Positions 1 through 60,720 of a DNA stretch of 60,720 nucleotides are shown piece by piece (positions within the stretch are counted from its first letter, which is position 1; each line of letters opens with the position of its first letter). The notes below the pieces were generated by a model that worked only from the letters and a program-made list of their open reading frames with translations, had not been told where the DNA came from and made no database searches. The DNA is taken from contig JADFIT010000004.1 in NCBI GenBank assembly GCA_022566515.1, forward strand, positions 1 to 60,720, in the 5' to 3' direction. A program made the position numbers and the translations under genes. The stretch comes from Gemmatimonadota bacterium. Its GTDB lineage: Bacteria; Gemmatimonadota; Gemmatimonadetes; Gemmatimonadales; GWC2-71-9.

Positions 1-200
1 TGGATCCAACGCCGGCGCCGTCGGCTGGTGTGGCGCGCAAGCCATCCCCGGGGGTGGGCCGTGCGGGCTCTATGGATCGGGATTGGCCGAGTTGCTGCGT
101 GCCTTCACCGCCTTTGACGGCGCTTACTTTCGGACTGCGTGCCGAGCCCGGGGAGACGGGAGCTGCAGGTGGAGCACGACACAAGAACGAGAGGCTTGAA

Positions 201-1382
201 ATGTCGCTGTTTTCAGGGATTGATCTGGATGCCGTTGGCCCTGCCCTCGCCGCCAACGACGTAGATGGATGGCTGCTGTTCGATTTTCACGGCATCAACC
301 CGATCGCGAAAAGGGTCATTGGATATGCAGGGATGGCAACCAGGCGGCTGTTTGTCTGGCTCCCGAAGGTTGGAACGCCGGTGGCGCTGGCGCACCGCAT
401 AGAGCTGCAGGGTATCGAGGGATTCCCGGGTGAAGTGCGGCCGTACGCCGCATGGCAGGAACTTCACCAACTCCTCGGGGAAGTTGTGAACGGAAAGAAA
501 TTGGCGATGGAAACCTCCCCGGACGATGCCGTCCCCTCCTTGGACCGGGTGCCGGCGGGTGTTGTGTCGCTGGTGGAGCGATTGGGCGGGACGGTGGTTT
601 CCTCGGCCGCCATGGTGTCGCTGTTTGCGGCGCGGTGGTCCACGGCAGAGCTGGAAGGGCACCGGGCGGCGGCCGAGACGCTGGCGGACATCGCGCGGCG
701 CACGATTCAGGATGTGGTGGGACGGGTTGGGGAGGCCCGCGAAGCGGGAGTGCAGCGAGAAGTGTTACAGGCGATGGAGAACGCCGGATTGACCACAGAC
801 CATCCGCCAATCGTGGCCTTCGGTTCGAACGCGGCGAATCCCCACTATGAGCCTTGCGACGGATCCGACTCCGAACTCAAGGAAGGCGAAGTGGTTCTCA
901 TCGATCTATGGGGTGGTAAGACCCTCCACACGGTCTTCGCGGATCAGACGTGGATGGGTTTCGCTGGTACTACGCCACCGGACGACGTTGTGCGTGCCTG
1001 GACCACCGCTCGCGATGCTCGCGACGCGGTTTTGCAGCACTTGGAGCGGGCCTTCGCCGAGGGCCGTCCGGTGACGGGGGCCGATCTGGACGACGTGGCG
1101 AGGGGCCACATCACGAAGCACGGGTACGGCGATGCCTTTGTGCATCGTACGGGCCACTCCATCGATATCGAGCTGCATGGATCGGGACCGAACCTGGACA
1201 ACTTCGAAACCAACGATGTGCGGCAGCTTCTGCCCGGCACCGGTTTTTCCATCGAGCCGGGCATCTACTTGCCGGGCCGTTTCGGCATCAGGACCGAGAT
1301 CAACGTCTACCTGCACGAAACTGGTCCCGAACCGACGCCGGTGGAGCGTCAGCAGGACCTGATTACGCAGCGGTCTTCCTAG
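201..1382 (+). CDS. M24-family metallopeptidase (Xaa-Pro dipeptidase/aminopeptidase-like)
   Basis: Predicted cytosolic creatinase-fold peptidase, probably cleaving X-Pro peptides. The 393-residue product has an N-terminal creatinase-type domain and a C-terminal pita-bread domain. The M24 metal ligands are visible: Asp in IDLWGG and in FADQTW, the His-rich HRTGHSID segment (about residues 315-322), Glu in SIEPGIY and Glu in RTEIN. The ATG at 201 is preceded by GAGAGG and fits the family N-terminus. The frame stays open upstream to position 30, but that stretch looks non-coding. Its 3' end overlaps the convergent ctaA gene by 20 bp. Substrate specificity (PepQ or PepP type) cannot be decided from sequence alone. 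Positions 1-200 show no gene I can support. Confidence 0.88.
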   Translation: MSLFSGIDLDAVGPALAANDVDGWLLFDFHGINPIAKRVIGYAGMATRRLFVWLPKVGTPVALAHRIELQGIEGFPGEVRPYAAWQELHQLLGEVVNGKKLAMETSPDDAVPSLDRVPAGVVSLVERLGGTVVSSAAMVSLFAARWSTAELEGHRAAAETLADIARRTIQDVVGRVGEAREAGVQREVLQAMENAGLTTDHPPIVAFGSNAANPHYEPCDGSDSELKEGEVVLIDLWGGKTLHTVFADQTWMGFAGTTPPDDVVRAWTTARDARDAVLQHLERAFAEGRPVTGADLDDVARGHITKHGYGDAFVHRTGHSIDIELHGSGPNLDNFETNDVRQLLPGTGFSIEPGIYLPGRFGIRTEINVYLHETGPEPTPVERQQDLITQRSS

Positions 1383-2271
1383 GCCAGGTAAACCACGCGA
1401 ACGCCACCAGGGCGGTCCACACCGCGGTTCCCGCGGCCACGTGCGTTACCCGCCAATGTGGCTGCAAGACACTCCACATCATGCCGGCAGCCACTGCCAC
1501 CTGGATCAGCGTGATGGCGAGCGCGGCGAGCGCTGCTCTTTTTACCGGCGGCGGGGTCTTTCGGCGAGTGACCCGAGCGGCGATGCCAATCAGGTGGAGC
1601 GTGAGCCCGTAGGCCACGAGCCTATGGAACCAGTGGATGTGGGCCAGCCCGCCATTCGATTCACTGGGGAATATCTCACCGCTGCAGAGGGGAAAACCGA
1701 GGCACGCACCAGCGGCCCCCAGGTTGGCGGTCAAGGCTCCCAAGAGCACGACGAGGCCCCCGAGGCCGAGGGCCACGGCGGCACTGCGCCACGTGGCCGG
1801 GTCGCCGGTCCACTGATTTTGGGCTTGGCGCTCTCCGGCCCGCAGCCCGACGACGATCAGCGCGGCCAGCATGGCCATCGCCGTGCCCAAGTGCAGGATG
1901 ACCACGGATGAAGGCAATTCCAGCCACACGGTGATTGCCCCGAGGAGTACCTGAATCACCAGCAGCGCCGCGGCGAGTGTCGCGGGGCGAAGCGGGCCGC
2001 CCCGGCCGCTCACGCCAGGGGTTTGTCTCTGCGTGTACGCCACAACAGCAAGGCCTACAACCAAGGCACTGACGCCGAGGGCCACCAGGCGATGCGCCCA
2101 CTCGATGAGCGTGGCCATATCGGAAAGCTGAGGGATGATCCGACCGTTACACAGCGGCCAGTCGTCACCACAGCCGAGTCCTGAACCGGAGATCCTAACC
2201 CATCCACCGAGAACGATGAGCAGGTAGGAGGCCCCACTCGCCACGAATGCGAGGAATCGTATGATTTGCAT
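1363..2271 (-). CDS. ctaA: Heme A synthase (COX15/CtaA family)
   Basis: Membrane heme A synthase that oxidises the heme O methyl group to a formyl for aa3-type cytochrome oxidases. The product of about 302 residues is almost entirely hydrophobic with about eight membrane segments. It carries the family signatures: GGWVRISGSGLGC near the N-terminus, EWAHR, HLGTAMA, HWFHRLVAYG and THVAAGTAVW, which supply the paired heme-ligating histidines. I chose the ATG at 2271 (MQIIRFL), because it places the first membrane helix at the N-terminus; a 12-residue longer reading exists. The gene converges on the M24 peptidase. No other cytochrome oxidase genes are in the window. It implies aerobic respiration. 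Confidence 0.9.
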   Translation of the reverse strand: MQIIRFLAFVASGASYLLIVLGGWVRISGSGLGCGDDWPLCNGRIIPQLSDMATLIEWAHRLVALGVSALVVGLAVVAYTQRQTPGVSGRGGPLRPATLAAALLVIQVLLGAITVWLELPSSVVILHLGTAMAMLAALIVVGLRAGERQAQNQWTGDPATWRSAAVALGLGGLVVLLGALTANLGAAGACLGFPLCSGEIFPSESNGGLAHIHWFHRLVAYGLTLHLIGIAARVTRRKTPPPVKRAALAALAITLIQVAVAAGMMWSVLQPHWRVTHVAAGTAVWTALVAFAWFTWPRKTAA

Positions 2272-2398
2272 GGCGCCAAGGATCGTCAACCTGCACTCGG
2301 CAGGCAACCGGCGCGGCCGGGACTAAGGATTTGGTTTCATCTGAGACCAATTGAACCGGCGGCCGGACGCTCCGAATCGTATCTTGTGGAGACGGAAA

Positions 2399-3271
2399 AT
2401 GAGTGGAGCGATGGCGATCAGAGAGCCGAACTGGGGGGAGTACGCTCAGCGGGCACTGGAAGAGGACTGTGCCGGTCAGGACGTCACTACGGCCTTGCTG
2501 GGTGAGCGTGCCGCACGGCCTGCGGCAGGGCGACTCCGTGCGGAAGGCAGCTTCGTGGTGGCGGGCCTTCCGTTGGTGGCTGCCGTGTTTCGGGAGCTGG
2601 AGGCGTCAACATCCGTCGAGCCGGTGGTTGCCGAAGGCGGCAGGGTCGCGGCAGGAGACAGTGTGGCGGTGGTTCGCGGGCCTGGTGGCGCACTGCTTTC
2701 GGGCGAACGTGTCGCCTTGAACTACCTCCAGCGACTCAGCGGGATCGCCAGCGTGACGCGTCGTGCAGTGGAAGCGGTGGCAGGAACCGGCGCGGTCATC
2801 ACGGACACGCGCAAGACGACGCCGGGACTCAGGGAACTGGAGAAATACGCGGTGCGTGTCGGTGGTGGTGAGAATCACCGGGCATCGCTGGCAGATGCGG
2901 TTCTCTGGAAGGACAACCATTGGGAACTGTTGGGGAATCGTGAAGGCCGAGGTCTGGCCGAGTTGTTACGCGGTGTGGCGGAAGGGGTGAGGGTGTGTGT
3001 TGAGGTGGAAGACGAGCAACAGCTCGATGCAGTACTGGACGCTGGTGTTGACTGGATTCTGGCGGACAATCAAACGCCGGAAACGATTGCCGCGTGGTCG
3101 CGACGCTGCGGACCTGAGGTCACCATAGAGGCTTCGGGCGGCATCATGCCCGACACCGCACGCCGGTATGCCGAGGCCGGTGCGCGGCGGATTTCGATCG
3201 GCGCTCTTACGTATGCTCCCGATATCGTTTCAATCAGCTTCGAAATCAGTCTCCTCAGGTCCTCACCTTGA
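2399..3271 (+). CDS. nadC: Nicotinate-nucleotide pyrophosphorylase (quinolinate phosphoribosyltransferase)
   Basis: Converts quinolinate and PRPP to nicotinate mononucleotide in de novo NAD synthesis. The 290-residue protein has the family length and its landmarks: ALNYLQRLSGIAS, the PRPP/quinolinate-binding DTRKTTPGLR, the VRVGGGENHR stretch, LWKDNHW, VEVEDEQQ, LADNQTP and the terminal barrel strand EASGGI. The ATG at 2399 follows GGAGACGG and gives a normal N-terminus (MSGAMAIREP); an upstream in-frame start at 2351 has no better support. Its end overlaps the convergent lptG by 17 bp. No nadA or nadB lies in the window. Confidence 0.95.
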   Translation: MSGAMAIREPNWGEYAQRALEEDCAGQDVTTALLGERAARPAAGRLRAEGSFVVAGLPLVAAVFRELEASTSVEPVVAEGGRVAAGDSVAVVRGPGGALLSGERVALNYLQRLSGIASVTRRAVEAVAGTGAVITDTRKTTPGLRELEKYAVRVGGGENHRASLADAVLWKDNHWELLGNREGRGLAELLRGVAEGVRVCVEVEDEQQLDAVLDAGVDWILADNQTPETIAAWSRRCGPEVTIEASGGIMPDTARRYAEAGARRISIGALTYAPDIVSISFEISLLRSSP

Positions 3272-4337
3272 TCATCAGCCAGAGCCCGGCGAAAGAGAAC
3301 AAGATATTGGGCATCCATGCAGCCCACACCGGTGGCAGCAACCCGCCGGTACCGATTCCCTGGGAGAGCTGCACCAACAGGAGGAACACGATCGTGGTGC
3401 CGAGGCCGACGCCGATGCCGAACGCGCCACTCACTCGTGGGGCGGTAACGGCGAGTGGCGCGCTGAAGAGGGCGATGATCAAGCATGTGAAGGGAATGGC
3501 GATCTTGAGTTCCTGTCCCACTCGAAGCTTCCTGCCATCTCCGCCCGAGCGTTCCAGCGCATCGATATACCGGCCCAGCTCCACGTAGTCCATCTCTTCG
3601 GGCCGTGCCGGCTCGGCGAGGAGCGCTGCGGGCTCTTCTGAAAAATCTCGCACGCGCATCGAGTCGAACTCGAACGTCAACGCTGTATGGCCGCCGGTGA
3701 GGATGCGAAAGCGCCCGCCGCGCAAAGTCCAACGCGCGAGGGAATCGGAGTAGGTTCCGCGGCGACTCTGGACGATCAGAGTTGGGTATTCCTCCCCGGT
3801 GCCCTCGCGCTCCATTTGAATGTCGCGCACCAGCCGCTGCGACTCGTCGATAGAAGAGATCACATAGACCCAACCCTCTTCGGCCCGGTACACGAAGTTG
3901 AACCGCCGAGAACCGGATTGCTGTTCGCGCTCGCCGAGCAGCTCCATTTGCTTTCGAGTAGCTGCCGGAGAGATCTCGCCGACGCCTAGTGCCAATCCGG
4001 TGGCGATGAGAGACGCCATCAGAATAGGGACGACGAGGCGGTAGAAGCTTTGTCCCGACGCTTTGGCCGCGCTCAATTCCGAATGGCGGCTGAATGCACT
4101 GATGGTGAAGACGGTGGCGAAGAGCACTGCCGCGGGAAGAACGAGGCTGAGGTTTGCGGGGAAGCTGAAGACATAACTCAGCGCCAACTCTGCCGGAGCA
4201 ATCCCTTGCAGCAGGTAGTCATTCATCTTCTCGGTGACATCAATGATGATCACGAACAAGGGGAAGCCGGCAGCAGTGGCCACGAAGATCTTGGTCCACT
4301 CCCACAGCAGGTAACGATCGAGCAACCCGAATTTCAC
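3255..4337 (-). CDS. lptG: LPS export permease LptG (YjgP/YjgQ family)
   Basis: One of the two inner-membrane permeases of the Lpt system that extracts lipopolysaccharide for transport to the outer membrane. The 360-residue product has the expected length: membrane helices at the N-terminus (DRYLLWEWTKIFV), a periplasmic beta-jellyroll (about residues 130-260, with LIVQSRRGTYSDS and WTLRGGRFR) and C-terminal helices (FTCLIIALFSAPLAV). The start is the GTG at 4335-4337, which overlaps the lptF stop as GTGA, so the two are translationally coupled. A longer reading exists inside lptF but has no family similarity. LptB, LptC and LptA are not in the window. Confidence 0.9.
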   Translation of the reverse strand: MKFGLLDRYLLWEWTKIFVATAAGFPLFVIIIDVTEKMNDYLLQGIAPAELALSYVFSFPANLSLVLPAAVLFATVFTISAFSRHSELSAAKASGQSFYRLVVPILMASLIATGLALGVGEISPAATRKQMELLGEREQQSGSRRFNFVYRAEEGWVYVISSIDESQRLVRDIQMEREGTGEEYPTLIVQSRRGTYSDSLARWTLRGGRFRILTGGHTALTFEFDSMRVRDFSEEPAALLAEPARPEEMDYVELGRYIDALERSGGDGRKLRVGQELKIAIPFTCLIIALFSAPLAVTAPRVSGAFGIGVGLGTTIVFLLLVQLSQGIGTGGLLPPVWAAWMPNILFSFAGLWLMIKVRT

Positions 4338-5839
4338 GGGTCGTCCCGCCGGCGGGTCGGGAGTTTGGCGCGCATAGCGGCTAGGAGAGTACCGACGCCG
4401 CGAGCCGTGGTGGCTCTCCGGCGAATGTGGTGCAGCCCGGCGAGGCCCAACAGCCCGAACACGATATTCGGCGTCCACATCGCCAATGGAGCAGGCACGA
4501 CGAGCTGGTTGGCGAAAGACTCACCCGCAATGAGGCCGATATAATAAACGGTGAAGACACCGAGGCTCACACCGATAACGAGGCCCACACCCGCTCGTGG
4601 GAACCGAACCGCCACCGGCACGGCGACGATTACAAATATGAACGACGCTGCAGCCATAGCGTACTTCTTGTGTACTTCGACCAGATAATTCGCCGCACGG
4701 ATTCTCGCGCTGCGTGCGCGATCGCGGAGCGAGTGTGCGGATCGAATGTTCGGTGGACGGACTCCGCTGGTGTACACTATGCGGCCCGGTTCGCCGGTGT
4801 GCTCGTCCTCGACGGACGCCTCCGTGGTGGAGTCGGGGCCCTGCTCCTGTGCTTCCGCCGCCTTCGGGGCAAGCCATGCTGCGATGTCTTCTAACGCGCG
4901 GCAATAAACGGTCGGTCTGGATTCGAGTTCGCTCGAGTCGATCGGGATGGGTGCCAGGCCGACCAAGCCGCGTAAACCGTTCAGCTCAATACCGGCGGCG
5001 CGCCGCTCCGCAAAGCTCCCCTCTCGACGTGCCACGACGATCACCGAGTCCATCTCGCACACGCTCATTTCCCGATCACCCTTGAACCGATCGGCCTCGC
5101 TGCGTGAGAAGTTGCCGCCGATACCCTTGACGCGGATGATCTGGCGGCGGAAATCCATCACCTGGAATTGCCGCGGATCCTGGCGGTTCGACTCGTGCAT
5201 GGTGCCGTCGAACAGCGTAAGGTAGAGATCCCGCTGATCGGCGCCGAACCCCATCGTGCCGCTGTCTGCATAGATGGTCCGCTTCCTGGTTTGATTCGTG
5301 AGGTCGTAGATCGTAACATCGCGGAGCTGATAAGTCGCTCGGTTGATGCGGCTGGCTCGGAGGAAGAATCTATCACGCTGCACTTCATTGATGACCTGCT
5401 CCTCGAGCGAGAAAGTCGGCTTGGTTCGGGCGATATCGGTCAACAGGGTCTTGAGGCGGTGGTTGGATCGGGGCAGCACCTGGTCGCTGAAAAGAAACGC
5501 CACTACTGTCATGAAGACCCCGGCGACCAGCAGAGGACGCATCAGCTGCCCTATGGAAACTCCGCCGGCGTGCAACGCAGTGAGTTCGTTTTCCGCCGCC
5601 AGTCGGCTCACCACGTACAAGACGGCGACGAGAACGGCCATCGGCATGGTCATCGCGACCACAAACGGGACCGAAAGGGCGAATACCTCCACTATCACAG
5701 ACCAGGGCAAGCCCTTGCCCACGAGATCGGGAAGCCGTTTCGCAATCTGGTTCAGGATCATGATGCTCGTGCACGCCGACATGGCGAACACGAACGGAAC
5801 CAGGTGCTGCTTGAGGAGGTATTTGCTGAGTATCGTCAC
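4334..5839 (-). CDS. lptF: LPS export permease LptF (YjgP/YjgQ family), with extended periplasmic region
   Basis: Partner permease of LptG. The protein begins at a GTG (5839) with the typical SKYLLKQHLVPFVFA segment and has the first helices and the VSRLAAENELTALHAGG coupling-helix region that contacts LptB. At 501 residues it is about 140 longer than usual. The excess lies between the jellyroll and the last helices (about residues 230-390) and includes an acidic, Glu/Ser/Thr-rich low-complexity stretch before the final helices (FIFVIVAVPVAVRF). The gene is divergent from sprA with only 47 bp between them, so the promoters must overlap there. Family assignment is firm; the role of the insertion is unknown. 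Confidence 0.88.
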   Translation of the reverse strand: MTILSKYLLKQHLVPFVFAMSACTSIMILNQIAKRLPDLVGKGLPWSVIVEVFALSVPFVVAMTMPMAVLVAVLYVVSRLAAENELTALHAGGVSIGQLMRPLLVAGVFMTVVAFLFSDQVLPRSNHRLKTLLTDIARTKPTFSLEEQVINEVQRDRFFLRASRINRATYQLRDVTIYDLTNQTRKRTIYADSGTMGFGADQRDLYLTLFDGTMHESNRQDPRQFQVMDFRRQIIRVKGIGGNFSRSEADRFKGDREMSVCEMDSVIVVARREGSFAERRAAGIELNGLRGLVGLAPIPIDSSELESRPTVYCRALEDIAAWLAPKAAEAQEQGPDSTTEASVEDEHTGEPGRIVYTSGVRPPNIRSAHSLRDRARSARIRAANYLVEVHKKYAMAAASFIFVIVAVPVAVRFPRAGVGLVIGVSLGVFTVYYIGLIAGESFANQLVVPAPLAMWTPNIVFGLLGLAGLHHIRRRATTARGVGTLLAAMRAKLPTRRRDDP

Positions 5840-5886
5840 TTGGTGAAATCGCGTAACTCTCTATATGTGAATGAATTGGGGCTCCG

Positions 5887-8800
5887 GTGAGGAGTCTCGC
5901 TTCCCTGCATAGTATGGCTTACACCCCGTCCACGGCGAAAGTGTCGTGGCCGGTGGTGGTGCTGGGCCTGAGCCTGTTCTTGCCCGCCGGTGCCGGCGCC
6001 CAGATTGGCGGTACCGGCGTTCGCTTCTACCTGGTCACTGACACATTACAAGTACGACCGCCTCCGGCGCTACGGCTGGGGGGGCTGTGGGATCGCCGTT
6101 CCACGCCCCGGTTGGTGGCCCAGCTTTGGGCCGAGGAAACGCGGCGCCTCATCTCGCGCAACCGCGCTCTCCGCTTCAAGCTACGCCTGTTGAGCACTTT
6201 GGCCCCCTTGCCGGAAGACACCACCGGTGGAGGGGGGCAGCGGCCCGTCCCGCCGGTCGATCCGTCCGATGTGGTGCCCCCACCCACCTCCCTCGAGGCC
6301 CTGGCACGCTATGCGGATCTGAGCATCGAGCTGAACGCGCGGCTCGAAAGCCGAGTGGACCGCCTCCGCAATCTCAACTGTACGGCCCTCGACGCCTCCA
6401 ATCCCGCGTCTGGTTGTCAGGGAGGCTTCCCGACGCCGCTGCTGGACCAGGAATTTTCGCTTCGCGTGGGCGGGGTGATCGGCGACCGCCTCCACGTCAA
6501 CGTGGACTTCGACAGCCAACGCGAGTTCAGCGCAAACAACCGGATCAACGTGTGGTACCAGGGTCTCGAAGATGACATCCTGCGCCGGGTGGAGGTAGGG
6601 AACCTCGACTTTCGGCTACCCTCATCGCGATTCATCACATCGGCGATCCCCGCCAATTCGTTTGGGATCCAGGCCGAAGCTCAACTGGGACCAATGGAGT
6701 TCCGGTCCATCTTGGCGCAGCAGAAGGGGTCGTCTGTGAGAGTCCGAGTATTCACGGTGGGCGACGAGGCGACGCAGGTGATCGAACGGGAGTCGCGTGA
6801 CGTGGAGTTCGAGGACAGCCGGTTTTTCTTCATCGTGAACCCGCTGTTCCTGCCGGCGTACCCCAACGTAGATGTGTTGAACATCGTGCCCGAAGCGCTG
6901 CCGGTCGCGCTCCGGCTCGTCCAAGTCCGAGTCTATCGTCTCCGCGCGCAAAGCGGGCAGGTCGGCATCAACCCCAGCCTGCGGGGCATCGAAGCCGTGG
7001 CCCGGCGTGACGACAGTCCGCAGCGTGTCGGTCCCTTCTTTTGGGATCTCTTGATCGAGGGTCGGGATTACTACCTCGACCCGTCAGGCCTGTGGTTCGG
7101 GTTGCAGAATCGGGTGGGGCTAGACGAGTTCCTGGCTGTTTCTTATGTGACAGCTGCCGGAGACACCGTGGGCACTTTTCCGTCGGTGACGGGCCCGAGC
7201 GACACTTTGTTTCTGATTCACGAGCCGCGGCGCGGTCCGGAGGTTCCCACCTTCCTCCATGAGATGAGGAACTTCTATCGGATCGGTGGCGGCATCAGTC
7301 GAACGACGATCGATTTATCGCTCGTAGTGAACGATTCAGAACGTCCCTTGGATGGAGTGGGAACATATCTGGCACGGCTCGGCCTGGCCACGTCCACCGA
7401 TCCGAGCCAACTCGACGAGTTCAATCGCGTTTTCCCCCGCGAGCGGGACCCCGGTGGTGGCTCACCCCTGCGTGATCTCTTCGTCGTGTTTCCGCACCTA
7501 CAGCCTTTGGCCGACAGCTCACGCCTGCTGGAGGGCGAGCGCAACGACTCGATTTACCGCACACCCACGTTCCTGCGCAACACCGAGGGGCCTGCTCCGC
7601 GGTTTCGCTTCATTTGGGATTATCAGGCCGCGGGCTCCGGCGATCGATCGCGCCTGAACCTCGGCGCGCTGCAGATCCGGATCGGCAGCGAGCAAATCCG
7701 TATCGGGAATCGCGACCTCGTCCGCGGGCGGGATTACGAAATCTCCTATGACCTGGGTGCGGTGACGTTTCTCAATCCCGATTCTCTATTCACCGGTCCA
7801 ACACGCGTGCAAGTGCGCTTTGAACAGAATCAGTTGTTTGATGTCGCTCCGAGCAGCGTGTTCGGGTTTCAGGGTACCTACAATCTCGGCTCGCTGGGGC
7901 GCATCGACGCAACGACGCTGTTCCAGCAAGAGCGAACGATCTTCACGCGTCCTACCTTGGGCTTCGAGCCGCAAGCCATGTTCCTCGGCGGCCTCAGCAC
8001 GGAGCTGCGGTTTCGCGCCGATGGACTCACGCGCGCCCTCGACGCCCTTCCTCTGTTGAGCACAAACGTGCCCTCTACGCTCGAGATCAGCGGGGAGGTA
8101 GCCGTGTCCCGCCCCAACCCGAATCTTACCAGGCAGGCGTACCTGGAGGAGTTCGAGACTCAGTCGTCGACTGTCATAAGTCTCGGCGAGCAGAAGTTTC
8201 AGCTTGGTAGCCGTCCGGCGTCCGGAAGGGGGGTTCCGGCGACACACCTCTCCACACTCGGCGAATTCGATACCAACGACGCCGTGACGTTCGTGTGGCA
8301 AAACGCCATCGAGAAAAGCGACGGTGAGGTGTTTGAAGTCGGCCCCCAGGAGATCGACTCCAGCATAGTGCTGACGGGCGCGTCGCGGCCGAAGGAGACG
8401 CTTCTTTGGCTGACGCTCAAGCCGGATACGGTGGGAGGAGGTCCCGATCCTCTGACCGGCCGTGCGCGCTGGATCCGCCCGTCCACGCCGGGCCCGCGGT
8501 GGCGCAGCATCACGCAGCCGCTCGACCGTTCGGGTCTTGGCGTTGACCTGTCCCGTATTGAGTTTCTCGAGTTCTGGGCCTTGGAGGAAACGGGGCTCGG
8601 CAGGGCTCAAGAAGTCAACCTCGTGTTCGATTTCGGCACCGTGCTGGAGGATGCGGTAGCGTTTGGGCCCGATTCGTTCAGGGTCGTTGGCAACGACACG
8701 ATATTCTCGGGCTTTCAGCAGATCGGCGCCGCGGTGCTGGATTCGGAGAAGGATCCGTTCACCAACTTGTTCAACGCCTCAGTGAATGATGTTGGAATTC

Positions 8801-11800
8801 ACGGAGACCTGCTTCCGTCCATCCACAACATCAACACTGGGCAGGTGTTGACTGATTTCCCCATGTGCGAGCGCGTGTTCACCGGCGTGACGATCCCCGC
8901 TTTTCCCCGTGGTGATCTCAGCGCTCGGTGCACACGCAACAACGGATTCGTGGATTCAGAGGACCTCAACGGCGATAATCGGTTGGATCGCAGCATCGGG
9001 GTCACCCAGGAGGACGTCACGCGGTACGTGGTGCAACTCGGTGACCCTCGCTTCGTGGTTCGGGACGGTAGCGTGCTCCAGCCATCACAGGTCGACGGTA
9101 TTGCCCGACAGTGGAAGCTCTATCGCATTCCCTTCCGGCGGGACACGGTGCAGATCGGCTCTCCCGACTTGAGACGGATCCGCACGCTTCGGATTACAAT
9201 GGTGGCGCCCGCTCGTCCGGGTGACGAGAGGGAAGTGGCGGTGGCATTGGCCCGATTGACCCTGGTGGGGGCGCCGTGGCTGAAGCGGGCGGCGACGCCT
9301 ATCCTGGGTCTTGGCGGCCTGCAAGGAGAGTCGCACGGCGAAGTTATCGCGTCTGTCGTCTCGACGGCGGATGAAGATCTGGGGTACACTTCGCCGCCGG
9401 GCGTGATCGATGTCTCCGAACGCCGGGGTGCCGCTTTCGAGTTTGGCTCGCAGCAGATCAATGAGCGGTCGTTGCGCCTCATCGCGCGCGACCTGCGCGT
9501 GGGAGAGCGGGCCGAGGCGTTCTTGCGGTTTGCAGGCGCGGCGGACAAGAACTTTCTCCAATACAGGAGGCTGCGTGTGTGGGCCAGGGGGCGGGGATCC
9601 GGTTGGGAGGCCGGCGATCTCAACTTCTTCATCAAGGTCGGCAGTGACGAAGACAATTTCTATCTCTACACGACGCCGGCTCGCACGGTCGATTGGGAAC
9701 CCGAGGTGGTCGTGGATCTGGATCGCTGGCTCACACTACGGGAGGAGGTGGAGAACGCGTGGCTAGCCGGTGAGAATCCGTCTGGGTCTGTCGATTGTGG
9801 CGGTGGCGACCCGGAGGCGTTCGTGAGGTGCGATGGGCCGTACCTGATTCAGGTTAAGGATCCCGGTGTTCTACCGCCCAATCTGGCGCGCGTTTCGGAA
9901 ATTGCGGTCGGTATCTTGCGCGTAGGCCAATCCATTTTCATTCCCCAAGCGGAGTTGTGGGTGGACGACATCCGCCTGAGCGATGTGGTGGCCGACGTGG
10001 GTGTGGCTGGCGCGGTCGAGGCTCGCTTGACCGCCGCCGACTTTGCCGAAATCGATTTTTCATTCGTCAGTACCGACGATCGCTTCCGCACGATCGATCA
10101 GGCGCCTGACTATCGTGCAGATGCCCGAACACGCTTCGGCTCGACCGTGCGTATCGACAAATTGCTTCCCGAGTCGTGGGGGATGAGCATTCCCTTCTCC
10201 GTCCGATATCAGCGTCTTGCCACAGAGCCGTTCTTCGTTCGAAACAGTGACGTGCGGGCGCAATCGCTTACGAATCTTCGAACCCCCGGAAATTCGGTCA
10301 CTTCGTATCAAGTAGCCCTACGCCGAACGCGACGTGGCAACAGCTTCGCCGAGCGATTGTTGTTGGACCCGCTGTCGCTGGCGGCGACGCGCCTGAATGC
10401 GCGAAACGCCTCGGAGCTGAGCACGGCAGTGACGAAGAATCGCCAAGTCAGGGCTGAGTATGACAACCGCCCGGCGCCCGAGACAGTCTCGGCGGTGCCC
10501 GGCTTCTTGGTTCGGCTCGTGGAGCGGTTGCCCAGATGGGTGAGAGATAGTGAATTCGGCAAGGGGCTGCGAACGTCTAGAGTGCGATGGAATCCTTATC
10601 AAATACGCGTGAGGTCCGAACTCACCAACAACCTGACCGAGCGACGCACCTTCCGCATACCGGTGACGCTGCCGGACGATCAGTCGCGGGCGCCTCTGCG
10701 AAGCGTGGTTCATACCTGGCGTAACACGATAGGTGCAGACTTGCGTCCGTTTTCTTCGTTGGGGTTGCGTGTGGACTACGTTACGACTCGGGATTTGCAG
10801 GACTATGGTGATTCGACACAGATCGGAAGGTTAGTGAGCGACCATCGCGGCACTTTCGCCGGCAGGGATGTCGGCTTTGAGCGAGATCGCACGCTGTCAA
10901 CTCGCCTAACGACTACTCCAGTCATCAATAGCTGGTTGCGACCGAGGTTCAGTTTCTCCAGCAACTATGTATTCCATCGCGACCCCAACGGGCGTGTTGC
11001 CGTTCAGGTGGTAAGTGATTCGGGCACGACCTTTCGCATTCCGGAAGCCCTGTCCAACTCGAGAGATCGGGTCATGGGTGCGACGTTGGACTTACGCAGG
11101 CTGGTTGAAGTCGTTGCTGGAGCATCGAGTACTGTAGCACGCGTTTTCAGGGGGATTGTTCCAGCCGACGTTTCGTTCCGCACCACCAGAGGGTCTACCT
11201 TCGACCGCATACCGTTCGAGCCCACATTGCGGTATCAACTCGCCCTCGGGGGAGCGGATGAATTTCGGGAGCAAGAGGGCGTGCTTGCAACATCGGCCGT
11301 CGAGTCAAAGCAGTGGACGCTTGCCGGGGGATCCAGGCTCCCCTTGGGATTCGACCTGCGATTTGACTTTCGCCGGACGAAGGCGAACACGTGGGCGCGA
11401 CGAGGCGACCAACAGACACTAATCGAACAGAACTTTCGCCAGTGGCCGTCCGGTACGGTGTCGTGGGTGTTCACGCCACCGAGGGGTATGCGAAGCCTGT
11501 TGTCTAGTGTGACGGCCCGGGCGCGGTATCGCCGTACTGTGGCTTCCAGCTTCCAGCCGGGCGCACTCGGTTTACTGGGACAGGGAACCGAGGACGGCGG
11601 GAGCAGCGCCACGGGAGTGTTCACGGAAACCGTATCCACGAACTTCGCACCGACGGTTACGTTGACGTGGGCGGCAGGCGTGGTGAGCAGAGTCGAGTAT
11701 ACACGTTTTCAGAGCGACATGCTCACATCGGGTAGCCGCACCGTGAATGATGTGCAACGCTTGGGAGCGAGTCTCAATTTCTCAGTCAAAGCGCCTAGTT

Positions 11801-12084
11801 GGTTGGTTCGGCTCCCTAGTGAAATTCGCACGTCGGTCACGGCGAGTGCCACGGACGACAGCGTGTGCTTGCAGCGGAGCGGCAGTGCAGAGTGCGCTTC
11901 CGTATCTGAGAGCAGCCGGCGCCAGTTGGATTTCCGGCTGGACACCGCCTTTCCACCCAGCATGCGAGGCGGCGCAAGCTTCACCTACGTGCTGACCGAA
12001 GAACGGCACACGTCGAGCAAATTCTCACAAATAGTTTTCACGGTATTCTTGAACATAAACTTTTTGGCGAGTCAGGTGCGATGA
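5887..12084 (+). CDS. sprA: SprA/Sov-family outer-membrane protein (type IX secretion translocon homologue)
   Basis: At 2065 residues this is a giant outer-membrane beta-barrel protein. In Bacteroidetes SprA is the translocon pore of the type IX secretion system, needed for gliding and for secretion of surface proteins. SprA hallmarks are visible: VNVDFDSQREFSANNRINV, then WYQGLEDDILRRVEVGN (about residues 200-240), repeated FEFGSQQINERS-type units, and alternating beta-strand sequence to the C-terminus. A signal peptide is present (hydrophobic core WPVVVLGLSLFL) with predicted cleavage after AGA, leaving Gln39 as residue 1 of the mature protein. The start is GTG 5887 or ATG 5914; both keep the signal peptide. 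The 3' end overlaps the glutaminyl cyclase gene as ATGA. No GldKLMN, PorV or PorU partners are in the window. Confidence 0.88.
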   Translation: MRSLASLHSMAYTPSTAKVSWPVVVLGLSLFLPAGAGAQIGGTGVRFYLVTDTLQVRPPPALRLGGLWDRRSTPRLVAQLWAEETRRLISRNRALRFKLRLLSTLAPLPEDTTGGGGQRPVPPVDPSDVVPPPTSLEALARYADLSIELNARLESRVDRLRNLNCTALDASNPASGCQGGFPTPLLDQEFSLRVGGVIGDRLHVNVDFDSQREFSANNRINVWYQGLEDDILRRVEVGNLDFRLPSSRFITSAIPANSFGIQAEAQLGPMEFRSILAQQKGSSVRVRVFTVGDEATQVIERESRDVEFEDSRFFFIVNPLFLPAYPNVDVLNIVPEALPVALRLVQVRVYRLRAQSGQVGINPSLRGIEAVARRDDSPQRVGPFFWDLLIEGRDYYLDPSGLWFGLQNRVGLDEFLAVSYVTAAGDTVGTFPSVTGPSDTLFLIHEPRRGPEVPTFLHEMRNFYRIGGGISRTTIDLSLVVNDSERPLDGVGTYLARLGLATSTDPSQLDEFNRVFPRERDPGGGSPLRDLFVVFPHLQPLADSSRLLEGERNDSIYRTPTFLRNTEGPAPRFRFIWDYQAAGSGDRSRLNLGALQIRIGSEQIRIGNRDLVRGRDYEISYDLGAVTFLNPDSLFTGPTRVQVRFEQNQLFDVAPSSVFGFQGTYNLGSLGRIDATTLFQQERTIFTRPTLGFEPQAMFLGGLSTELRFRADGLTRALDALPLLSTNVPSTLEISGEVAVSRPNPNLTRQAYLEEFETQSSTVISLGEQKFQLGSRPASGRGVPATHLSTLGEFDTNDAVTFVWQNAIEKSDGEVFEVGPQEIDSSIVLTGASRPKETLLWLTLKPDTVGGGPDPLTGRARWIRPSTPGPRWRSITQPLDRSGLGVDLSRIEFLEFWALEETGLGRAQEVNLVFDFGTVLEDAVAFGPDSFRVVGNDTIFSGFQQIGAAVLDSEKDPFTNLFNASVNDVGIHGDLLPSIHNINTGQVLTDFPMCERVFTGVTIPAFPRGDLSARCTRNNGFVDSEDLNGDNRLDRSIGVTQEDVTRYVVQLGDPRFVVRDGSVLQPSQVDGIARQWKLYRIPFRRDTVQIGSPDLRRIRTLRITMVAPARPGDEREVAVALARLTLVGAPWLKRAATPILGLGGLQGESHGEVIASVVSTADEDLGYTSPPGVIDVSERRGAAFEFGSQQINERSLRLIARDLRVGERAEAFLRFAGAADKNFLQYRRLRVWARGRGSGWEAGDLNFFIKVGSDEDNFYLYTTPARTVDWEPEVVVDLDRWLTLREEVENAWLAGENPSGSVDCGGGDPEAFVRCDGPYLIQVKDPGVLPPNLARVSEIAVGILRVGQSIFIPQAELWVDDIRLSDVVADVGVAGAVEARLTAADFAEIDFSFVSTDDRFRTIDQAPDYRADARTRFGSTVRIDKLLPESWGMSIPFSVRYQRLATEPFFVRNSDVRAQSLTNLRTPGNSVTSYQVALRRTRRGNSFAERLLLDPLSLAATRLNARNASELSTAVTKNRQVRAEYDNRPAPETVSAVPGFLVRLVERLPRWVRDSEFGKGLRTSRVRWNPYQIRVRSELTNNLTERRTFRIPVTLPDDQSRAPLRSVVHTWRNTIGADLRPFSSLGLRVDYVTTRDLQDYGDSTQIGRLVSDHRGTFAGRDVGFERDRTLSTRLTTTPVINSWLRPRFSFSSNYVFHRDPNGRVAVQVVSDSGTTFRIPEALSNSRDRVMGATLDLRRLVEVVAGASSTVARVFRGIVPADVSFRTTRGSTFDRIPFEPTLRYQLALGGADEFREQEGVLATSAVESKQWTLAGGSRLPLGFDLRFDFRRTKANTWARRGDQQTLIEQNFRQWPSGTVSWVFTPPRGMRSLLSSVTARARYRRTVASSFQPGALGLLGQGTEDGGSSATGVFTETVSTNFAPTVTLTWAAGVVSRVEYTRFQSDMLTSGSRTVNDVQRLGASLNFSVKAPSWLVRLPSEIRTSVTASATDDSVCLQRSGSAECASVSESSRRQLDFRLDTAFPPSMRGGASFTYVLTEERHTSSKFSQIVFTVFLNINFLASQVR

Positions 12085-12977
12085 TGAAGAATCTCTCTGC
12101 TACGATGACGGTTGGGTTGCTCCTGGCGTGTAGCAGCGGTGGTGAGGCCGCGCTGCAGTTCGATGGCGCCGTGGCGCTGTCGTACGTCGAGGCACAAATG
12201 AACTTCGGGAACCGGATTCCAAATACGGAAGCGCATAGACGCACCGGCGACTGGATACTCGCCCATCTGCAGTCGCGAGCCGATTCCACCGAGGTGCAAC
12301 AATTTACTCACGTGACGGCCGCCGGAGACACCCTCCACCTCAGAAACTTCATCGCCCGCTTTCGCCCGGACCTTGCTGAACGGATTCTGTTCCTGGCCCA
12401 CTGGGACACCCGGCCCGTCGCCGATAAGGACACCAATCTGGGCCGGCGAAGGCTGCCTACACCGGGCGCCAACGACGGCGGGTCTGGTGTCGCCATCTTG
12501 CTGGGAATAGCGGACGAGCTCGAGAAAGAGCCGCCGGCCTTCGGCGTCGATCTGTTGTTCGTAGACGGTGAAGATTACGGTGACTGGACGGCGAGAACCG
12601 ATGTGTTGCTGGGGTCGAAGTATTTCTCGGCCAATCTCCCCGAGGGCTATCAACCCCTCTATGCCGTGCTGTTCGACATGGTCGGTGACGCCGATTTACA
12701 GATTCCCAAGGAAGGCTATTCCGTTGACGGAGCGCCCGAAGTGGTCGATCGCATGTGGCAGAAGGCGCGAGACATTGGCTGGGGCAGCATCTTCCGCCAG
12801 GATGTCGGAAGCTGGGTGACGGACGATCACATCCCGCTCCAAGAGGCCGGAATCCGCGCGATCGACGTCATCGATTTCACCTACCCCCATCATCACACCA
12901 CCGACGACACCCTCGACAAGATCAGCGCTCGCAGCCTCGCGATAGTGGGCAGCGTTGCCCTCGCCCTCGTCCGCTGA
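12081..12977 (+). CDS. Glutaminyl-peptide cyclotransferase (M28-fold glutaminyl cyclase), probable lipoprotein
   Basis: Predicted zinc enzyme that cyclises N-terminal Gln to pyroglutamate on exported proteins. The 298-residue product carries the animal-type QC pattern on the M28 fold: AHWDTRP, GANDGGSG (metal Asp), FVDGEDYGDW (Glu), LGSKYF, FDMVGDAD, TDDHIPLQEAGI and HHHTTDDT (metal His). The DDHIP box is typical of glutaminyl cyclases rather than aminopeptidases. The N-terminus has a lipobox-like LLAC with Cys17 followed by SSGG, suggesting membrane anchoring. It starts at ATG 12081 overlapping the sprA stop (a second ATG is at 12084), so it is coupled to sprA, whose mature N-terminus is predicted to be Gln. 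An ordinary M28 aminopeptidase is the alternative. Confidence 0.85.
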   Translation: MMKNLSATMTVGLLLACSSGGEAALQFDGAVALSYVEAQMNFGNRIPNTEAHRRTGDWILAHLQSRADSTEVQQFTHVTAAGDTLHLRNFIARFRPDLAERILFLAHWDTRPVADKDTNLGRRRLPTPGANDGGSGVAILLGIADELEKEPPAFGVDLLFVDGEDYGDWTARTDVLLGSKYFSANLPEGYQPLYAVLFDMVGDADLQIPKEGYSVDGAPEVVDRMWQKARDIGWGSIFRQDVGSWVTDDHIPLQEAGIRAIDVIDFTYPHHHTTDDTLDKISARSLAIVGSVALALVR

Positions 12978-13052
12978 GCGGTCGCAATAGAGCGATACAG
13001 CTCTTCAACGTTTTGATCATCCGAAGCGGGTTCTCTAGGCGACCTTGAACGC

Positions 13053-13673
13053 ATGGCCACCAGGGATGACACAAGGGCAGCCTTCCTGCTCCTCGCGCTG
13101 GCCCTAGCCGGTGCGTTTCTCCGATTCCTCGGACTGGGGGGGGAGAGTCCCGGAGAAATCGGGTACCGCGGCGGTGTAGGCGGACGCCCGGTCCTGGACT
13201 CGGTCGCGGCAGCCGCGGTGCGGCTTGCCCAGCCGCTGCGTCCCGGCGAGCGAGTAGATCTCGACCGGGCGAATGCCGTGGAGCTGTCCCGGCTCCCGCG
13301 TATCGGACCCGGCCTGTCGGCGCGGATCGTAGCGGATCGGGAGGTCCGGGGGCCGTTCGGATCGCTGGAGGAGGTCGCCCGCGTACCTGGAGTGGGTCCA
13401 TCCGTGGTGGAGGCGATCCGGCCCTTCAGCACGTTCTCCGGAGTTGTCAGATATGCAGATTCGCCAAGAAAAACGGTGCCAAAGGTGAGCTTGAACACAG
13501 CGACGGCTGCGGATCTGGAGCAACTTCCCGGGATCGGTCCGGTGAAGGCTTTGGCGATCGTGGAAGATCGGCGCCGCAACGGCCGCTACCGTACCATCGA
13601 GGATTTGAGTCGCGTGCGAGGCATTGGTCCGGCCACGATCGAGCGGCTGCGCAGCCTTGTCACCGTACGCTGA
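13053..13673 (+). CDS. ComEA-like helix-hairpin-helix DNA-binding protein
   Basis: The 206-residue protein has one N-terminal membrane segment (AFLLLALALAGAFLRFL) and two ComEA-type helix-hairpin-helix units. These are about residues 70-130 (DLDRANAVELSRLPRIGPG, then PGVGPSVVEAI) and 145-205 (SLNTATAADLEQLPGIGPV, then RGIGPATIERL). ComEA binds incoming double-stranded DNA at the periplasmic face during natural transformation, which uses type IV pili. Its place just before pilB, pilT and pilC fits that role. Duplicated HhH units are a little unusual for ComEA, which normally has one pair. No ComEC is visible in the window. Upstream, 12978-13052 holds only a weak AGAGC/GCTCT hairpin. Confidence 0.8.
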   Translation: MATRDDTRAAFLLLALALAGAFLRFLGLGGESPGEIGYRGGVGGRPVLDSVAAAAVRLAQPLRPGERVDLDRANAVELSRLPRIGPGLSARIVADREVRGPFGSLEEVARVPGVGPSVVEAIRPFSTFSGVVRYADSPRKTVPKVSLNTATAADLEQLPGIGPVKALAIVEDRRRNGRYRTIEDLSRVRGIGPATIERLRSLVTVR

Positions 13674-13678
13674 TCAGC

Positions 13679-13706
13679 TTGACAGCGTAGGTGGGTCACG
13701 TACTTT
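13679..13706 (+). promoter_or_regulatory. Candidate sigma-70 promoter for pilBTC
   Basis: A perfect TTGACA (13679-13684), a 16-nt spacer and TACTTT (13701-13706) lie in the 97-nt gap before pilB. A second TTGACA with a TACTGT -10 box precedes pilM, so the pair resembles each other. No mapped transcript supports it. Confidence 0.4.
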
Positions 13707-13770
13707 ACTACGTTGTTACATAAGGATTTAAGGTGCTTCCTACTCCTCATTTTCCTGCCTCCGAACCAAC

Positions 13771-15474
13771 ATGGTGACATCCGCTGTCAGCGGTTTGCGG
13801 ATAGGGGACTTGCTGGTCGGTGAAGGCCTGATCTCGCAGGAGCAGCTCGAGCAGGCGCTGATCGAGCAACGCAGTTCGGGTGCCCGGTTGGGTTACGTCT
13901 TGGTGAAGCTGGGCTTTGTTCTGGAGATCGAGATCACCAAGATGCTGGCCCGCCAGTATCACGTGCCGGCAGTCGACCTGTCGCGGTTTGAAGTAGACGA
14001 AAAGATCATCAAGCTTGTTCCATCCGATGTGGCTCTGAAGCATACGGTCTTGCCGCTGAAGCGGGACGGCCGCAGCCTGACCGTCGCCATGGCGGAGCCG
14101 GGCAACATGCAGATCGTCGACGATCTCAAGTTCATCACCCGGTGCGACATCGTACCGGTGATAGCGGGTGAGTACACACTGCGGACCGCGATAGAGAAAT
14201 ACTACGAGCAGACCGACGCGCAGCTGGCGAGTCTTCTCGAGGGTATGGAAGACGAGGATCTCGAGATCGTGGAGGAGGAGGAAGAGGAAGAAGCAGACTA
14301 CGCGATTGCGGATGATGCGCCGGTGGTGAAGCTCATCAACGGTCTTCTTACCGACGCTGTGCGGCGTGGGGCGAGTGACATCCACATCGAGCCGTTCGAG
14401 ACGGAGTTGCGTGTGCGATACCGTATCGACGGGGCGCTCCTGGAGGTGATGAAGCCGCCGCTCAAGTTGAAGGCGGCTCTCACCAGCCGTGTCAAGATCA
14501 TGTCCAACCTCAACATCGCCGAGCGCCGGGTGCCGCAGGACGGCCGGATCAAGATCAAAGTGGGTAAGCGAGTGATCGATTTCCGGGTCTCGACGTTGCC
14601 GGTGATCTTTGGTGAGAAGATCGTGATGCGGATTTTGGACAAGGGCAACCTGACGTTGGACCTGAAGACGTTCGGGTTCGAGCCCAAGGCCGAGAAGGAT
14701 CTCATGACCGCCATCTCGAATCCGTACGGGATGGTGCTGGTTACGGGGCCCACTGGTTCGGGGAAAACCACGACTCTGTATTCCGCTCTGTCGCAGGTGA
14801 ACACCATTGATGTCAACATCATGACCGCAGAGGATCCGGTGGAGTACAACATCCACGGGATCAATCAGGTCTTGGTGCGGAACGAGATTGGCATGACGTT
14901 TGCGGCGGCGCTGAGGGCGTTCCTGCGTCAGGATCCCAATATCATCATGGTTGGGGAGATCCGTGACCTCGAGACCGGTAGTATCGCGATCAAGGCGGCG
15001 TTGACTGGACACTTGGTGCTTTCCACGTTGCACACCAACGACGCGCCATCGACGATCACCCGGATGCTCGACATGGGCATCGAGCCGTTCAACGTCGCTA
15101 GTGCCGTGAACCTGATCGTGGCCCAGCGGCTGATTCGGCGCATCTGCAAGGATTGCAAGGCGGAGCATGAGTATACGTCCGATGAGTTGGCCGCTCTTGG
15201 GATGACGGATGGCGAGCTGGCGGAGATTACGTTCTACAAGGGCACGGGATGCTCGAGTTGCGGTGACACCGGGTATCGGGGCCGCGCCGGTCTGTACGAA
15301 GTCATGGCGCTCACGCCGGCTCTGCGGCGCATGATTTTGCAGGGCGGGTCTGCCGACGAGCTGAAGGAGAAGGCGATCGAGGAGGGCATGCTCACCCTCC
15401 GTATGGATGGTATAATGAAGCTTCGCAAAGGGATCACCACGCTCGAGGAAATCGTCAAAGAAACGGCGGGATAA
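13771..15474 (+). CDS. pilB: Type IV pilus extension ATPase PilB with N-terminal MshEN domain
   Basis: Cytoplasmic hexameric ATPase powering pilus assembly. The 567-residue protein has an MshEN domain made of two exact 24-residue motifs separated by five residues: Arg10-Gln33 (starting RIGDLLVGEGLIS) and Arg39-Gln62 (starting RLGYVLVKLGF). Such motifs bind c-di-GMP in MshE. A glutamate-rich linker (about 155-175) follows. The motor core has Walker A GPTGSGKT near residue 326, Walker B IIMVGEIRD near 390, and the tetracysteine zinc site of assembly ATPases (CKDC about 458, CSSC about 493). It is followed four bases later by pilT. The alternative, a type II secretion GspE, is unlikely given the neighbours. 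Confidence 0.95.
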   Translation: MVTSAVSGLRIGDLLVGEGLISQEQLEQALIEQRSSGARLGYVLVKLGFVLEIEITKMLARQYHVPAVDLSRFEVDEKIIKLVPSDVALKHTVLPLKRDGRSLTVAMAEPGNMQIVDDLKFITRCDIVPVIAGEYTLRTAIEKYYEQTDAQLASLLEGMEDEDLEIVEEEEEEEADYAIADDAPVVKLINGLLTDAVRRGASDIHIEPFETELRVRYRIDGALLEVMKPPLKLKAALTSRVKIMSNLNIAERRVPQDGRIKIKVGKRVIDFRVSTLPVIFGEKIVMRILDKGNLTLDLKTFGFEPKAEKDLMTAISNPYGMVLVTGPTGSGKTTTLYSALSQVNTIDVNIMTAEDPVEYNIHGINQVLVRNEIGMTFAAALRAFLRQDPNIIMVGEIRDLETGSIAIKAALTGHLVLSTLHTNDAPSTITRMLDMGIEPFNVASAVNLIVAQRLIRRICKDCKAEHEYTSDELAALGMTDGELAEITFYKGTGCSSCGDTGYRGRAGLYEVMALTPALRRMILQGGSADELKEKAIEEGMLTLRMDGIMKLRKGITTLEEIVKETAG

Positions 15475-15478
15475 CTGA

Positions 15479-16633
15479 ATGACTGAAGCAGCGGCGCCGG
15501 CGCAACAAGAAAAGAGGCTCAACCTCCGCGTCTTGCTAGAGGAGATGATCCAGCGTGGTGCGTCGGATCTGCACATTACGGCGGGCGAAAACCCCAAACT
15601 TCGGGTGGACGGTGACATCGTCAGCTCGAATGAATGGGTGAAGCCGCTCACGGCGAAGGAGACGCTTCAGGTAGCGTATTCGGTGCTGACCGAAGACCAG
15701 AAGAAGCGGTTCGAGAACGATGACGAGCTGGATTTTTCATTCGGCATTCAGGATCTGTCCCGGTTTCGAGGCAATTGCTTCAAGCAACGTGGCTGCACCG
15801 CCATCGTGATTCGGCAGATTCCCATTCAGATCAGGACATTCGAGGATCTGGGACTATCGCCGGTGCTGGCCGAGCTGTCGAAGAGACCTCGGGGGCTGGT
15901 GCTGGTCACCGGGCCTACTGGTTCGGGTAAATCGACGACTCTCGCCGCCATGATCGACCGCATCAACCGTGAGCGGCGCGGCCACATCATTACGGTAGAA
16001 GATCCGATAGAGTTCGTGCACCGGCACCAAAAGTGCATCATCAACCAACGTGAGATTGGGACGGATACGAAATCATTCGCCACCGCATTGAAGTACGCGC
16101 TTCGCCAGGATCCGGACGTCGTTCTGATCGGTGAGATGCGCGATCAGGAAACGATCCAGGCTGCTCTGACCATTGCGGAGACCGGACACTTGGCTTTCGC
16201 CACCCTACACACCAACTCGGCGGCGGAATCGATCAATCGAATCATCGACGTTTTTCCTTCGCACCAGCAGTCGCAAGTTCGTGGACAACTAGCGTTCGTA
16301 TTGGAAGGCGTCGTTACACAAATACTGCTCCAGAAGGCATCGGGCAGAGGGCGCGTCATGGCTGCGGAGATCATGATCTGCACGCCGGCCATTCGAGCGC
16401 TCATTCGTGATGACAAAGTGCATCAAATTGTGTCGCAGATGCAGGCCGGGAGGAAATACGGCATGGTGACATTGACGGATGCGCTGTACACTCTGTACAT
16501 GCAACGCGAAATAACCATAGAGGAAGCGTTGCGCGTGGTGCCGGACCAGAATGAGTTCCTACGTGCAATCGGGGAGCCGATGCCAGGAAGCCCCTTGGCC
16601 GGCAAACAACGATCGGCCGCGGGCCGGCGCTAG
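15479..16633 (+). CDS. pilT: Type IV pilus retraction ATPase PilT
   Basis: Motor ATPase that disassembles the pilus and drives twitching motility and DNA uptake. The 384-residue product has the PilT length and lacks the zinc tetracysteine of PilB. It shows RGASDLHIT at the N-terminal domain, Walker A GPTGSGKS near residue 145, the Asp/His boxes (ITVEDPIEFVH, TGHLAFATLHTNSA) and AIRALIRDDK near residue 304. That last segment is the AIRNLIRE-type motif required for retraction. The gene starts four bases after the pilB stop and 21 bases before pilC, forming one operon. A PilU-type accessory ATPase is less likely because the retraction motif is well conserved. Confidence 0.95.
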   Translation: MTEAAAPAQQEKRLNLRVLLEEMIQRGASDLHITAGENPKLRVDGDIVSSNEWVKPLTAKETLQVAYSVLTEDQKKRFENDDELDFSFGIQDLSRFRGNCFKQRGCTAIVIRQIPIQIRTFEDLGLSPVLAELSKRPRGLVLVTGPTGSGKSTTLAAMIDRINRERRGHIITVEDPIEFVHRHQKCIINQREIGTDTKSFATALKYALRQDPDVVLIGEMRDQETIQAALTIAETGHLAFATLHTNSAAESINRIIDVFPSHQQSQVRGQLAFVLEGVVTQILLQKASGRGRVMAAEIMICTPAIRALIRDDKVHQIVSQMQAGRKYGMVTLTDALYTLYMQREITIEEALRVVPDQNEFLRAIGEPMPGSPLAGKQRSAAGRR

Positions 16634-16654
16634 AGAGGTTAGGAGAGCAATCTT

Positions 16655-17848
16655 ATGCCCCTATTCGAGTACACTGCTCAGACGGTAGGCGGTGAGGAGC
16701 AGACCGCGACCATCGACCTGCCTACCAAGGATGATGTCATGGCCCACCTTCGCCAAAAGCGACTGCGGGTGGTTCGGGTACGCGAGGCGAAGAAGGCGAA
16801 GCGCAAGACAAAGGTCCCGACTCGCGACGTTGTGATCTTTACTCGGCAATTTGCCACGATGATCAACGCCGGGCTGCCGCTGGTACAGGCCCTGGATATC
16901 TTGGCCCGGCAAACGGATAACAAGGCGCTCGCCGATGTGACCAAGCAGGTGGTGTACGACGTAGAGTCGGGTAACACGCTGGCCGACGCGTTGTCGAAGC
17001 ACAAGAACGCGTTCACCGACCTCTTCGTCAACATGGTAGCTGCCGGTGAAGCGGGTGGTATTCTCGACACGATTCTCCTGCGCCTCGCCGTGTTCCTCGA
17101 AAAGAACGACGCCATCATCCGCAAGGTAAAGGGCGCCATGGTCTACCCTGCCGTGATTTTCTCCGTGGCGGGGATAGCGATAGTCATCCTGTTGATATTC
17201 GTCATTCCGACTTTCCAGGTGATGTTTGCCCAGGTAAATATGGAGCTGCCGATTCCAACGAAAATCGTGATTGGGATGAGCGACTTCTTGCAGAAGTTTT
17301 GGTGGGCTCTCGGAGGTGGGGGCTTCGCCTTCGTGTGGCTCCTTAAGAAGTGGTACGCCACCGATGGCGGGCACCTCTTCCTCGACAGGATGATGCTGAA
17401 TGCGCCGGTGCTGGGCGACTTGCTTCGCAAATCGGCCGTGTCGCGGTTTACCCGAACCCTCGGCACGCTCATTTCGTCCGGGGTTTCCATTCTCGAAGGA
17501 CTGGAGATTACCGCGCGCACAGCCGGGAACCGGGTGATTCACGACGCCGTCATGCAATCACGTGGGTCGATTGCAGGAGGTGAAACGATCGCCGATCCGC
17601 TCACTAAGTCGGGCGTTTTCCCGCCGATGGTGACCTCCATGATCGCCGTCGGTGAGGCAACAGGCGGGCTGGACGAGATGTTGACCAAGATCGCGGACTT
17701 TTATGACGACGAAGTCGATGCCGCCGTCGGCACGCTCCTATCGCTCATGGAGCCGATCATGATCGTGGTGCTCGGCGTCGTGGTGGGTGGGATGATCGTC
17801 GCCATGTACCTACCGATCTTCAACATGATCGGGTCGGTAGAGGGGTAA
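16655..17848 (+). CDS. pilC: Type IV pilus inner-membrane platform protein PilC
   Basis: GspF-family polytopic protein on which PilB and PilT act. The 397-residue protein contains the two repeated cytoplasmic GspF domains (about residues 65-190 and 270-390, with FTRQFATMINAGLPLVQAL and FTRTLGTLISSGVSILEGL) and three membrane helices (AVIFSVAGIAIVILLIFVI; the WWALGGGGFAFVWLL region; MEPIMIVVLGVVVGGMIVA). A ribosome-binding stretch GAGAGGTTAGGAG precedes ATG 16655. It is the last gene of the pilBTC operon and converges on lysAC across a large inverted repeat. Confidence 0.95.
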   Translation: MPLFEYTAQTVGGEEQTATIDLPTKDDVMAHLRQKRLRVVRVREAKKAKRKTKVPTRDVVIFTRQFATMINAGLPLVQALDILARQTDNKALADVTKQVVYDVESGNTLADALSKHKNAFTDLFVNMVAAGEAGGILDTILLRLAVFLEKNDAIIRKVKGAMVYPAVIFSVAGIAIVILLIFVIPTFQVMFAQVNMELPIPTKIVIGMSDFLQKFWWALGGGGFAFVWLLKKWYATDGGHLFLDRMMLNAPVLGDLLRKSAVSRFTRTLGTLISSGVSILEGLEITARTAGNRVIHDAVMQSRGSIAGGETIADPLTKSGVFPPMVTSMIAVGEATGGLDEMLTKIADFYDDEVDAAVGTLLSLMEPIMIVVLGVVVGGMIVAMYLPIFNMIGSVEG

Positions 17849-17856
17849 GCGCTAGA

Positions 17857-17980
17857 TAAGGAAATACTGCCACGGATTGATCTTTTGAGCACGGATTTAT
17901 TCGGGAAGGGCCCTGTTTGCAGGCTCTTTCACGGAACCATCCGTGTCCAAAGAAGATCATCCGTGGCAGTATTCCCTTAT
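17857..17980. repeat. Long imperfect inverted repeat between convergent genes
   Basis: Left arm 17857-17896 and right arm 17939-17980 are near-perfect reverse complements (about 40 nt each, a few mismatches and short gaps), with a 42-nt spacer. Each arm carries CACGGAT twice, once as CCACGGAT. Transcribed from either side it folds into one long hairpin, so it may end both pilC and lysAC transcripts. The duplicated CACGGAT words also suggest a dispersed intergenic repeat or miniature element; other copies are not visible in this window. An extra TGTGGCAGT at 17983 repeats part of the right arm. Confidence 0.7.
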
Positions 17981-18003
17981 ATGTGGCAGTCGTTCCTTAC
18001 ATA

Positions 18004-20595
18004 TCAGATCACTACCTCTTCCGCCGGCTCCCGCAGGTTGTAACGCGAACTCATCGTGTACCCGTACGCCCCGGTGTTTGCGATCAAGAGCACATCGCCC
18101 TCCTCCGTTGGCGGGAGGAGATGATCTACCCCGAGCCGGTCACCGGTCTCGCAGATCGGCCCCACGACGCTCACGACCTCCGTCGCCTTCTGGTCGAGGC
18201 GCGACAGGTTGACGATCCGATGGTAGGCACCGTACAGAGCGGGTCGTATCAAGGAGTTCATCCCAGTGTTCACCCCGATATAGCGAACATCTCCCTTGCC
18301 TTTGATCTGCGTCACTCTGGTCAACAACACACCGCTTCGTGCTACCAGGAATCGACCGGGCTCGAGCCAAATGGAAAGCGACGGATTCGCAGCCTTCAGC
18401 GGGGCCAGGCTGGCGTCGATCGCCTGAAGATCGAGGGCCGACTGGTCGGGCCGCTCGGGAACCCCGAGACCACCACCAAGATTCAAGGTCGCTACATTCG
18501 GGAACTGTTCCGCGACCCGGGCCAGCAAGGCTCCGGTGTTGCTCCAATGAGTCGGCGACAGAATTCCGCTTCCCGAATGAGCGTGTAAGCCCACGATTCG
18601 TGCGCCCGCTGCCTCAGCGAGTCGGCGAAACTCTCCAAGCTCGGTCAACGGGACCCCGAACTTCGACTGCGATCCCGCCGTGTGGACCTTTTCGTGGTGG
18701 CCGTGCCCCTGCCCCGGATCTATCCGCAAGAAGATCTCTCGGTCGCGAAACAAGTCGGGCCAGCAGAGGAGGGGATGGAGATTGTCCAACGTGACCCAAA
18801 CGCCGAGTCGGAGCGCGAAAGCATACTCGTCCTGCGGAGCGAAGTTGGGTGTGAAGAGAATGTCGCGTGGATCGATGTCAGGAAACAGCGATAACACCAG
18901 TTCGACCTCGGCGCGCGAGACGCACTCCAAGCCTAGGCCTGAGTTACGGATACACTCGAGTATTCGCGGATTGGAGTTGGCTTTCATCGCATAAAACACA
19001 CGGTCCACGGCCTCCATCCGTTTCACCTGAGCGACGGCCTCGTAGACGGTTGCGACGTCGTAGACATATGCCGAGGGCCGATCGTCGACAACGGCCAGCA
19101 GCGAATCCCGCTTGCTGTGCCACCAGGGCACATCGGCGATCTCGTCGGTCGCCGGTGATCCTCCCTGCAATTGTTCCCAGGTAGGACCAAACGCTGCGTT
19201 GGGCGCCCGAGTCCGCATCATGAGAGCGTGCAGCCGCTCAACGAGACGGTTTGCGCTCGCTTCCTCCACCACGAACGTGAGGTTGAGGTCGCTGGCCGCC
19301 TGGGTAACGAGATGGACTTGCTGCTCCTGAAAGACCTCCAAGGCGGGACCGAGCTGATGCAGAATCGCGCGAATGTGGCGACCTACGAGGCTCACCGCGG
19401 CGCACGGCGCGATCACCCGAGCCTTGCATATGGCGTTGAGGTCTTCGAGGAGTCCGCCGAGTGAAGTGGAGTCGAGACCGTTGGCGTCGGCGTCCAACGA
19501 AACCGTGACGGTGGTCTCCGATGTCGCAACCAGGTCGATGGAAATTTCGTGGTTCGCAAAGCACCGGAACGCTTCGGCTAGGAACCCCACTTGTTGCCAC
19601 ATGCCGAGGGTCTCCATGGTAACCAGCACCGTTTCACGCTTGACCGAGATCGCCTTCACGCTAGGCGTACCCTCGTCTGCCAAAGCGCAAATCATGGTAC
19701 CCACTTGCTGAGGGTGAGCAATGCTGCGGATATGGATCGGGATGCCGTGCGCACGTACGGTGGGGATGCAGCGGGCATGCAGCACGGCGCTTCCGGTGGT
19801 CGCGATTTCCTGAGCTTCAGCGTAGTCGAGAGTGCGCAGGAGGCGGGCCGATGGGACGATTCGCGGGTCCGCGCTGAACATCCCCGGGACGTCGGTCCAA
19901 ATCTCCAGTAGTTGCGCCTGGAGTTTGACAGCGAAGTAAGCGGCAGATGTGTCGGAGCCTCCCCGGCCCAAGAGCACGGTTTCGCCACTAGAGTCGTGGG
20001 CGATGAACCCTTGCGTGATGATCGTACCGTGTGTCTCCGAGAAGAGCTTGCAGAGCTTCGGATCGGGCTCGCTGGCACACTCTGCCGAGAGAATGCGTGA
20101 ACCGGACGGCGCATCCCTTCTGTCCTGGGTCGTCAGCACTGTTCGCGCATCCACCCATGTGACTTGCTGGCCTTGGGTTCTCAGGTAAGCTGCCCCGAGC
20201 AACGTCGCCATGAGCTCACCGGTGGCCAGGACCCTGGCCTGTAATCGAGGAGAGTACTCTCCCACCAGTGAGATGCCGGCAGCCAATCTGCCGAGTTCGC
20301 TCAAGAGGAGGTCGAGTGACTCGGCGAAGGGTATGTCCAACTCGGCGGCGAGCACTTCGTGTTGGTCTCGAATCGCTCGAGCGATCGGCTCGTGGCTACC
20401 GCCGGTGGCCGCCTTCAGCAGGGCTTCGAGTTGATCAGACACTCCGCTGAGAGCGGAGCATACCACGACGGGACGTGCACCTTCGTCAATTCGTTTCCCA
20501 ACCACCTCGGCGATGGTGCGCCACGCGGGCGCGGACGATACGCTGGTACCGCCGAACTTCATGACCACCCACGGGGATTTTTCTGGAAGGTGCAT
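18004..20595 (-). CDS. lysAC: Bifunctional aspartate kinase / diaminopimelate decarboxylase
   Basis: A single 863-residue polypeptide joins the first and last enzymes of lysine synthesis. Residues 1-450 are an aspartokinase: VVMKFGGTSVS at the N-terminus, GRGGSDTSAAYFA, WTDVPGMFSADP and C-terminal ACT regulatory domains (about 310-450). Residues 470-863 are a PLP-dependent LysA decarboxylase: FYAMKANSN with the Schiff-base lysine near 538, HAHSGSG, LNLGGGLGVP, LEPGRFLVA and CETGDRL. ATG 20595 is chosen because KFGGTS then sits at the usual distance; a GTG at 20637 is also possible. Such fusions are known in Xanthomonadales and a few other groups. Feedback by lysine through the ACT domains is likely. 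Confidence 0.92.
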   Translation of the reverse strand: MHLPEKSPWVVMKFGGTSVSSAPAWRTIAEVVGKRIDEGARPVVVCSALSGVSDQLEALLKAATGGSHEPIARAIRDQHEVLAAELDIPFAESLDLLLSELGRLAAGISLVGEYSPRLQARVLATGELMATLLGAAYLRTQGQQVTWVDARTVLTTQDRRDAPSGSRILSAECASEPDPKLCKLFSETHGTIITQGFIAHDSSGETVLLGRGGSDTSAAYFAVKLQAQLLEIWTDVPGMFSADPRIVPSARLLRTLDYAEAQEIATTGSAVLHARCIPTVRAHGIPIHIRSIAHPQQVGTMICALADEGTPSVKAISVKRETVLVTMETLGMWQQVGFLAEAFRCFANHEISIDLVATSETTVTVSLDADANGLDSTSLGGLLEDLNAICKARVIAPCAAVSLVGRHIRAILHQLGPALEVFQEQQVHLVTQAASDLNLTFVVEEASANRLVERLHALMMRTRAPNAAFGPTWEQLQGGSPATDEIADVPWWHSKRDSLLAVVDDRPSAYVYDVATVYEAVAQVKRMEAVDRVFYAMKANSNPRILECIRNSGLGLECVSRAEVELVLSLFPDIDPRDILFTPNFAPQDEYAFALRLGVWVTLDNLHPLLCWPDLFRDREIFLRIDPGQGHGHHEKVHTAGSQSKFGVPLTELGEFRRLAEAAGARIVGLHAHSGSGILSPTHWSNTGALLARVAEQFPNVATLNLGGGLGVPERPDQSALDLQAIDASLAPLKAANPSLSIWLEPGRFLVARSGVLLTRVTQIKGKGDVRYIGVNTGMNSLIRPALYGAYHRIVNLSRLDQKATEVVSVVGPICETGDRLGVDHLLPPTEEGDVLLIANTGAYGYTMSSRYNLREPAEEVVI

Positions 20596-20658
20596 AGCGG
20601 AGGAAGATATCGTGGGTGAGCATTCGCTGCGAGACACGCACGGGGAGTGGGGAGTTTC

Positions 20659-20812
20659 TCAAAGTCCCAACCAGTAATTCACCTTTACGCTGAAGATGTT
20701 GTCCGCCACCGCGTCGCCGAACAGCGAGTCAAATTCCCGCAGGACATCGAAACTCGCGTTTCGAATCTGACCTACTGTTGCGTTTTGCGAGAGTGGCGCC
20801 AATACTGAGGCT
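20659..20812 (-). pseudogene. Remnant of the 3' end of an outer-membrane beta-barrel gene
   Basis: On the minus strand about 50 codons read as clean coding sequence (high GC at third positions) and end at TGA 20659-20661. The last residues, FSVKVNYWLGL, alternate hydrophobic and polar side chains like the closing strand of an outer-membrane barrel. Upstream of this the minus frame runs into the pilS gene, so the rest of the gene is missing. I read it as a truncated relic rather than a living gene. Family cannot be named. Confidence 0.4.
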
Positions 20813-22519
20813 ATGACAGCCCCACATACTCTTGCAAAGGGCCAGAGCGGAGCGGCGGGATCGGGGCCCAAGATTCCCACGTCGTCGGCGCTGCTGAAGT
20901 GGGTGTATTTGGGACGGCTCAGCGTGGCCACGGCGATTTTCGTCGCGTTTTCTTTCTACTTCACCGAACACCCGCCGGCCCAGTTTTTCATCATCACGTT
21001 GGCCCTGGTCTTGAGCCTGGTGTTCACGGGGGCTTCGTTCTTTCACACGCATGTCCGGGGTGTCGTACCGACTCCCACCTTCCTTTACATGCAGACGCTG
21101 TTCGATCTGGGTTTGGTCACAGCGGTGGTCCATGTGACCGGAGGAGCGAACAGCGACTTTGCGTCCCTCTACATCCTGGTCATAGCGGTGAGTGCGGTAA
21201 CCATGCCCATCGCCTCCGGCTTGCTGGTGACGATTCTCGCCGCCGTCCTATACATCGCGGATGTTTTGTTCGGACTGTACTTCGGGGATGTGGAGGGCCC
21301 GGTACAGCTTTCGGTGTCGCTCTGGTTCCAAGTGGGTGTTTTTGTCTTGGTGGCGCTCGCTGTCAGCTATCTCGCGAGCCGGGTCCGGGTGGTTGGGGCG
21401 GCCAGGACCGTGCTGGAGCAAGAGGTGAAGCGGCTCCGCCTCGAGGCGCCGGACATCCTGCGCCAACTCGTCACCGGGGTGGTCACCGTTGGCGGAGACG
21501 GGAGCCTGGCGTTCGCGAACCCGGCGGCGGAGCAGTTGCTTGGGTTCCAGAGTGAACGATATCTGGGCCTGCCGTTTCTCGGTTTCCTCGAGAACGTGTC
21601 GGAGGAGCTTGCCAAGGGGATCGTGATGGCACAACGCGATCGCCGCCGCCGCATGCGTCTGAACGGATCCGTGGTCTCCGACGGGCGCACGTTTCCCATA
21701 GGCGTCACCACGACGCTACACGAAACAGAGGGTGAGGAGCCCGCATCGGTCACGGCGATTTTCACGGACATTTCGGATCAGGTCCGCCTCCAGGAGTTGA
21801 ATCGGCGCACGGAGCGGTTGGAGGCGGTGGCGGAGCTGTCTGCATCGCTGGCGCACGAGATCAAAAATCCACTGGCGTCCATACGTTCTTCGGTGGAGCA
21901 GTTGGGAAAGTCAGCATATGCCGACGAAGACGATCAATTGCTCGCCGAGCTGATAATTCGCGAAAGCGATCGCTTGAGCAGGCTGCTGACCGATTTCTTG
22001 GATTTTTCGCGGCTCCAGGTGGGGGAGCCGCAGCCTGTACATATGGCAGCCGTTGCCGAGGCGGCGGTAGCCGTGGTGCGCGAACACCCCGATTGTCCTC
22101 CGGACGCGGATCTTACGATCGAGGGGCATTGTGCTCCGATTATAGGAGACGAGGACTTGCTGCACCGCGTCGTGGTGAATCTGCTGTTGAATGCAATGCA
22201 GGCCTCAGGAGGAAAGGCTTCGGTCAAGCTGGTGTTACGAGATGTGGAGGCCTCCGATGTGCCGGGTGGGGCGTTGCGAGAGCCCTGCATTCTCCTCGAG
22301 GTGTCGGACACCGGACCGGGGATTCCTCCGGAGTTGCGCGAGAAGCTCTTCGATCCGTTTGTGACGGGTCGCGACGGGGGCACGGGTCTCGGCCTTTCCA
22401 TCGTGCAACGTGCGGTGGTGGCGCACAGGGGATTGATCTTTGTGGATACGGAAACCGGCAAAGGCACCACGTTCAGCATATACTTGCCCCGCGCTAGACG
22501 GAAGGAGGTTGCGGCATGA
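20813..22519 (+). CDS. pilS: PilS-type membrane sensor histidine kinase
   Basis: Sensor kinase of the PilS/PilR pair, which in Pseudomonas monitors pilin levels in the inner membrane and controls pilA. The 568-residue product has about six N-terminal membrane helices (residues 30-200), a PAS domain (about 220-330, LVTGVVTVGGDGSLAFANPAA), a HisKA phospho-acceptor in SASLAHEIKNPLAS (about 345) and a HATPase domain with the DTGPGIPPE and GTGLGLSIVQ boxes. The start at ATG 20813 follows GAGG. It overlaps pilR by four bases (ATGA). Confidence 0.9.
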   Translation: MTAPHTLAKGQSGAAGSGPKIPTSSALLKWVYLGRLSVATAIFVAFSFYFTEHPPAQFFIITLALVLSLVFTGASFFHTHVRGVVPTPTFLYMQTLFDLGLVTAVVHVTGGANSDFASLYILVIAVSAVTMPIASGLLVTILAAVLYIADVLFGLYFGDVEGPVQLSVSLWFQVGVFVLVALAVSYLASRVRVVGAARTVLEQEVKRLRLEAPDILRQLVTGVVTVGGDGSLAFANPAAEQLLGFQSERYLGLPFLGFLENVSEELAKGIVMAQRDRRRRMRLNGSVVSDGRTFPIGVTTTLHETEGEEPASVTAIFTDISDQVRLQELNRRTERLEAVAELSASLAHEIKNPLASIRSSVEQLGKSAYADEDDQLLAELIIRESDRLSRLLTDFLDFSRLQVGEPQPVHMAAVAEAAVAVVREHPDCPPDADLTIEGHCAPIIGDEDLLHRVVVNLLLNAMQASGGKASVKLVLRDVEASDVPGGALREPCILLEVSDTGPGIPPELREKLFDPFVTGRDGGTGLGLSIVQRAVVAHRGLIFVDTETGKGTTFSIYLPRARRKEVAA

Positions 22520-23889
22520 ACGAACGCCGACCGTCGATTCTCGTCATTGACGACGAGTCGGGCATCCTCGAGACCTTACGCATCCTGCTCAAGAAATCAG
22601 GATTTGACGTGAGCACGGCCCAGGGGGGAAGTAGCGCCCTAGAGGCGATCCAGGCCGGATCTGCGGACGTCGTGTTGACAGATGTGCGGATGCCTCAAAT
22701 CGGCGGCTTGGACATTCTTCACGCGGCGCACAAGCAGGATCCTGAGACGCCGGTCATCTTGATGACTGCGCAAGCGTCCCTGCAAACGGCGATTCAGGCT
22801 GTAAACGATGGCGCCTTCTATTACATCCAGAAGCCGTTTTCCAATGACGACATGGTGGCGATCTGCCGGCGTGCCGCGGAATACCGCGAGTTGCGGTTCG
22901 AGAACAAGCATCTCAAGAGCGAAATTCGCCGCCGCGACCGCTCCGTGGCCGCAAAGCCGCTCGGCAAGGCGCCCTGTTTCGTGGAGGTGATGAAACTCGC
23001 CGAACAAGTCGCGCCGACGGATTCGACGGTGTTGATCCAGGGCGAGAGCGGAACCGGGAAGGAGGTTATAGCCAGGTACATCCACGAGCTATCGCACCGC
23101 AGTGAGGGGCCGTTCTTGTCGATCAACTGCGGCGCACTGCCCGAGGGCCTATTGGAGTCAGAGCTGTTTGGCCACGTCAAGGGTTCGTTTACCGGAGCCA
23201 TAAGAGACAAGGAGGGGCTGTTCACGGCGGCCCGGGGCGGGAGTTTCTTCTTGGATGAAATCGGCGAGACCACCCCTGCGACACAAGTCAAGCTGCTTCG
23301 TGTGCTGCAAGAGCGCGAGGTTCTTCCGGTAGGCGGTACGGAACCGCTTCGGGTTGATGTAAGGGTGATAGCGGCGACGAACCGCGACCTCGATGAGGAG
23401 ATCCGGAGAGGACGATTTCGGTCTGACTTGTTTTACCGCCTCAATGTTTTCTCCCTTTACCTTCCGAAGCTGAGCGACCGGCGCGAGGACATACCACTCC
23501 TGGCGGAGGCGTCCCTCGAGCGCATCGGTAGAGAGCGGGATCATGGGGCTCCGGTCATGTCGCAGGACGTGCTCGACGCGATCATGGTGTACGAGTGGCC
23601 CGGTAACGTGCGAGAGTTGGAGAACGCCTTGGAGCACGCCGCCATCCTGACACGTGGGCCGGAGATCAACTTGGACGCTCTGCCCAAGCGGATCACGGCA
23701 CCCAAGGCTCAACCGCTGGTGGACGATCGTCCGGCAGCCAATCCGACCCTCGAAGTGATCGAGCAAGCGTATATCACGTGGGTGCTGCAGGCAGAGGGTG
23801 GCAACAAGACACGCACTGCTGAGGTGTTGGGCATCGATCCGTCTACGTTGTACCGCAAGCTCGCACGGTATGACTCAACCCAGGAATAG
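22516..23889 (+). CDS. pilR: PilR-type sigma-54 response regulator
   Basis: NtrC-family activator that contacts RNA polymerase-sigma54. The 457-residue protein has a receiver domain (phospho-acceptor Asp in VVLTDVRMPQ, Lys in IQKPFS), an AAA+ domain (Walker A GESGTGKE, sigma-54 contact loop GSFTGA in place of the commoner GAFTGA) and a C-terminal Fis helix-turn-helix (NKTRTAEVLGIDPSTLYRKL). It is translationally coupled to pilS. Two strong sigma-54 promoters sit in front of the pilin genes at 30854 and 33696, so these are its likely targets. Confidence 0.92.
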   Translation: MNERRPSILVIDDESGILETLRILLKKSGFDVSTAQGGSSALEAIQAGSADVVLTDVRMPQIGGLDILHAAHKQDPETPVILMTAQASLQTAIQAVNDGAFYYIQKPFSNDDMVAICRRAAEYRELRFENKHLKSEIRRRDRSVAAKPLGKAPCFVEVMKLAEQVAPTDSTVLIQGESGTGKEVIARYIHELSHRSEGPFLSINCGALPEGLLESELFGHVKGSFTGAIRDKEGLFTAARGGSFFLDEIGETTPATQVKLLRVLQEREVLPVGGTEPLRVDVRVIAATNRDLDEEIRRGRFRSDLFYRLNVFSLYLPKLSDRREDIPLLAEASLERIGRERDHGAPVMSQDVLDAIMVYEWPGNVRELENALEHAAILTRGPEINLDALPKRITAPKAQPLVDDRPAANPTLEVIEQAYITWVLQAEGGNKTRTAEVLGIDPSTLYRKLARYDSTQE

Positions 23890-24598
23890 CTCGCCGGTCT
23901 CTCAGGACGCCGTCGGAGCTGCCACGCTCGAGCGGATGGCAGAAGCTCCGGCGTTCAATCGCTGGATGTTCGATCGTCTTGCGGGATGGATCGGGTCTCG
24001 AGTTCTCGAGATAGGCTCCGGGATCGGCAACATGTCTCAGTTCTTCATCGATCGGGATCAAGTGGTTCTGACGGATACGGAATCGGCGTACCGGCTCGTG
24101 TTGCAGGAAAAGTTCGGCGCCCGCGGAAACGTCGCTGTCGTTGCCCTTTCCTTGCCTCATGTGCCCGGCGAGTTGTCCGGCCGACGTTTCGACACGATCG
24201 TCTGCTTGAACGTTCTGGAGCATATCGATGACGACATCGGGTCGCTCGAGGCGATGTATAGCCTCTTGGAGCCTGCCGGCAAGTTGGTGTTGCTGGTGCC
24301 GGCGTTTCCGGGGCTCTACGGTTCGCTGGACCGAGCGCTCGGTCACTATCGTCGCTATACCAGAAAGCTGCTGCGCGCCCGGTACGCGAAAGTCGGCTTT
24401 GCCATGCGCCGCCTCGAGTACTTCAACTTGGCCGGCATGCCAGGATGGTGGATCACTGGACGCCTACTGCGGCGTGATCTTATTCCCACAGGATCGCTCG
24501 CGCTGTATGACAGCTTGGTACCGCTGTTCCGATGGGAGAAGTTCCTGCCGCTCCGTGTTGGGCAATCCCTGATCGCGATTGGAGAGCGTCCGTCATGA
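23870..24598 (+). CDS. SAM-dependent class I methyltransferase
   Basis: The 242-residue product has the Rossmann methyltransferase motifs VLEIGSGIGNMSQFF (motif I, SAM binding) and TIVCLNVLEHIDDD (motif IV region), followed by a segment typical of methyltransferases found in cell-surface polysaccharide clusters (GKLVLLVPAFPGLYGSLD, HYRRYT). ATG 23870 overlaps the pilR 3' end by 20 bp, and the gene ends in an ATGA overlap with the next glycosyltransferase, so it belongs to the same transcript. The substrate is unknown; modification of a glycan or of its lipid carrier is suggested only by the neighbours. Confidence 0.8.
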   Translation: MTQPRNSSPVSQDAVGAATLERMAEAPAFNRWMFDRLAGWIGSRVLEIGSGIGNMSQFFIDRDQVVLTDTESAYRLVLQEKFGARGNVAVVALSLPHVPGELSGRRFDTIVCLNVLEHIDDDIGSLEAMYSLLEPAGKLVLLVPAFPGLYGSLDRALGHYRRYTRKLLRARYAKVGFAMRRLEYFNLAGMPGWWITGRLLRRDLIPTGSLALYDSLVPLFRWEKFLPLRVGQSLIAIGERPS

Positions 24599-25329
24599 GC
24601 ATACCGTCCGATTGGAATGACATCGTCGTTTCCGCCATCGTGCCGGTATACAACGAAGCGACTACTGTAAAGGCGGTCGTCGAGCGCCTGCATGAGGTCC
24701 CGCTCCACGTAGAGATTGTTGCGATCAACGACGGTTCGAGTGACGGGACGGGCAAGGTGTTGGACGCCCTGCGCGAACAGGGTCTGATCGACAAAGTGAT
24801 CCACCACCCCAAGAACAAAGGCAAGGGAGCGGCGGTGCGGGCCGGCATCGATGCGGCTACCGGTCACGTGATCGTGGTTCAGGATGCGGATTTGGAGTAC
24901 GACCCCACCGACCTTCCGACGTTGCTCGATCCGATCCGCTTGGACAAGGCCGACGCGGTGTACGGCTCCCGTTTCCACGGCGGCCCGCGAAGGGTCTTGT
25001 TCTTCTGGCACTCGATTGGAAATCGGTTTCTCACACTGCTGTCGAACATGCTGACGGACCTCAATCTGAGCGACATGGAAACGTGCTACAAGATGGTGCG
25101 TGCCGACCTGATGAAGTCGCTCCCGCTCGTGTCGAACCGATTCGGCATCGAGGTAGAGGTGACAGCTCGGCTCGCCCAGGCGGGGGCGAGAATCTGGGAG
25201 CTTCCCATCAGCTATTCGGGGCGCACTTACGCCGAAGGCAAGAAGATCGACTGGCGCGACGGCGTGGCGGCGTTCTGGCACATTCTCCGCTTCAACCTCC
25301 TTCCTCCAAGACGTAAGCGGGCTCGGTGA
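24595..25329 (+). CDS. Family 2 glycosyltransferase, polyprenyl-phosphate sugar synthase type
   Basis: The 244-residue GT-A enzyme resembles dolichyl-phosphate mannose synthases. It has SAIVPVYNEATTV, AINDGSSDGTG, KNKGKGAAVRAG, the metal-binding DADLEYDP and the C-terminal LPISYSGRTYAEGKKI. Such enzymes charge a polyprenyl phosphate with one sugar that membrane transferases then use on the periplasmic side. Its start overlaps the methyltransferase as ATGA and its stop overlaps the next gene as GTGA, so it is coupled to a TMTC-like transferase. A partial second copy of its 3' end lies at 31327-31404. Confidence 0.87.
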   Translation: MSIPSDWNDIVVSAIVPVYNEATTVKAVVERLHEVPLHVEIVAINDGSSDGTGKVLDALREQGLIDKVIHHPKNKGKGAAVRAGIDAATGHVIVVQDADLEYDPTDLPTLLDPIRLDKADAVYGSRFHGGPRRVLFFWHSIGNRFLTLLSNMLTDLNLSDMETCYKMVRADLMKSLPLVSNRFGIEVEVTARLAQAGARIWELPISYSGRTYAEGKKIDWRDGVAAFWHILRFNLLPPRRKRAR

Positions 25330-27176
25330 CGGCGGCGCTCGCCCCCGACTCCGGGCGGCGCATGGTCATCATGGCGACGCTCGCGGCTGCGGCGACCGCC
25401 GTGCTCGTTGCTCTTCCTTCGATCGTCAACGGATTCGTGTACGACGACGTGTGGATAGTTCAGGACAGAGATGTCGTGCATTCCCTGCATCCCCTGGGCG
25501 AGCTGCTGGCGGCGCCGTTCTGGCCTGAGGCGCGCGGTGGATACATGTGGCGCCCGACGACACTCTTCGCATTTGCCGGTCAGTGGGTCGTGGGTGGAGG
25601 GAGCCCGGCGGTATTCCATGCGGTCAGCGTAGTACTCTACGGAATGGTGTCCGGGTTGGTCGCCCTTCTGGGTGCGTGGCTGTTCGCGCCGATGGTTGGG
25701 TTGCTCGCCGGGATACTGTTCGCCGTCCACCCCGTCCACGTGGAGGTAACGGCCAACGTCGTGGGTCAGGCGGAACTGCTGGCAGCGCTGGGCTACCTCG
25801 TAGCGCTGGTGGCGGCGTGGGAGCGGAGCGGATCCTCCGACAGGGGAAGGCGATCGGTATTGCTGGTGGCCGTCGTCGCCGGCGTGGCGTTCGGATTGGG
25901 GGCCAAGGAACACGTCGTTACGATTCCTGCGGCTCTGCTCGCAGTCTGGTGGCGGCGCGGTACCCGCGACGGCGAAGGGTTCGCGGCCGTCGCTCGACGC
26001 GAGTGGCCCGCGTTGATCGCAGCGACGGTCGTGATCGTGGGGTATCTCGCGCTTCGGGCGCGGTTTGCGCATTCTGCGATGGCCGCGGGAGACCTGGGGC
26101 CTGGATTGGACCACACCTCCATGTTCGACCGGGCAGTGATCATGCTTCCGGTGTCGCTCGAGTGGCTACGGCTGCTGTTTCTACCGTTCCAACTCTCGGC
26201 GGACTATTCCCCGCAGCACCTGGTGCCCGACCGATCGTTCGGGCTGATGCACGCCGCTGCCGCCATGACGTGGCTTGCGGTGGCCGTGGGGGCGTGGAGG
26301 CGGCGGGACCGATGGCCCGCGGCTTTCGTCGGCGTGGTCATGTTCGCCGCGACGATCTCGGTCGTCTCCAACGTCATTGTCCCGTTGGAAGTGTTGCTGG
26401 CCGAACGGCTGTTGTTTCTTCCGTCCGTGGGCTGGGCGTTGGCCATCGGTGGCTTCTTCGGCGCCGCTCGATTCCGCGACGCATCGGTCCGGAGGCGCAT
26501 CGCAATGGTGGCTGCCGCGATGGTTGTGCTCGCGTTTGCGGCACGGAGCGTGGGACGCGCCGGCGTTTGGCGCACCAACGAGACGTTCTTTCGTCAACTC
26601 CTCCACGACGCGCCCGACTCGTTTCGGGCCCACTGGGCTATTGGCGCCATGGCGTTCGAACGCGGGGACAGCGCCATCGGCGAGCGCGAGATGCTTACCG
26701 CGGTAAGGCTGTATCCGGACAATGTGGATTTGCTGCATGATCTCGGGGTGTTGTACGCGTCTACCGACCGATACCAACCCGCGATTCCACTCCTCGAGCG
26801 TGCGGTCCTGATCGACTCCACCGCAGTCGGGACCGCGCTGTCGCTCGCGCTGGCATTGGGGCGAACCGAACGGTATCCGGACGCCCTGGTGGTCCTCGAT
26901 GCCATGACGCGGCTTCACGGAGAGACAAACGCAACATTGGTCGTTCGAGGCGACGTGTTGTCGCAGTCCGGCGATGCGGCAGGGGCGCTCGCGCAATTCG
27001 AAGAACTCACCAGGCGGGCGCCCGACTCATGGCGATATCGAATCCTGGCCGCGCAAGCTTCTGCTCGGGCTGGGCGCTGCGACGTGGCAAGGGCCCAAGT
27101 GGACACCGCACGCCAATTGGCCGTAGCGACGGGGCAGAGCCTGCCCACCCTGGACGATCCCGGGCTTTGCCGGTAA
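25326..27176 (+). CDS. TMTC-like membrane O-glycosyltransferase with C-terminal TPRs (copy 1)
   Basis: The 616-residue protein has about ten N-terminal membrane helices followed by a tetratricopeptide region (about 430-616; AHWAIGAMAFERGDSAIGERE, then DLGVLYASTDRYQPAIPLLE). This is the layout of TMTC-type protein O-mannosyltransferases. An acidic pair in the first loop (VYDDVWIVQD) and a HPVHVEVTANVVGQAE segment match the GT-C pattern and recur in the second copy at 28688. The GTG at 25326 overlaps the stop of the lipid-linked sugar synthase, its presumed donor supplier. Transfer of a sugar to Ser/Thr of pilins or other exported proteins is inferred from the neighbourhood. Confidence 0.78.
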   Translation: MTAALAPDSGRRMVIMATLAAAATAVLVALPSIVNGFVYDDVWIVQDRDVVHSLHPLGELLAAPFWPEARGGYMWRPTTLFAFAGQWVVGGGSPAVFHAVSVVLYGMVSGLVALLGAWLFAPMVGLLAGILFAVHPVHVEVTANVVGQAELLAALGYLVALVAAWERSGSSDRGRRSVLLVAVVAGVAFGLGAKEHVVTIPAALLAVWWRRGTRDGEGFAAVARREWPALIAATVVIVGYLALRARFAHSAMAAGDLGPGLDHTSMFDRAVIMLPVSLEWLRLLFLPFQLSADYSPQHLVPDRSFGLMHAAAAMTWLAVAVGAWRRRDRWPAAFVGVVMFAATISVVSNVIVPLEVLLAERLLFLPSVGWALAIGGFFGAARFRDASVRRRIAMVAAAMVVLAFAARSVGRAGVWRTNETFFRQLLHDAPDSFRAHWAIGAMAFERGDSAIGEREMLTAVRLYPDNVDLLHDLGVLYASTDRYQPAIPLLERAVLIDSTAVGTALSLALALGRTERYPDALVVLDAMTRLHGETNATLVVRGDVLSQSGDAAGALAQFEELTRRAPDSWRYRILAAQASARAGRCDVARAQVDTARQLAVATGQSLPTLDDPGLCR

Positions 27177-27200
27177 CGGCGTGTCGAGTGAGGGCGTGAG

Positions 27201-28700
27201 GTGAGCCGGGATCGCGGCCATCACGAGTTCTGGCCAGGACTGCTCGCCCTCGGCGTATTCGCGGTGTCACTGTGGGCCCAGCCCAGCGCTCTCGTCGGAG
27301 TGTTCTACGACGACGGGATCTATGTCGTCCTCGCGAAGGCGCTCGCCGAAGGCGAAGGGTATCGCTATCTGCACCTACCCGGTGCGCCACCCGGGGTGCA
27401 CTACCCCATACTCTACCCGGCCGTACTGAGCCTCCTGTGGCGCATGTGGCCGGCGTTTCCGCAAAATGTTGCGCTGTTCCAACTGTTCGATTCGGCGGCC
27501 CTCGCCGTGGCAGCCGGATTGATCGCGAAGCACGCCCGTCGTTGGGATATTTCTCCCGTCGTACAATACGTATCGCTCCCCCTCGCGTTCGTCGCGTTTC
27601 CCCTTCTTACCATCGTGGGCGTCCGGTTTTCCGAGCCACTGTTTCTGGCGCTGTTGGCGGGCGCCCTGGTCTTGGCCGACCGGGAAGAGGTGAGTGGGGC
27701 GAGGGGTGCCGCCGCCGGCCTGCTCGCGGGACTGGCCGCCCTCACTCGAAGCATCGGTATCGCCGCCGTTGCAAGCATTCCGCTGGCGCTATGGTTGGGC
27801 GGTAAGCGAAAACCGGCAGTGGCGGCGCTCATTGGCTCAGTGGCGCTCCTCGGGCCGTGGGTGATTTGGCTTTTCTTGCACGGCGATGCCGTCGATTCGC
27901 GGATCGCCTCGAATTACGGGACGTATCTGGCTGCGGCCGGCCAAACGGGCCTGCTCGGGATTCTGGCGGGGCTCGACTTCCGGGTGTTCGCGCCATTGGC
28001 CAGGCTCACCCTGCCGGCGGTGCCGCCGGTGATTTGGCTCGCTCTGGCGGGGCTTCTGGCCGCCGCGGTCGTGTGGGGCGCGGTGGTGGTGGCGCCGCGG
28101 GTTCCGGTGTTCGTCACAACGCTGGGGTTGTATCTGGCCATCGTGACGGTCTGGCCCTTTGCCCCGGATCGCTTTGTGTGGATCGTCTTGCCGTGGTTGG
28201 CCATGCTCGCGGTCGTAGGATCGATGGCTGCCTGGCGCAAAGGTTCGTGGACGCGCTGGCCTGTCGTGCTGCTGGCGCTGGCCGTCTTGGTGGGATATCC
28301 GAGGAGGGAGGCCGTGTCCCTTTGGCACAGGCAGTTCGCCGCCACGGCGGAGGGAATCACCGCCCCGTTCAGCGTGTTGGTGCCCGCCATCATTGCGGAG
28401 TTGGAGCCGAGCGCCGTCGTGGCGAGCGAGGACGAAGCGCTCGTCTATTTGTACACCGGCCGCCATTCGGTGCCGAGCTACCTGTTCCGCTGGAGCGGTC
28501 GCTCCACCACGCCCCTCTCCCGCGACAGCACGGTGCAGTTCTACTGTGACACAGGCGTGACCCATCTTGCCCTCTCCGGCCCCGCCGCTCCTGCGGCTCC
28601 CCTCGTCGACGAGCTGACCCAGGATTCGGATTCCACCCTCAGTCTGTTGTTCCGAGTCACCAACGGTCCCGCACTCTACGAATTCCGATGTCCGGACTGA
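27201..28700 (+). CDS. GT-C family membrane glycosyltransferase (GT39/ArnT-like)
   Basis: The 499-residue polytopic protein has about ten hydrophobic helices and an acidic motif in the first external loop (FYDDGIYVVLAKALAEGEGY), as in protein mannosyltransferases and ArnT-type transferases that use polyprenyl-linked donors. A YPILYPAVLSLLW segment follows it, like the corresponding loop of those families. The GTG start at 27201 lies 24 bases after the previous stop. The 3' end overlaps the second TMTC-like gene by 13 bp. Acceptor and sugar are unknown. Confidence 0.75.
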   Translation: MSRDRGHHEFWPGLLALGVFAVSLWAQPSALVGVFYDDGIYVVLAKALAEGEGYRYLHLPGAPPGVHYPILYPAVLSLLWRMWPAFPQNVALFQLFDSAALAVAAGLIAKHARRWDISPVVQYVSLPLAFVAFPLLTIVGVRFSEPLFLALLAGALVLADREEVSGARGAAAGLLAGLAALTRSIGIAAVASIPLALWLGGKRKPAVAALIGSVALLGPWVIWLFLHGDAVDSRIASNYGTYLAAAGQTGLLGILAGLDFRVFAPLARLTLPAVPPVIWLALAGLLAAAVVWGAVVVAPRVPVFVTTLGLYLAIVTVWPFAPDRFVWIVLPWLAMLAVVGSMAAWRKGSWTRWPVVLLALAVLVGYPRREAVSLWHRQFAATAEGITAPFSVLVPAIIAELEPSAVVASEDEALVYLYTGRHSVPSYLFRWSGRSTTPLSRDSTVQFYCDTGVTHLALSGPAAPAAPLVDELTQDSDSTLSLLFRVTNGPALYEFRCPD

Positions 28701-30544
28701 GCCATCGTCGAGCGGCATTCGTCGCCGGTGTCGTCGCGTGCCTGGTGTTTGCCAATGCTTCGCGCAACGGATGGGCGGTCGACGACATCCCGGTAGTGCG
28801 GGACAACCCTGCGGCGCACTCGATCGGGGCGGCCTTGGATGCCGCCTTTTCCCCCTACCGGCCCGCGACTCTCGACGAGTCCTCGTCGGGTCTCTACCGG
28901 CCGGCTGCAGTCGTCTCGTACGCCGTGGATTGGACGGTGTCCGGCGGGCGACCGTGGTGGTTTCACGTCGTAAACGTGTTGCTGCACGGGCTCGTGACCG
29001 CCTTGGTTGTGGTGGTCGCCGGGGCGTGGCTCCTGCCGGTGGGGGCCTTGGGGGCGGGATTGCTGTTCGCCATACATCCGGTTCATGTCGAGGCCGTGGC
29101 AAACGTCGTGGGCCGGGCCGAGATCCTGGCAGCGTTGGGGTTGCTCACGGCGGTGCTGACGGCGCGCCGTTATCGCCGGGCCGCTCACAGAGGAACGGCT
29201 CGCCTGTGGTTCTTGGCGACGATGGCGGCGGTCGCGTTTGCCCTGCTTTCAAAAGAAAACGCCGTGGTTGCCGTGGTCTTCCTGGCGCTGGACCACTTGC
29301 TGGATGAGGAGCCTTCGCACCGGCCCATGGCAGAGTTGTACATCGCGGTGGTCGGTCTGACGGTGGGGTGGTTCTTCCTGTGGCGCGCCGTCGCCGGTGC
29401 GTACGTCACGGCAACCGTCGCCTTTAACTTCCGTGGCCTCTCGGCTGGCGGACGTATCGCCACGATGTTGCCGGTGCAATTGGACGTCGTCCGTCTGCTG
29501 ACTTGGCCGCTGCAACTCTCCCACGATTACAGCCCTCAGGTCGTTCCCCAGCGCACGGCGTTTGGTGTGCTGGCCCTGCTGGGGTTGATGACGTCGGGGG
29601 CTGTGCTGGTGCTTGGCGCCGCATGCGTGAGGCGGGCGCCGGCTATCGCCTTCGGGATTCTCGCCGCTGTGGCGATATATGCACCCACTTCGAACCTGGT
29701 GTTCGGTTCCGGCATCGCGTTGGCCGAGCGGAATCTGTATTTGGCTGTCCTAGCCCCGGCGCTCGTGGCGGGTTGGTTGACCCTATGTCCTCTATGTCTC
29801 CGGCACAGACCGGTGATGATCTTGGCGGCAGCCGCATTGGCGATGGTGTATGTGGGACGCACCGTAACGCGGACGCCGCTTTGGAGGGACACACAAACAG
29901 TCGTCATCGAGGGAGCGATTCAGCATCCCGAAAGCTACGCCACCCGAATTTGGGTTGGCGGCCTCAGCGCATTGGCGGGCCATTCCGCGAGCGCGCTGGC
30001 GGAATACTTGATAGCAGTCGAGTTGTTCGATCGCGATCCGCTGATCGCCATGGTCAGTGTTCCTCTGGCGCTCGCGATGGGTCGCCACCGGGTTGCCATC
30101 GATGAGGCACGACGGGCCTACGATCTAGACCCGGACCATCCGGCGTTCGTCGGCCTGCTGATTGACACCTACAGAGCGAGGGGCGACAGCGACTCCGCAA
30201 AGGCCGTGGCGCGCACCATGATAGCGGCGGCACCGCGGTCGCGTAGCCACGCGCAGATCTATTTGAATTTTCTCGAGGCCTACGGTGCCCCGGCATGGCA
30301 GGTGAGTTTGGCGCAATTGCGTCTCGACTGGCTCAACTTCCGGCTCCAGGCGGCGTCGCGCAGCATCGACTCGCTGCCCAACGTGATGGCGAGCCAAGTC
30401 CTGGATCAGGAATGGTGTCTCGAGTTGGAGACCTTGTGGCCCGGTATCCGCGCGCTGCGCCCATCCGTGGCCGACAGCTTGGCAGAATTAGTCGAATCGG
30501 CCCGCCTCCAGTGCGACCTGCCGGGAGATCCCGTCGATGGCTGA
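28688..30544 (+). CDS. TMTC-like membrane O-glycosyltransferase with TPRs (copy 2)
   Basis: A 618-residue paralogue of the gene at 25326 with the same order: acidic first-loop motif (AVDDIPVVRDNP), LYRPAAVVSYAVDW, FAIHPVHVEAVANVVGRAE, about ten membrane helices and a C-terminal helical TPR-like region (about 450-618). Two diverged copies flank a GT39-like gene, which points to duplication and specialisation, perhaps for different acceptors or successive sugars. It is the last gene of the run that begins at pilS; the next 309 bp contain the first pilin promoter. Confidence 0.76.
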   Translation: MSGLSHRRAAFVAGVVACLVFANASRNGWAVDDIPVVRDNPAAHSIGAALDAAFSPYRPATLDESSSGLYRPAAVVSYAVDWTVSGGRPWWFHVVNVLLHGLVTALVVVVAGAWLLPVGALGAGLLFAIHPVHVEAVANVVGRAEILAALGLLTAVLTARRYRRAAHRGTARLWFLATMAAVAFALLSKENAVVAVVFLALDHLLDEEPSHRPMAELYIAVVGLTVGWFFLWRAVAGAYVTATVAFNFRGLSAGGRIATMLPVQLDVVRLLTWPLQLSHDYSPQVVPQRTAFGVLALLGLMTSGAVLVLGAACVRRAPAIAFGILAAVAIYAPTSNLVFGSGIALAERNLYLAVLAPALVAGWLTLCPLCLRHRPVMILAAAALAMVYVGRTVTRTPLWRDTQTVVIEGAIQHPESYATRIWVGGLSALAGHSASALAEYLIAVELFDRDPLIAMVSVPLALAMGRHRVAIDEARRAYDLDPDHPAFVGLLIDTYRARGDSDSAKAVARTMIAAAPRSRSHAQIYLNFLEAYGAPAWQVSLAQLRLDWLNFRLQAASRSIDSLPNVMASQVLDQEWCLELETLWPGIRALRPSVADSLAELVESARLQCDLPGDPVDG

Positions 30545-30655
30545 GGGGTCCCCATGGACCAGCACCCGACAGGCTTAGAGATTAGATAACCTCCGAACGA
30601 AAGCCGAAGCTATGGCTGTGGCCGGCAGGGGTGGTATTGCGAGTGTCCGCACGCC

Positions 30656-30669
30656 TTGCAAAATGAGTG
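30656..30669 (+). promoter_or_regulatory. Candidate enhancer site upstream of pilin gene 1
   Basis: The element TTGCAAAATGAGTG starts 104 nt before the -24 GG of the pilin promoter. The same element with two changes (TTGCAAGATGAGCG) lies 103 nt before the -24 GG of the second pilin gene. Matching sequence and spacing suggest a binding site for the sigma-54 activator, probably PilR. The rest of the 30545-30853 gap shows no gene. Confidence 0.5.
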
Positions 30670-30758
30670 CCGAGGATCACCTGGCGAGGGCGACTCCGCT
30701 CCGTTTGGCGCAGGCTAACCCTTTGTGGTAAAAGCGATTGCGGGGTTTTTGCTCAGCC

Positions 30759-30774
30759 GGGCACGGAGATTGCA
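30759..30774 (+). promoter_or_regulatory. Sigma-54 promoter of pilin gene 1
   Basis: GGGCACG-GAGA-TTGCA matches the sigma-54 consensus TGGCACG-N4-TTGC(A/T) at all but the first base, with the invariant GG (30760-30761) and GC (30771-30772) ten bases apart. It lies 80 nt before the pilin ATG and fits control by the PilS/PilR pair encoded upstream. Confidence 0.85.
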
Positions 30775-30853
30775 ATTGGGTCATTCACCGTTTCTGTTTT
30801 GAGCTAGCAGATAGTTTGGTTTTCGAGGTCTTGCCCCCTAAGGAGGAAGTTTC

Positions 30854-31231
30854 ATGTTGAATCGTAAGGGTTTCACCCTGATCGAGCTGCTGATCGTCGT
30901 GGTGATCATCGGTATTCTGGCCGCCATCGCGATCCCGAAGTTCTCCAACACCAAAGAGAAGGCCTATATCGCGGCCATGAAGTCGGATCTTCGCAATCTG
31001 GTAACCGCGCAGGAATCGTATTTCGCCGACACAGACCTGTATGGTGCTGTGGCTAACTTGGCGACCTACTACAATGCCTCTGCCGGTGTAACGGTTGTGG
31101 CGACCCCGACTGCGGGAATCTCCCACAGGGCTACCGCGACCCACAGCGGCACCATTCAGACGTGCGCCATCTACATCAACGAAGCCTTCGCAGCTCCTGC
31201 GACGTCCGAAGGCGCACCTGGCTGCGCGTAA
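30854..31231 (+). CDS. pilA: Major type IV pilin PilA (copy 1)
   Basis: Prepilin of 125 residues with a short leader (MLNRKG) cut before Phe, then the hydrophobic assembly helix FTLIELLIVVVIIGILAA with the conserved Glu5. The globular part is short and Ser/Thr/Ala-rich, with a likely disulfide loop between Cys in QTCAIYIN and the Cys near the C-terminus. A very strong ribosome-binding site (AAGGAGG) precedes ATG 30854, consistent with high expression. A sigma-54 promoter lies upstream and a strong terminator downstream, so it is a separate transcript. Small minimal pilins of this sort also occur in Geobacter-like and Gemmatimonadota genomes. The Ser/Thr content would allow O-glycosylation. 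Confidence 0.95.
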   Translation: MLNRKGFTLIELLIVVVIIGILAAIAIPKFSNTKEKAYIAAMKSDLRNLVTAQESYFADTDLYGAVANLATYYNASAGVTVVATPTAGISHRATATHSGTIQTCAIYINEAFAAPATSEGAPGCA

Positions 31232-31263
31232 TGGCTGACTAGGAGGAGAGGAGTTGGTTCTTG

Positions 31264-31299
31264 GAGGCGGTGCGGGTTCAAATCTGCACCGCCTCTTTC
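31264..31299 (+). terminator. Intrinsic terminator after pilin gene 1
   Basis: A perfect 10-bp stem GAGGCGGTGC/GCACCGCCTC (31264-31273 and 31286-31295) with a 12-nt loop is followed by TTTCT. It should isolate the pilin transcript from the downstream glycosyltransferase gene. Confidence 0.75.
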
Positions 31300-31326
31300 T
31301 CCTCATTCCAGAGTCTCTATGTCGCC

Positions 31327-31404
31327 TGCCGCGATGGACTCGCAGCACTTTGGCAAATTCTCCGTTTCAACCTCTTCCCCCCTAGCCGCAAGCGCACCCC
31401 GTGA
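31327..31404 (+). pseudogene. Remnant of the 3' end of a second polyprenyl-phosphate sugar synthase gene
   Basis: Twenty-five codons plus TGA read CRDGLAALWQILRFNLF... and end PPSRKRTP. They match the C-terminus of the family 2 glycosyltransferase at 24595-25329 (WRDGVAAFWHILRFNLL, PPRRKRAR) at most positions. The stop overlaps the GTG of the next gene as GTGA, the same junction seen after the intact copy. No further upstream homology can be read before the pilin terminator, so the rest of the gene has been lost. Confidence 0.75.
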
Positions 31405-33374
31405 GTGAAGCCTTCGCGTCAATTCTCTGGCGCGTTATCGGTCTCGCCGTAATCCTTTTTTCCATCTTGCCAATAGCCGGATGGGTCGGGGCCCCAGACT
31501 CGGGACCGATCTGGCGGCCGAACATGAGCGCGTGGCTCATTGGGTGTTTCGTGGTTGCCGTGGTCGGGTGTTTGGCTGGGCGCTTGGGTGGAAAGGTCCG
31601 GGTCGAGGCGCCGCGGATTCCCGACTCGGTCTACAAGTTGGCTCCCCCCCTACTCGCTGTAGTGCTCGCTGGTTTGTCCGCTCTTGCGATGCAAGACGCC
31701 TTCGCGGGCAACCCGCACCTCATAGACGAAATGGCCCAGCTCTTTCAAGGCAAAGTGTTCGCCAGCGGCCGGCTCGCCGCACCAGTTCCAAGCCCGCCGG
31801 ACTTCTTTTTGATTACGCAAACTTTTGTGGTGGGCGATGGCTGGGTTTCGCAGTATCCACCGGGTCAGGCTCTACTATTTGCACTTGGGTTCAACCTGCA
31901 CGCAGAGTGGCTGGTGAATCCACTGCTGGGTGGTGTGGGGGTGTTGCTGGTCTTCTCCATCGCCAGTGGCCTTTATGACCGTACCACCGGTCTCGTCGCT
32001 GCTCTGCTTTGGGCGGGTTCTTCTTGGGTGCTGTTCATGTCAGCCACGTACATGAATCACGTGGGTGCCACGACATTCGCACTGGCCGCATGGGCCTCTA
32101 TATGGTGCCCGAAAGAACTCAAACGATGGCACCTTGTGGGGGCCGGATTCTTTCTTGCTGCCGCAGCAGCAACAAGGCCGCTGGACGCAGTTGCCGCTTC
32201 TCTGCCCATCTGTGTGTGGCTGCTGACTCGGCGCCGTATGACTGCGATCGGCTGGGTAGCAGTCGGCACGGTGCCCGTGATGGCGGCCTGGGGTTTCATG
32301 AATTGGAAACTCTTCGGCAACCCGGCCACCATGGGATACTCCGCCCTGTACGGCTCGGAGTTGAGCCTGGGATTTCACACCGATCCCTGGGGACGGGAAT
32401 ACACACCGCTGGTGGCATTGAGCAACATGGCAGTAGCCGTGCGACGACTCAGCATTCACCTCTTCGAGTGGCCGATTCCCGCCCTGCTGCCGGTCGCGGC
32501 ATGGGGTCTGCTCGCGTCCAAGAAAAGGCAGGGCGACTTGGTGCTGGCCTTGGGGGTCATGGCCGGCCCGGCGCTGTATTTCTTTTACTGGCATTCGGGT
32601 TTTTATCCCGGCCCTCGCTTCTACTACATCTCCGCGCCTTTTCTGGTCATGGCGACGGCGCGGGCCTGGGCCTGGGCCTGGGGGCATTGGGGTGGGAGCA
32701 GGCGCTTCGGATTGCGATGGGATGTCTCCCTCACCGCCATGGCCGCCGTGGTGTTGTTGTGGGGTTGGGTGAGCCTCTCTCCAGGGCGTTGGGACTTTTA
32801 CAAGTCGCAACTGGTCTCACTCAAGCTCCACCCCGAGCGCCAGCTGAAAGAACAGAGTGTTAGCCAGGCCCTGGTATTGGTTCCGGAAAGCTGGGGAAGC
32901 CGAATAGTCACCAGTCTATGGGGCCTTGGGGCCTCACCCCCGCTGGTAGAAAGGGCGTACAACAGGATCGACGCATGCGATCTTCACACGTTCGTGCAAC
33001 GGGCACGTCAATCGGGGATCGTCGGTCCGGCGCTTTCAGATAGTCTGCGTGAGCTTTTGGCGGCGAGTGATCTTCAAGCCAGCCCTCTGATGGACTGGCC
33101 GGATCCCTCCCTCCGTTTGCGCCAGCGCGCTACGATGCCGGAAAGCTGTAAGATCGAGCTGGAAAGGGACCTTCAGGGATTTACCTTGTACGGTCACCTG
33201 GGCTGGCGGAACCGCATCGGGCTGGATTCGGGACTCGTCTTCGCCCGGGACCTCTATGAGAGAAACACCGAACTCCTGGCCCGGTACGAAGGGTGGCAGG
33301 TCTGGCGCTATGCCCCTCCGCTTGACGATCCGGAGGGAACCCCGGTACTCACCCTAATTAGGGATCGGAGCTGA
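31401..33374 (+). CDS. GT-C family membrane glycosyltransferase (GT39-like)
   Basis: The 657-residue polytopic protein has an acidic first-loop motif (PHLIDEMAQLFQGKVFASG), repeated hydrophobic helices over about residues 10-460, and a soluble C-terminal domain of about 190 residues. DEMAQLFQG and the YPPGQALLFALG loop resemble lipid-linked-sugar-dependent membrane transferases. Its GTG start at 31401 overlaps the stop of the sugar synthase remnant, so it once followed an intact donor-synthesis gene. It now lies between the two pilin genes, probably transcribed by read-through or from its own unrecognised promoter. Confidence 0.72.
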   Translation: MSEAFASILWRVIGLAVILFSILPIAGWVGAPDSGPIWRPNMSAWLIGCFVVAVVGCLAGRLGGKVRVEAPRIPDSVYKLAPPLLAVVLAGLSALAMQDAFAGNPHLIDEMAQLFQGKVFASGRLAAPVPSPPDFFLITQTFVVGDGWVSQYPPGQALLFALGFNLHAEWLVNPLLGGVGVLLVFSIASGLYDRTTGLVAALLWAGSSWVLFMSATYMNHVGATTFALAAWASIWCPKELKRWHLVGAGFFLAAAAATRPLDAVAASLPICVWLLTRRRMTAIGWVAVGTVPVMAAWGFMNWKLFGNPATMGYSALYGSELSLGFHTDPWGREYTPLVALSNMAVAVRRLSIHLFEWPIPALLPVAAWGLLASKKRQGDLVLALGVMAGPALYFFYWHSGFYPGPRFYYISAPFLVMATARAWAWAWGHWGGSRRFGLRWDVSLTAMAAVVLLWGWVSLSPGRWDFYKSQLVSLKLHPERQLKEQSVSQALVLVPESWGSRIVTSLWGLGASPPLVERAYNRIDACDLHTFVQRARQSGIVGPALSDSLRELLAASDLQASPLMDWPDPSLRLRQRATMPESCKIELERDLQGFTLYGHLGWRNRIGLDSGLVFARDLYERNTELLARYEGWQVWRYAPPLDDPEGTPVLTLIRDRS

Positions 33375-33410
33375 GAATCCTGAATTGGGGATTGCGTCCA
33401 GCGGAATCAT

Positions 33411-33424
33411 TTGCAAGATGAGCG
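33411..33424 (+). promoter_or_regulatory. Candidate enhancer site upstream of pilin gene 2
   Basis: TTGCAAGATGAGCG differs at two of 14 positions from the element before pilin gene 1 and sits 103 nt before the -24 GG, one base different from the first copy. It is the only extended similarity between the two upstream regions apart from the promoter itself. Confidence 0.5.
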
Positions 33425-33512
33425 TTTCTGAACTGCCACAGGAGTTTGGTTTTGCTGTGGCTGATGTCTGTAAATTGGTGCTATATATATGTTTATATTG
33501 TTTTGAGCACAC

Positions 33513-33528
33513 GGGCACGGAGTTTGCG
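33513..33528 (+). promoter_or_regulatory. Sigma-54 promoter of pilin gene 2
   Basis: GGGCACG-GAGT-TTGCG carries the invariant GG (33514-33515) and GC (33526-33527) at ten-base spacing and repeats most of the first pilin promoter. It leaves a leader of roughly 155 nt before the pilin ATG. Just upstream is an AT-rich stretch (33480-33505) that could ease bending. The whole gap 33375-33695 holds no gene. Confidence 0.83.
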
Positions 33529-33695
33529 GAATTGTCACCACGTTATCAAACTGCATGAAGCAACGTCAGGTGTAAGCATGTCGTGGCGAGGCCGGTTCTG
33601 CAACGTAGCCTAGCAGGCAGCTCTTCTGGCCCCGGGCGAGCGACATTGCTATTTTGGATCACCTGCTGATCGGCTAGACACTGGCTGGGGGTGCT

Positions 33696-34085
33696 ATGCA
33701 CACCGATGACCGAGGCTTTACACTCATCGAAGTGCTCATCGTGACGGTGATCATTGGGATTCTGGCGGCGGTCGCGATCCCAAAATTGGCCAAGAGCAAA
33801 GAAAAGGCTCACCTTGCGGCGATGACGTCGGATTTGCGGAATCTGGCTACTGCGCAGGAGGCCTACCACTACGATCAGGCCACCTACTATGACGGCGCCG
33901 TGCCCTCCGCCAAGCTCGCCTACGGTGTCTCGTCAGGGGTCTCAGTGACGCTTTCCAGCGTGACGGGCGCCGGCTGGGCGGCGGTGACCAAGCACACCAA
34001 TACCCTCAAGACCTGTGCCATTTTTATGGGTGGTGCTGCGCCGCCGCCGCCTGCGGTTACAGACGCGCAAGTGAGGTGCTCGTGA
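33696..34085 (+). CDS. Type IV pilin (copy 2)
   Basis: A 129-residue prepilin paralogous to the product of 30854. The leader MHTDDRG is followed by FTLIEVLIVTVIIGILAA with Glu5, then the shared SDLRNLATAQEAY helix and a short globular end. The Cys pair (LKTCAIF and the penultimate Cys) matches copy 1, suggesting the same disulfide loop. A proline run (APPPPAV) near the C-terminus is specific to this copy. The ATG follows GGGGGTG. It has its own sigma-54 promoter, so the two pilins are probably co-regulated but may differ in amount through their leaders. Confidence 0.92.
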   Translation: MHTDDRGFTLIEVLIVTVIIGILAAVAIPKLAKSKEKAHLAAMTSDLRNLATAQEAYHYDQATYYDGAVPSAKLAYGVSSGVSVTLSSVTGAGWAAVTKHTNTLKTCAIFMGGAAPPPPAVTDAQVRCS

Positions 34086-34160
34086 ATGTTGGTGGGTGGA
34101 GCATGCTTCCCAGGTAGATCTGCCCGTCGCTGCCATATTTCCGATCCTTCCCACACGGCC

Positions 34161-34180
34161 CTGCCGAGCCGTCTCGGCAG
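34161..34180 (+). terminator. Hairpin after pilin gene 2
   Basis: CTGCCGAG-CCGT-CTCGGCAG is a perfect 8-bp stem with a tetraloop, 75 nt after the pilin stop. No U-run follows, so it may be an RNA-stabilising 3' hairpin or a weak terminator. Confidence 0.45.
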
Positions 34181-34261
34181 CCCTCCACACAGCGGATTGA
34201 CCACCGAAATGAATCGCCACTAGCCGCGTTGCCAGGGTGACGGCGGCCCCGCCGGAGTCTC

Positions 34262-34284
34262 ATACGTTGCCCTAAGCGACGTAT
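34262..34284 (+). other. Hairpin just before the minor pilin ribosome-binding site
   Basis: ATACGTTGC-CCTAA-GCGACGTAT forms a 9-bp stem (one G-U type pair) that ends one base before the GGAGGG of the minor pilin gene at 34294. It could affect ribosome access or be a boundary left after processing. Confidence 0.35.
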
Positions 34285-34293
34285 CGGAGGGCT

Positions 34294-34653
34294 ATGGCCG
34301 GGTCGGAAAAAACCGGGAGGTGCGGTTTCACGGTTGTCGAGACGATGGTGGCGGTGACGCTGCTGGCAGTCGGCGTGCTGGCGCTGGCCTCGACGTTGGC
34401 GTTCATCACGCGCATGATCGGCGAGGGTGCCAAGTATGGTATGGTGGCGGCGGTCGGGAGGGGAACTCTGGAATCGCTGTTGCCCATCGCCTGCGACGGC
34501 GGGGCCCACGGCGACACTGCAATCGGCGCGCTCGTGGTGGTGTGGACGGTGAATCGTGTCGCCGGCATGTCTGAGCTGAGGGTGTCGGTTGCGGCACCAG
34601 CCGCGACCTCCCGCATAGACAGCTTCGCCACCGCCCGTGCGTGCGCCAGGTGA
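34294..34653 (+). CDS. Minor pilin-like protein (PilV/PilI position)
   Basis: The 119-residue protein has a prepilin-type start: leader MAGSEKTGRCG, then FTVVETMVAVTLLAVGVLALAS with Glu at position 5 of the mature chain. Its small globular part has no recognisable family beyond this. It is first in a run of three minor-pilin-like genes whose order (PilV, PilW, PilX) matches known type IV pilus initiation clusters. GGAGGG lies two bases before the ATG, closer than usual. The 3' end overlaps the next gene as GTGA. Confidence 0.75.
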   Translation: MAGSEKTGRCGFTVVETMVAVTLLAVGVLALASTLAFITRMIGEGAKYGMVAAVGRGTLESLLPIACDGGAHGDTAIGALVVVWTVNRVAGMSELRVSVAAPAATSRIDSFATARACAR

Positions 34654-35504
34654 GGCGCTGCGGTTTTACGCTGACGGAGCTTCTGGTTGCCCTCGTTCTA
34701 GGGGCGGCGGTTGCGGCAGCGGCCCTGAGTGTCTTGGTGGTGAGTCAGCGGGTGTACGGTCGTCAGGTGAGTCTGGCGGACGCCAGTGCCACCGCCAGGG
34801 CGGCCACGGCGATCTTGATCTCTGAGCTTCGCGGCCTCGACGCGTCGGCTGCGTCGGGGAGCGACCTGCTTCGCGTCACCCCCGCCTCGCTGACCTACCG
34901 AGCCCTACGCAGCCTATACACAACGTGCAAGGTAGCGGACCTCGCTCGGTCGACCATCGTGCTCCATGCAGACTTCTTGGGAGTCCGGCCGTTGGACCCG
35001 GGAGTTGATTCGTTGCTCCTCTTTGCCGACGGCGATCCCACGGTGTCGGAGGACGATCGCTGGATCCACGCCGATATCCGGGAGATCATCCCGGGCCCGA
35101 TCTGTCCGGACGGTCGTCCCGGGATCACCGTGCATCTCGCGGGCGTATCAAAGCGGAATCTGGAGAGAGTGGGCATCGGGGCTCCCGTCCGAGGAGCGGC
35201 CCTCTGGGAGATGAAGGGCTACCGGGCCGCCAACGGGCAGTGGTGGGTGGGCATGCGTCGCTATCGCAAATCTACGGGTCGCTGGCCTTCCATCCAGCCG
35301 GTTCTCGGACCTATCGCGCCGGGCGGCCTGCGGTTTGGGTACTACGACGCCAGCGGGGTTCCCACGCAAGTGGCCAGCCGGATTGCCAGCATAGTTCTCG
35401 AGCTGGCCACGCCCGGGGGCGACGGGTCGGCTCCCCATTGGGCCGTCGCCCCCGAGAGATCTCTGACGCTCCGTGTGGCCTTGCGGAGTTCCCTCCCCCG
35501 CTAA
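34650..35504 (+). CDS. Minor pilin-like protein (PilW position)
   Basis: The 284-residue product starts with MRRCG and a prepilin helix, FTLTELLVALVLGAAVAAAA, with Glu5, followed by a PilW-like soluble domain (about residues 40-284; AILISELRGLDASA, LLLFADGDP). GTG 34650 is chosen because it gives a GTGA overlap with the previous gene and a short leader; GTG 34641 in the same frame is possible. The stop TAA shares its last A with the next ATG. Minor pilins of this type prime pilus assembly at the tip. Confidence 0.75.
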   Translation: MRRCGFTLTELLVALVLGAAVAAAALSVLVVSQRVYGRQVSLADASATARAATAILISELRGLDASAASGSDLLRVTPASLTYRALRSLYTTCKVADLARSTIVLHADFLGVRPLDPGVDSLLLFADGDPTVSEDDRWIHADIREIIPGPICPDGRPGITVHLAGVSKRNLERVGIGAPVRGAALWEMKGYRAANGQWWVGMRRYRKSTGRWPSIQPVLGPIAPGGLRFGYYDASGVPTQVASRIASIVLELATPGGDGSAPHWAVAPERSLTLRVALRSSLPR

Positions 35505-36559
35505 TGCCTGGTGCCTCTGGGGCCCCGTTGGGGCACTCACGGGACCCGCGTTGCGAGGGGCTTGCACTGCCCATGGTGGTCTTCGTGCTGATGGTGCTGG
35601 GAGGCCTGGTGGCCGCTGCGTTTTATCTGGGTGTGGCGGAGCGTCGAGCCGGCCTGGCAACATTGGCGCTGCAAGAGGCATTGGGGACGGCCGAGACTGG
35701 AGTTCTGGAGCAGCTGGCCGGATGGGACGTGGTGCGGTACAACTCCATGCCCGTTGGGAGTTCGGTTGGCGACACTGTCAGGAGGCCGTCCGGCGAGGTC
35801 GAGGTTACCACTCGGGTCGAGCGTCTGAGCGAGGCCCTTTTCCTCCTCGCGTCTACCGGATGGAGCGGGAGCGGTGCAACGGTGCAGGTAGGGCTTTTGG
35901 TCCGCCTCCAGCCGCCTCCCATGGCCCCGTCTGCGCCGCTCATGGCCAGCGGCCCGGTGTCGGTCGGACCTCTGGCCGAGGTGTGGTGGTCTCAGGCCGA
36001 CTGGACCAAAGGGGGGTGTACGTCACGGCGCTGGTCAGGGGCCGGCACCAAATTCGGCGGTGGCAATCAGCCGACCGGCGACCTCGAGGACTTCGCTCAA
36101 TGGGCCAGGCGAGCCACCAAGGTGGTGACGCCCGGGCGCTATGCGAGCATAGGACCGGCCGGCGGCAAGGCTGGTTGTACTACCGAAGCCCCAGAGAATT
36201 GGGGCGATCCAACCGGTGTGTCTGCCTGCCGGGACTACCGGCCGGTCGTTCTCGTGCCTGGCGACTTGACGGTGGTGGGTGGCTTTGGACAGGGTGTGCT
36301 TCTCGTCGAGGGGGATCTGACTGTGCGTGGCAGCTTCGCGTTCGAGGGGCTCGTCCTGGTTGGCGGGAGCTTTCGTTCTACCGGTGGGGCCGGCCGGATC
36401 GTCGGGTCCGTTCAGGCGGGCCTCCTCGGCGAGGGAGGCATTTGGCTTGGTGGCAGGGCGAGGGTGGTGCACTCCCGATGCACTCTGGACCGGGCTGCGC
36501 TGGCTGCAGGCCGGGCGGTTCCTCTCGGCTCACGCAGTTGGCTGTACGGGATCAAGTGA
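35504..36559 (+). CDS. PilX-like pilus assembly protein with C-terminal beta-repeat region
   Basis: The 351-residue protein has an N-terminal hydrophobic segment preceded by Arg/Cys/Glu/Gly (CEGLALPMVVFVLMVLGG), like PilX-type tip proteins that lack a canonical prepilin Glu5. The middle is Cys-containing (GGCTSRRWSG, GGKAGCTTEAP). The C-terminal third is a run of short strands (PGDLTVVGGFGQGVLLVEG, LVLVGGSFRSTGG) resembling bactofilin-like or beta-helical repeats. It starts one base into the upstream stop. Its role as a tip or initiation subunit is inferred from position. Confidence 0.68.
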   Translation: MPGASGAPLGHSRDPRCEGLALPMVVFVLMVLGGLVAAAFYLGVAERRAGLATLALQEALGTAETGVLEQLAGWDVVRYNSMPVGSSVGDTVRRPSGEVEVTTRVERLSEALFLLASTGWSGSGATVQVGLLVRLQPPPMAPSAPLMASGPVSVGPLAEVWWSQADWTKGGCTSRRWSGAGTKFGGGNQPTGDLEDFAQWARRATKVVTPGRYASIGPAGGKAGCTTEAPENWGDPTGVSACRDYRPVVLVPGDLTVVGGFGQGVLLVEGDLTVRGSFAFEGLVLVGGSFRSTGGAGRIVGSVQAGLLGEGGIWLGGRARVVHSRCTLDRAALAAGRAVPLGSRSWLYGIK

Positions 36560-36613
36560 CGTAAGTCACTGCCCAAAAGGCACTTGTGGCGACGGTTTAA
36601 AGTATCTTGGAGC

Positions 36614-36642
36614 TTGACAAAAAATCCGGGTCCTAATACTGT
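36614..36642 (+). promoter_or_regulatory. Candidate sigma-70 promoter for pilMNOPQ
   Basis: A perfect TTGACA (36614-36619), 17-nt spacer and TACTGT (36637-36642) lie in the 127-nt gap before pilM. The layout matches the candidate before pilB. Confidence 0.5.
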
Positions 36643-36686
36643 AGGAGCCCCGCACCGCCACTTATCTCCTTACGCTGTGGGAACAT

Positions 36687-37724
36687 ATGGCACTTTTCGG
36701 GCTTGGACGAAGGCGATCGACGGTAGGGCTAGACATTGGCAGCGGGCTCATCAAGGTCGTGGTCATAGACCACAGCAGCGGTGAGCCTGAGCTGACCCGT
36801 GTTGCGACGACGCCTGTTTTGGCCGATGCCATCGTAGAGGGAGAGGTGATGGACCATGCGGTGGTGGCCGAAGCGATCAGGGGTTTGTTTACCGGCATCA
36901 AGCAAAAGCGTGTGGTGGTTGCCGTGGGCGGTCGAGACGTGATCGTCAAGAAGATTCAAGTCGACCGCATGAAGGAAGGCGATGCTGCGGAGGTGGTGCG
37001 GTGGGAAGCGCAACAGCACGTTCCCTTCGACATTGAGGGTGTGGAGCTGGACTTCCAGGTGCTCGATCCCGACGGCGACGGGCTGCAGATGGATGTACTG
37101 CTAGTAGCGGCAAAGCGCGAGCTGGTGGAGACCAAGGTTACGCTGCTGGCGGATGCCGGCTTGCAGCCGGAAAAGGTGGATGTGGACGCGTTCGCTCTGC
37201 ACAATGCGTTTGAACTGAGCTATCCGGAGGCGATGGAGGGCGTTGCCGCGCTGGTCAACATCGGCCACGAAGTCAGCAACATAAACATCCTTCAGGATGG
37301 CATACCTCTGCTGAGCAGAGATCTGAGCATAGGGACTCGAAAGTTCAGGGAGGATTTGCAGCGTGATTTGGGAATGTCGTCGGAGGATGCGGAAGCGATC
37401 CTGAGTGCTGGAGAGCCTCGCCCCGAACTGGCCCAGTACGTTACCACCCGCGGCGACGAGATTGCCGTGGGGGTGGAGCGAGCGGCCGCGTTTCTTCAGG
37501 CGGCCTCTCGGGAAGCGTCGGGGATTCAGCAGATGTACATCTCGGGCGGCGGCGCGCGAATTCACGGAATGGCCGATGCGTTGAACAGCCGTTTGGGAAT
37601 ACCTGTCGAGGTGGCCAACCCGTTGCAGCGGCTGCGGGTGAGGGAAGGCGTGTTCGATACAATGGAAGTGGATCGGGTTGCTCCTCTGCTGATGCAGAGC
37701 ATCGGCCTGGCCCTCCGGACGTGA
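36687..37724 (+). CDS. pilM: Type IV pilus assembly protein PilM
   Basis: Actin-like cytoplasmic protein of the pilus alignment complex that binds the PilN N-terminus. The 345-residue product has the FtsA/PilM fold markers: VGLDIGSGLIKVVVID (phosphate 1), VVAVGGRDVIVKKI, ALVNIGHEVSNINI and ISGGGARIHGMADAL (adenosine region). ATG 36687 is preceded by GGGAA. It heads the pilMNOPQ operon; PilN follows 19 bases later. Confidence 0.93.
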   Translation: MALFGLGRRRSTVGLDIGSGLIKVVVIDHSSGEPELTRVATTPVLADAIVEGEVMDHAVVAEAIRGLFTGIKQKRVVVAVGGRDVIVKKIQVDRMKEGDAAEVVRWEAQQHVPFDIEGVELDFQVLDPDGDGLQMDVLLVAAKRELVETKVTLLADAGLQPEKVDVDAFALHNAFELSYPEAMEGVAALVNIGHEVSNINILQDGIPLLSRDLSIGTRKFREDLQRDLGMSSEDAEAILSAGEPRPELAQYVTTRGDEIAVGVERAAAFLQAASREASGIQQMYISGGGARIHGMADALNSRLGIPVEVANPLQRLRVREGVFDTMEVDRVAPLLMQSIGLALRT

Positions 37725-37743
37725 GTCGGGAGATACGGCGGTT

Positions 37744-38430
37744 ATGAAGATCGAGATCAATCTCCTTCCCGGGGCAAGGAAGAAGACCGGTGGAGCAGGG
37801 CTGTCGCTGCCCGATTTTGGCGATCTCGTAGCGCGGGTTAAAGATCCGCTGCTTATCGGTGCCCTCGCTGCGTGGGTTGTTGGCCTCTCCGCGATGGGGT
37901 GGATGTGGTACACGCAAACGAGCGCGCTCAGTGCCATGGAGCCGCAACTTCTGGAGGCACAAAATGCGGCGCGCCGGTTCGGGCAGATCATAGCCGAAAA
38001 GGAGCGGCAGACGGTCTTGCGGGACTCTCTCGTTATCGAACTGGATGCCATCCGAGAAATCGATGGCGACAGGTTCGTGTGGCCGCACATTATGGAGGAA
38101 GTAACCAAGGCGCTTCCGGAATTCACCTGGATTGTGGCCCTGGATGGCATCACGGTTCAGGACCAGGTGCTCGAAGATGGAACGATCATTCCGGCGCCCG
38201 TACAGTTCACCATCGACGGTCGCACATCCAACATTCAGTCGTATACGCGGTTCATGACGCGGTTGCAGGATTCGCCGTGGTTTCGGAATGTCGGCAGCAG
38301 CGGCACCAATACGGTTGTCGAGAACGGGCGGACCGTGAGGGCGTTTCAGATCACGGCAACCTTTCAGGTGGCGGACTCGGCGTTCATACGCACGTTGTCG
38401 GTCGCCGAGATGTTTATCGAGGGGGGCTGA
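37744..38430 (+). CDS. pilN: Type IV pilus assembly protein PilN
   Basis: Inner-membrane bitopic protein of the alignment complex. The 228-residue product begins MKIEINLLPGARKK, the conserved INLLP motif that docks into PilM, then has one membrane helix (about residues 40-60; GALAAWVVGLSAMGWMWY), a coiled region and a periplasmic ferredoxin-like domain. GGGAGA precedes the ATG. PilO starts one base after its stop, as expected for subunits made in equal amounts. Confidence 0.92.
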   Translation: MKIEINLLPGARKKTGGAGLSLPDFGDLVARVKDPLLIGALAAWVVGLSAMGWMWYTQTSALSAMEPQLLEAQNAARRFGQIIAEKERQTVLRDSLVIELDAIREIDGDRFVWPHIMEEVTKALPEFTWIVALDGITVQDQVLEDGTIIPAPVQFTIDGRTSNIQSYTRFMTRLQDSPWFRNVGSSGTNTVVENGRTVRAFQITATFQVADSAFIRTLSVAEMFIEGG

Positions 38431-38431
38431 G

Positions 38432-39049
38432 ATGGCGTTGCCACAAAAGGAGAGGATCCAGCTCCTGGGGCTCTTGATCGCGGTGGGGGTGGGTATGCCG
38501 ATCGCGGCTTGGGTCTATTGGCGCACTCCAAAAGCAGAGGAAGTACGGCAGATCCAGTTCCAGATCGACTCGCTGCAGGCCAGGATCGATACGGCGCGGG
38601 CGGACCTGGAGCGGGGCACGGTCGCGTCGCTCAGAGCAACGGTTGCGCAGTACGGGGAGGCTCTCAGCGTGATGCGCGAACTCGTTCCGGCCCAACACGA
38701 GGTGGTGGGTCTCATCGACAGCGTGGCGAGCCGGGCTCAGCTCCGTGGTGTGGCGCTCCTCAGTATCAACTCGTTGCCCAATGAAACCGAGCCTCCGTTT
38801 CAGGTGATTCGCAATCAGGTCACCGTGTTGGGTCCCTATGACGAGATCGGCGAGTTCTTATCCGACATAGCTTCCCTTCGGCGAGTGATGGTACCCTACA
38901 GCGTGTCGCTGCAGGTAGCTACTGCCAACGACCTTCGGGGCCTGTTGGTCGAGGAGGGGCGCACCTACCTGCGGTCCACATTCAATATCAGAACTTTTGT
39001 GAAGGCTTCCGCCGACACACTCGGAGACGGTAGCGGTGGGACGACCTAA
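38432..39049 (+). CDS. pilO: Type IV pilus assembly protein PilO
   Basis: Partner of PilN. The 205-residue protein has a short cytoplasmic N-terminus, a membrane helix (LLGLLIAVGVGMPIAAWVYW), a coiled-coil segment (about residues 40-75, QFQIDSLQARIDTAR) and a periplasmic ferredoxin-like domain. A strong GAGGGGGG lies before the ATG inside the pilN 3' end. Family assignment rests on this layout and on its fixed place between pilN and pilP. Confidence 0.9.
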   Translation: MALPQKERIQLLGLLIAVGVGMPIAAWVYWRTPKAEEVRQIQFQIDSLQARIDTARADLERGTVASLRATVAQYGEALSVMRELVPAQHEVVGLIDSVASRAQLRGVALLSINSLPNETEPPFQVIRNQVTVLGPYDEIGEFLSDIASLRRVMVPYSVSLQVATANDLRGLLVEEGRTYLRSTFNIRTFVKASADTLGDGSGGTT

Positions 39050-39050
39050 T

Positions 39051-39512
39051 ATGTTTGGTTTGCCTGGCTTGATTGCCCTTGTCGTCGCGTGCGGCGGTGG
39101 AGATATAGAGCCCCCGCCGGGTGCAGGCGAGATTCCCGGGTCCTTAGCCGAGGATACGACACAGGCTGTCGAAGCCCCGCGGATCGAGCTCTCCCGTGAA
39201 GTGTTTGCCTATCGTGGAGGCAGTCGCGATCCGTTTCGCTCTCTTGTGGAGAGCGGGTTCGAGCTCCGCCCGTTTATCGAGGACCTCCGTTTGACCTCGG
39301 TCATTTACGACGAACGGTATCCCGAAAGAAGTGTGGCCGTTCTCCAGGACATGAGCCAGGCAATACGGTACAACGTCCGCGTGGACGATGAATTCGGCCG
39401 GCTTCGGGTGGCCGCAATACGCAAATACGAAGTGGTGCTCACAATTGAAGAGTTTGGCGTACCGCGTCAGGTAGTGATATCGCTCCGGCGTCGCCAGGAG
39501 GGTAATCCATGA
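39051..39512 (+). CDS. pilP: Type IV pilus lipoprotein PilP
   Basis: Inner-membrane lipoprotein linking PilNO to the PilQ secretin. The 153-residue product has a lipoprotein signal (LIALVVAC, with GGG after the Cys), a disordered Pro/Glu-rich linker and a C-terminal HR domain (RDPFRSLVE, LRLTSVIYD, KYEVVLTIEE). ATG 39051 lies one base after the pilO stop; a GTG 15 bases earlier inside pilO is the alternative. Its stop overlaps the pilQ start as ATGA. Confidence 0.88.
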   Translation: MFGLPGLIALVVACGGGDIEPPPGAGEIPGSLAEDTTQAVEAPRIELSREVFAYRGGSRDPFRSLVESGFELRPFIEDLRLTSVIYDERYPERSVAVLQDMSQAIRYNVRVDDEFGRLRVAAIRKYEVVLTIEEFGVPRQVVISLRRRQEGNP

Positions 39513-41320
39513 AGCACTCTTGGGTATTAGCTGCAGTTGGACTGGGTATGGCGACACCGCTGCCCGTAGCCAACGGTCCTGGTGATGTGACCGCGATCAG
39601 TGTCTTGCCGAGTTTGGGAAGCGTGGTTGTAGTGGTGGACGTGCAGGGAGCAGTCAACGTGAAAGATTTCACGCTCAGCAATCCCGCGCGGCTGGTGGTG
39701 GACGTCGAGGGGGCGAGACTCAAAATACCGGGCGTGTTGTACGACGGCGCGATTCGGGGCGGGATAGTGCACATCCGTTATGCGCAGTTCCGGCCGGACG
39801 TGGTGCGCATAGTCCTCGAGTTGGAATCCCTGAGGGATTATCAGCTCGAGTACGTGGACGACACGATCCGCATCTCCTTCAACACCGATCACCAGTTTTC
39901 CGCATGGTCGTCTGGAACGTTGCCACGGACGCCGGTTGAGACCGCCAGTGTGTTGCCGGTGAGCGATGGCTTCGCTGAAACACGTGCGGTGTTGCAGCAA
40001 TCCGTCCAAGATCGAATCACGGTAACGTGGGACTCGGCCAGTATCGCGGACGTCATGGCTGCGTTCGCCGAGTTCAGCGGGCGTTCGATTCTCCTGGGCC
40101 GTAACGTGAACGCGGTGATTTGGGCGGAGATCAAGGATCAGCCGTGGGATGTAGCCCTCAGGGAGATTCTCGACATCAACGGTCTCCAGGCTCAAGAGGA
40201 CGAGCAAACGGGCATGATCCGGATTGTAAACCCCATCGAGGTTGCGGCACGGGATTCGCTCCAGCCAAGGCAAACCGTGATCATGTCGCTGAACTTCAAG
40301 CGGGCGTCGGGCATCGCTGATGTCCTTAGGCAGACAATTGGAGGGCGCGGAACGGTCGTCGCTGACTCGTTGACGAACCAGATTATCATAACGGACATCC
40401 AGAGCCGGCTCGAAGAAGACACGATACTGGTTAGGCAGCTGGATATTCCAACGCCGCAAGTTGTTATTCATGCCAAGCTGATCTTTGTCGACCGAACGGA
40501 CATTGAACAGTTAGGGGTACGCTATGACCTCGGGAACGACCAACAGTTCTTCAACAGGTTGGTGCAGCGGCCGGATCCCAGCACGCTGGTTGGCGTAGAC
40601 ACCGACGGCGACGGCATAAACGATGCTCTCATTGCCGAAGAGACATTCCCCAAAAATATCAACATCATCGACCTCGGCGGTAATTCGCTCGCGGCCATAG
40701 GAAATGCAGGCGCCCAGCTCCCGAGTTCTGCACTCGAATTAATTTTTTCGACTGCGATTGGGAATTTCAATCTCACCGCGTTCGTTGAAGCGTTGCAAGA
40801 AGTGCAGTTGGCCGACTTGCAGGCGGAGCCTCTCATCACGACGGCGGATAACACCCAAGCGGAGATTCTCGTTGGCGAGCGCACGCCGATCCGCGTAATC
40901 GACGCTGGTACTCAGGGTGCAGTAGGTGGGCCGGTCGCGCCGGTGGCAACCATCCGTTTCGAGGAGACCGGGATTCGACTCCGTGTCACACCGCACGTCA
41001 CCAATGCCGGGCAGGTGTTGATGCGGATCCACGTTGAAAACTCCTCGATTCGCGAAGCGCCGTCTGACATCGGCTTCACCCTGCAAACACAAGAGACCGA
41101 CAACGAAATTCTGGTCAACGACGGCGAAACCATGGTCATTGCCGGACTTACTGTGACTCAAGTCACGGTGGCCAAGAGCGGAATCCCTTTTCTTGTAGAC
41201 CTACCGATACTGGGACGGATCTTCGGGTTCACCTCGCGACGTGAGCAACGGCGCGATCTGCTGATTCTGGTGACGCCCACTATCGTGTATAACCAGGCTA
41301 CCGAACTAATTGGCCGGTAG
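39509..41320 (+). CDS. pilQ: Type IV pilus secretin PilQ
   Basis: Outer-membrane secretin through which the pilus leaves the cell. The 603-residue product has a signal sequence, one N-terminal AMIN domain (about residues 30-125, binds peptidoglycan), a secretin N/STN-type domain (about 165-220, ADVMAAFAEFSGRSILLG), an N1-type domain (about 250-315) and the C-terminal secretin barrel (about 390-600, with VEALQEVQLADLQAEPLITT, FEETGIRLRVTPHV and LVDLPILGRIFGF). It is at the short end for PilQ because only one AMIN domain is present. It is coupled to pilP and ends the pilMNOPQ operon. Confidence 0.95.
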   Translation: MKHSWVLAAVGLGMATPLPVANGPGDVTAISVLPSLGSVVVVVDVQGAVNVKDFTLSNPARLVVDVEGARLKIPGVLYDGAIRGGIVHIRYAQFRPDVVRIVLELESLRDYQLEYVDDTIRISFNTDHQFSAWSSGTLPRTPVETASVLPVSDGFAETRAVLQQSVQDRITVTWDSASIADVMAAFAEFSGRSILLGRNVNAVIWAEIKDQPWDVALREILDINGLQAQEDEQTGMIRIVNPIEVAARDSLQPRQTVIMSLNFKRASGIADVLRQTIGGRGTVVADSLTNQIIITDIQSRLEEDTILVRQLDIPTPQVVIHAKLIFVDRTDIEQLGVRYDLGNDQQFFNRLVQRPDPSTLVGVDTDGDGINDALIAEETFPKNINIIDLGGNSLAAIGNAGAQLPSSALELIFSTAIGNFNLTAFVEALQEVQLADLQAEPLITTADNTQAEILVGERTPIRVIDAGTQGAVGGPVAPVATIRFEETGIRLRVTPHVTNAGQVLMRIHVENSSIREAPSDIGFTLQTQETDNEILVNDGETMVIAGLTVTQVTVAKSGIPFLVDLPILGRIFGFTSRREQRRDLLILVTPTIVYNQATELIGR

Positions 41321-41362
41321 CTGGCAAAAACACGACAGCACTGGACTTTTTGGGGAACCGCT

Positions 41363-42613
41363 ATGCAGCAACGCTACATAACGCGAGTACTACTCGCTTG
41401 CCTTTTTACGGTCGTCTGGTGGGGCTGTAACGAAAACACCGGTGTGGCAACCGTAGACCCGAACCCGCCCACGGTTAGCATCTCGCTGGCGGATACCCTC
41501 GTCAACGTCAACCGGGGCCTCCAATTCACCGTCAGTGCAAGCGACAACATCTCGCTTTTGACCGTTGGATGGAGCGTGACGGGCGCCGCAACTTTCGACA
41601 CCGTCGTCACCTTTACCGAAACCACAACGAGTTTTTCCAGCGACGTTACGATTACCCAGTTCACCAGTGGTTCCTTTGAGATTACTGCCACCGCCACGGA
41701 TGCATCGGGCAACGAGGCCACGCCCGACACCGCAACCGCGAGAGTCTTCGATCTTCAATTAGCCACGTTCGTCTTGCCCGATCCAGCCGGAGCGATCCAA
41801 GCGGTGCGTGTGGGCGACAGCGTGCGCGTGCAACTGCAGGCAACCAACTCTGACGGCCTGGGCAAGATCACGTTCGATGGCGTCGCGTTCCGCGGTAGCG
41901 CGGTGCTCGGTACCGCCACGGTGGTCCAGCGATTTGAAACAAAAGTTGTGGACGACCTCGTTGGCGTGACGGACACTTTGATCATCCGCGACCTGCTTGC
42001 GACACCGGGAAACGACATCGCTGAGCTTGTGACCCTGCGGGCGATGGTGGAGGACGCGCGAGGGAACGTCGACACGGCGTTCGTCCAGATCCAGCTGACC
42101 GTTGGCCCGGCCCTGACCGTGACGAGTCCGGCAGACAGCGCACAGGTCGCCCCGGGGTTCAACTTGGGCGTCGAAATCCTCGCCGAAGGCGGCTTGCTGG
42201 CCGAGGTCGGCTTCTTCACGAGTGGAGCCTTGACGGCGGGCGACACGAGCTTCTTCGCCATCGGATCGCAACCCGACACGACCTCCGAGAGCTTTACCCT
42301 ATCGATACCCGCCGGGACCTCCCCGGGGTTCTTGACGTTGTTCCCCGTGGGTCGTGACTCTGCTGGAAACCCGGGGACGGGGTTGCCGATCACGATTGAG
42401 ATTGTGGCCGTGGGCGGTGGGGGCACCGATCCGGATCCCCCGCTGATTCTCGACAGCCTCGAGCTTCGCGTCGAGGTGGACGACGACATCCTGGTCAAGG
42501 GTACGGACCTCGGCGGCATCACCCGTCTCGGATACATCGTCACCAACCTGTCCGGCACGGTGGTGAGTGGTGACTCGACGACTTCGTTGGAACCAACACC
42601 AACGAGCAGGTGA
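41363..42613 (+). CDS. Ig-like surface lipoprotein, N-terminal part (frameshifted from the next reading frame)
   Basis: A 416-residue reading frame with an N-terminal signal ending in WWGC, a possible lipoprotein site, then beta-rich Ig-like repeats (PPTVSISLADTLVNVNRG, TATDASGNEATPDT, LTVTSPADSAQVAPG). The similarity in style to the next frame and the open reading across 42574-42610 indicate that this and 42610-44223 are one gene broken by a single-base shift. The gene follows pilQ by 42 bases. An extracellular or pilus-associated role is possible but not shown. I do not recognise the family beyond Ig-like repeats. Confidence 0.6.
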   Translation: MQQRYITRVLLACLFTVVWWGCNENTGVATVDPNPPTVSISLADTLVNVNRGLQFTVSASDNISLLTVGWSVTGAATFDTVVTFTETTTSFSSDVTITQFTSGSFEITATATDASGNEATPDTATARVFDLQLATFVLPDPAGAIQAVRVGDSVRVQLQATNSDGLGKITFDGVAFRGSAVLGTATVVQRFETKVVDDLVGVTDTLIIRDLLATPGNDIAELVTLRAMVEDARGNVDTAFVQIQLTVGPALTVTSPADSAQVAPGFNLGVEILAEGGLLAEVGFFTSGALTAGDTSFFAIGSQPDTTSESFTLSIPAGTSPGFLTLFPVGRDSAGNPGTGLPITIEIVAVGGGGTDPDPPLILDSLELRVEVDDDILVKGTDLGGITRLGYIVTNLSGTVVSGDSTTSLEPTPTSR

Positions 42614-44223
42614 CGTTCGCCATGCGGCTCGATACCGTCGTGTCGACGTTCCCGACGCAGCTCATCGTCACTACGTTCGGGTTAGACGGAGCGAGCAATC
42701 GAGGCGCCAATTCGTTCGACGGCACCACGGCGATAGCGGCGCCGGGTCAGGCAGACACCATCACCGTGGTGGCCGGCATTACGAAGGAGCTGCCCACCGG
42801 CGGGTTGGTGGCCGACGGCATCGTGAACCGCAACCTGGGTGTGGCGGGGGAGGTCTACCTCACGAACTGGGAGCAGGATCAACTCGAAGTCTTCGACATC
42901 GCCACGCGGTCCTTCGGGACTCCGATTCCCATCGGTTCGAGGCCCTGGGGTATTGCCCTCTGGCCGGTGGATACCCTCGGAGCCAACGCCAACATCGTAA
43001 TGGTCGCCAACTCGGGCGGTACAAACATCTCCATCGTGGACATGGTTGGCCGGATCGAGACCCGCCGGCACGCGCTGCCCAACTTTATCATCGAGACCGT
43101 GGAGACCGAGATCGATCCCGACGACGGTCGCATCGTGCCGAAGGTCGTGCAGTACGATTTGTCGGATCGTCCGCAATACATCGGCGCAACGTGCCGGCCC
43201 ACGACCGGCTCCACCATCTGCGCGGCGGACAGCATCTACGCGGTGTACTCCACCACGCCGACGCCCGGCCAGACGCCCCCGTTCCAGGACCTTGGAACGC
43301 TGCGGTGGGAGAATCTGACGGCCGGAACGCCGCAGTCACACTTCTTCTGGGAGCACGCGGTGGCTCCGGCTTCGGCCGACGCCGACACCTTGCGGGTGGT
43401 CGCCGAGCGGGCAGGCGTGTTCGAGACGCTGCTGTTCGCGGAGCAGCGCCGCACCGTCGACCTGCAATCGCTGGGCTTCCGGGACACGACGTTCGTGCGG
43501 AATTCCGGCAACTTCACACACACGTTCATTGGTGAAGGCGGCGGCAGTGGGGACTTTTTTGCCCGGGTCATGTCTTACGACGGCAACGTTCCCATCAGGG
43601 AGGTCTTTACCACGTTGATCCAGATCGACACGACCGTGGTGTTCGACTCCATTGCATTTCCCGTGGTGGATACGATCATAACGATCGATACTGTGGCGAC
43701 CGTCTTCGGGCCTACCATTATCGACGATGGCATCTCGCCAGGATTCCAGGTTCGAGACTTCATCGCCAACACGGCGGTTTCGATACGGTCCATCGGGACC
43801 AACTTCAACGGACAGACGAATCTCGTCCGCGCGGACTCCATCTACGTGCTCAACAGCTCGTTGCGCCTGACCGGAATAGTGCAAACACCGAGTGGCTCGA
43901 ATTTCGGGATGGATCTGAACTTCGACCACAACTTCAGCGCGGACGCTCGAGGCACGGCCGTCCCGGGTGACTCGGACAATCGACTCGTGTTTGTCGCGAC
44001 CGACAATCAAGAAATCGTCGCCTACGACACCTGGAACTTCGGTGAGGTCGCCAGCATCCCCATTAGGGACCCGATCATCGGACCGCTGCGGGTGGCCAGG
44101 CTACCGAGCGGGGAGCAGTTCCTGGTCGGCGTCACGGCCCGCGGAGTGGTCACGATAACCTTGCCGGCCATCTCGAACTCCTTCCTCTCGCCTCCGCGCC
44201 TGTGGAACAACCGCGATCGGTGA
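42610..44223 (+). CDS. Beta-propeller-like surface protein, C-terminal part of the frameshifted gene
   Basis: A 537-residue frame that continues the protein begun at 41363. The frame is open back to 42574 and reads DDFVGTNTNEQVTFAMRL in register with the preceding Ig-like unit. It contains YVTN/NHL-type propeller blades (GEVYLTNWEQDQLEVFD, GSRPWGIALWPVDTL, IVMVANSGGTNISIVDM) and ends RLWNNRDR without a sorting signal I recognise. The listed GTG start is only the first start codon of the open frame. The joined product would be about 950 residues. Confidence 0.6.
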   Translation: MTFAMRLDTVVSTFPTQLIVTTFGLDGASNRGANSFDGTTAIAAPGQADTITVVAGITKELPTGGLVADGIVNRNLGVAGEVYLTNWEQDQLEVFDIATRSFGTPIPIGSRPWGIALWPVDTLGANANIVMVANSGGTNISIVDMVGRIETRRHALPNFIIETVETEIDPDDGRIVPKVVQYDLSDRPQYIGATCRPTTGSTICAADSIYAVYSTTPTPGQTPPFQDLGTLRWENLTAGTPQSHFFWEHAVAPASADADTLRVVAERAGVFETLLFAEQRRTVDLQSLGFRDTTFVRNSGNFTHTFIGEGGGSGDFFARVMSYDGNVPIREVFTTLIQIDTTVVFDSIAFPVVDTIITIDTVATVFGPTIIDDGISPGFQVRDFIANTAVSIRSIGTNFNGQTNLVRADSIYVLNSSLRLTGIVQTPSGSNFGMDLNFDHNFSADARGTAVPGDSDNRLVFVATDNQEIVAYDTWNFGEVASIPIRDPIIGPLRVARLPSGEQFLVGVTARGVVTITLPAISNSFLSPPRLWNNRDR

Positions 44224-44244
44224 GAGCCGTAGGAAGGTGAGCGA

Positions 44245-44278
44245 ACGACGAAGCCCGGTACCGCCCGGGCTTTGTCGT
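44245..44278 (+). terminator. Hairpin between the surface-protein gene and aroC
   Basis: AAGCCCGG (44251-44258) pairs with CCGGGCTT (44265-44272) around a 6-nt loop, and the stem extends outward through ACGAC/GTCGT with one G-U pair. A U-run is lacking, so it is a probable but not classical terminator. Confidence 0.55.
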
Positions 44279-44356
44279 GAGAGGACTATTCCTTGCATTC
44301 GTCCCACACTGGTTCTTACTTTTTAGCTCTTACTTTTGAGTTCGCACGAGGAACGA

Positions 44357-45577
44357 GTGATTCGATTTACAACGGCGGGGGAGTCTCACGGCAAGGGACT
44401 CGTGGCGATCCTCGAGGGGATCCCGGCGGGACTGCCGCTCGTGGTCGACGACGTCAACCACGACCTGCGACGTCGCATGCAGGGGTATGGACGCGGCGCC
44501 CGGATGAAGATCGAGGCCGATGCGGTGGAGTTCATCAGCGGTGTGCGCGCCGGCGAAACCCTGGGCTCACCGATCGCGTTGCACATCGCGAACAAGGACT
44601 GGGACAACTGGGTCGACGTAATGGCCTCCGAACCCGACACCGACCCGGACGCCCGCCGCCGCCGCCGACTCGTGCGGCCCCGGCCCGGGCATGCAGACCT
44701 GGTGGGCGTTCTCAAATACGACAGGGCCGACGCCCGCGACATCCTCGAGCGGGCGAGCGCTCGCGAAACCGCCGCCCGGGTGGCGTGCGGCGCGGTGTGC
44801 CGGAAGCTTCTGTCACACTTCGACGTCGAGATCGGGAGCCATGTAGTCGCGTTGGGTTCGGTGAGGGCAAACGTTCCCGACCCGCTGCCCACACCGCTCA
44901 ACGACGCGGCCGACCGGTCACCAACGCGCTGCCTCGACCAGCAGGCTACCGAGGCCATGATACGGGAAATCGATGCCGCAAAGAAGGACGGCGATACGCT
45001 CGGCGGAATAGTGGAAGTGATCGCCCGGGGCGTGGTTGTCGGCTTGGGATCGCACGTGTCGTGGGATCGGAAGCTGGATGGCCGGCTCGCCGCGGCCCTC
45101 ATGTCGATTCCAGCCGCCAAGGGTGTTGAGATCGGGCTCGGCTTCGAGGTGGCTCGACGTCGCGGATCGGAAGCCCACGACGAGATCGGATGGGATGGCC
45201 CGGCGAGCAGCGGCGGCGTGCTCCGCTCCTCCAACCGGGCCGGCGGAGTGGAGGGGGGAATCACCACCGGCCAGCCCCTGGTGATGCGAGTCGCGAAGAA
45301 GCCCATCTCGACGCTCATGCGCCCCCTCGACACGATCAATATCGAGACCGGCGAGACTGCCAAGGCCCAGTCCGAGCGGTCGGACGTGACGGCGGTGCCG
45401 GCGATCGGCGTGATAGCCGAAGCCATGGTGGCGATTGTGTTGGCGGATGCGATGCTGGAGAAATTCGGCGGCGACACACTCGACGACCTGCGCCAGGCCT
45501 ACGACGCCTACCTCAGGCGGCTGAAGAGACGCTGGGACGAGCTACGGGGTGTGGGTGGGGCCGGCGGTGCGGAGTGA
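44357..45577 (+). CDS. aroC: Chorismate synthase
   Basis: Last enzyme of the shikimate pathway, converting EPSP to chorismate with reduced FMN. The 406-residue product shows the family signatures: RFTTAGESHGKGL at the N-terminus, GRGARMKIEAD, RPRPGHADL, RASARETAARVACGA, and DTINIETGE late in the chain. GTG 44357 follows GAGGAA at good spacing and matches the usual MxRFTTAGESHG start; a TTG further upstream is less likely. It overlaps aroK as GTGA. Confidence 0.95.
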   Translation: MIRFTTAGESHGKGLVAILEGIPAGLPLVVDDVNHDLRRRMQGYGRGARMKIEADAVEFISGVRAGETLGSPIALHIANKDWDNWVDVMASEPDTDPDARRRRRLVRPRPGHADLVGVLKYDRADARDILERASARETAARVACGAVCRKLLSHFDVEIGSHVVALGSVRANVPDPLPTPLNDAADRSPTRCLDQQATEAMIREIDAAKKDGDTLGGIVEVIARGVVVGLGSHVSWDRKLDGRLAAALMSIPAAKGVEIGLGFEVARRRGSEAHDEIGWDGPASSGGVLRSSNRAGGVEGGITTGQPLVMRVAKKPISTLMRPLDTINIETGETAKAQSERSDVTAVPAIGVIAEAMVAIVLADAMLEKFGGDTLDDLRQAYDAYLRRLKRRWDELRGVGGAGGAE

Positions 45578-46101
45578 AGGGCGGACACGTGATCTTGGTA
45601 GGCTTGCCGGGGGCTGGGAAGACAACGGTGGGCCGGCTCGTGGCCGAACGGCTGGGAGTGCGCTTCGCCGATGTGGACGCTCTTATAGAGGAAAGGATTG
45701 GGCTCCCGATTCCGAGGATCTTCTCGGACAGAGGGGAAGAGTCGTTTCGGGAGTATGAGCGCGACATAGTGGCAGAGCTGGTGGCGAGCGATCGTCCCCG
45801 GGTGATCGCTCCAGGCGGCGGGTGGGCAGCTCAGCCTCAGAGCCTCGATTCGGTGGCGGGCCGGGCCCTGACGGTCTATCTCGAGACTACGCCAGCCACA
45901 GCAGCCGTACGGGCCCGGAATGGTGTCCTGAGGCCACTTCTGGGGGCCGATGAGGGAGCGTATGAGGGTCGGATCACGGAACTGCACCGGACGCGGCAGC
46001 GCTACTATTCGGGGTGCGACCTCTCGGTGAGCACGGATGGCCGGACTCCAGTGGAGGTAGCCCAGGAGGTGGTCGAACTTGCGCGAAGCCACGGAGGGTG
46101 A
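45574..46101 (+). CDS. aroK: Shikimate kinase
   Basis: ATP-dependent 3-phosphorylation of shikimate. The 175-residue protein has Walker A GLPGAGKTT, the shikimate-binding DVDALIE and the APGGGW loop, plus the lid region RNGVLRPLL. GTG 45574 overlaps the aroC stop, giving a two-gene aro unit. Order aroC-aroK is common, often followed by aroB, but aroB is absent here. Confidence 0.93.
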   Translation: MKGGHVILVGLPGAGKTTVGRLVAERLGVRFADVDALIEERIGLPIPRIFSDRGEESFREYERDIVAELVASDRPRVIAPGGGWAAQPQSLDSVAGRALTVYLETTPATAAVRARNGVLRPLLGADEGAYEGRITELHRTRQRYYSGCDLSVSTDGRTPVEVAQEVVELARSHGG

Positions 46102-46180
46102 TAATAATGCGCCCCCGGGTGGACGGATGACGCCCTGGGTTATTGCAGATAAGATGTTGCAATTAAAAGACTTACAAGAG

Positions 46181-46213
46181 CGGCCTAGACGGGAGTTCGG
46201 TTCCCTCTAGGCC
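46181..46213. other. Strong hairpin in the aroK-topA gap
   Basis: CGGCCTAGA (46181-46189) pairs with TCTAGGCCG (46205-46213), with a further GGGA/TCCC inner stem around GTTCGGT. No U-run follows on the plus strand. It lies in a 240-bp gap that also has an AT-rich stretch (46141-46175) suitable for a topA promoter, though no clear -35/-10 pair is visible. It may end the aro transcript or mark the topA leader. Confidence 0.5.
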
Positions 46214-46341
46214 GTCGGGCCTTGAGAAGGCGACGACAGCCACGTAGGACGCAGCCTCCGTTGACGGCGTGTTGAGGGCGGCATGTAATCGATGGCTCGA
46301 TCCTCCTCAGGCCTCTCGGAGCTGGAGACGCGAAGGTAGGT

Positions 46342-48603
46342 ATGGCCAAAACAAAGGGCTCGCTGGTGGTGGTGGAATCGCCGGCAAAGGCAAGAACGAT
46401 CGGGAAATATCTCGGGAAGGGTTACACGGTGAAGGCCACCGTGGGTCACCTGAGGGATTTGCCCCAGCGCGAGCTCGGTGTCGACATCGAGAACGGCTTT
46501 GCGCCCAAGTACGTCACCATTCGGGGCAAGGGTAAGATGCTGGCCGAGCTGAAGAAAGTGGCCAAGCGCTCGACCAATATCTACCTGGCGACCGACCCCG
46601 ACAGGGAGGGTGAGGCGATTGCCTGGCACGTCGCCGACCAGCTAGGGGCTGGATCGAAGATTCATCGGGTGCTGTTCCACGAGATCACGAAGGAAGCGGT
46701 GGCGCAGGCGATGAAGAACCCGATTCCGATCGACAGGCGAAAGGTCGACGCCCAGGTGGCGCGGCGGATCTTGGACAGGCTCGTCGGATACAAGGCGAGT
46801 CCGCTGTTGTGGAAATCGGTGAAGACCGGACTGTCGGCCGGCCGGGTTCAGACGGTTGCCCTGCGGATACTGGTGGAGCGGGAAGCCGAAATAGAGAAGT
46901 TCAAGCCGAAGGAGTATTGGTCGATCGAGGCGGAGCTGACGGCCAAGAAGAAGAAATTCATTGCCAAGCTCCACAAGATCGACGGTGCGAATCCAGAGCT
47001 GAAATCGGAGCAGGCGGCCAGGGTCGTCGTGGATGCCGTGAGCGACGCACCGTTCGTGGTGTCCAAGGTTCTGAGGCGCGAGCGCCGCAAGAGGCCGGCG
47101 GCGCCGTTCATCACGAGCACCATGCAGCAGGAGGCGTCCAAGCGCTTGGGGTTCTCGGCCCAACGCACGATGCGTACGGCCCAGCAGCTCTACGAGGGCA
47201 TTGAAGTGGGGGCTGAAGGGGCTGTCGGTCTCATCACGTACATGCGGACGGACTCCACCAGGGTGGCTAGCGTGGCCATCGACCACGTGCGCGAGTTCAT
47301 CGCGAACAGCTACGACGCGCCGTACCTGCCGGCAAAACCCAACACGTACAAGGCCAAAAACGTCCGTGCGCAGGATGCACACGAGGCGATCCGTCCTACC
47401 GGTGTCGAGCGCAAGCCGGACGTCATCAAAGGAGCGCTCACGAGTGATCAATACAAGCTGTACCGTCTCATCTGGCAGCGGTTCGTAGCCTCACAGATGA
47501 CTCCTCTGGTGTACGACACCACGACGATCGATTTCGAGATCGACAAGTACTTGTTCCGGGCCACCGGATCGCTGGTGAAATTCGACGGCTTTCAGGTGCT
47601 CTATCGGGAGTCGAAGGAGGTGGAGGAGGGGCAGGACCCAGAGGATATTGCCCCGGTGCCCGCTCTCGAGAAGGGCGAAAGTGTGGACCTGCTTGGCGTA
47701 ACGCCGCACCAGCATTTCACCGAACCTCCGCCGCGTTTCAGCGAGGCGAGCCTGGTCAAGGAGCTCGAGCGCCTGGGGATTGGGAGGCCGAGTACGTACA
47801 GCACCATCATCTCGACGTTGCGTAACCGCGCCTATGTCAACGTCACCGACCGCCGCTTTACTCCAACCGAGCTCGGCAAGACGGTGGCGAAGGTCATGGT
47901 GAGCCGGTTTCCGGACATATTCAACGTCCAGTTCACCTCCGGAATGGAGGAGGAACTGGACAAGATCGAGGAAGGGAAGCTTGGCTGGCAGGAGGTGCTG
48001 AGGGATTTCTACGAACCGTTCTCCAAGAATCTCGAGAACATCGACGTGGAGGCGATGATCCGAGAGGCGCACGACCTGGAGGGTTTGGAGGATGAGCGCT
48101 GCGAAAAGTGCGGCAGCAAGTTGACCGTGAAGAGCGGTCGCTTCGGCCCATTCATAGCGTGCACCAACTATCCCGACTGCAAGTACACGCGCCCCATCAA
48201 GAAGGACCGTCCGCCGGATCGCCCGACGGACGAGAAGTGCCAGGAGTGTGGGTCGCCAATGGTCATCAAGACCGGCCGTTACGGTGAGTTCCTGGCGTGC
48301 ACGACGTACCCGGATTGCCAGCACACGCGGCCCGTGCCGCTGGGAGTAAAATGTCCGCTCTGTGAGGTGGGTGACCTTACGCAGCGTCGCACGAGACGGG
48401 GAAGGGTGTTCTACGGTTGTGCGCGCTACCCGGATTGCGAGTATTCGACTTGGTACGAGCCCCTGCCGGAAACGTGTCGGAAGTGCGAGAAAGTGGGTGT
48501 CGAGAAGCGCTCAACGAAAGCGCGCGGTGAGTATCGCCGATGCATGCACTGTGAACACGAATCCGACGTGGAGGAGCCAGCAGCGGCCGGCGCAGAATCG
48601 TGA
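46342..48603 (+). CDS. topA: DNA topoisomerase I (type IA)
   Basis: Relaxes negative supercoils by transient cleavage of one strand. The 753-residue product has the Toprim domain (VVVESPAKARTIGKYLG; ATDPDREGEAIAW), the catalytic core with the nucleophilic Tyr in GLITYMRTDSTR, and four C-terminal zinc ribbons (starting CEKCGSKL, CQECGSPM, CPLCEVGD and CRKCEKVG; about residues 590-745). ATG 46342 has AAGGTAGG before it. It is coupled to trmFO through a GTGA overlap, an order seen in many bacteria (topA-trmFO-xerC-hslVU). Confidence 0.96.
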   Translation: MAKTKGSLVVVESPAKARTIGKYLGKGYTVKATVGHLRDLPQRELGVDIENGFAPKYVTIRGKGKMLAELKKVAKRSTNIYLATDPDREGEAIAWHVADQLGAGSKIHRVLFHEITKEAVAQAMKNPIPIDRRKVDAQVARRILDRLVGYKASPLLWKSVKTGLSAGRVQTVALRILVEREAEIEKFKPKEYWSIEAELTAKKKKFIAKLHKIDGANPELKSEQAARVVVDAVSDAPFVVSKVLRRERRKRPAAPFITSTMQQEASKRLGFSAQRTMRTAQQLYEGIEVGAEGAVGLITYMRTDSTRVASVAIDHVREFIANSYDAPYLPAKPNTYKAKNVRAQDAHEAIRPTGVERKPDVIKGALTSDQYKLYRLIWQRFVASQMTPLVYDTTTIDFEIDKYLFRATGSLVKFDGFQVLYRESKEVEEGQDPEDIAPVPALEKGESVDLLGVTPHQHFTEPPPRFSEASLVKELERLGIGRPSTYSTIISTLRNRAYVNVTDRRFTPTELGKTVAKVMVSRFPDIFNVQFTSGMEEELDKIEEGKLGWQEVLRDFYEPFSKNLENIDVEAMIREAHDLEGLEDERCEKCGSKLTVKSGRFGPFIACTNYPDCKYTRPIKKDRPPDRPTDEKCQECGSPMVIKTGRYGEFLACTTYPDCQHTRPVPLGVKCPLCEVGDLTQRRTRRGRVFYGCARYPDCEYSTWYEPLPETCRKCEKVGVEKRSTKARGEYRRCMHCEHESDVEEPAAAGAES

Positions 48604-49913
48604 AGGCCGCGGTAGTAGGTGGCGGCCTTGCCGGGTGTGAGGCGGCATGGGTGCTCGCCGAGTTGGGCGTCAAGGTCACGTTGTACGAGATGCGACCGAA
48701 GGTCAAGAGTCCTGCTCATCAGACCGATAGTCTCGCCGAATTGGTCTGCACCAACTCCTTCAAGTCAACCGATACGAGCAACGCTCATGGGCTGTTGAAG
48801 GCGGAGCTTCGCCTTCTGGGCAGCTTGCTGTTGGTGACCGCGGATGAGGTGCGGGTCCCGGCAGGGTCGGCCCTCGCGGTGGACCGGGTCTTGTTCGCCC
48901 GGTTGGTCACCGAGCGGGTCAAATCACATCGCAACATCGAAGTGGTGTGCGAGGAGGTCACGTCCCTGCCCTCTCCCGGCATCATCGCTACGGGCCCGCT
49001 CACGTCCGATCGCCTTGCCGCCGTCGTTCAGGAGCGACTCGGCGTCGCCCATCTGGCGTTCTTCGATGCGATTGCCCCGATTGTGGCGGCAGATTCCCTC
49101 GACCACGATGTGCTCTACCGCATGTCTCGCTACGGGAAGGGTGGAGGTGACGACTACCTCAACGCGCCCTTCGACCGAGAACGCTATTATGGGTTTGTGC
49201 AGGCTTTGGTGGCTGCTGAGCAGTACGAAGGACACAATTTCGACAAGGTTCCGTATTTCGAAGGCTGCCTGCCCGTCGAGGAGATGGCCCGGCGAGGACC
49301 CGACACGCTGAGGTTCGGGCCGATGAAGCCGGTTGGCCTCCCGGATCCCCACACGGGAAGGGAACCCTACGCGGTGGTGCAGCTTCGGTCAGAGGATCGG
49401 GCGGGCCAGATGTGGAACCTCGTCGGCTTTCAAACCCGATTGAGGACGGGCGCGCAGGGGAAAGTGTTCCGCATGATCCCGGGGTTGGAGAGGGCGGAAA
49501 TGCTTCGCTGGGGCAGTATCCACCGGAACACGTATCTGAACTCGCCGGCGGTGCTCTCGCCGCATCTGTCCGCGCTCGACGATCCACAGCTGCTGTTCGC
49601 CGGCCAGCTCGTTGGGGTCGAGGGATACACCGAGTCACTCGGCACCGGCATCCTGTGTGGAATCAACCTAGGGCGTATCCTTGGAGGCGATGATCCGGTG
49701 TTGCCTCCGGAGGAGACCATGCTGGGAAGCTTGCTGCGGTACGTCCATGGCGCCGATCAGAAGAGTTTTCAGCCCATGAATGCCAATTTCGGTCTGTTGC
49801 CGCCGTTGCCGCACCGGGTTCGTGATAAGAGAAAGAAGCGGGAGGCGCTGGCCTCGCGCTCTCTCGATGCGATGTCGGGATTTGTGGCGCGGTTGAGCCG
49901 CGTACCGGCGTGA
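48600..49913 (+). CDS. trmFO: Methylenetetrahydrofolate-tRNA (uracil-5-)-methyltransferase TrmFO
   Basis: Folate- and FAD-dependent enzyme making m5U54 in tRNA. The 437-residue protein starts with the FAD-binding VVGGGLAGCEAAW and has LYEMRP, LVCTNSFKS, FDAIAPIV, the Cys-containing PYFEGCLPVEEMA and LFAGQLVGVEGYTES. GTG 48600 overlaps the topA stop, and the gene ends in a GTGA overlap with xerC. Confidence 0.96.
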   Translation: MKAAVVGGGLAGCEAAWVLAELGVKVTLYEMRPKVKSPAHQTDSLAELVCTNSFKSTDTSNAHGLLKAELRLLGSLLLVTADEVRVPAGSALAVDRVLFARLVTERVKSHRNIEVVCEEVTSLPSPGIIATGPLTSDRLAAVVQERLGVAHLAFFDAIAPIVAADSLDHDVLYRMSRYGKGGGDDYLNAPFDRERYYGFVQALVAAEQYEGHNFDKVPYFEGCLPVEEMARRGPDTLRFGPMKPVGLPDPHTGREPYAVVQLRSEDRAGQMWNLVGFQTRLRTGAQGKVFRMIPGLERAEMLRWGSIHRNTYLNSPAVLSPHLSALDDPQLLFAGQLVGVEGYTESLGTGILCGINLGRILGGDDPVLPPEETMLGSLLRYVHGADQKSFQPMNANFGLLPPLPHRVRDKRKKREALASRSLDAMSGFVARLSRVPA

Positions 49914-50866
49914 GCGACGGGAAGTCGCACGCGAGCACGATGCGGTGCCCCGAGCGTGAGAGCTTTCTGTCGTATCTCACTCACGAGCGGAACGACTCGC
50001 CGCACACTGTCAAGGCGTATCAGCGTGACCTCGACGTATTTCAATCGTTTTGCGACGAGTATTTCGGCGGCGCTTCCGAGTGGACATGGCAGGCAGTCGA
50101 TCGGTTGACCGTACGAAGCTTCATGGGAGAGTTGGGGCGCCGCGGTCTCACGAAACGATCTGTTTCGCGTGCGGTATCGGCGCTGCGGACGTTTTACCGG
50201 TTCCTCAACGAGCGGTTTGACGTGGCCGGCAATCCCGTTGCGGGCATACGGCTGCCGAAAGCGGAGCAACGACTGCCGGCCGTGCTCGATCGCCGGCAGG
50301 TCGAGGAGGTATTCCTTCTGGCGGAGCGATGGGCGTCTGAGAACGACTTCGCCGGCGTGCGGGATCTCACCATACTGGAGTTTTTCTACAGCACCGGGAT
50401 GCGCCTTGCCGAGCTGGCCGGCATCAACCTTGCGGACGTCGACATCGTGAGCGAGCAGGTGAAGGTGCGCGGCAAGGGTCGCAAGGAACGATTGCTTCCC
50501 CTGGGAAGCTTTGCAGTCGCTGCGCTGCGGAGATACCTGCCGGTGCGCGAGGAGCGGCTGGCGGGCCGCAGGAAAGGTGGGCGCGGTGAGCCGGCGGTGT
50601 TTCTCGCGGTACGCGGTACGCGGCTGTCGCCCCGCGGCGTGCAGTACGTGGTGCGGAAATTCTTCGACGCCATCGGTGGGAATGCCGGCCTCAAGGTGCA
50701 CAGCCTACGACACAGCTTTGCCACGCATCTGCTCGACGCCGGTGCCGACCTCCGGGCGGTCCAGGAATTGCTCGGACATGCCTCGCTGAGCACGACACAG
50801 GTGTATACTCATACTAGTGTGAAGCGGTTGAAAAAAGTGTACGAGCAGGCGCATCCGAGAGCCTGA
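49910..50866 (+). CDS. xerC: Tyrosine recombinase XerC
   Basis: Chromosome-dimer resolvase acting at dif. The 318-residue product has a core-binding SAM-like domain (about residues 15-100) and a catalytic domain with the full set: Arg in [10 protein letters not shown], Lys in [32 protein letters not shown] and the nucleophile Tyr in [11 protein letters not shown] 49910 is coupled to trmFO. The place before hslVU is the common chromosomal context, so this is a housekeeping recombinase and not an integrase of a mobile element. Confidence 0.93.
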
Positions 50867-50891
50867 GACCCAGAACTCGAGACCTGATAAC

Positions 50892-51434
50892 ATGATTCCT
50901 GGTCAAATCAGTCACGCCACGACGATTCTGTGCGTCCGCCGCGACGGAAAGACCTCCATGGGCGGCGACGGGCAGGTCACAGTCGGCGAGACGATCATGA
51001 AGGCCAAGGCCAACAAGATCCGGTCGGTCGCTGACGGCAAAGTCTTGGCGGGTTTTGCCGGTGCCGCCGCCGACGCCTTTACGCTCTTCGAGCGGTTCGA
51101 GGAGAAGCTGAAGCGATATCCGGAGAACCTGCCCCGGGCAGCCGTGGAGCTGGCCAAGGACTGGCGCAGCGACCGGGTATTGCGACGGCTCGAGGCCTTG
51201 CTGGCGCTGGCAGACCGGGACCATAGCTTCCTGGTAAGTGGCAGCGGAGAACTGATCGAGCCGGATGATGGAGTCTTGGCGATCGGCTCGGGGGGAAATT
51301 ATGCACTGGCCGCGGCGAGAGCACTCCTGCGGCACTCTGATTTCTCGGCTCACGAAATCGTGGACAAGAGCTTGCACGTCGCAGGCGAGATTTGCGTTTA
51401 TACGAATGACCATCTGACGATTATGGATATCTGA
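50892..51434 (+). CDS. hslV: ATP-dependent protease subunit HslV (ClpQ)
   Basis: Proteasome-like peptidase that pairs with HslU. The 180-residue protein has [14 protein letters not shown] near its start; after removal of a nine-residue leader the first Thr becomes the catalytic nucleophile. Further marks are [19 protein letters not shown] and [13 protein letters not shown]. The leader is longer than the single Met of E. coli HslV but this is usual in other groups. HslU follows after 48 bases. Confidence 0.95.
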
Positions 51435-51482
51435 CCGGGGCGCGGAACGCGGACTCGGTAGGTTGGTGAAGCAAGTTCATAT

Positions 51483-53033
51483 ATGACTGATTCGACAAAA
51501 CAGACTCAACCCGTGGTTTCCGCGGCCGAAAAGAGTTCGCCGGAATCGCCGCAGCCATGGCTCGAGGAGCTTACTCCGCGGCAGATCGTCGCCGAGTTGG
51601 ACCGTTACATCGTGGGCCAGGATGCGGCAAAGAAGGCCGTTGCCATCGCGGTGCGTAACCGTTGGCGTAGAGCCCAGGCGCCGGAGGAAATCCGCGACGA
51701 GATCCTCCCGAACAACATCATCTTGATCGGGCCAACGGGTGTTGGGAAAACAGAAATCGCCCGGCGGCTGGCACGTCTGTCCGGTGCTCCGTTCATCAAG
51801 GTGGAGGCGTCGAAATTCACCGAAGTCGGCTACGTCGGTCGAGATGTCGAGTCGATGGTCCGTGATCTCGTGGACAACGCCGTCAACATGGTACGCAGCG
51901 AGCGGGAGGACGAAGTGTTCCCCACCGCAGAGGACCGCGTGGAGGAGCGAATACTGGATCTGTTGTTGCCCCCCCCGCTTCCCGCGCCTTCCCCGCCCCC
52001 GGCGGCGACCGGCACTCCAACGGATCCTGTAGAGGATGGTGGCAGCTCCGACGTGAGACCTCTGTTCGTGGTTTCATCCGGTGGGGAAATCGAGGCGCAA
52101 GAGCACCCAAAGCAAAAGGAAGAGATCGCCGGCGCCGAGATGGCCAGGTACAAGCGAACGCGCGATAAGCTCAGGGTACTGCTTCGGGACGGCAAGCTGG
52201 AAGACCGGGAGATCGAAGTGGAAGTCACACAACCAGGGTTCCAGATACTCGACTTCATGCAGCAGCCGCAGGGAATGGAGGGACCCGATATCAACCTCGG
52301 CGAGATGCTGCAGGACATGTTGCCCAAGAGGACCAAGACCCGCGTGGTGCATGTCTCAGAGGCTCGACGTATTCTGCTGGACGATGAACTCAAGAAACTC
52401 GTCGAGATGGAGGATGTGGTCAACGAAGCACTCGACCGAGTAGAGAATCATGGCGTGATTTTCATCGATGAGCTCGACAAGGTGGTGGGGGAGCGCTCCC
52501 AGACGGGACCGGACATTTCGCGGGAGGGGGTGCAGCGCGATCTCCTGCCGATCGTCGAGGGTTCGACCGTCCAGACTCGACACGGCTACGTTCGTACGGA
52601 CCACATTCTCTTTATCGCCGCCGGTGCCTTCCACGTCTCAAAGATCTCAGATATGATTCCGGAGATGCAAGGACGGTTTCCCATACGCGTCGAACTGAAG
52701 ACGCTGACGCAGGCCGACTTCGTCCGTATCATGACTGAACCGGAGAATGCCCTGACCAAACAATATCAGGCGCTCTGTGCCTCGGAGGGCGCGGAGTTGG
52801 AGTTTACCGATAGCGGTATCGAAGAGATCGCGCGGATTGCAACCGAGGTCAACGATCGCCTCGAGAATATCGGGGCGCGCCGCCTCCACACCGTCATGAC
52901 TACACTGCTGGATGACGTGTTGTTCAATTTGCCTGACATTCCGAACAAGAAGATCGTGTTCGACGCACCAGAGGTTCGTGAGCGGCTCATGAAAATCGTC
53001 GAAGACCAGGACCTCAGGAACTACATCCTCTGA
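51483..53033 (+). CDS. hslU: ATP-dependent protease ATPase subunit HslU (ClpY)
   Basis: AAA+ unfoldase feeding HslV. The 516-residue protein has [18 protein letters not shown], Walker [24 protein letters not shown], Walker [11 protein letters not shown] and the C-terminal segment ending RNYIL that inserts into HslV. It is about 70 residues longer than the E. coli protein because of an N-terminal extension (about 25 residues) and a Pro-rich insert in the I domain (about residues 160-185). The insert looks disordered and might alter substrate entry. Confidence 0.95.
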
Positions 53034-53111
53034 TCCTCCTTTACACGCCCCTCTCCCGCTGCTAGACTCTCCCTCCGAACCTGTCATTTTGACCCTCCAC
53101 AACAGCGGGGT

Positions 53112-54011
53112 ATGCCGAAACGGGACTTTCTGGCGGTCACCGATCTCTCAAAAGCAGAAATCCTGGAGCTGTTTCGGGTTGCGCGGGAGCTGAAGTCAGA
53201 CGAGAAAGCGGCGAAGCCACTCGCTGGCAAGACGCTGGCGATGATCTTTGCCAAGAGCAGCACGCGGACCCGTATTTCCTTCGAGTCGGGGATGTACCAG
53301 CTCGGCGGGCACGCGCTGTTCCTGTCGAGCCGTGACCTCCAGCTGGGGAGAGGCGAGCCGATCAAGGATACCGCCAGGGTCATGTCGCGCTACGTCGACG
53401 GTATCATGATCCGGACCTTCGCGCACAGCGACGTGGAGGAGCTGGCGGAGCACGCCACTGTTCCGGTCATCAATGGCCTCACAGACCTGTTGCACCCGTG
53501 CCAGGTCCTCGCGGATATGTTCACGATCGAAGAGGCGCTCGGTGGTTTGGAGGATCGGGTCGTCGCGTGGGTGGGCGATGGGAACAACATGGCCAACTCT
53601 TGGCTGAACGCGGCGGCAACGGTGAAGTTTGAGTTACGGCTGGCGTGTCCCAAGGGTTACGAACCGAACCGCGAAATCCTCGAGACCGCCATGGGAAAAA
53701 CCCGTATACAGATCACGGAAGATCCGGAAGAAGCCGTCAGGGGAGCCCATGTGGTGAACACCGACGTATGGGCTTCGATGGGTCAGGAAGACGAGTCGGA
53801 GGTTCGGGCTGAAGCGTTCGAGGGCTACGTGATTGACAGGAAGTTGATGCGATTGGCCGATGAGGACGCCATTTTTCTCCACTGTCTTCCCGCCCACCGT
53901 GGTGAGGAAGTCGAAGCGGAGGTGTTTGAGGGTCCGCAATCGCGGGTCTTCGATCAGGCCGAGAACCGACTCCATGTTCAGAAGGCGTTGCTGGTAAAAC
54001 TCTTGGGGTGA
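53112..54011 (+). CDS. argF: Ornithine carbamoyltransferase
   Basis: Makes citrulline from ornithine and carbamoyl phosphate in arginine synthesis. The 299-residue protein shows the carbamoyl-phosphate site SSTRTRISFE, HPCQVLADM, and the ornithine-binding HCLPAHRGEEV loop that distinguishes it from aspartate carbamoyltransferase. WVGDGNNMANSW is the usual ornithine-domain segment. ATG 53112 follows GCGGGG. No other arg genes are adjacent; gcvT follows 13 bases later. Confidence 0.95.
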   Translation: MPKRDFLAVTDLSKAEILELFRVARELKSDEKAAKPLAGKTLAMIFAKSSTRTRISFESGMYQLGGHALFLSSRDLQLGRGEPIKDTARVMSRYVDGIMIRTFAHSDVEELAEHATVPVINGLTDLLHPCQVLADMFTIEEALGGLEDRVVAWVGDGNNMANSWLNAAATVKFELRLACPKGYEPNREILETAMGKTRIQITEDPEEAVRGAHVVNTDVWASMGQEDESEVRAEAFEGYVIDRKLMRLADEDAIFLHCLPAHRGEEVEAEVFEGPQSRVFDQAENRLHVQKALLVKLLG

Positions 54012-54024
54012 AAGGGAGCGACCA

Positions 54025-55128
54025 ATGAGTGGGAAACGAACACCGTTCTACAATCTTCACGTCTCGTTGAACGCGAAGATGGCAGACTTCGTCGGCTTCC
54101 AAATGCCGATTCAGTATCCCACCGGTATTACGAAGGAACACGAGATCGTGCGCACCGGTGTCGGCGTGTTCGATGTGTCGCATATGGGAGAGTTCGAGAT
54201 CACCGGTCCGGACCGTAACGCCTTCGCCAACCGGGTAACGTGCAATGACGTCGGCGCGCTGAGGGACGGACAGGCGCAGTACTCCGCCTTGCTCGCCGAA
54301 AACGGAACTTTTATTGATGACTGCCTCGTCTATCGGTTTGATGACAAGATCATGATGGTCGTGAACGCAGCCAATATCGAAAAGGATTGGAAATTGCTCG
54401 TTCTGAAAAAGGCTGGCATCAACGTTCGGCTGCGCAACATCAGCGATGACGTTGCGTTGCTTGCCGTCCAAGGTCCCAAGAGCGAAGAGCTGGTTCAATC
54501 CCTGACCAAGATGAACCTGTCGCGCATCAAGTACTACCACTTTGAAACAGGCAAGGTTGGTGGCGTGGACTGCTTCATCTCCCGCACCGGTTACACGGGT
54601 GAAGACGGCTTCGAGCTGTACTTTCGACCCGCAGATGCCGAGGTGATGGGAAATACGCTGATCGGCCACGGCCGGGGGGAGCCGGTAGGGCTTGGCGCCA
54701 GAGATTCCCTGCGACTGGAAGCCGGCTATCCGCTCTACGGGAACGACATCGACGATACGGTCAACCCCTATGAGGCCGGCCTCGGGTGGATCGTGAAGCT
54801 GGATAAAGGCGCTCCGTTTACGGGCCGCACCGCCCTCGAAGCGGTGAAACGCGGAGACGTGAAGCGCAAGCTCGTCGGATTCAAGGTGCCCGAGAAAGGC
54901 TCCATCCCTCGCCATGGCTACGACGTGTACCTCAAGGGTACCAAGGTAGATACAGTCCGTAGCGGTGGCTTCGGACCCTCGGTGGGTGGAGCCATCGGTA
55001 CGACCTACTTACCGACCCATTCCGTCGATCCCGGAACCGAGATCGAAATCGATTGCCGCGGCACCAAGGTCAAAGCCGAGGTGGTGAAGATGCCGTTCTA
55101 CAAGGGCGGGAGTGTCAAGAAAAGCTAA
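54025..55128 (+). CDS. gcvT: Aminomethyltransferase (glycine cleavage T protein)
   Basis: T protein of the glycine cleavage system, moving the methylene group to tetrahydrofolate with release of ammonia. The 367-residue protein has the family length and motifs: PFYNLHVSLNAKMADFVGF at the N-terminus, GVFDVSHMGEFEI, the folate-contact Asp in NRVTCNDVG, SRTGYTGEDGFEL, and GLGARDSLRLEAG. AAAGGGAGCG precedes ATG 54025. GcvH and GcvP genes are not in the window. Confidence 0.95.
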   Translation: MSGKRTPFYNLHVSLNAKMADFVGFQMPIQYPTGITKEHEIVRTGVGVFDVSHMGEFEITGPDRNAFANRVTCNDVGALRDGQAQYSALLAENGTFIDDCLVYRFDDKIMMVVNAANIEKDWKLLVLKKAGINVRLRNISDDVALLAVQGPKSEELVQSLTKMNLSRIKYYHFETGKVGGVDCFISRTGYTGEDGFELYFRPADAEVMGNTLIGHGRGEPVGLGARDSLRLEAGYPLYGNDIDDTVNPYEAGLGWIVKLDKGAPFTGRTALEAVKRGDVKRKLVGFKVPEKGSIPRHGYDVYLKGTKVDTVRSGGFGPSVGGAIGTTYLPTHSVDPGTEIEIDCRGTKVKAEVVKMPFYKGGSVKKS

Positions 55129-55152
55129 CTCGGCGCGAAGAGCGGGGAAGTA

Positions 55153-55638
55153 ATGGCGGTGCGACTTGCCGTACTCACCATCTCCGACCTCGGCGCGGCT
55201 GGGGAACGGGCAGATACGTCGGGAGATTCGATCGTTGCGTGGGCCGGCGAGAACGGTTTTGAGGTGGCCGCAAGGGAACTGGTTCCCGACGAAAGCGACC
55301 GCATCGCCGGACATCTGTGCCGCTGGGCGGACGATGGAACCGCCGATCTCATAATCACAACCGGCGGCACCGGGTTCGGCCCGAGAGATGTCACGCCCGA
55401 GGCCACTCGGGCCGTGATAGATAGAGACGCGCCCGGAATTTCCGAAGCCATCCGGGCCGCCGGCTACGCCAAAAACCCGCGCGCCGCCTTGTCGCGCGGC
55501 GTCGCCGGTACGAGAGGCGCCGCGCTCATCGTCAACTTGCCGGGCAGCCCGGCCGGAGTGAGAGACGGTCTCGCGGTTCTCGGCCCCCTCGTCGAGCACG
55601 CCGTGAAACTGCTCACCAGCCAGCCAACGGATCACTGA
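55153..55638 (+). CDS. Molybdopterin adenylyltransferase-like protein (MoaB/Mog family)
   Basis: The 161-residue product has the MoCF-binding fold: VLTISDLGAAGERADTSGD at the N-terminus and the family core TTGGTGFGPRDVTPEAT, which binds molybdopterin. It would adenylylate molybdopterin before molybdenum insertion. GGGGAAG lies before the ATG. The stop shares a base with the next start (TGATG), so it is coupled to the sigma-54 activator gene. Whether it is closer to MoaB or Mog cannot be settled from sequence alone. Confidence 0.88.
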   Translation: MAVRLAVLTISDLGAAGERADTSGDSIVAWAGENGFEVAARELVPDESDRIAGHLCRWADDGTADLIITTGGTGFGPRDVTPEATRAVIDRDAPGISEAIRAAGYAKNPRAALSRGVAGTRGAALIVNLPGSPAGVRDGLAVLGPLVEHAVKLLTSQPTDH

Positions 55639-57179
55639 TGGCCGATACGATTCTCCTCACGATGGACGATCTCGAAACAGCGGTGCGTGTCAACGCCACC
55701 TTCGAGGCGGACGGCGAGAAGACCGTGCTGGTCTCGGCCATGGACGACATACCCGCCGCCGTGAAGGGCGCAAATCCCGACATCATCATCCTGACGGGCG
55801 CGCTGCACGAACGGCCGGCGCGGGCGTTGATCCAGTTGGCAAGAGTCCGCTCTACATCCACACTAGGCCTGCTCGAGGAGACGGAGCCCGATGCTCGGAA
55901 GATAGCGTTGGAACTGGGCCTCACCGGTTGGCTCGTCAAACCGGTGGACGGGCAACACGTCATGGCAACCGCCCGACGCCTGATGGAGCGGCGGCGCCTT
56001 CAGGAACGCACCGGCATCTTGGGAGAGAGTCCCGCCGTGCAGGAAATGCTCGTCAAGATCGAGCAAATGGCACCCGTGTCATCCACCGTGCTCATCGAGG
56101 GAGAATCGGGTACGGGCAAGGAACTCGCCGCGCACGCACTCCATGAACTCTCCAATAGAAGGGATCAGCCCTTCATCGCCGTGAACTGCTCCGCGTTGCC
56201 GGAGACCTTGCTCGAGTCCGAGCTTTTCGGACATGAAAAAGGTGCGTTCACGGGTGCGGCAGAACGCCGGCTCGGACGTTTCGAGCTCGCCCATAGGGGT
56301 ACGCTCTTCCTCGATGAAGTGGGCGACATGTCTCCCGCGACGCAAGTGAAACTGCTGCGCGTGTTGGAGAACCATTCCTTCTTCCGTGTAGGGGGGTCTG
56401 AGGCGATCCACGCCGATGTCCGCGTCGTGGTAGCGACGAACCGCAGGCTCAAAGAAGTGGTTGCGATGGGTGAGTTTCGCGAAGACCTGTTCTTCCGCAT
56501 CAACGTGCTGTCGATCTATCTGCCGCCGCTACGGGAGCGTCGCGGCGACATCCCCCTTCTGGTGCGTCACTTCGTCAAAGAGTTCAGCGAAGAACATAAT
56601 AGGCCCTTCCGTGGCATCACTCCCGAGGCAATGCAGTTGCTCGTCAGCGCGCACTGGCCCGGTAACGTGCGTCAGTTGCGCAATCTGATCGAGTCGATGG
56701 TCGTGCTTGCCCCCGGACAAGAGATTCGGGCCACGGACATCCCGTCGGACATACGCGAAGAGGGCACGAGATTGCTACCGATGCGCATGCCTGGTGGGGC
56801 ACCGAAGACGGCGGGTAGGGAATTGGAGTTCATCTTTCGCAGCCTCATGGACCTGAAGTTGAAGATGGAGGAACTCAGTCGCCGAATGGACCAGCATGCG
56901 TCACGTGGTGTCGAGGCGATCGAGGTGGGAGGTGGCAGCCCGTTTCGGTCGGCAGAGCCCGTCGCCGCCATCGACCTCTCAGGCTTTCCCCAAGCCGACG
57001 AGACAGACTTGGCCGAACCGGTGCTGTATCAACCCGGAATGACGATGGCAGATGCGGAAAAGGCCACCATTGAGGGGGCCCTGCGTGAGAACGCCGGAAA
57101 CCGCCGCAAAGCCGCCGAAACGCTGGGGATAGGCGAACGGACCCTTTACAGGAAAATCAAGGAGTACGGGTTGGCGTGA
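55638..57179 (+). CDS. Sigma-54-dependent activator with a degenerate receiver domain
   Basis: The 513-residue protein has an N-terminal receiver-like domain (about 1-118), an AAA+ sigma-54 domain (GESGTGKE, intact GAFTGA, GTLFLDEVGDM; about 130-365), a linker of about 110 residues with a helical stretch (LKLKMEELSRRMDQ) and a C-terminal Fis helix-turn-helix (NRRKAAETLGIGERTLYRKI). In the receiver the position of the phospho-acceptor Asp is Thr in DIIILTGALHE, while the Lys of WLVKPVD remains. The receiver therefore probably does not take phosphate from a kinase. No partner kinase is next to it. Confidence 0.88.
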   Translation: MADTILLTMDDLETAVRVNATFEADGEKTVLVSAMDDIPAAVKGANPDIIILTGALHERPARALIQLARVRSTSTLGLLEETEPDARKIALELGLTGWLVKPVDGQHVMATARRLMERRRLQERTGILGESPAVQEMLVKIEQMAPVSSTVLIEGESGTGKELAAHALHELSNRRDQPFIAVNCSALPETLLESELFGHEKGAFTGAAERRLGRFELAHRGTLFLDEVGDMSPATQVKLLRVLENHSFFRVGGSEAIHADVRVVVATNRRLKEVVAMGEFREDLFFRINVLSIYLPPLRERRGDIPLLVRHFVKEFSEEHNRPFRGITPEAMQLLVSAHWPGNVRQLRNLIESMVVLAPGQEIRATDIPSDIREEGTRLLPMRMPGGAPKTAGRELEFIFRSLMDLKLKMEELSRRMDQHASRGVEAIEVGGGSPFRSAEPVAAIDLSGFPQADETDLAEPVLYQPGMTMADAEKATIEGALRENAGNRRKAAETLGIGERTLYRKIKEYGLA

Positions 57180-57195
57180 GAGGCGAAGAAACCCA

Positions 57196-57224
57196 TTGAC
57201 ACTCGGGGTGGGCCACACCATGAT
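57196..57224 (+). promoter_or_regulatory. Candidate sigma-70 promoter for the FeS-GGDEF gene
   Basis: TTGACA (57196-57201), a 17-nt spacer and CATGAT (57219-57224, 4 of 6 matches to TATAAT) lie in the 98-nt gap before GTG 57278. Confidence 0.45.
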
Positions 57225-57277
57225 TGGCGCAGCCCTTGCAGCAATGGTGATCGCCGCTACAGCAGCGGAATAAACGC

Positions 57278-58957
57278 GTGCAGTTCGAAATCAACTCGGA
57301 TAAATGTGTGGCCTGCCTCGCGTGTGTCCGGGCGTGTCCGGCCGGGGCGGTGGCGGTGGAGGAAACGGACGTTGAGATCATCGACGACGCGTGCATTCAA
57401 TGCGGGGCGTGCGTTCCCGCGTGTCCGCACGACGCCATTGACGTTCGGGGAGACTTTAGCCGAGCGCTGGAGTTGGCCGTCGCGGGCGACGCCATACTGA
57501 TTCTGAGCGTCGAGGCCGAGATCCACTTCTACCCCCACACGCCGGAACAGATGGTGAACGCGTGCTATCGCGCGGGTTTCGGTATTGTCTACCGCGGTGT
57601 CTTGGGCGACGAGTTGGTGGCGGAAGGCTATCAGAGGCTTTGGGAAAAGGGTGGTTGGGGAACGATGATCCGGTCCAGTTGTCCGGTCGTCGTCGAAACC
57701 GTTCGGCGCGAATATCCCGACCTCGTTCCCTATTTGGCTCCTGTTCAAACCCCTGTGCAGGCAGAGGCCGGTTACATTCGGGCTAAACACGGGTCCGATG
57801 TGAAGGTGGTCTACGCCGGCGTCTGTATCACCGAGGGGGGTGAGGCGGTGGATGCGGCCATTACGCTGCATGAACTCGATGAACTGCTTCGCACCCGCCG
57901 GGTGGACGTGGCGAAGGAGGCACCGTTCTTCGACCGGATCCCCGAAGAGCGGAGGCGCCACATCAGTGCGGCGGGTGGGTTGCCCCTGCGGGTGCTGCAG
58001 GAGGAGCGCCACTCCAGCCGCCGATTCCGGAAGCTGCGGGGGCTGGGCCATCTGCCCATGATCGCTCGGGCGGTCACGGTGGACGAGATCGACCTGGGGT
58101 TTGTGGACCTGCTGCCTTGTGAGGGGTGTCTGGACCACCCCCTCCTGGGGCCAGCCGAGGAGTTGTACTACCGGAGGAAGGTGCAGGCGTCTCTGGAGCC
58201 ACCCCGGAGCCCGGAGCCGGTTTTGGAGCCCGACATCGAGGTGGACGTACGGGCCAAGTTCGAAGCGGCGGTCAACGGGCGGGAGAGCGTTGGTGAGGAG
58301 CAGATCGCCGCTGTCATCCAGCGGATCGGGACTGCTCCAGGTGGGCACCATTGGGACTGTGGCGCCTGTGGATTCGGCACCTGCCGCGAGTTCGCCGTGT
58401 CTCAGGTCAAGGGGCGGGCCGACCTCCGGCAATGCCCGCCATATCAGGAGCGAAAGGCTCGGCAAGCCCAGGAGGAGGCCGCGGTGGACGAGCTGACGGG
58501 GCTCGCCACTTTCCGAGTGTTGCGGGACAGTCTGCAGCAGGAGGTGGCGCGAGCGCGCCGGACTGAGGTCTCGTTTGCCGTGCTGTTCATTGATCTGGAC
58601 AACTTCAAAAACGTCAACGACCGGTACGGCCATGAAGAGGGCAACGAGGTGCTGAAGTTGGCGGCCGGGGTCATGGGGAGGACGGTGCGGGGTACTGATA
58701 TGGCGGCCCGCTATGGCGGTGATGAGTTCGTAGTCTTGCTCATCGGGACCGACCTGCATGGCGCCCAGAAGGTGGGGGAGCAGATCCGCCATGCGGTCGA
58801 GATGGCCGGCACGCGAGCCGGATATCCGGCGGGGATGGTGACGGTGTCGATCGGGGCTGCCCAATTCGACCTCAAGGACGACGACCCAGAGGTTCTGCAG
58901 CTTGCGGACAGGTCTTTGTACGAAGCCAAGGGTTCGGGCGGCAACCGGGTTATCTGA
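57278..58957 (+). CDS. Ferredoxin/[FeFe]-hydrogenase-like sensor fused to a diguanylate cyclase
   Basis: The 559-residue protein has: a ferredoxin unit with two 4Fe-4S sites (Cys10/13/16/20 and Cys39/42/45/49); a domain like the C-terminal part of Fe-only hydrogenase (about 60-330) keeping Cys at the three cluster loops (IRSSCPVV, AGVCITEGGE, LPCEGCLDH) but lacking the normal catalytic contexts; a third FeS motif (WDCGACGFGTCREF with a Cys 13 residues on); and a complete GGDEF domain (RYGGDEF, with the product-inhibition RGTD five residues before it). It should make c-di-GMP in response to redox state, possibly H2 or CO. GTG 57278 is the start. No hydrogenase genes are nearby. Confidence 0.85.
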   Translation: MQFEINSDKCVACLACVRACPAGAVAVEETDVEIIDDACIQCGACVPACPHDAIDVRGDFSRALELAVAGDAILILSVEAEIHFYPHTPEQMVNACYRAGFGIVYRGVLGDELVAEGYQRLWEKGGWGTMIRSSCPVVVETVRREYPDLVPYLAPVQTPVQAEAGYIRAKHGSDVKVVYAGVCITEGGEAVDAAITLHELDELLRTRRVDVAKEAPFFDRIPEERRRHISAAGGLPLRVLQEERHSSRRFRKLRGLGHLPMIARAVTVDEIDLGFVDLLPCEGCLDHPLLGPAEELYYRRKVQASLEPPRSPEPVLEPDIEVDVRAKFEAAVNGRESVGEEQIAAVIQRIGTAPGGHHWDCGACGFGTCREFAVSQVKGRADLRQCPPYQERKARQAQEEAAVDELTGLATFRVLRDSLQQEVARARRTEVSFAVLFIDLDNFKNVNDRYGHEEGNEVLKLAAGVMGRTVRGTDMAARYGGDEFVVLLIGTDLHGAQKVGEQIRHAVEMAGTRAGYPAGMVTVSIGAAQFDLKDDDPEVLQLADRSLYEAKGSGGNRVI

Positions 58958-58997
58958 CCAATTGAACGATGGAAGCATCCAGCCAAGTGGGAGAGAC

Positions 58998-59747
58998 GTG
59001 AAAGCCAAGAAAGACGATCCCGAGCAGGCATCGGCAGGCGAAGCGCAGGTTCCCCTTCGCAAGGCTCAGAGCGAGGCTCAGGCCGATCCTTGGGGGATAA
59101 GGCGGGCGGAGGTGTTGCTGGCCAGCCTCACGGGGGTGCTTTCTGCCAGGGTCGTGACGACACCGACCGGAGAGATTACGGAGGTCCACATACTGACGGA
59201 GGCCGGCCTCACGCCGAAGCAGACGGTGCGCAACGTCGAGAGCGCTCTGCTGGCCCAGCTCGGGATCAAGCTCGATCACCGGAAGATCAGCGTGGCGCAG
59301 ACTGCCGATGTCCTGCCCCTCGAGGCGATGGAAGACCGGGCGGTTCTGGAGAGGGCTAGAAGGCGGGGGGTCGTGTTCCGTAGGGTGGAGGTGACTCCGA
59401 CGAGCACTCAGCATAGGGTGACCGTCACCGTCACCATGGAGCGGGACGGGGAAGAGCTGGTGGCCCAGCAGGAGGCTGGGGACGCCGCCAAGATGCGCCT
59501 GGTGGCGGCCGCCCGGGCGTCTGTATCGATCTTGGACATCATGGTTGCCGGCGGTACCATCGACCTGGCCGGGGCTCAGCTCGTCGAGGCCTTCGACACC
59601 CGTTTGGCGTTCGTTGGGATCCACGTGCTGCAAGGCCGTGATGCCAGGCTACATGTGGGGACGTGTGAGGTGAAGGGGAGCGTGGAGCAGGCAGGGGCCC
59701 TGGCCGTCCTCGACGCGACCAACCGCTGGCTCACCTCGATGCTGTAG
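58998..59747 (+). CDS. Conserved-looking protein of unknown function
   Basis: A 249-residue soluble protein with no signal or membrane segment. After a charged, disordered start (about residues 1-30) comes an alpha/beta unit (about 32-90, LLASLTGVLSARVVTTPTG, VRNVESALLAQLGIKLDHR) that looks like a small ferredoxin-like or ACT-like fold. A second beta-rich half follows (about 125-249, VTVTVTMERDGEELVAQQ, LAVLDATNRWL). It starts at GTG 58998 (GGGAGAG before it), 40 bases after the GGDEF fusion gene, and ends at a strong terminator, so the two probably form one transcript. I do not recognise the family. Confidence 0.7.
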   Translation: MKAKKDDPEQASAGEAQVPLRKAQSEAQADPWGIRRAEVLLASLTGVLSARVVTTPTGEITEVHILTEAGLTPKQTVRNVESALLAQLGIKLDHRKISVAQTADVLPLEAMEDRAVLERARRRGVVFRRVEVTPTSTQHRVTVTVTMERDGEELVAQQEAGDAAKMRLVAAARASVSILDIMVAGGTIDLAGAQLVEAFDTRLAFVGIHVLQGRDARLHVGTCEVKGSVEQAGALAVLDATNRWLTSML

Positions 59748-59796
59748 CGAAGCTGGACAGCGGTTTGACAAAAACGCCATAACTTCCCACATTGGT

Positions 59797-59822
59797 CACC
59801 CCTTACGCGAGGGGTGTTTTCT
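59797..59822 (+). terminator. Intrinsic terminator
   Basis: CACCCCT-TACGCG-AGGGGTG is a perfect 7-bp stem followed by TTTTC. It ends the FeS-GGDEF transcript, 49 bases after the last stop codon. Confidence 0.85.
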
Positions 59823-59952
59823 AACTACAAGAGTCACAGCGTCTTAGCCATCTTCGGGAATGGTTGCGGCGCCTTCAGCGTCTTTACCCTTCTTGAGAAC
59901 AAGGATACTTAAGGAAAAGGGGGTGCCCCGGTTCGGAGTTACCAGCAATAGC

Positions 59953-60055
59953 GTAGCGGAGCGAATCCAGCTGTAGGAGCGAAGCGTCAGGGTGTGCCGT
60001 AGCGAGGCATGCCACTTCTCGAAACGCCTAGAGGCATGTGAGGAGGTGACGCTCG
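59953..60055 (+). other. Possible structured leader RNA
   Basis: In the 400-bp gap after the terminator several hairpins follow one another: AGCGGA/TCC-A-GCT (59955-59972), GTGTGCC/GGCATGC (59992-59998 with 60006-60012) and GCC/GGC (60026-60035). A longer-range stem pairs 59980-59989 (CGAAGCGTCA) with 60047-60055 (TGACGCTCG), enclosing the two later hairpins and an AGGAGG. The word GAGCGAA occurs twice. This looks like a regulatory leader, but I cannot match it to a known riboswitch class. Confidence 0.3.
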
Positions 60056-60114
60056 TGGATTCGATCATTGAGTTCTTGTGCCGTTTGTTTTTGCACGGTA
60101 CCGTTTCCTGGTAA
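60055..60114 (+). CDS. Possible small ORF (19 codons)
   Basis: GTG 60055 lies eight bases after a consensus AGGAGG (60041-60046) and opens a 19-residue hydrophobic peptide (MDSIIEFLCRLFLHGTVSW). The spacing is ideal, and the start lies in the long-range stem described for the leader. It could be a leader peptide or small membrane protein coupled to the next gene; it could also be chance. Confidence 0.3.
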   Translation: MDSIIEFLCRLFLHGTVSW

Positions 60115-60147
60115 GCTTCACCGGGGTTTTCTCCCTCTCCCCAAAAC

Positions 60148-60720
60148 GTGAAAATCCGGCCGCCGAGCATCAATTTCTACGTCTTCGCGATGTGTGGTAT
60201 TGCAGCATTCCTGTTGCTGCAAGCCGAGTGGCTGGTGTCGGGAGAACTGTTAAGCGCAGCTGCAACGGTATTGCTCATTGCGGTGGTCTCTGAGGCGGGA
60301 TCAGTTCGACTTGGCCTTGGCACCACCACGAGTTCAATCGCTTTCATTCCATTCTTCGCCGCCATAGTGTTGGTGGGCCCGGCCTGGGCGATGGCTGTTG
60401 GTGGTTTGACGCTATTCATTTCTAGTTTCCTGTTCAAACGAAAGCCCCTCGTGAAGGTGGCGTTCAATACTGCCAAGGAGGTTGTCGCAGTTGGTGCCAG
60501 CGGGGGCATCTACGTATTGCTCGGGGGTGTTCCGTCGCTGGGTGAATTCGCGCCGGCGATCCCTGCGTTCGCTGCGGCGGCGTTGATCTACTTCCCGCTC
60601 GACCAAGGCCTCCCGGCTATTGCAATTGCCCTCAGCACGAAAACGCGGCTGCGGGAAGCTTGGGGTCGGCTGGCTACTGGTCATCAGCTTTTGGATCTGG
60701 GCGCCAGCGCTGTAGCGTTG
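60148..60720 (+). CDS. Membrane sensor domain, N-terminal part (truncated by window end)
   Basis: The frame from GTG 60148 stays open to the last base (191 codons). It encodes about six hydrophobic helices (VFAMCGIAAFLLLQAEWLV, FIPFFAAIVLVGPAWAMAV, FNTAKEVVAVGASGGIYVLL). The pattern is like the membrane region in front of HD-GYP or GGDEF domains in several phyla, but the output domain is beyond the window, so this remains a guess. No ribosome-binding site is visible, and the GTG lies in a possible hairpin (TTCAC 60117-60121 with GTGAA 60148-60152, plus GTTTT with AAAAC). Confidence 0.6.
   Translation, partial: MKIRPPSINFYVFAMCGIAAFLLLQAEWLVSGELLSAAATVLLIAVVSEAGSVRLGLGTTTSSIAFIPFFAAIVLVGPAWAMAVGGLTLFISSFLFKRKPLVKVAFNTAKEVVAVGASGGIYVLLGGVPSLGEFAPAIPAFAAAALIYFPLDQGLPAIAIALSTKTRLREAWGRLATGHQLLDLGASAVAL

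Follow-up and report, generated by a model that had tools for sequence, protein, structure and literature searches.

The window (the whole stretch of 60,720 nt that was analysed, from a genome of the phylum Gemmatimonadota) carries on its forward strand a sprA/sov homologue followed by the gene of a predicted glutaminyl cyclase, QC (Table 1). ORF 5887-12084 scores 545 bits against the TIGR04189 SprA/Sov model (cut-off 200) and is matched by the solved F. johnsoniae SprA (PDB 6h3i/6h3j) with an E-value of 1.5e-33; judged by its sequence, it is the SprA/Sov translocon. The start codon is GTG, with an in-frame ATG at 5914 as the alternative. Counted from the GTG, residue 39 is a Gln that directly follows the AGA of the predicted signal peptide (FLPAGAGA/QIGG), as the initial annotation had pointed out. 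By visual count, the SprA signal peptide likewise ends in A/Q or S/Q in some 20 of 30 relatives, and this Gln at position +1 is seen in genomes with type I (plant-type, beta-propeller) as well as type II (bacteroidal-type, M28) QC.

Table 1. Features of the sprA-QC locus (coordinates in the window)
Feature	Coordinates	Strand	Remarks
lptG + lptF, divergent upstream neighbours	3255..5839	-	PF03739; border of the conserved block
sprA/sov homologue, type IX secretion outer-membrane translocon	5887..12084	+	2065 aa; TIGR04189, PDB 6h3i/6h3j
SprA signal peptide, predicted	5887..6003	+	Gln39 codon 6001-6003, after AGA cleavage site
ATGA overlap, sprA stop / QC start	12081..12084	+	4 bases
Type II (bacteroidal-type) glutaminyl cyclase, predicted lipoprotein	12081..12977	+	298 aa; PDB 6qro, 6qql; lipobox LLAC
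comEA-like helix-hairpin-helix protein, downstream neighbour	13053..13673	+	conserved downstream
pilB-like type IV pilus ATPase (by sequence), downstream neighbour	13771..15474	+	conserved downstream in relatives

The two genes share the four-base ATGA overlap noticed earlier, and abutting matches in several relatives imply the same arrangement there; translational coupling of sprA and QC is possible. The conserved neighbourhood has lptG-lptF divergent from sprA-QC-comEA-pilB, with lptG/lptF kept beside sprA or QC in relatives. Elsewhere in the window there are two type IV pilus blocks, one after comEA (13771-17848, pilB/pilT/pilC-like) and one running from pilM to the secretin (36687-41317). 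A PilS/PilR-like pair lies between them at 20813-23889, and a fusion of aspartate kinase and diaminopimelate decarboxylase (lysC-lysA type) is located on the reverse strand at 18007-20637.

The protein encoded downstream of sprA

ORF 12081-12977 encodes an M28 protein matched by solved bacteroidal glutaminyl cyclases with E-values of 6e-53 to 2e-52, the best solved relatives being those of T. forsythia (TfQC) and P. gingivalis (PgQC). The QC motifs are found as GAND(132)G, GE(164)D(165)YG, D199, TDD(249)HIP and H272. Residues D132, E164, D165, D199 and D248/D249 are unchanged across 30 sequences, and H272 pairs in the alignment with the zinc His of TfQC. D165 corresponds to the Asp zinc ligand that is specific to bacteroidal QCs, where it takes the place of Glu (PMC7948796). 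The N-terminus has the lipobox LLAC, and a lipobox occurs in 29 of the 30 QC N-termini from Gemmatimonadota. Both the DDHIP box and the signal for lipid anchoring described in the initial annotation are in place.

The AlphaFold model of the protein has a pLDDT of 94. In a Foldseek search with this model the top ranks are taken by the bacteroidal QCs 3tc8, 7d1e and 6qql (TM 0.87-0.90), followed by a planctomycete QC, an acidobacterial QC and then animal QCs. It should be mentioned that 3tc8, along with 4fuu and 3gux, was moved from the aminopeptidase to the QC class (PMC7948796), and that active-site residues are mostly common to QCs and aminopeptidases (PMC5837995). The reading of the ORF as an ordinary aminopeptidase was rejected on the sequence and the predicted fold, both closest to QCs. 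Assignment to the glutaminyl cyclase family, as proposed earlier, is supported by sequence and model, and cyclase activity is predicted.

Adjacency and loss of sprA and QC

We compared 121 Gemmatimonadota genomes, with sprA present in 89 and M28 QC in 85. In five families (f1-f4 and f8) the QC gene lies directly 3′ of sprA in 44 of the 49 genomes that have both genes; in the remaining five the two genes are on separate contigs. Adjacency is conserved within these families but is seen in none of the 15 genomes of two more distant families (f5 and f9). Nor was sprA detected near QC in any of 80 Bacteroidota QC loci (flanks of up to 10 kb; 52 of the loci spanned 15 kb or more), in a search that does pick up Bacteroidota sprA in control loci; sprA was located elsewhere in the genome in 12 of 12 Bacteroidota genomes from this search. 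Adjacency that is absent in two distant families and in Bacteroidota is therefore no ancestral FCB trait, and the suggestion that the two genes form an ancestral FCB export module does not hold.

In all eight sprA-less loci that we read, QC stands between lptF and comEA/pilB, and in Gemmatimonas (genus g22), which lacks the M28 QC, comEA directly follows sprA. Among the 19 sprA-less genomes of families f1-f4 and f8, 18 are without a strong PorV match and 18 retain QC. Over all 121 genomes, PorV accompanies sprA in 80 of 89 cases and occurs in 2 of the 32 genomes without sprA (odds ratio 133, p = 4e-18), whereas sprA and QC show no association (QC in 64 of 89 genomes with sprA and 21 of 32 without, p = 0.51), both p-values being uncorrected for phylogeny. 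With separate losses at one spot, and with sprA tracking PorV rather than QC, the cyclase has the look of a periplasmic enzyme with a general capping role. The sprA-QC pair is a conserved neighbourhood, neither a co-inherited module nor ancestral to FCB, and the comparison of the 121 related genomes suggests that the two genes lie side by side but are not partners. As the independent losses at this one locus show, conservation and overlap of a gene pair can be a misleading guide to function.

As to other components of type IX secretion, the search proposed in the initial annotation was successful in the source genome for PorV (NF033709, 122 bits) and unsuccessful for PorU (peptidase C25, PF01364), which is absent from this 95% complete genome and present in 6 of 6 f9 genomes. 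CTD cargo (TIGR04183) likewise has no match in the source genome, with 11-33 such proteins in f9 genomes. Models of GldM and GldL gave no match in any of the 121 genomes and that of GldK none over the cut-off, f9 included; the GldM model finds GldM in 5 of 6 Bacteroidota controls, while the GldL model has no positive control. Since f9 genomes have PorU and CTD proteins and yet no GldL/M match, the motor models may miss diverged versions, and we do not take the missing GldL/GldM matches as proof of a pore that lacks a motor.

The f9 genomes (G001, G003, G005, G007, G009, G011) combine PorU with 5-17 PorV-like and 11-33 CTD proteins. In seven sprA-bearing genomes (G014, G030, G036, G043, G044, G050, G066) a weak CTD match closely precedes porV, in most cases within a frame of ~1300 aa that is possibly a diverged PorU; the sprA contig itself carries this match in G030, G036, G043, G044 and G050, at a distance of ~14-23 kb.

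Gln at position +1 and the two types of cyclase

All counts of Gln at +1 come from a home-made signal-peptide predictor and small samples. The cleavage site was set at the last [AVSTGI]xA past the h-region, a rule blind to the +1 residue, and known E. coli sites were recovered, including those of OmpA, MalE and LamB; our first scans, which were noisy and placed cleavage sites too early, were dropped. In 478 kb of the 3.59 Mb source genome, 14 of 28 predicted sites have Gln at +1 with a background of 5.4%, a large excess of the kind that the initial annotation had proposed to look for. Other Gemmatimonadota yielded 3/11, 5/15, 3/4, 8/21 and 2/9, and Bacteroidota run through the same pipeline 32/63. 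The excess in the source genome is real and Bacteroidota-like.

The counts were 0/21 for E. coli, 1/8 for the S. meliloti replicon pSymB, 2/8 for the M. extorquens megaplasmid, 0/8 for the Novosphingobium plasmid pNL2 and 10/19 for the C. metallidurans megaplasmid, the last on a level with Bacteroidota. Many proteins in the C. metallidurans set (L284, L287-L289) are Bug/TctC-like and porin-like. Two Gemmatimonadota genomes with neither type of QC (G034 and G035) gave 6/15. Thus, QC presence and Gln bias are not tightly coupled and, with Gln at +1 also in Cupriavidus and the two QC-less genomes, the excess alone is no proof of cyclization. Q-values published for groups other than Bacteroidetes and Chlorobi lie on a continuum (PMC5837995). 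The capping of N-termini under a Q-rule, as put forward in the initial annotation, has in its favour both the excess and a QC in the same genome; the excess is not specific.

Genomes without the M28 QC frequently carry the unrelated type I QC, PF05096 (29 of 36, vs 13 of 85 with M28 QC; p = 1e-11, uncorrected for phylogeny), and at least one of the two types is present in 114 of the 121 genomes. The source genome has the type II enzyme and no PF05096 match. Both Gemmatimonas propeller QCs that we read (L144, L145) have a lipobox. We considered a hidden divergent M28 QC in the QC-less relatives and rejected it: a profile search of nine of them returned only weak aminopeptidase-like matches, and so it was for the genomes with neither type. 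In several lineages across Gemmatimonadota, M28 and propeller QCs tend to replace one another. Bochtler et al. described the same alternation in Bacteroidetes, where the two unrelated lineages are rarely found together (574 species with the animal type, 507 with the plant type and 63 with both; PMC5837995); the pattern is therefore new for this phylum only.

In the explanation that we regard as likely, SprA and QC have separate jobs and share a conserved neighbourhood. SprA would serve, along with PorV, as the pore in the outer membrane, and the type IX secretion system to which it belongs would be sparse or diverged. QC would most likely be a lipid-anchored periplasmic enzyme that cyclizes the N-terminal Gln bared by signal peptidase I in many exported proteins, SprA among them; the cyclized N-termini would be shielded from aminopeptidases, in the way demonstrated in P. 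gingivalis, and in other lineages of the phylum the unrelated lipoprotein QC (beta-propeller, PF05096) would stand in for the M28 enzyme. Enzymatic activity, pyroglutamate formation and a protective role of QC at this locus are what we infer. Points that speak against this explanation are the loose link between QC presence and Gln bias, the equal bias in C. metallidurans and the His271 found here at the place of Trp298 of PgQC.

Alternatively, QC could belong to a dedicated export module with SprA, capping SprA itself or its cargo, the overlap coupling their synthesis. The ATGA overlap, the adjacency in 44 of 49 genomes (the other five having the genes on separate contigs) and the +1 Gln of SprA in most relatives read are what one would expect of such a module, to which, under the name of genetic wiring, the initial annotation had inclined. 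Still, sprA-less genomes of the five families have nearly all kept QC and lost PorV, the two more distant families and the Bacteroidota QC loci show no adjacency, and in P. gingivalis type IX secretion is not steered by cyclization (PMC5837995), so that we hold a dedicated module to be quite improbable. The +1 Gln could also be a matter of signal-peptidase or composition preference with no capping involved, the M28 protein being an aminopeptidase or a cyclase of few substrates. The Gln excess in C. metallidurans and in the two genomes with no recognizable QC (G034/G035) is in line with this, as is the sharing of most active-site residues by QCs and aminopeptidases (PMC5837995). Against it, the closest matches in sequence and fold are biochemically proven QCs, the bacteroidal-QC Asp ligand is present, one QC family tends to stand in for the other, unrelated one, and both types carry a lipobox; we consider a preference with no capping unlikely.

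Comparison with known systems

The Q-rule of Bacteroidetes, an excess of Gln right after the signal peptidase I site combined with a lipoprotein QC (Bochtler 2018, PMC5837995; mBio 2023, PMC10653852), has been tied in published work to the proteolytic life style of these bacteria and was said to be found ‘exclusively in the Bacteroidetes’ (PMC10653852); Gemmatimonadetes are unmentioned in the text of the 2018 survey (PMC5837995). Going by sequence evidence, Gemmatimonadota probably follow the rule too, which would conflict with the claim of exclusivity in PMC10653852; what is new is the phylum, the system itself being already known. We lean slightly towards pyroglutamate capping being phylum-wide in Gemmatimonadota, under selection strong enough that two unrelated lipoprotein cyclases swap in several lineages. 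If so, the Q-rule reaches beyond Bacteroidetes, and a physiological role in Gemmatimonadota can be proposed for bacterial type I cyclases. Were Gln bias and cyclase alternation shared by a second phylum, the rule would be a wider, possibly older export habit.

Common to both phyla are the +1 Gln excess, the lipoprotein QC and the rare co-occurrence of two unrelated QC lineages; the difference, apart from the phylum, is that the case presented here is known from sequence. With regard to SprA and type IX secretion, the likeness consists in the equivalog score against TIGR04189 and the co-occurrence with PorV; unlike the known systems, the source genome has no recognizable PorU, CTD cargo or GldK/L/M. 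The propeller QC (PF05096) belongs to a family with the same reaction, shares the lipobox in its two Gemmatimonas copies and has an unrelated fold. The cyclase of this locus is closest to PgQC, TfQC and BtQC (PMC7948796; PDB 6qql, 6qro, 7d1e), sharing with them the fold (TM about 0.87-0.90), about 35-40% identity, the Asp as third zinc ligand and the lipid anchor. It differs from PgQC in having His271 where PgQC has Trp298 (the Trp next to the zinc His in PgQC/TfQC), and in its gene neighbourhood, with QC adjoining sprA here while PgQC shares an operon with PG_2158 and hemG.
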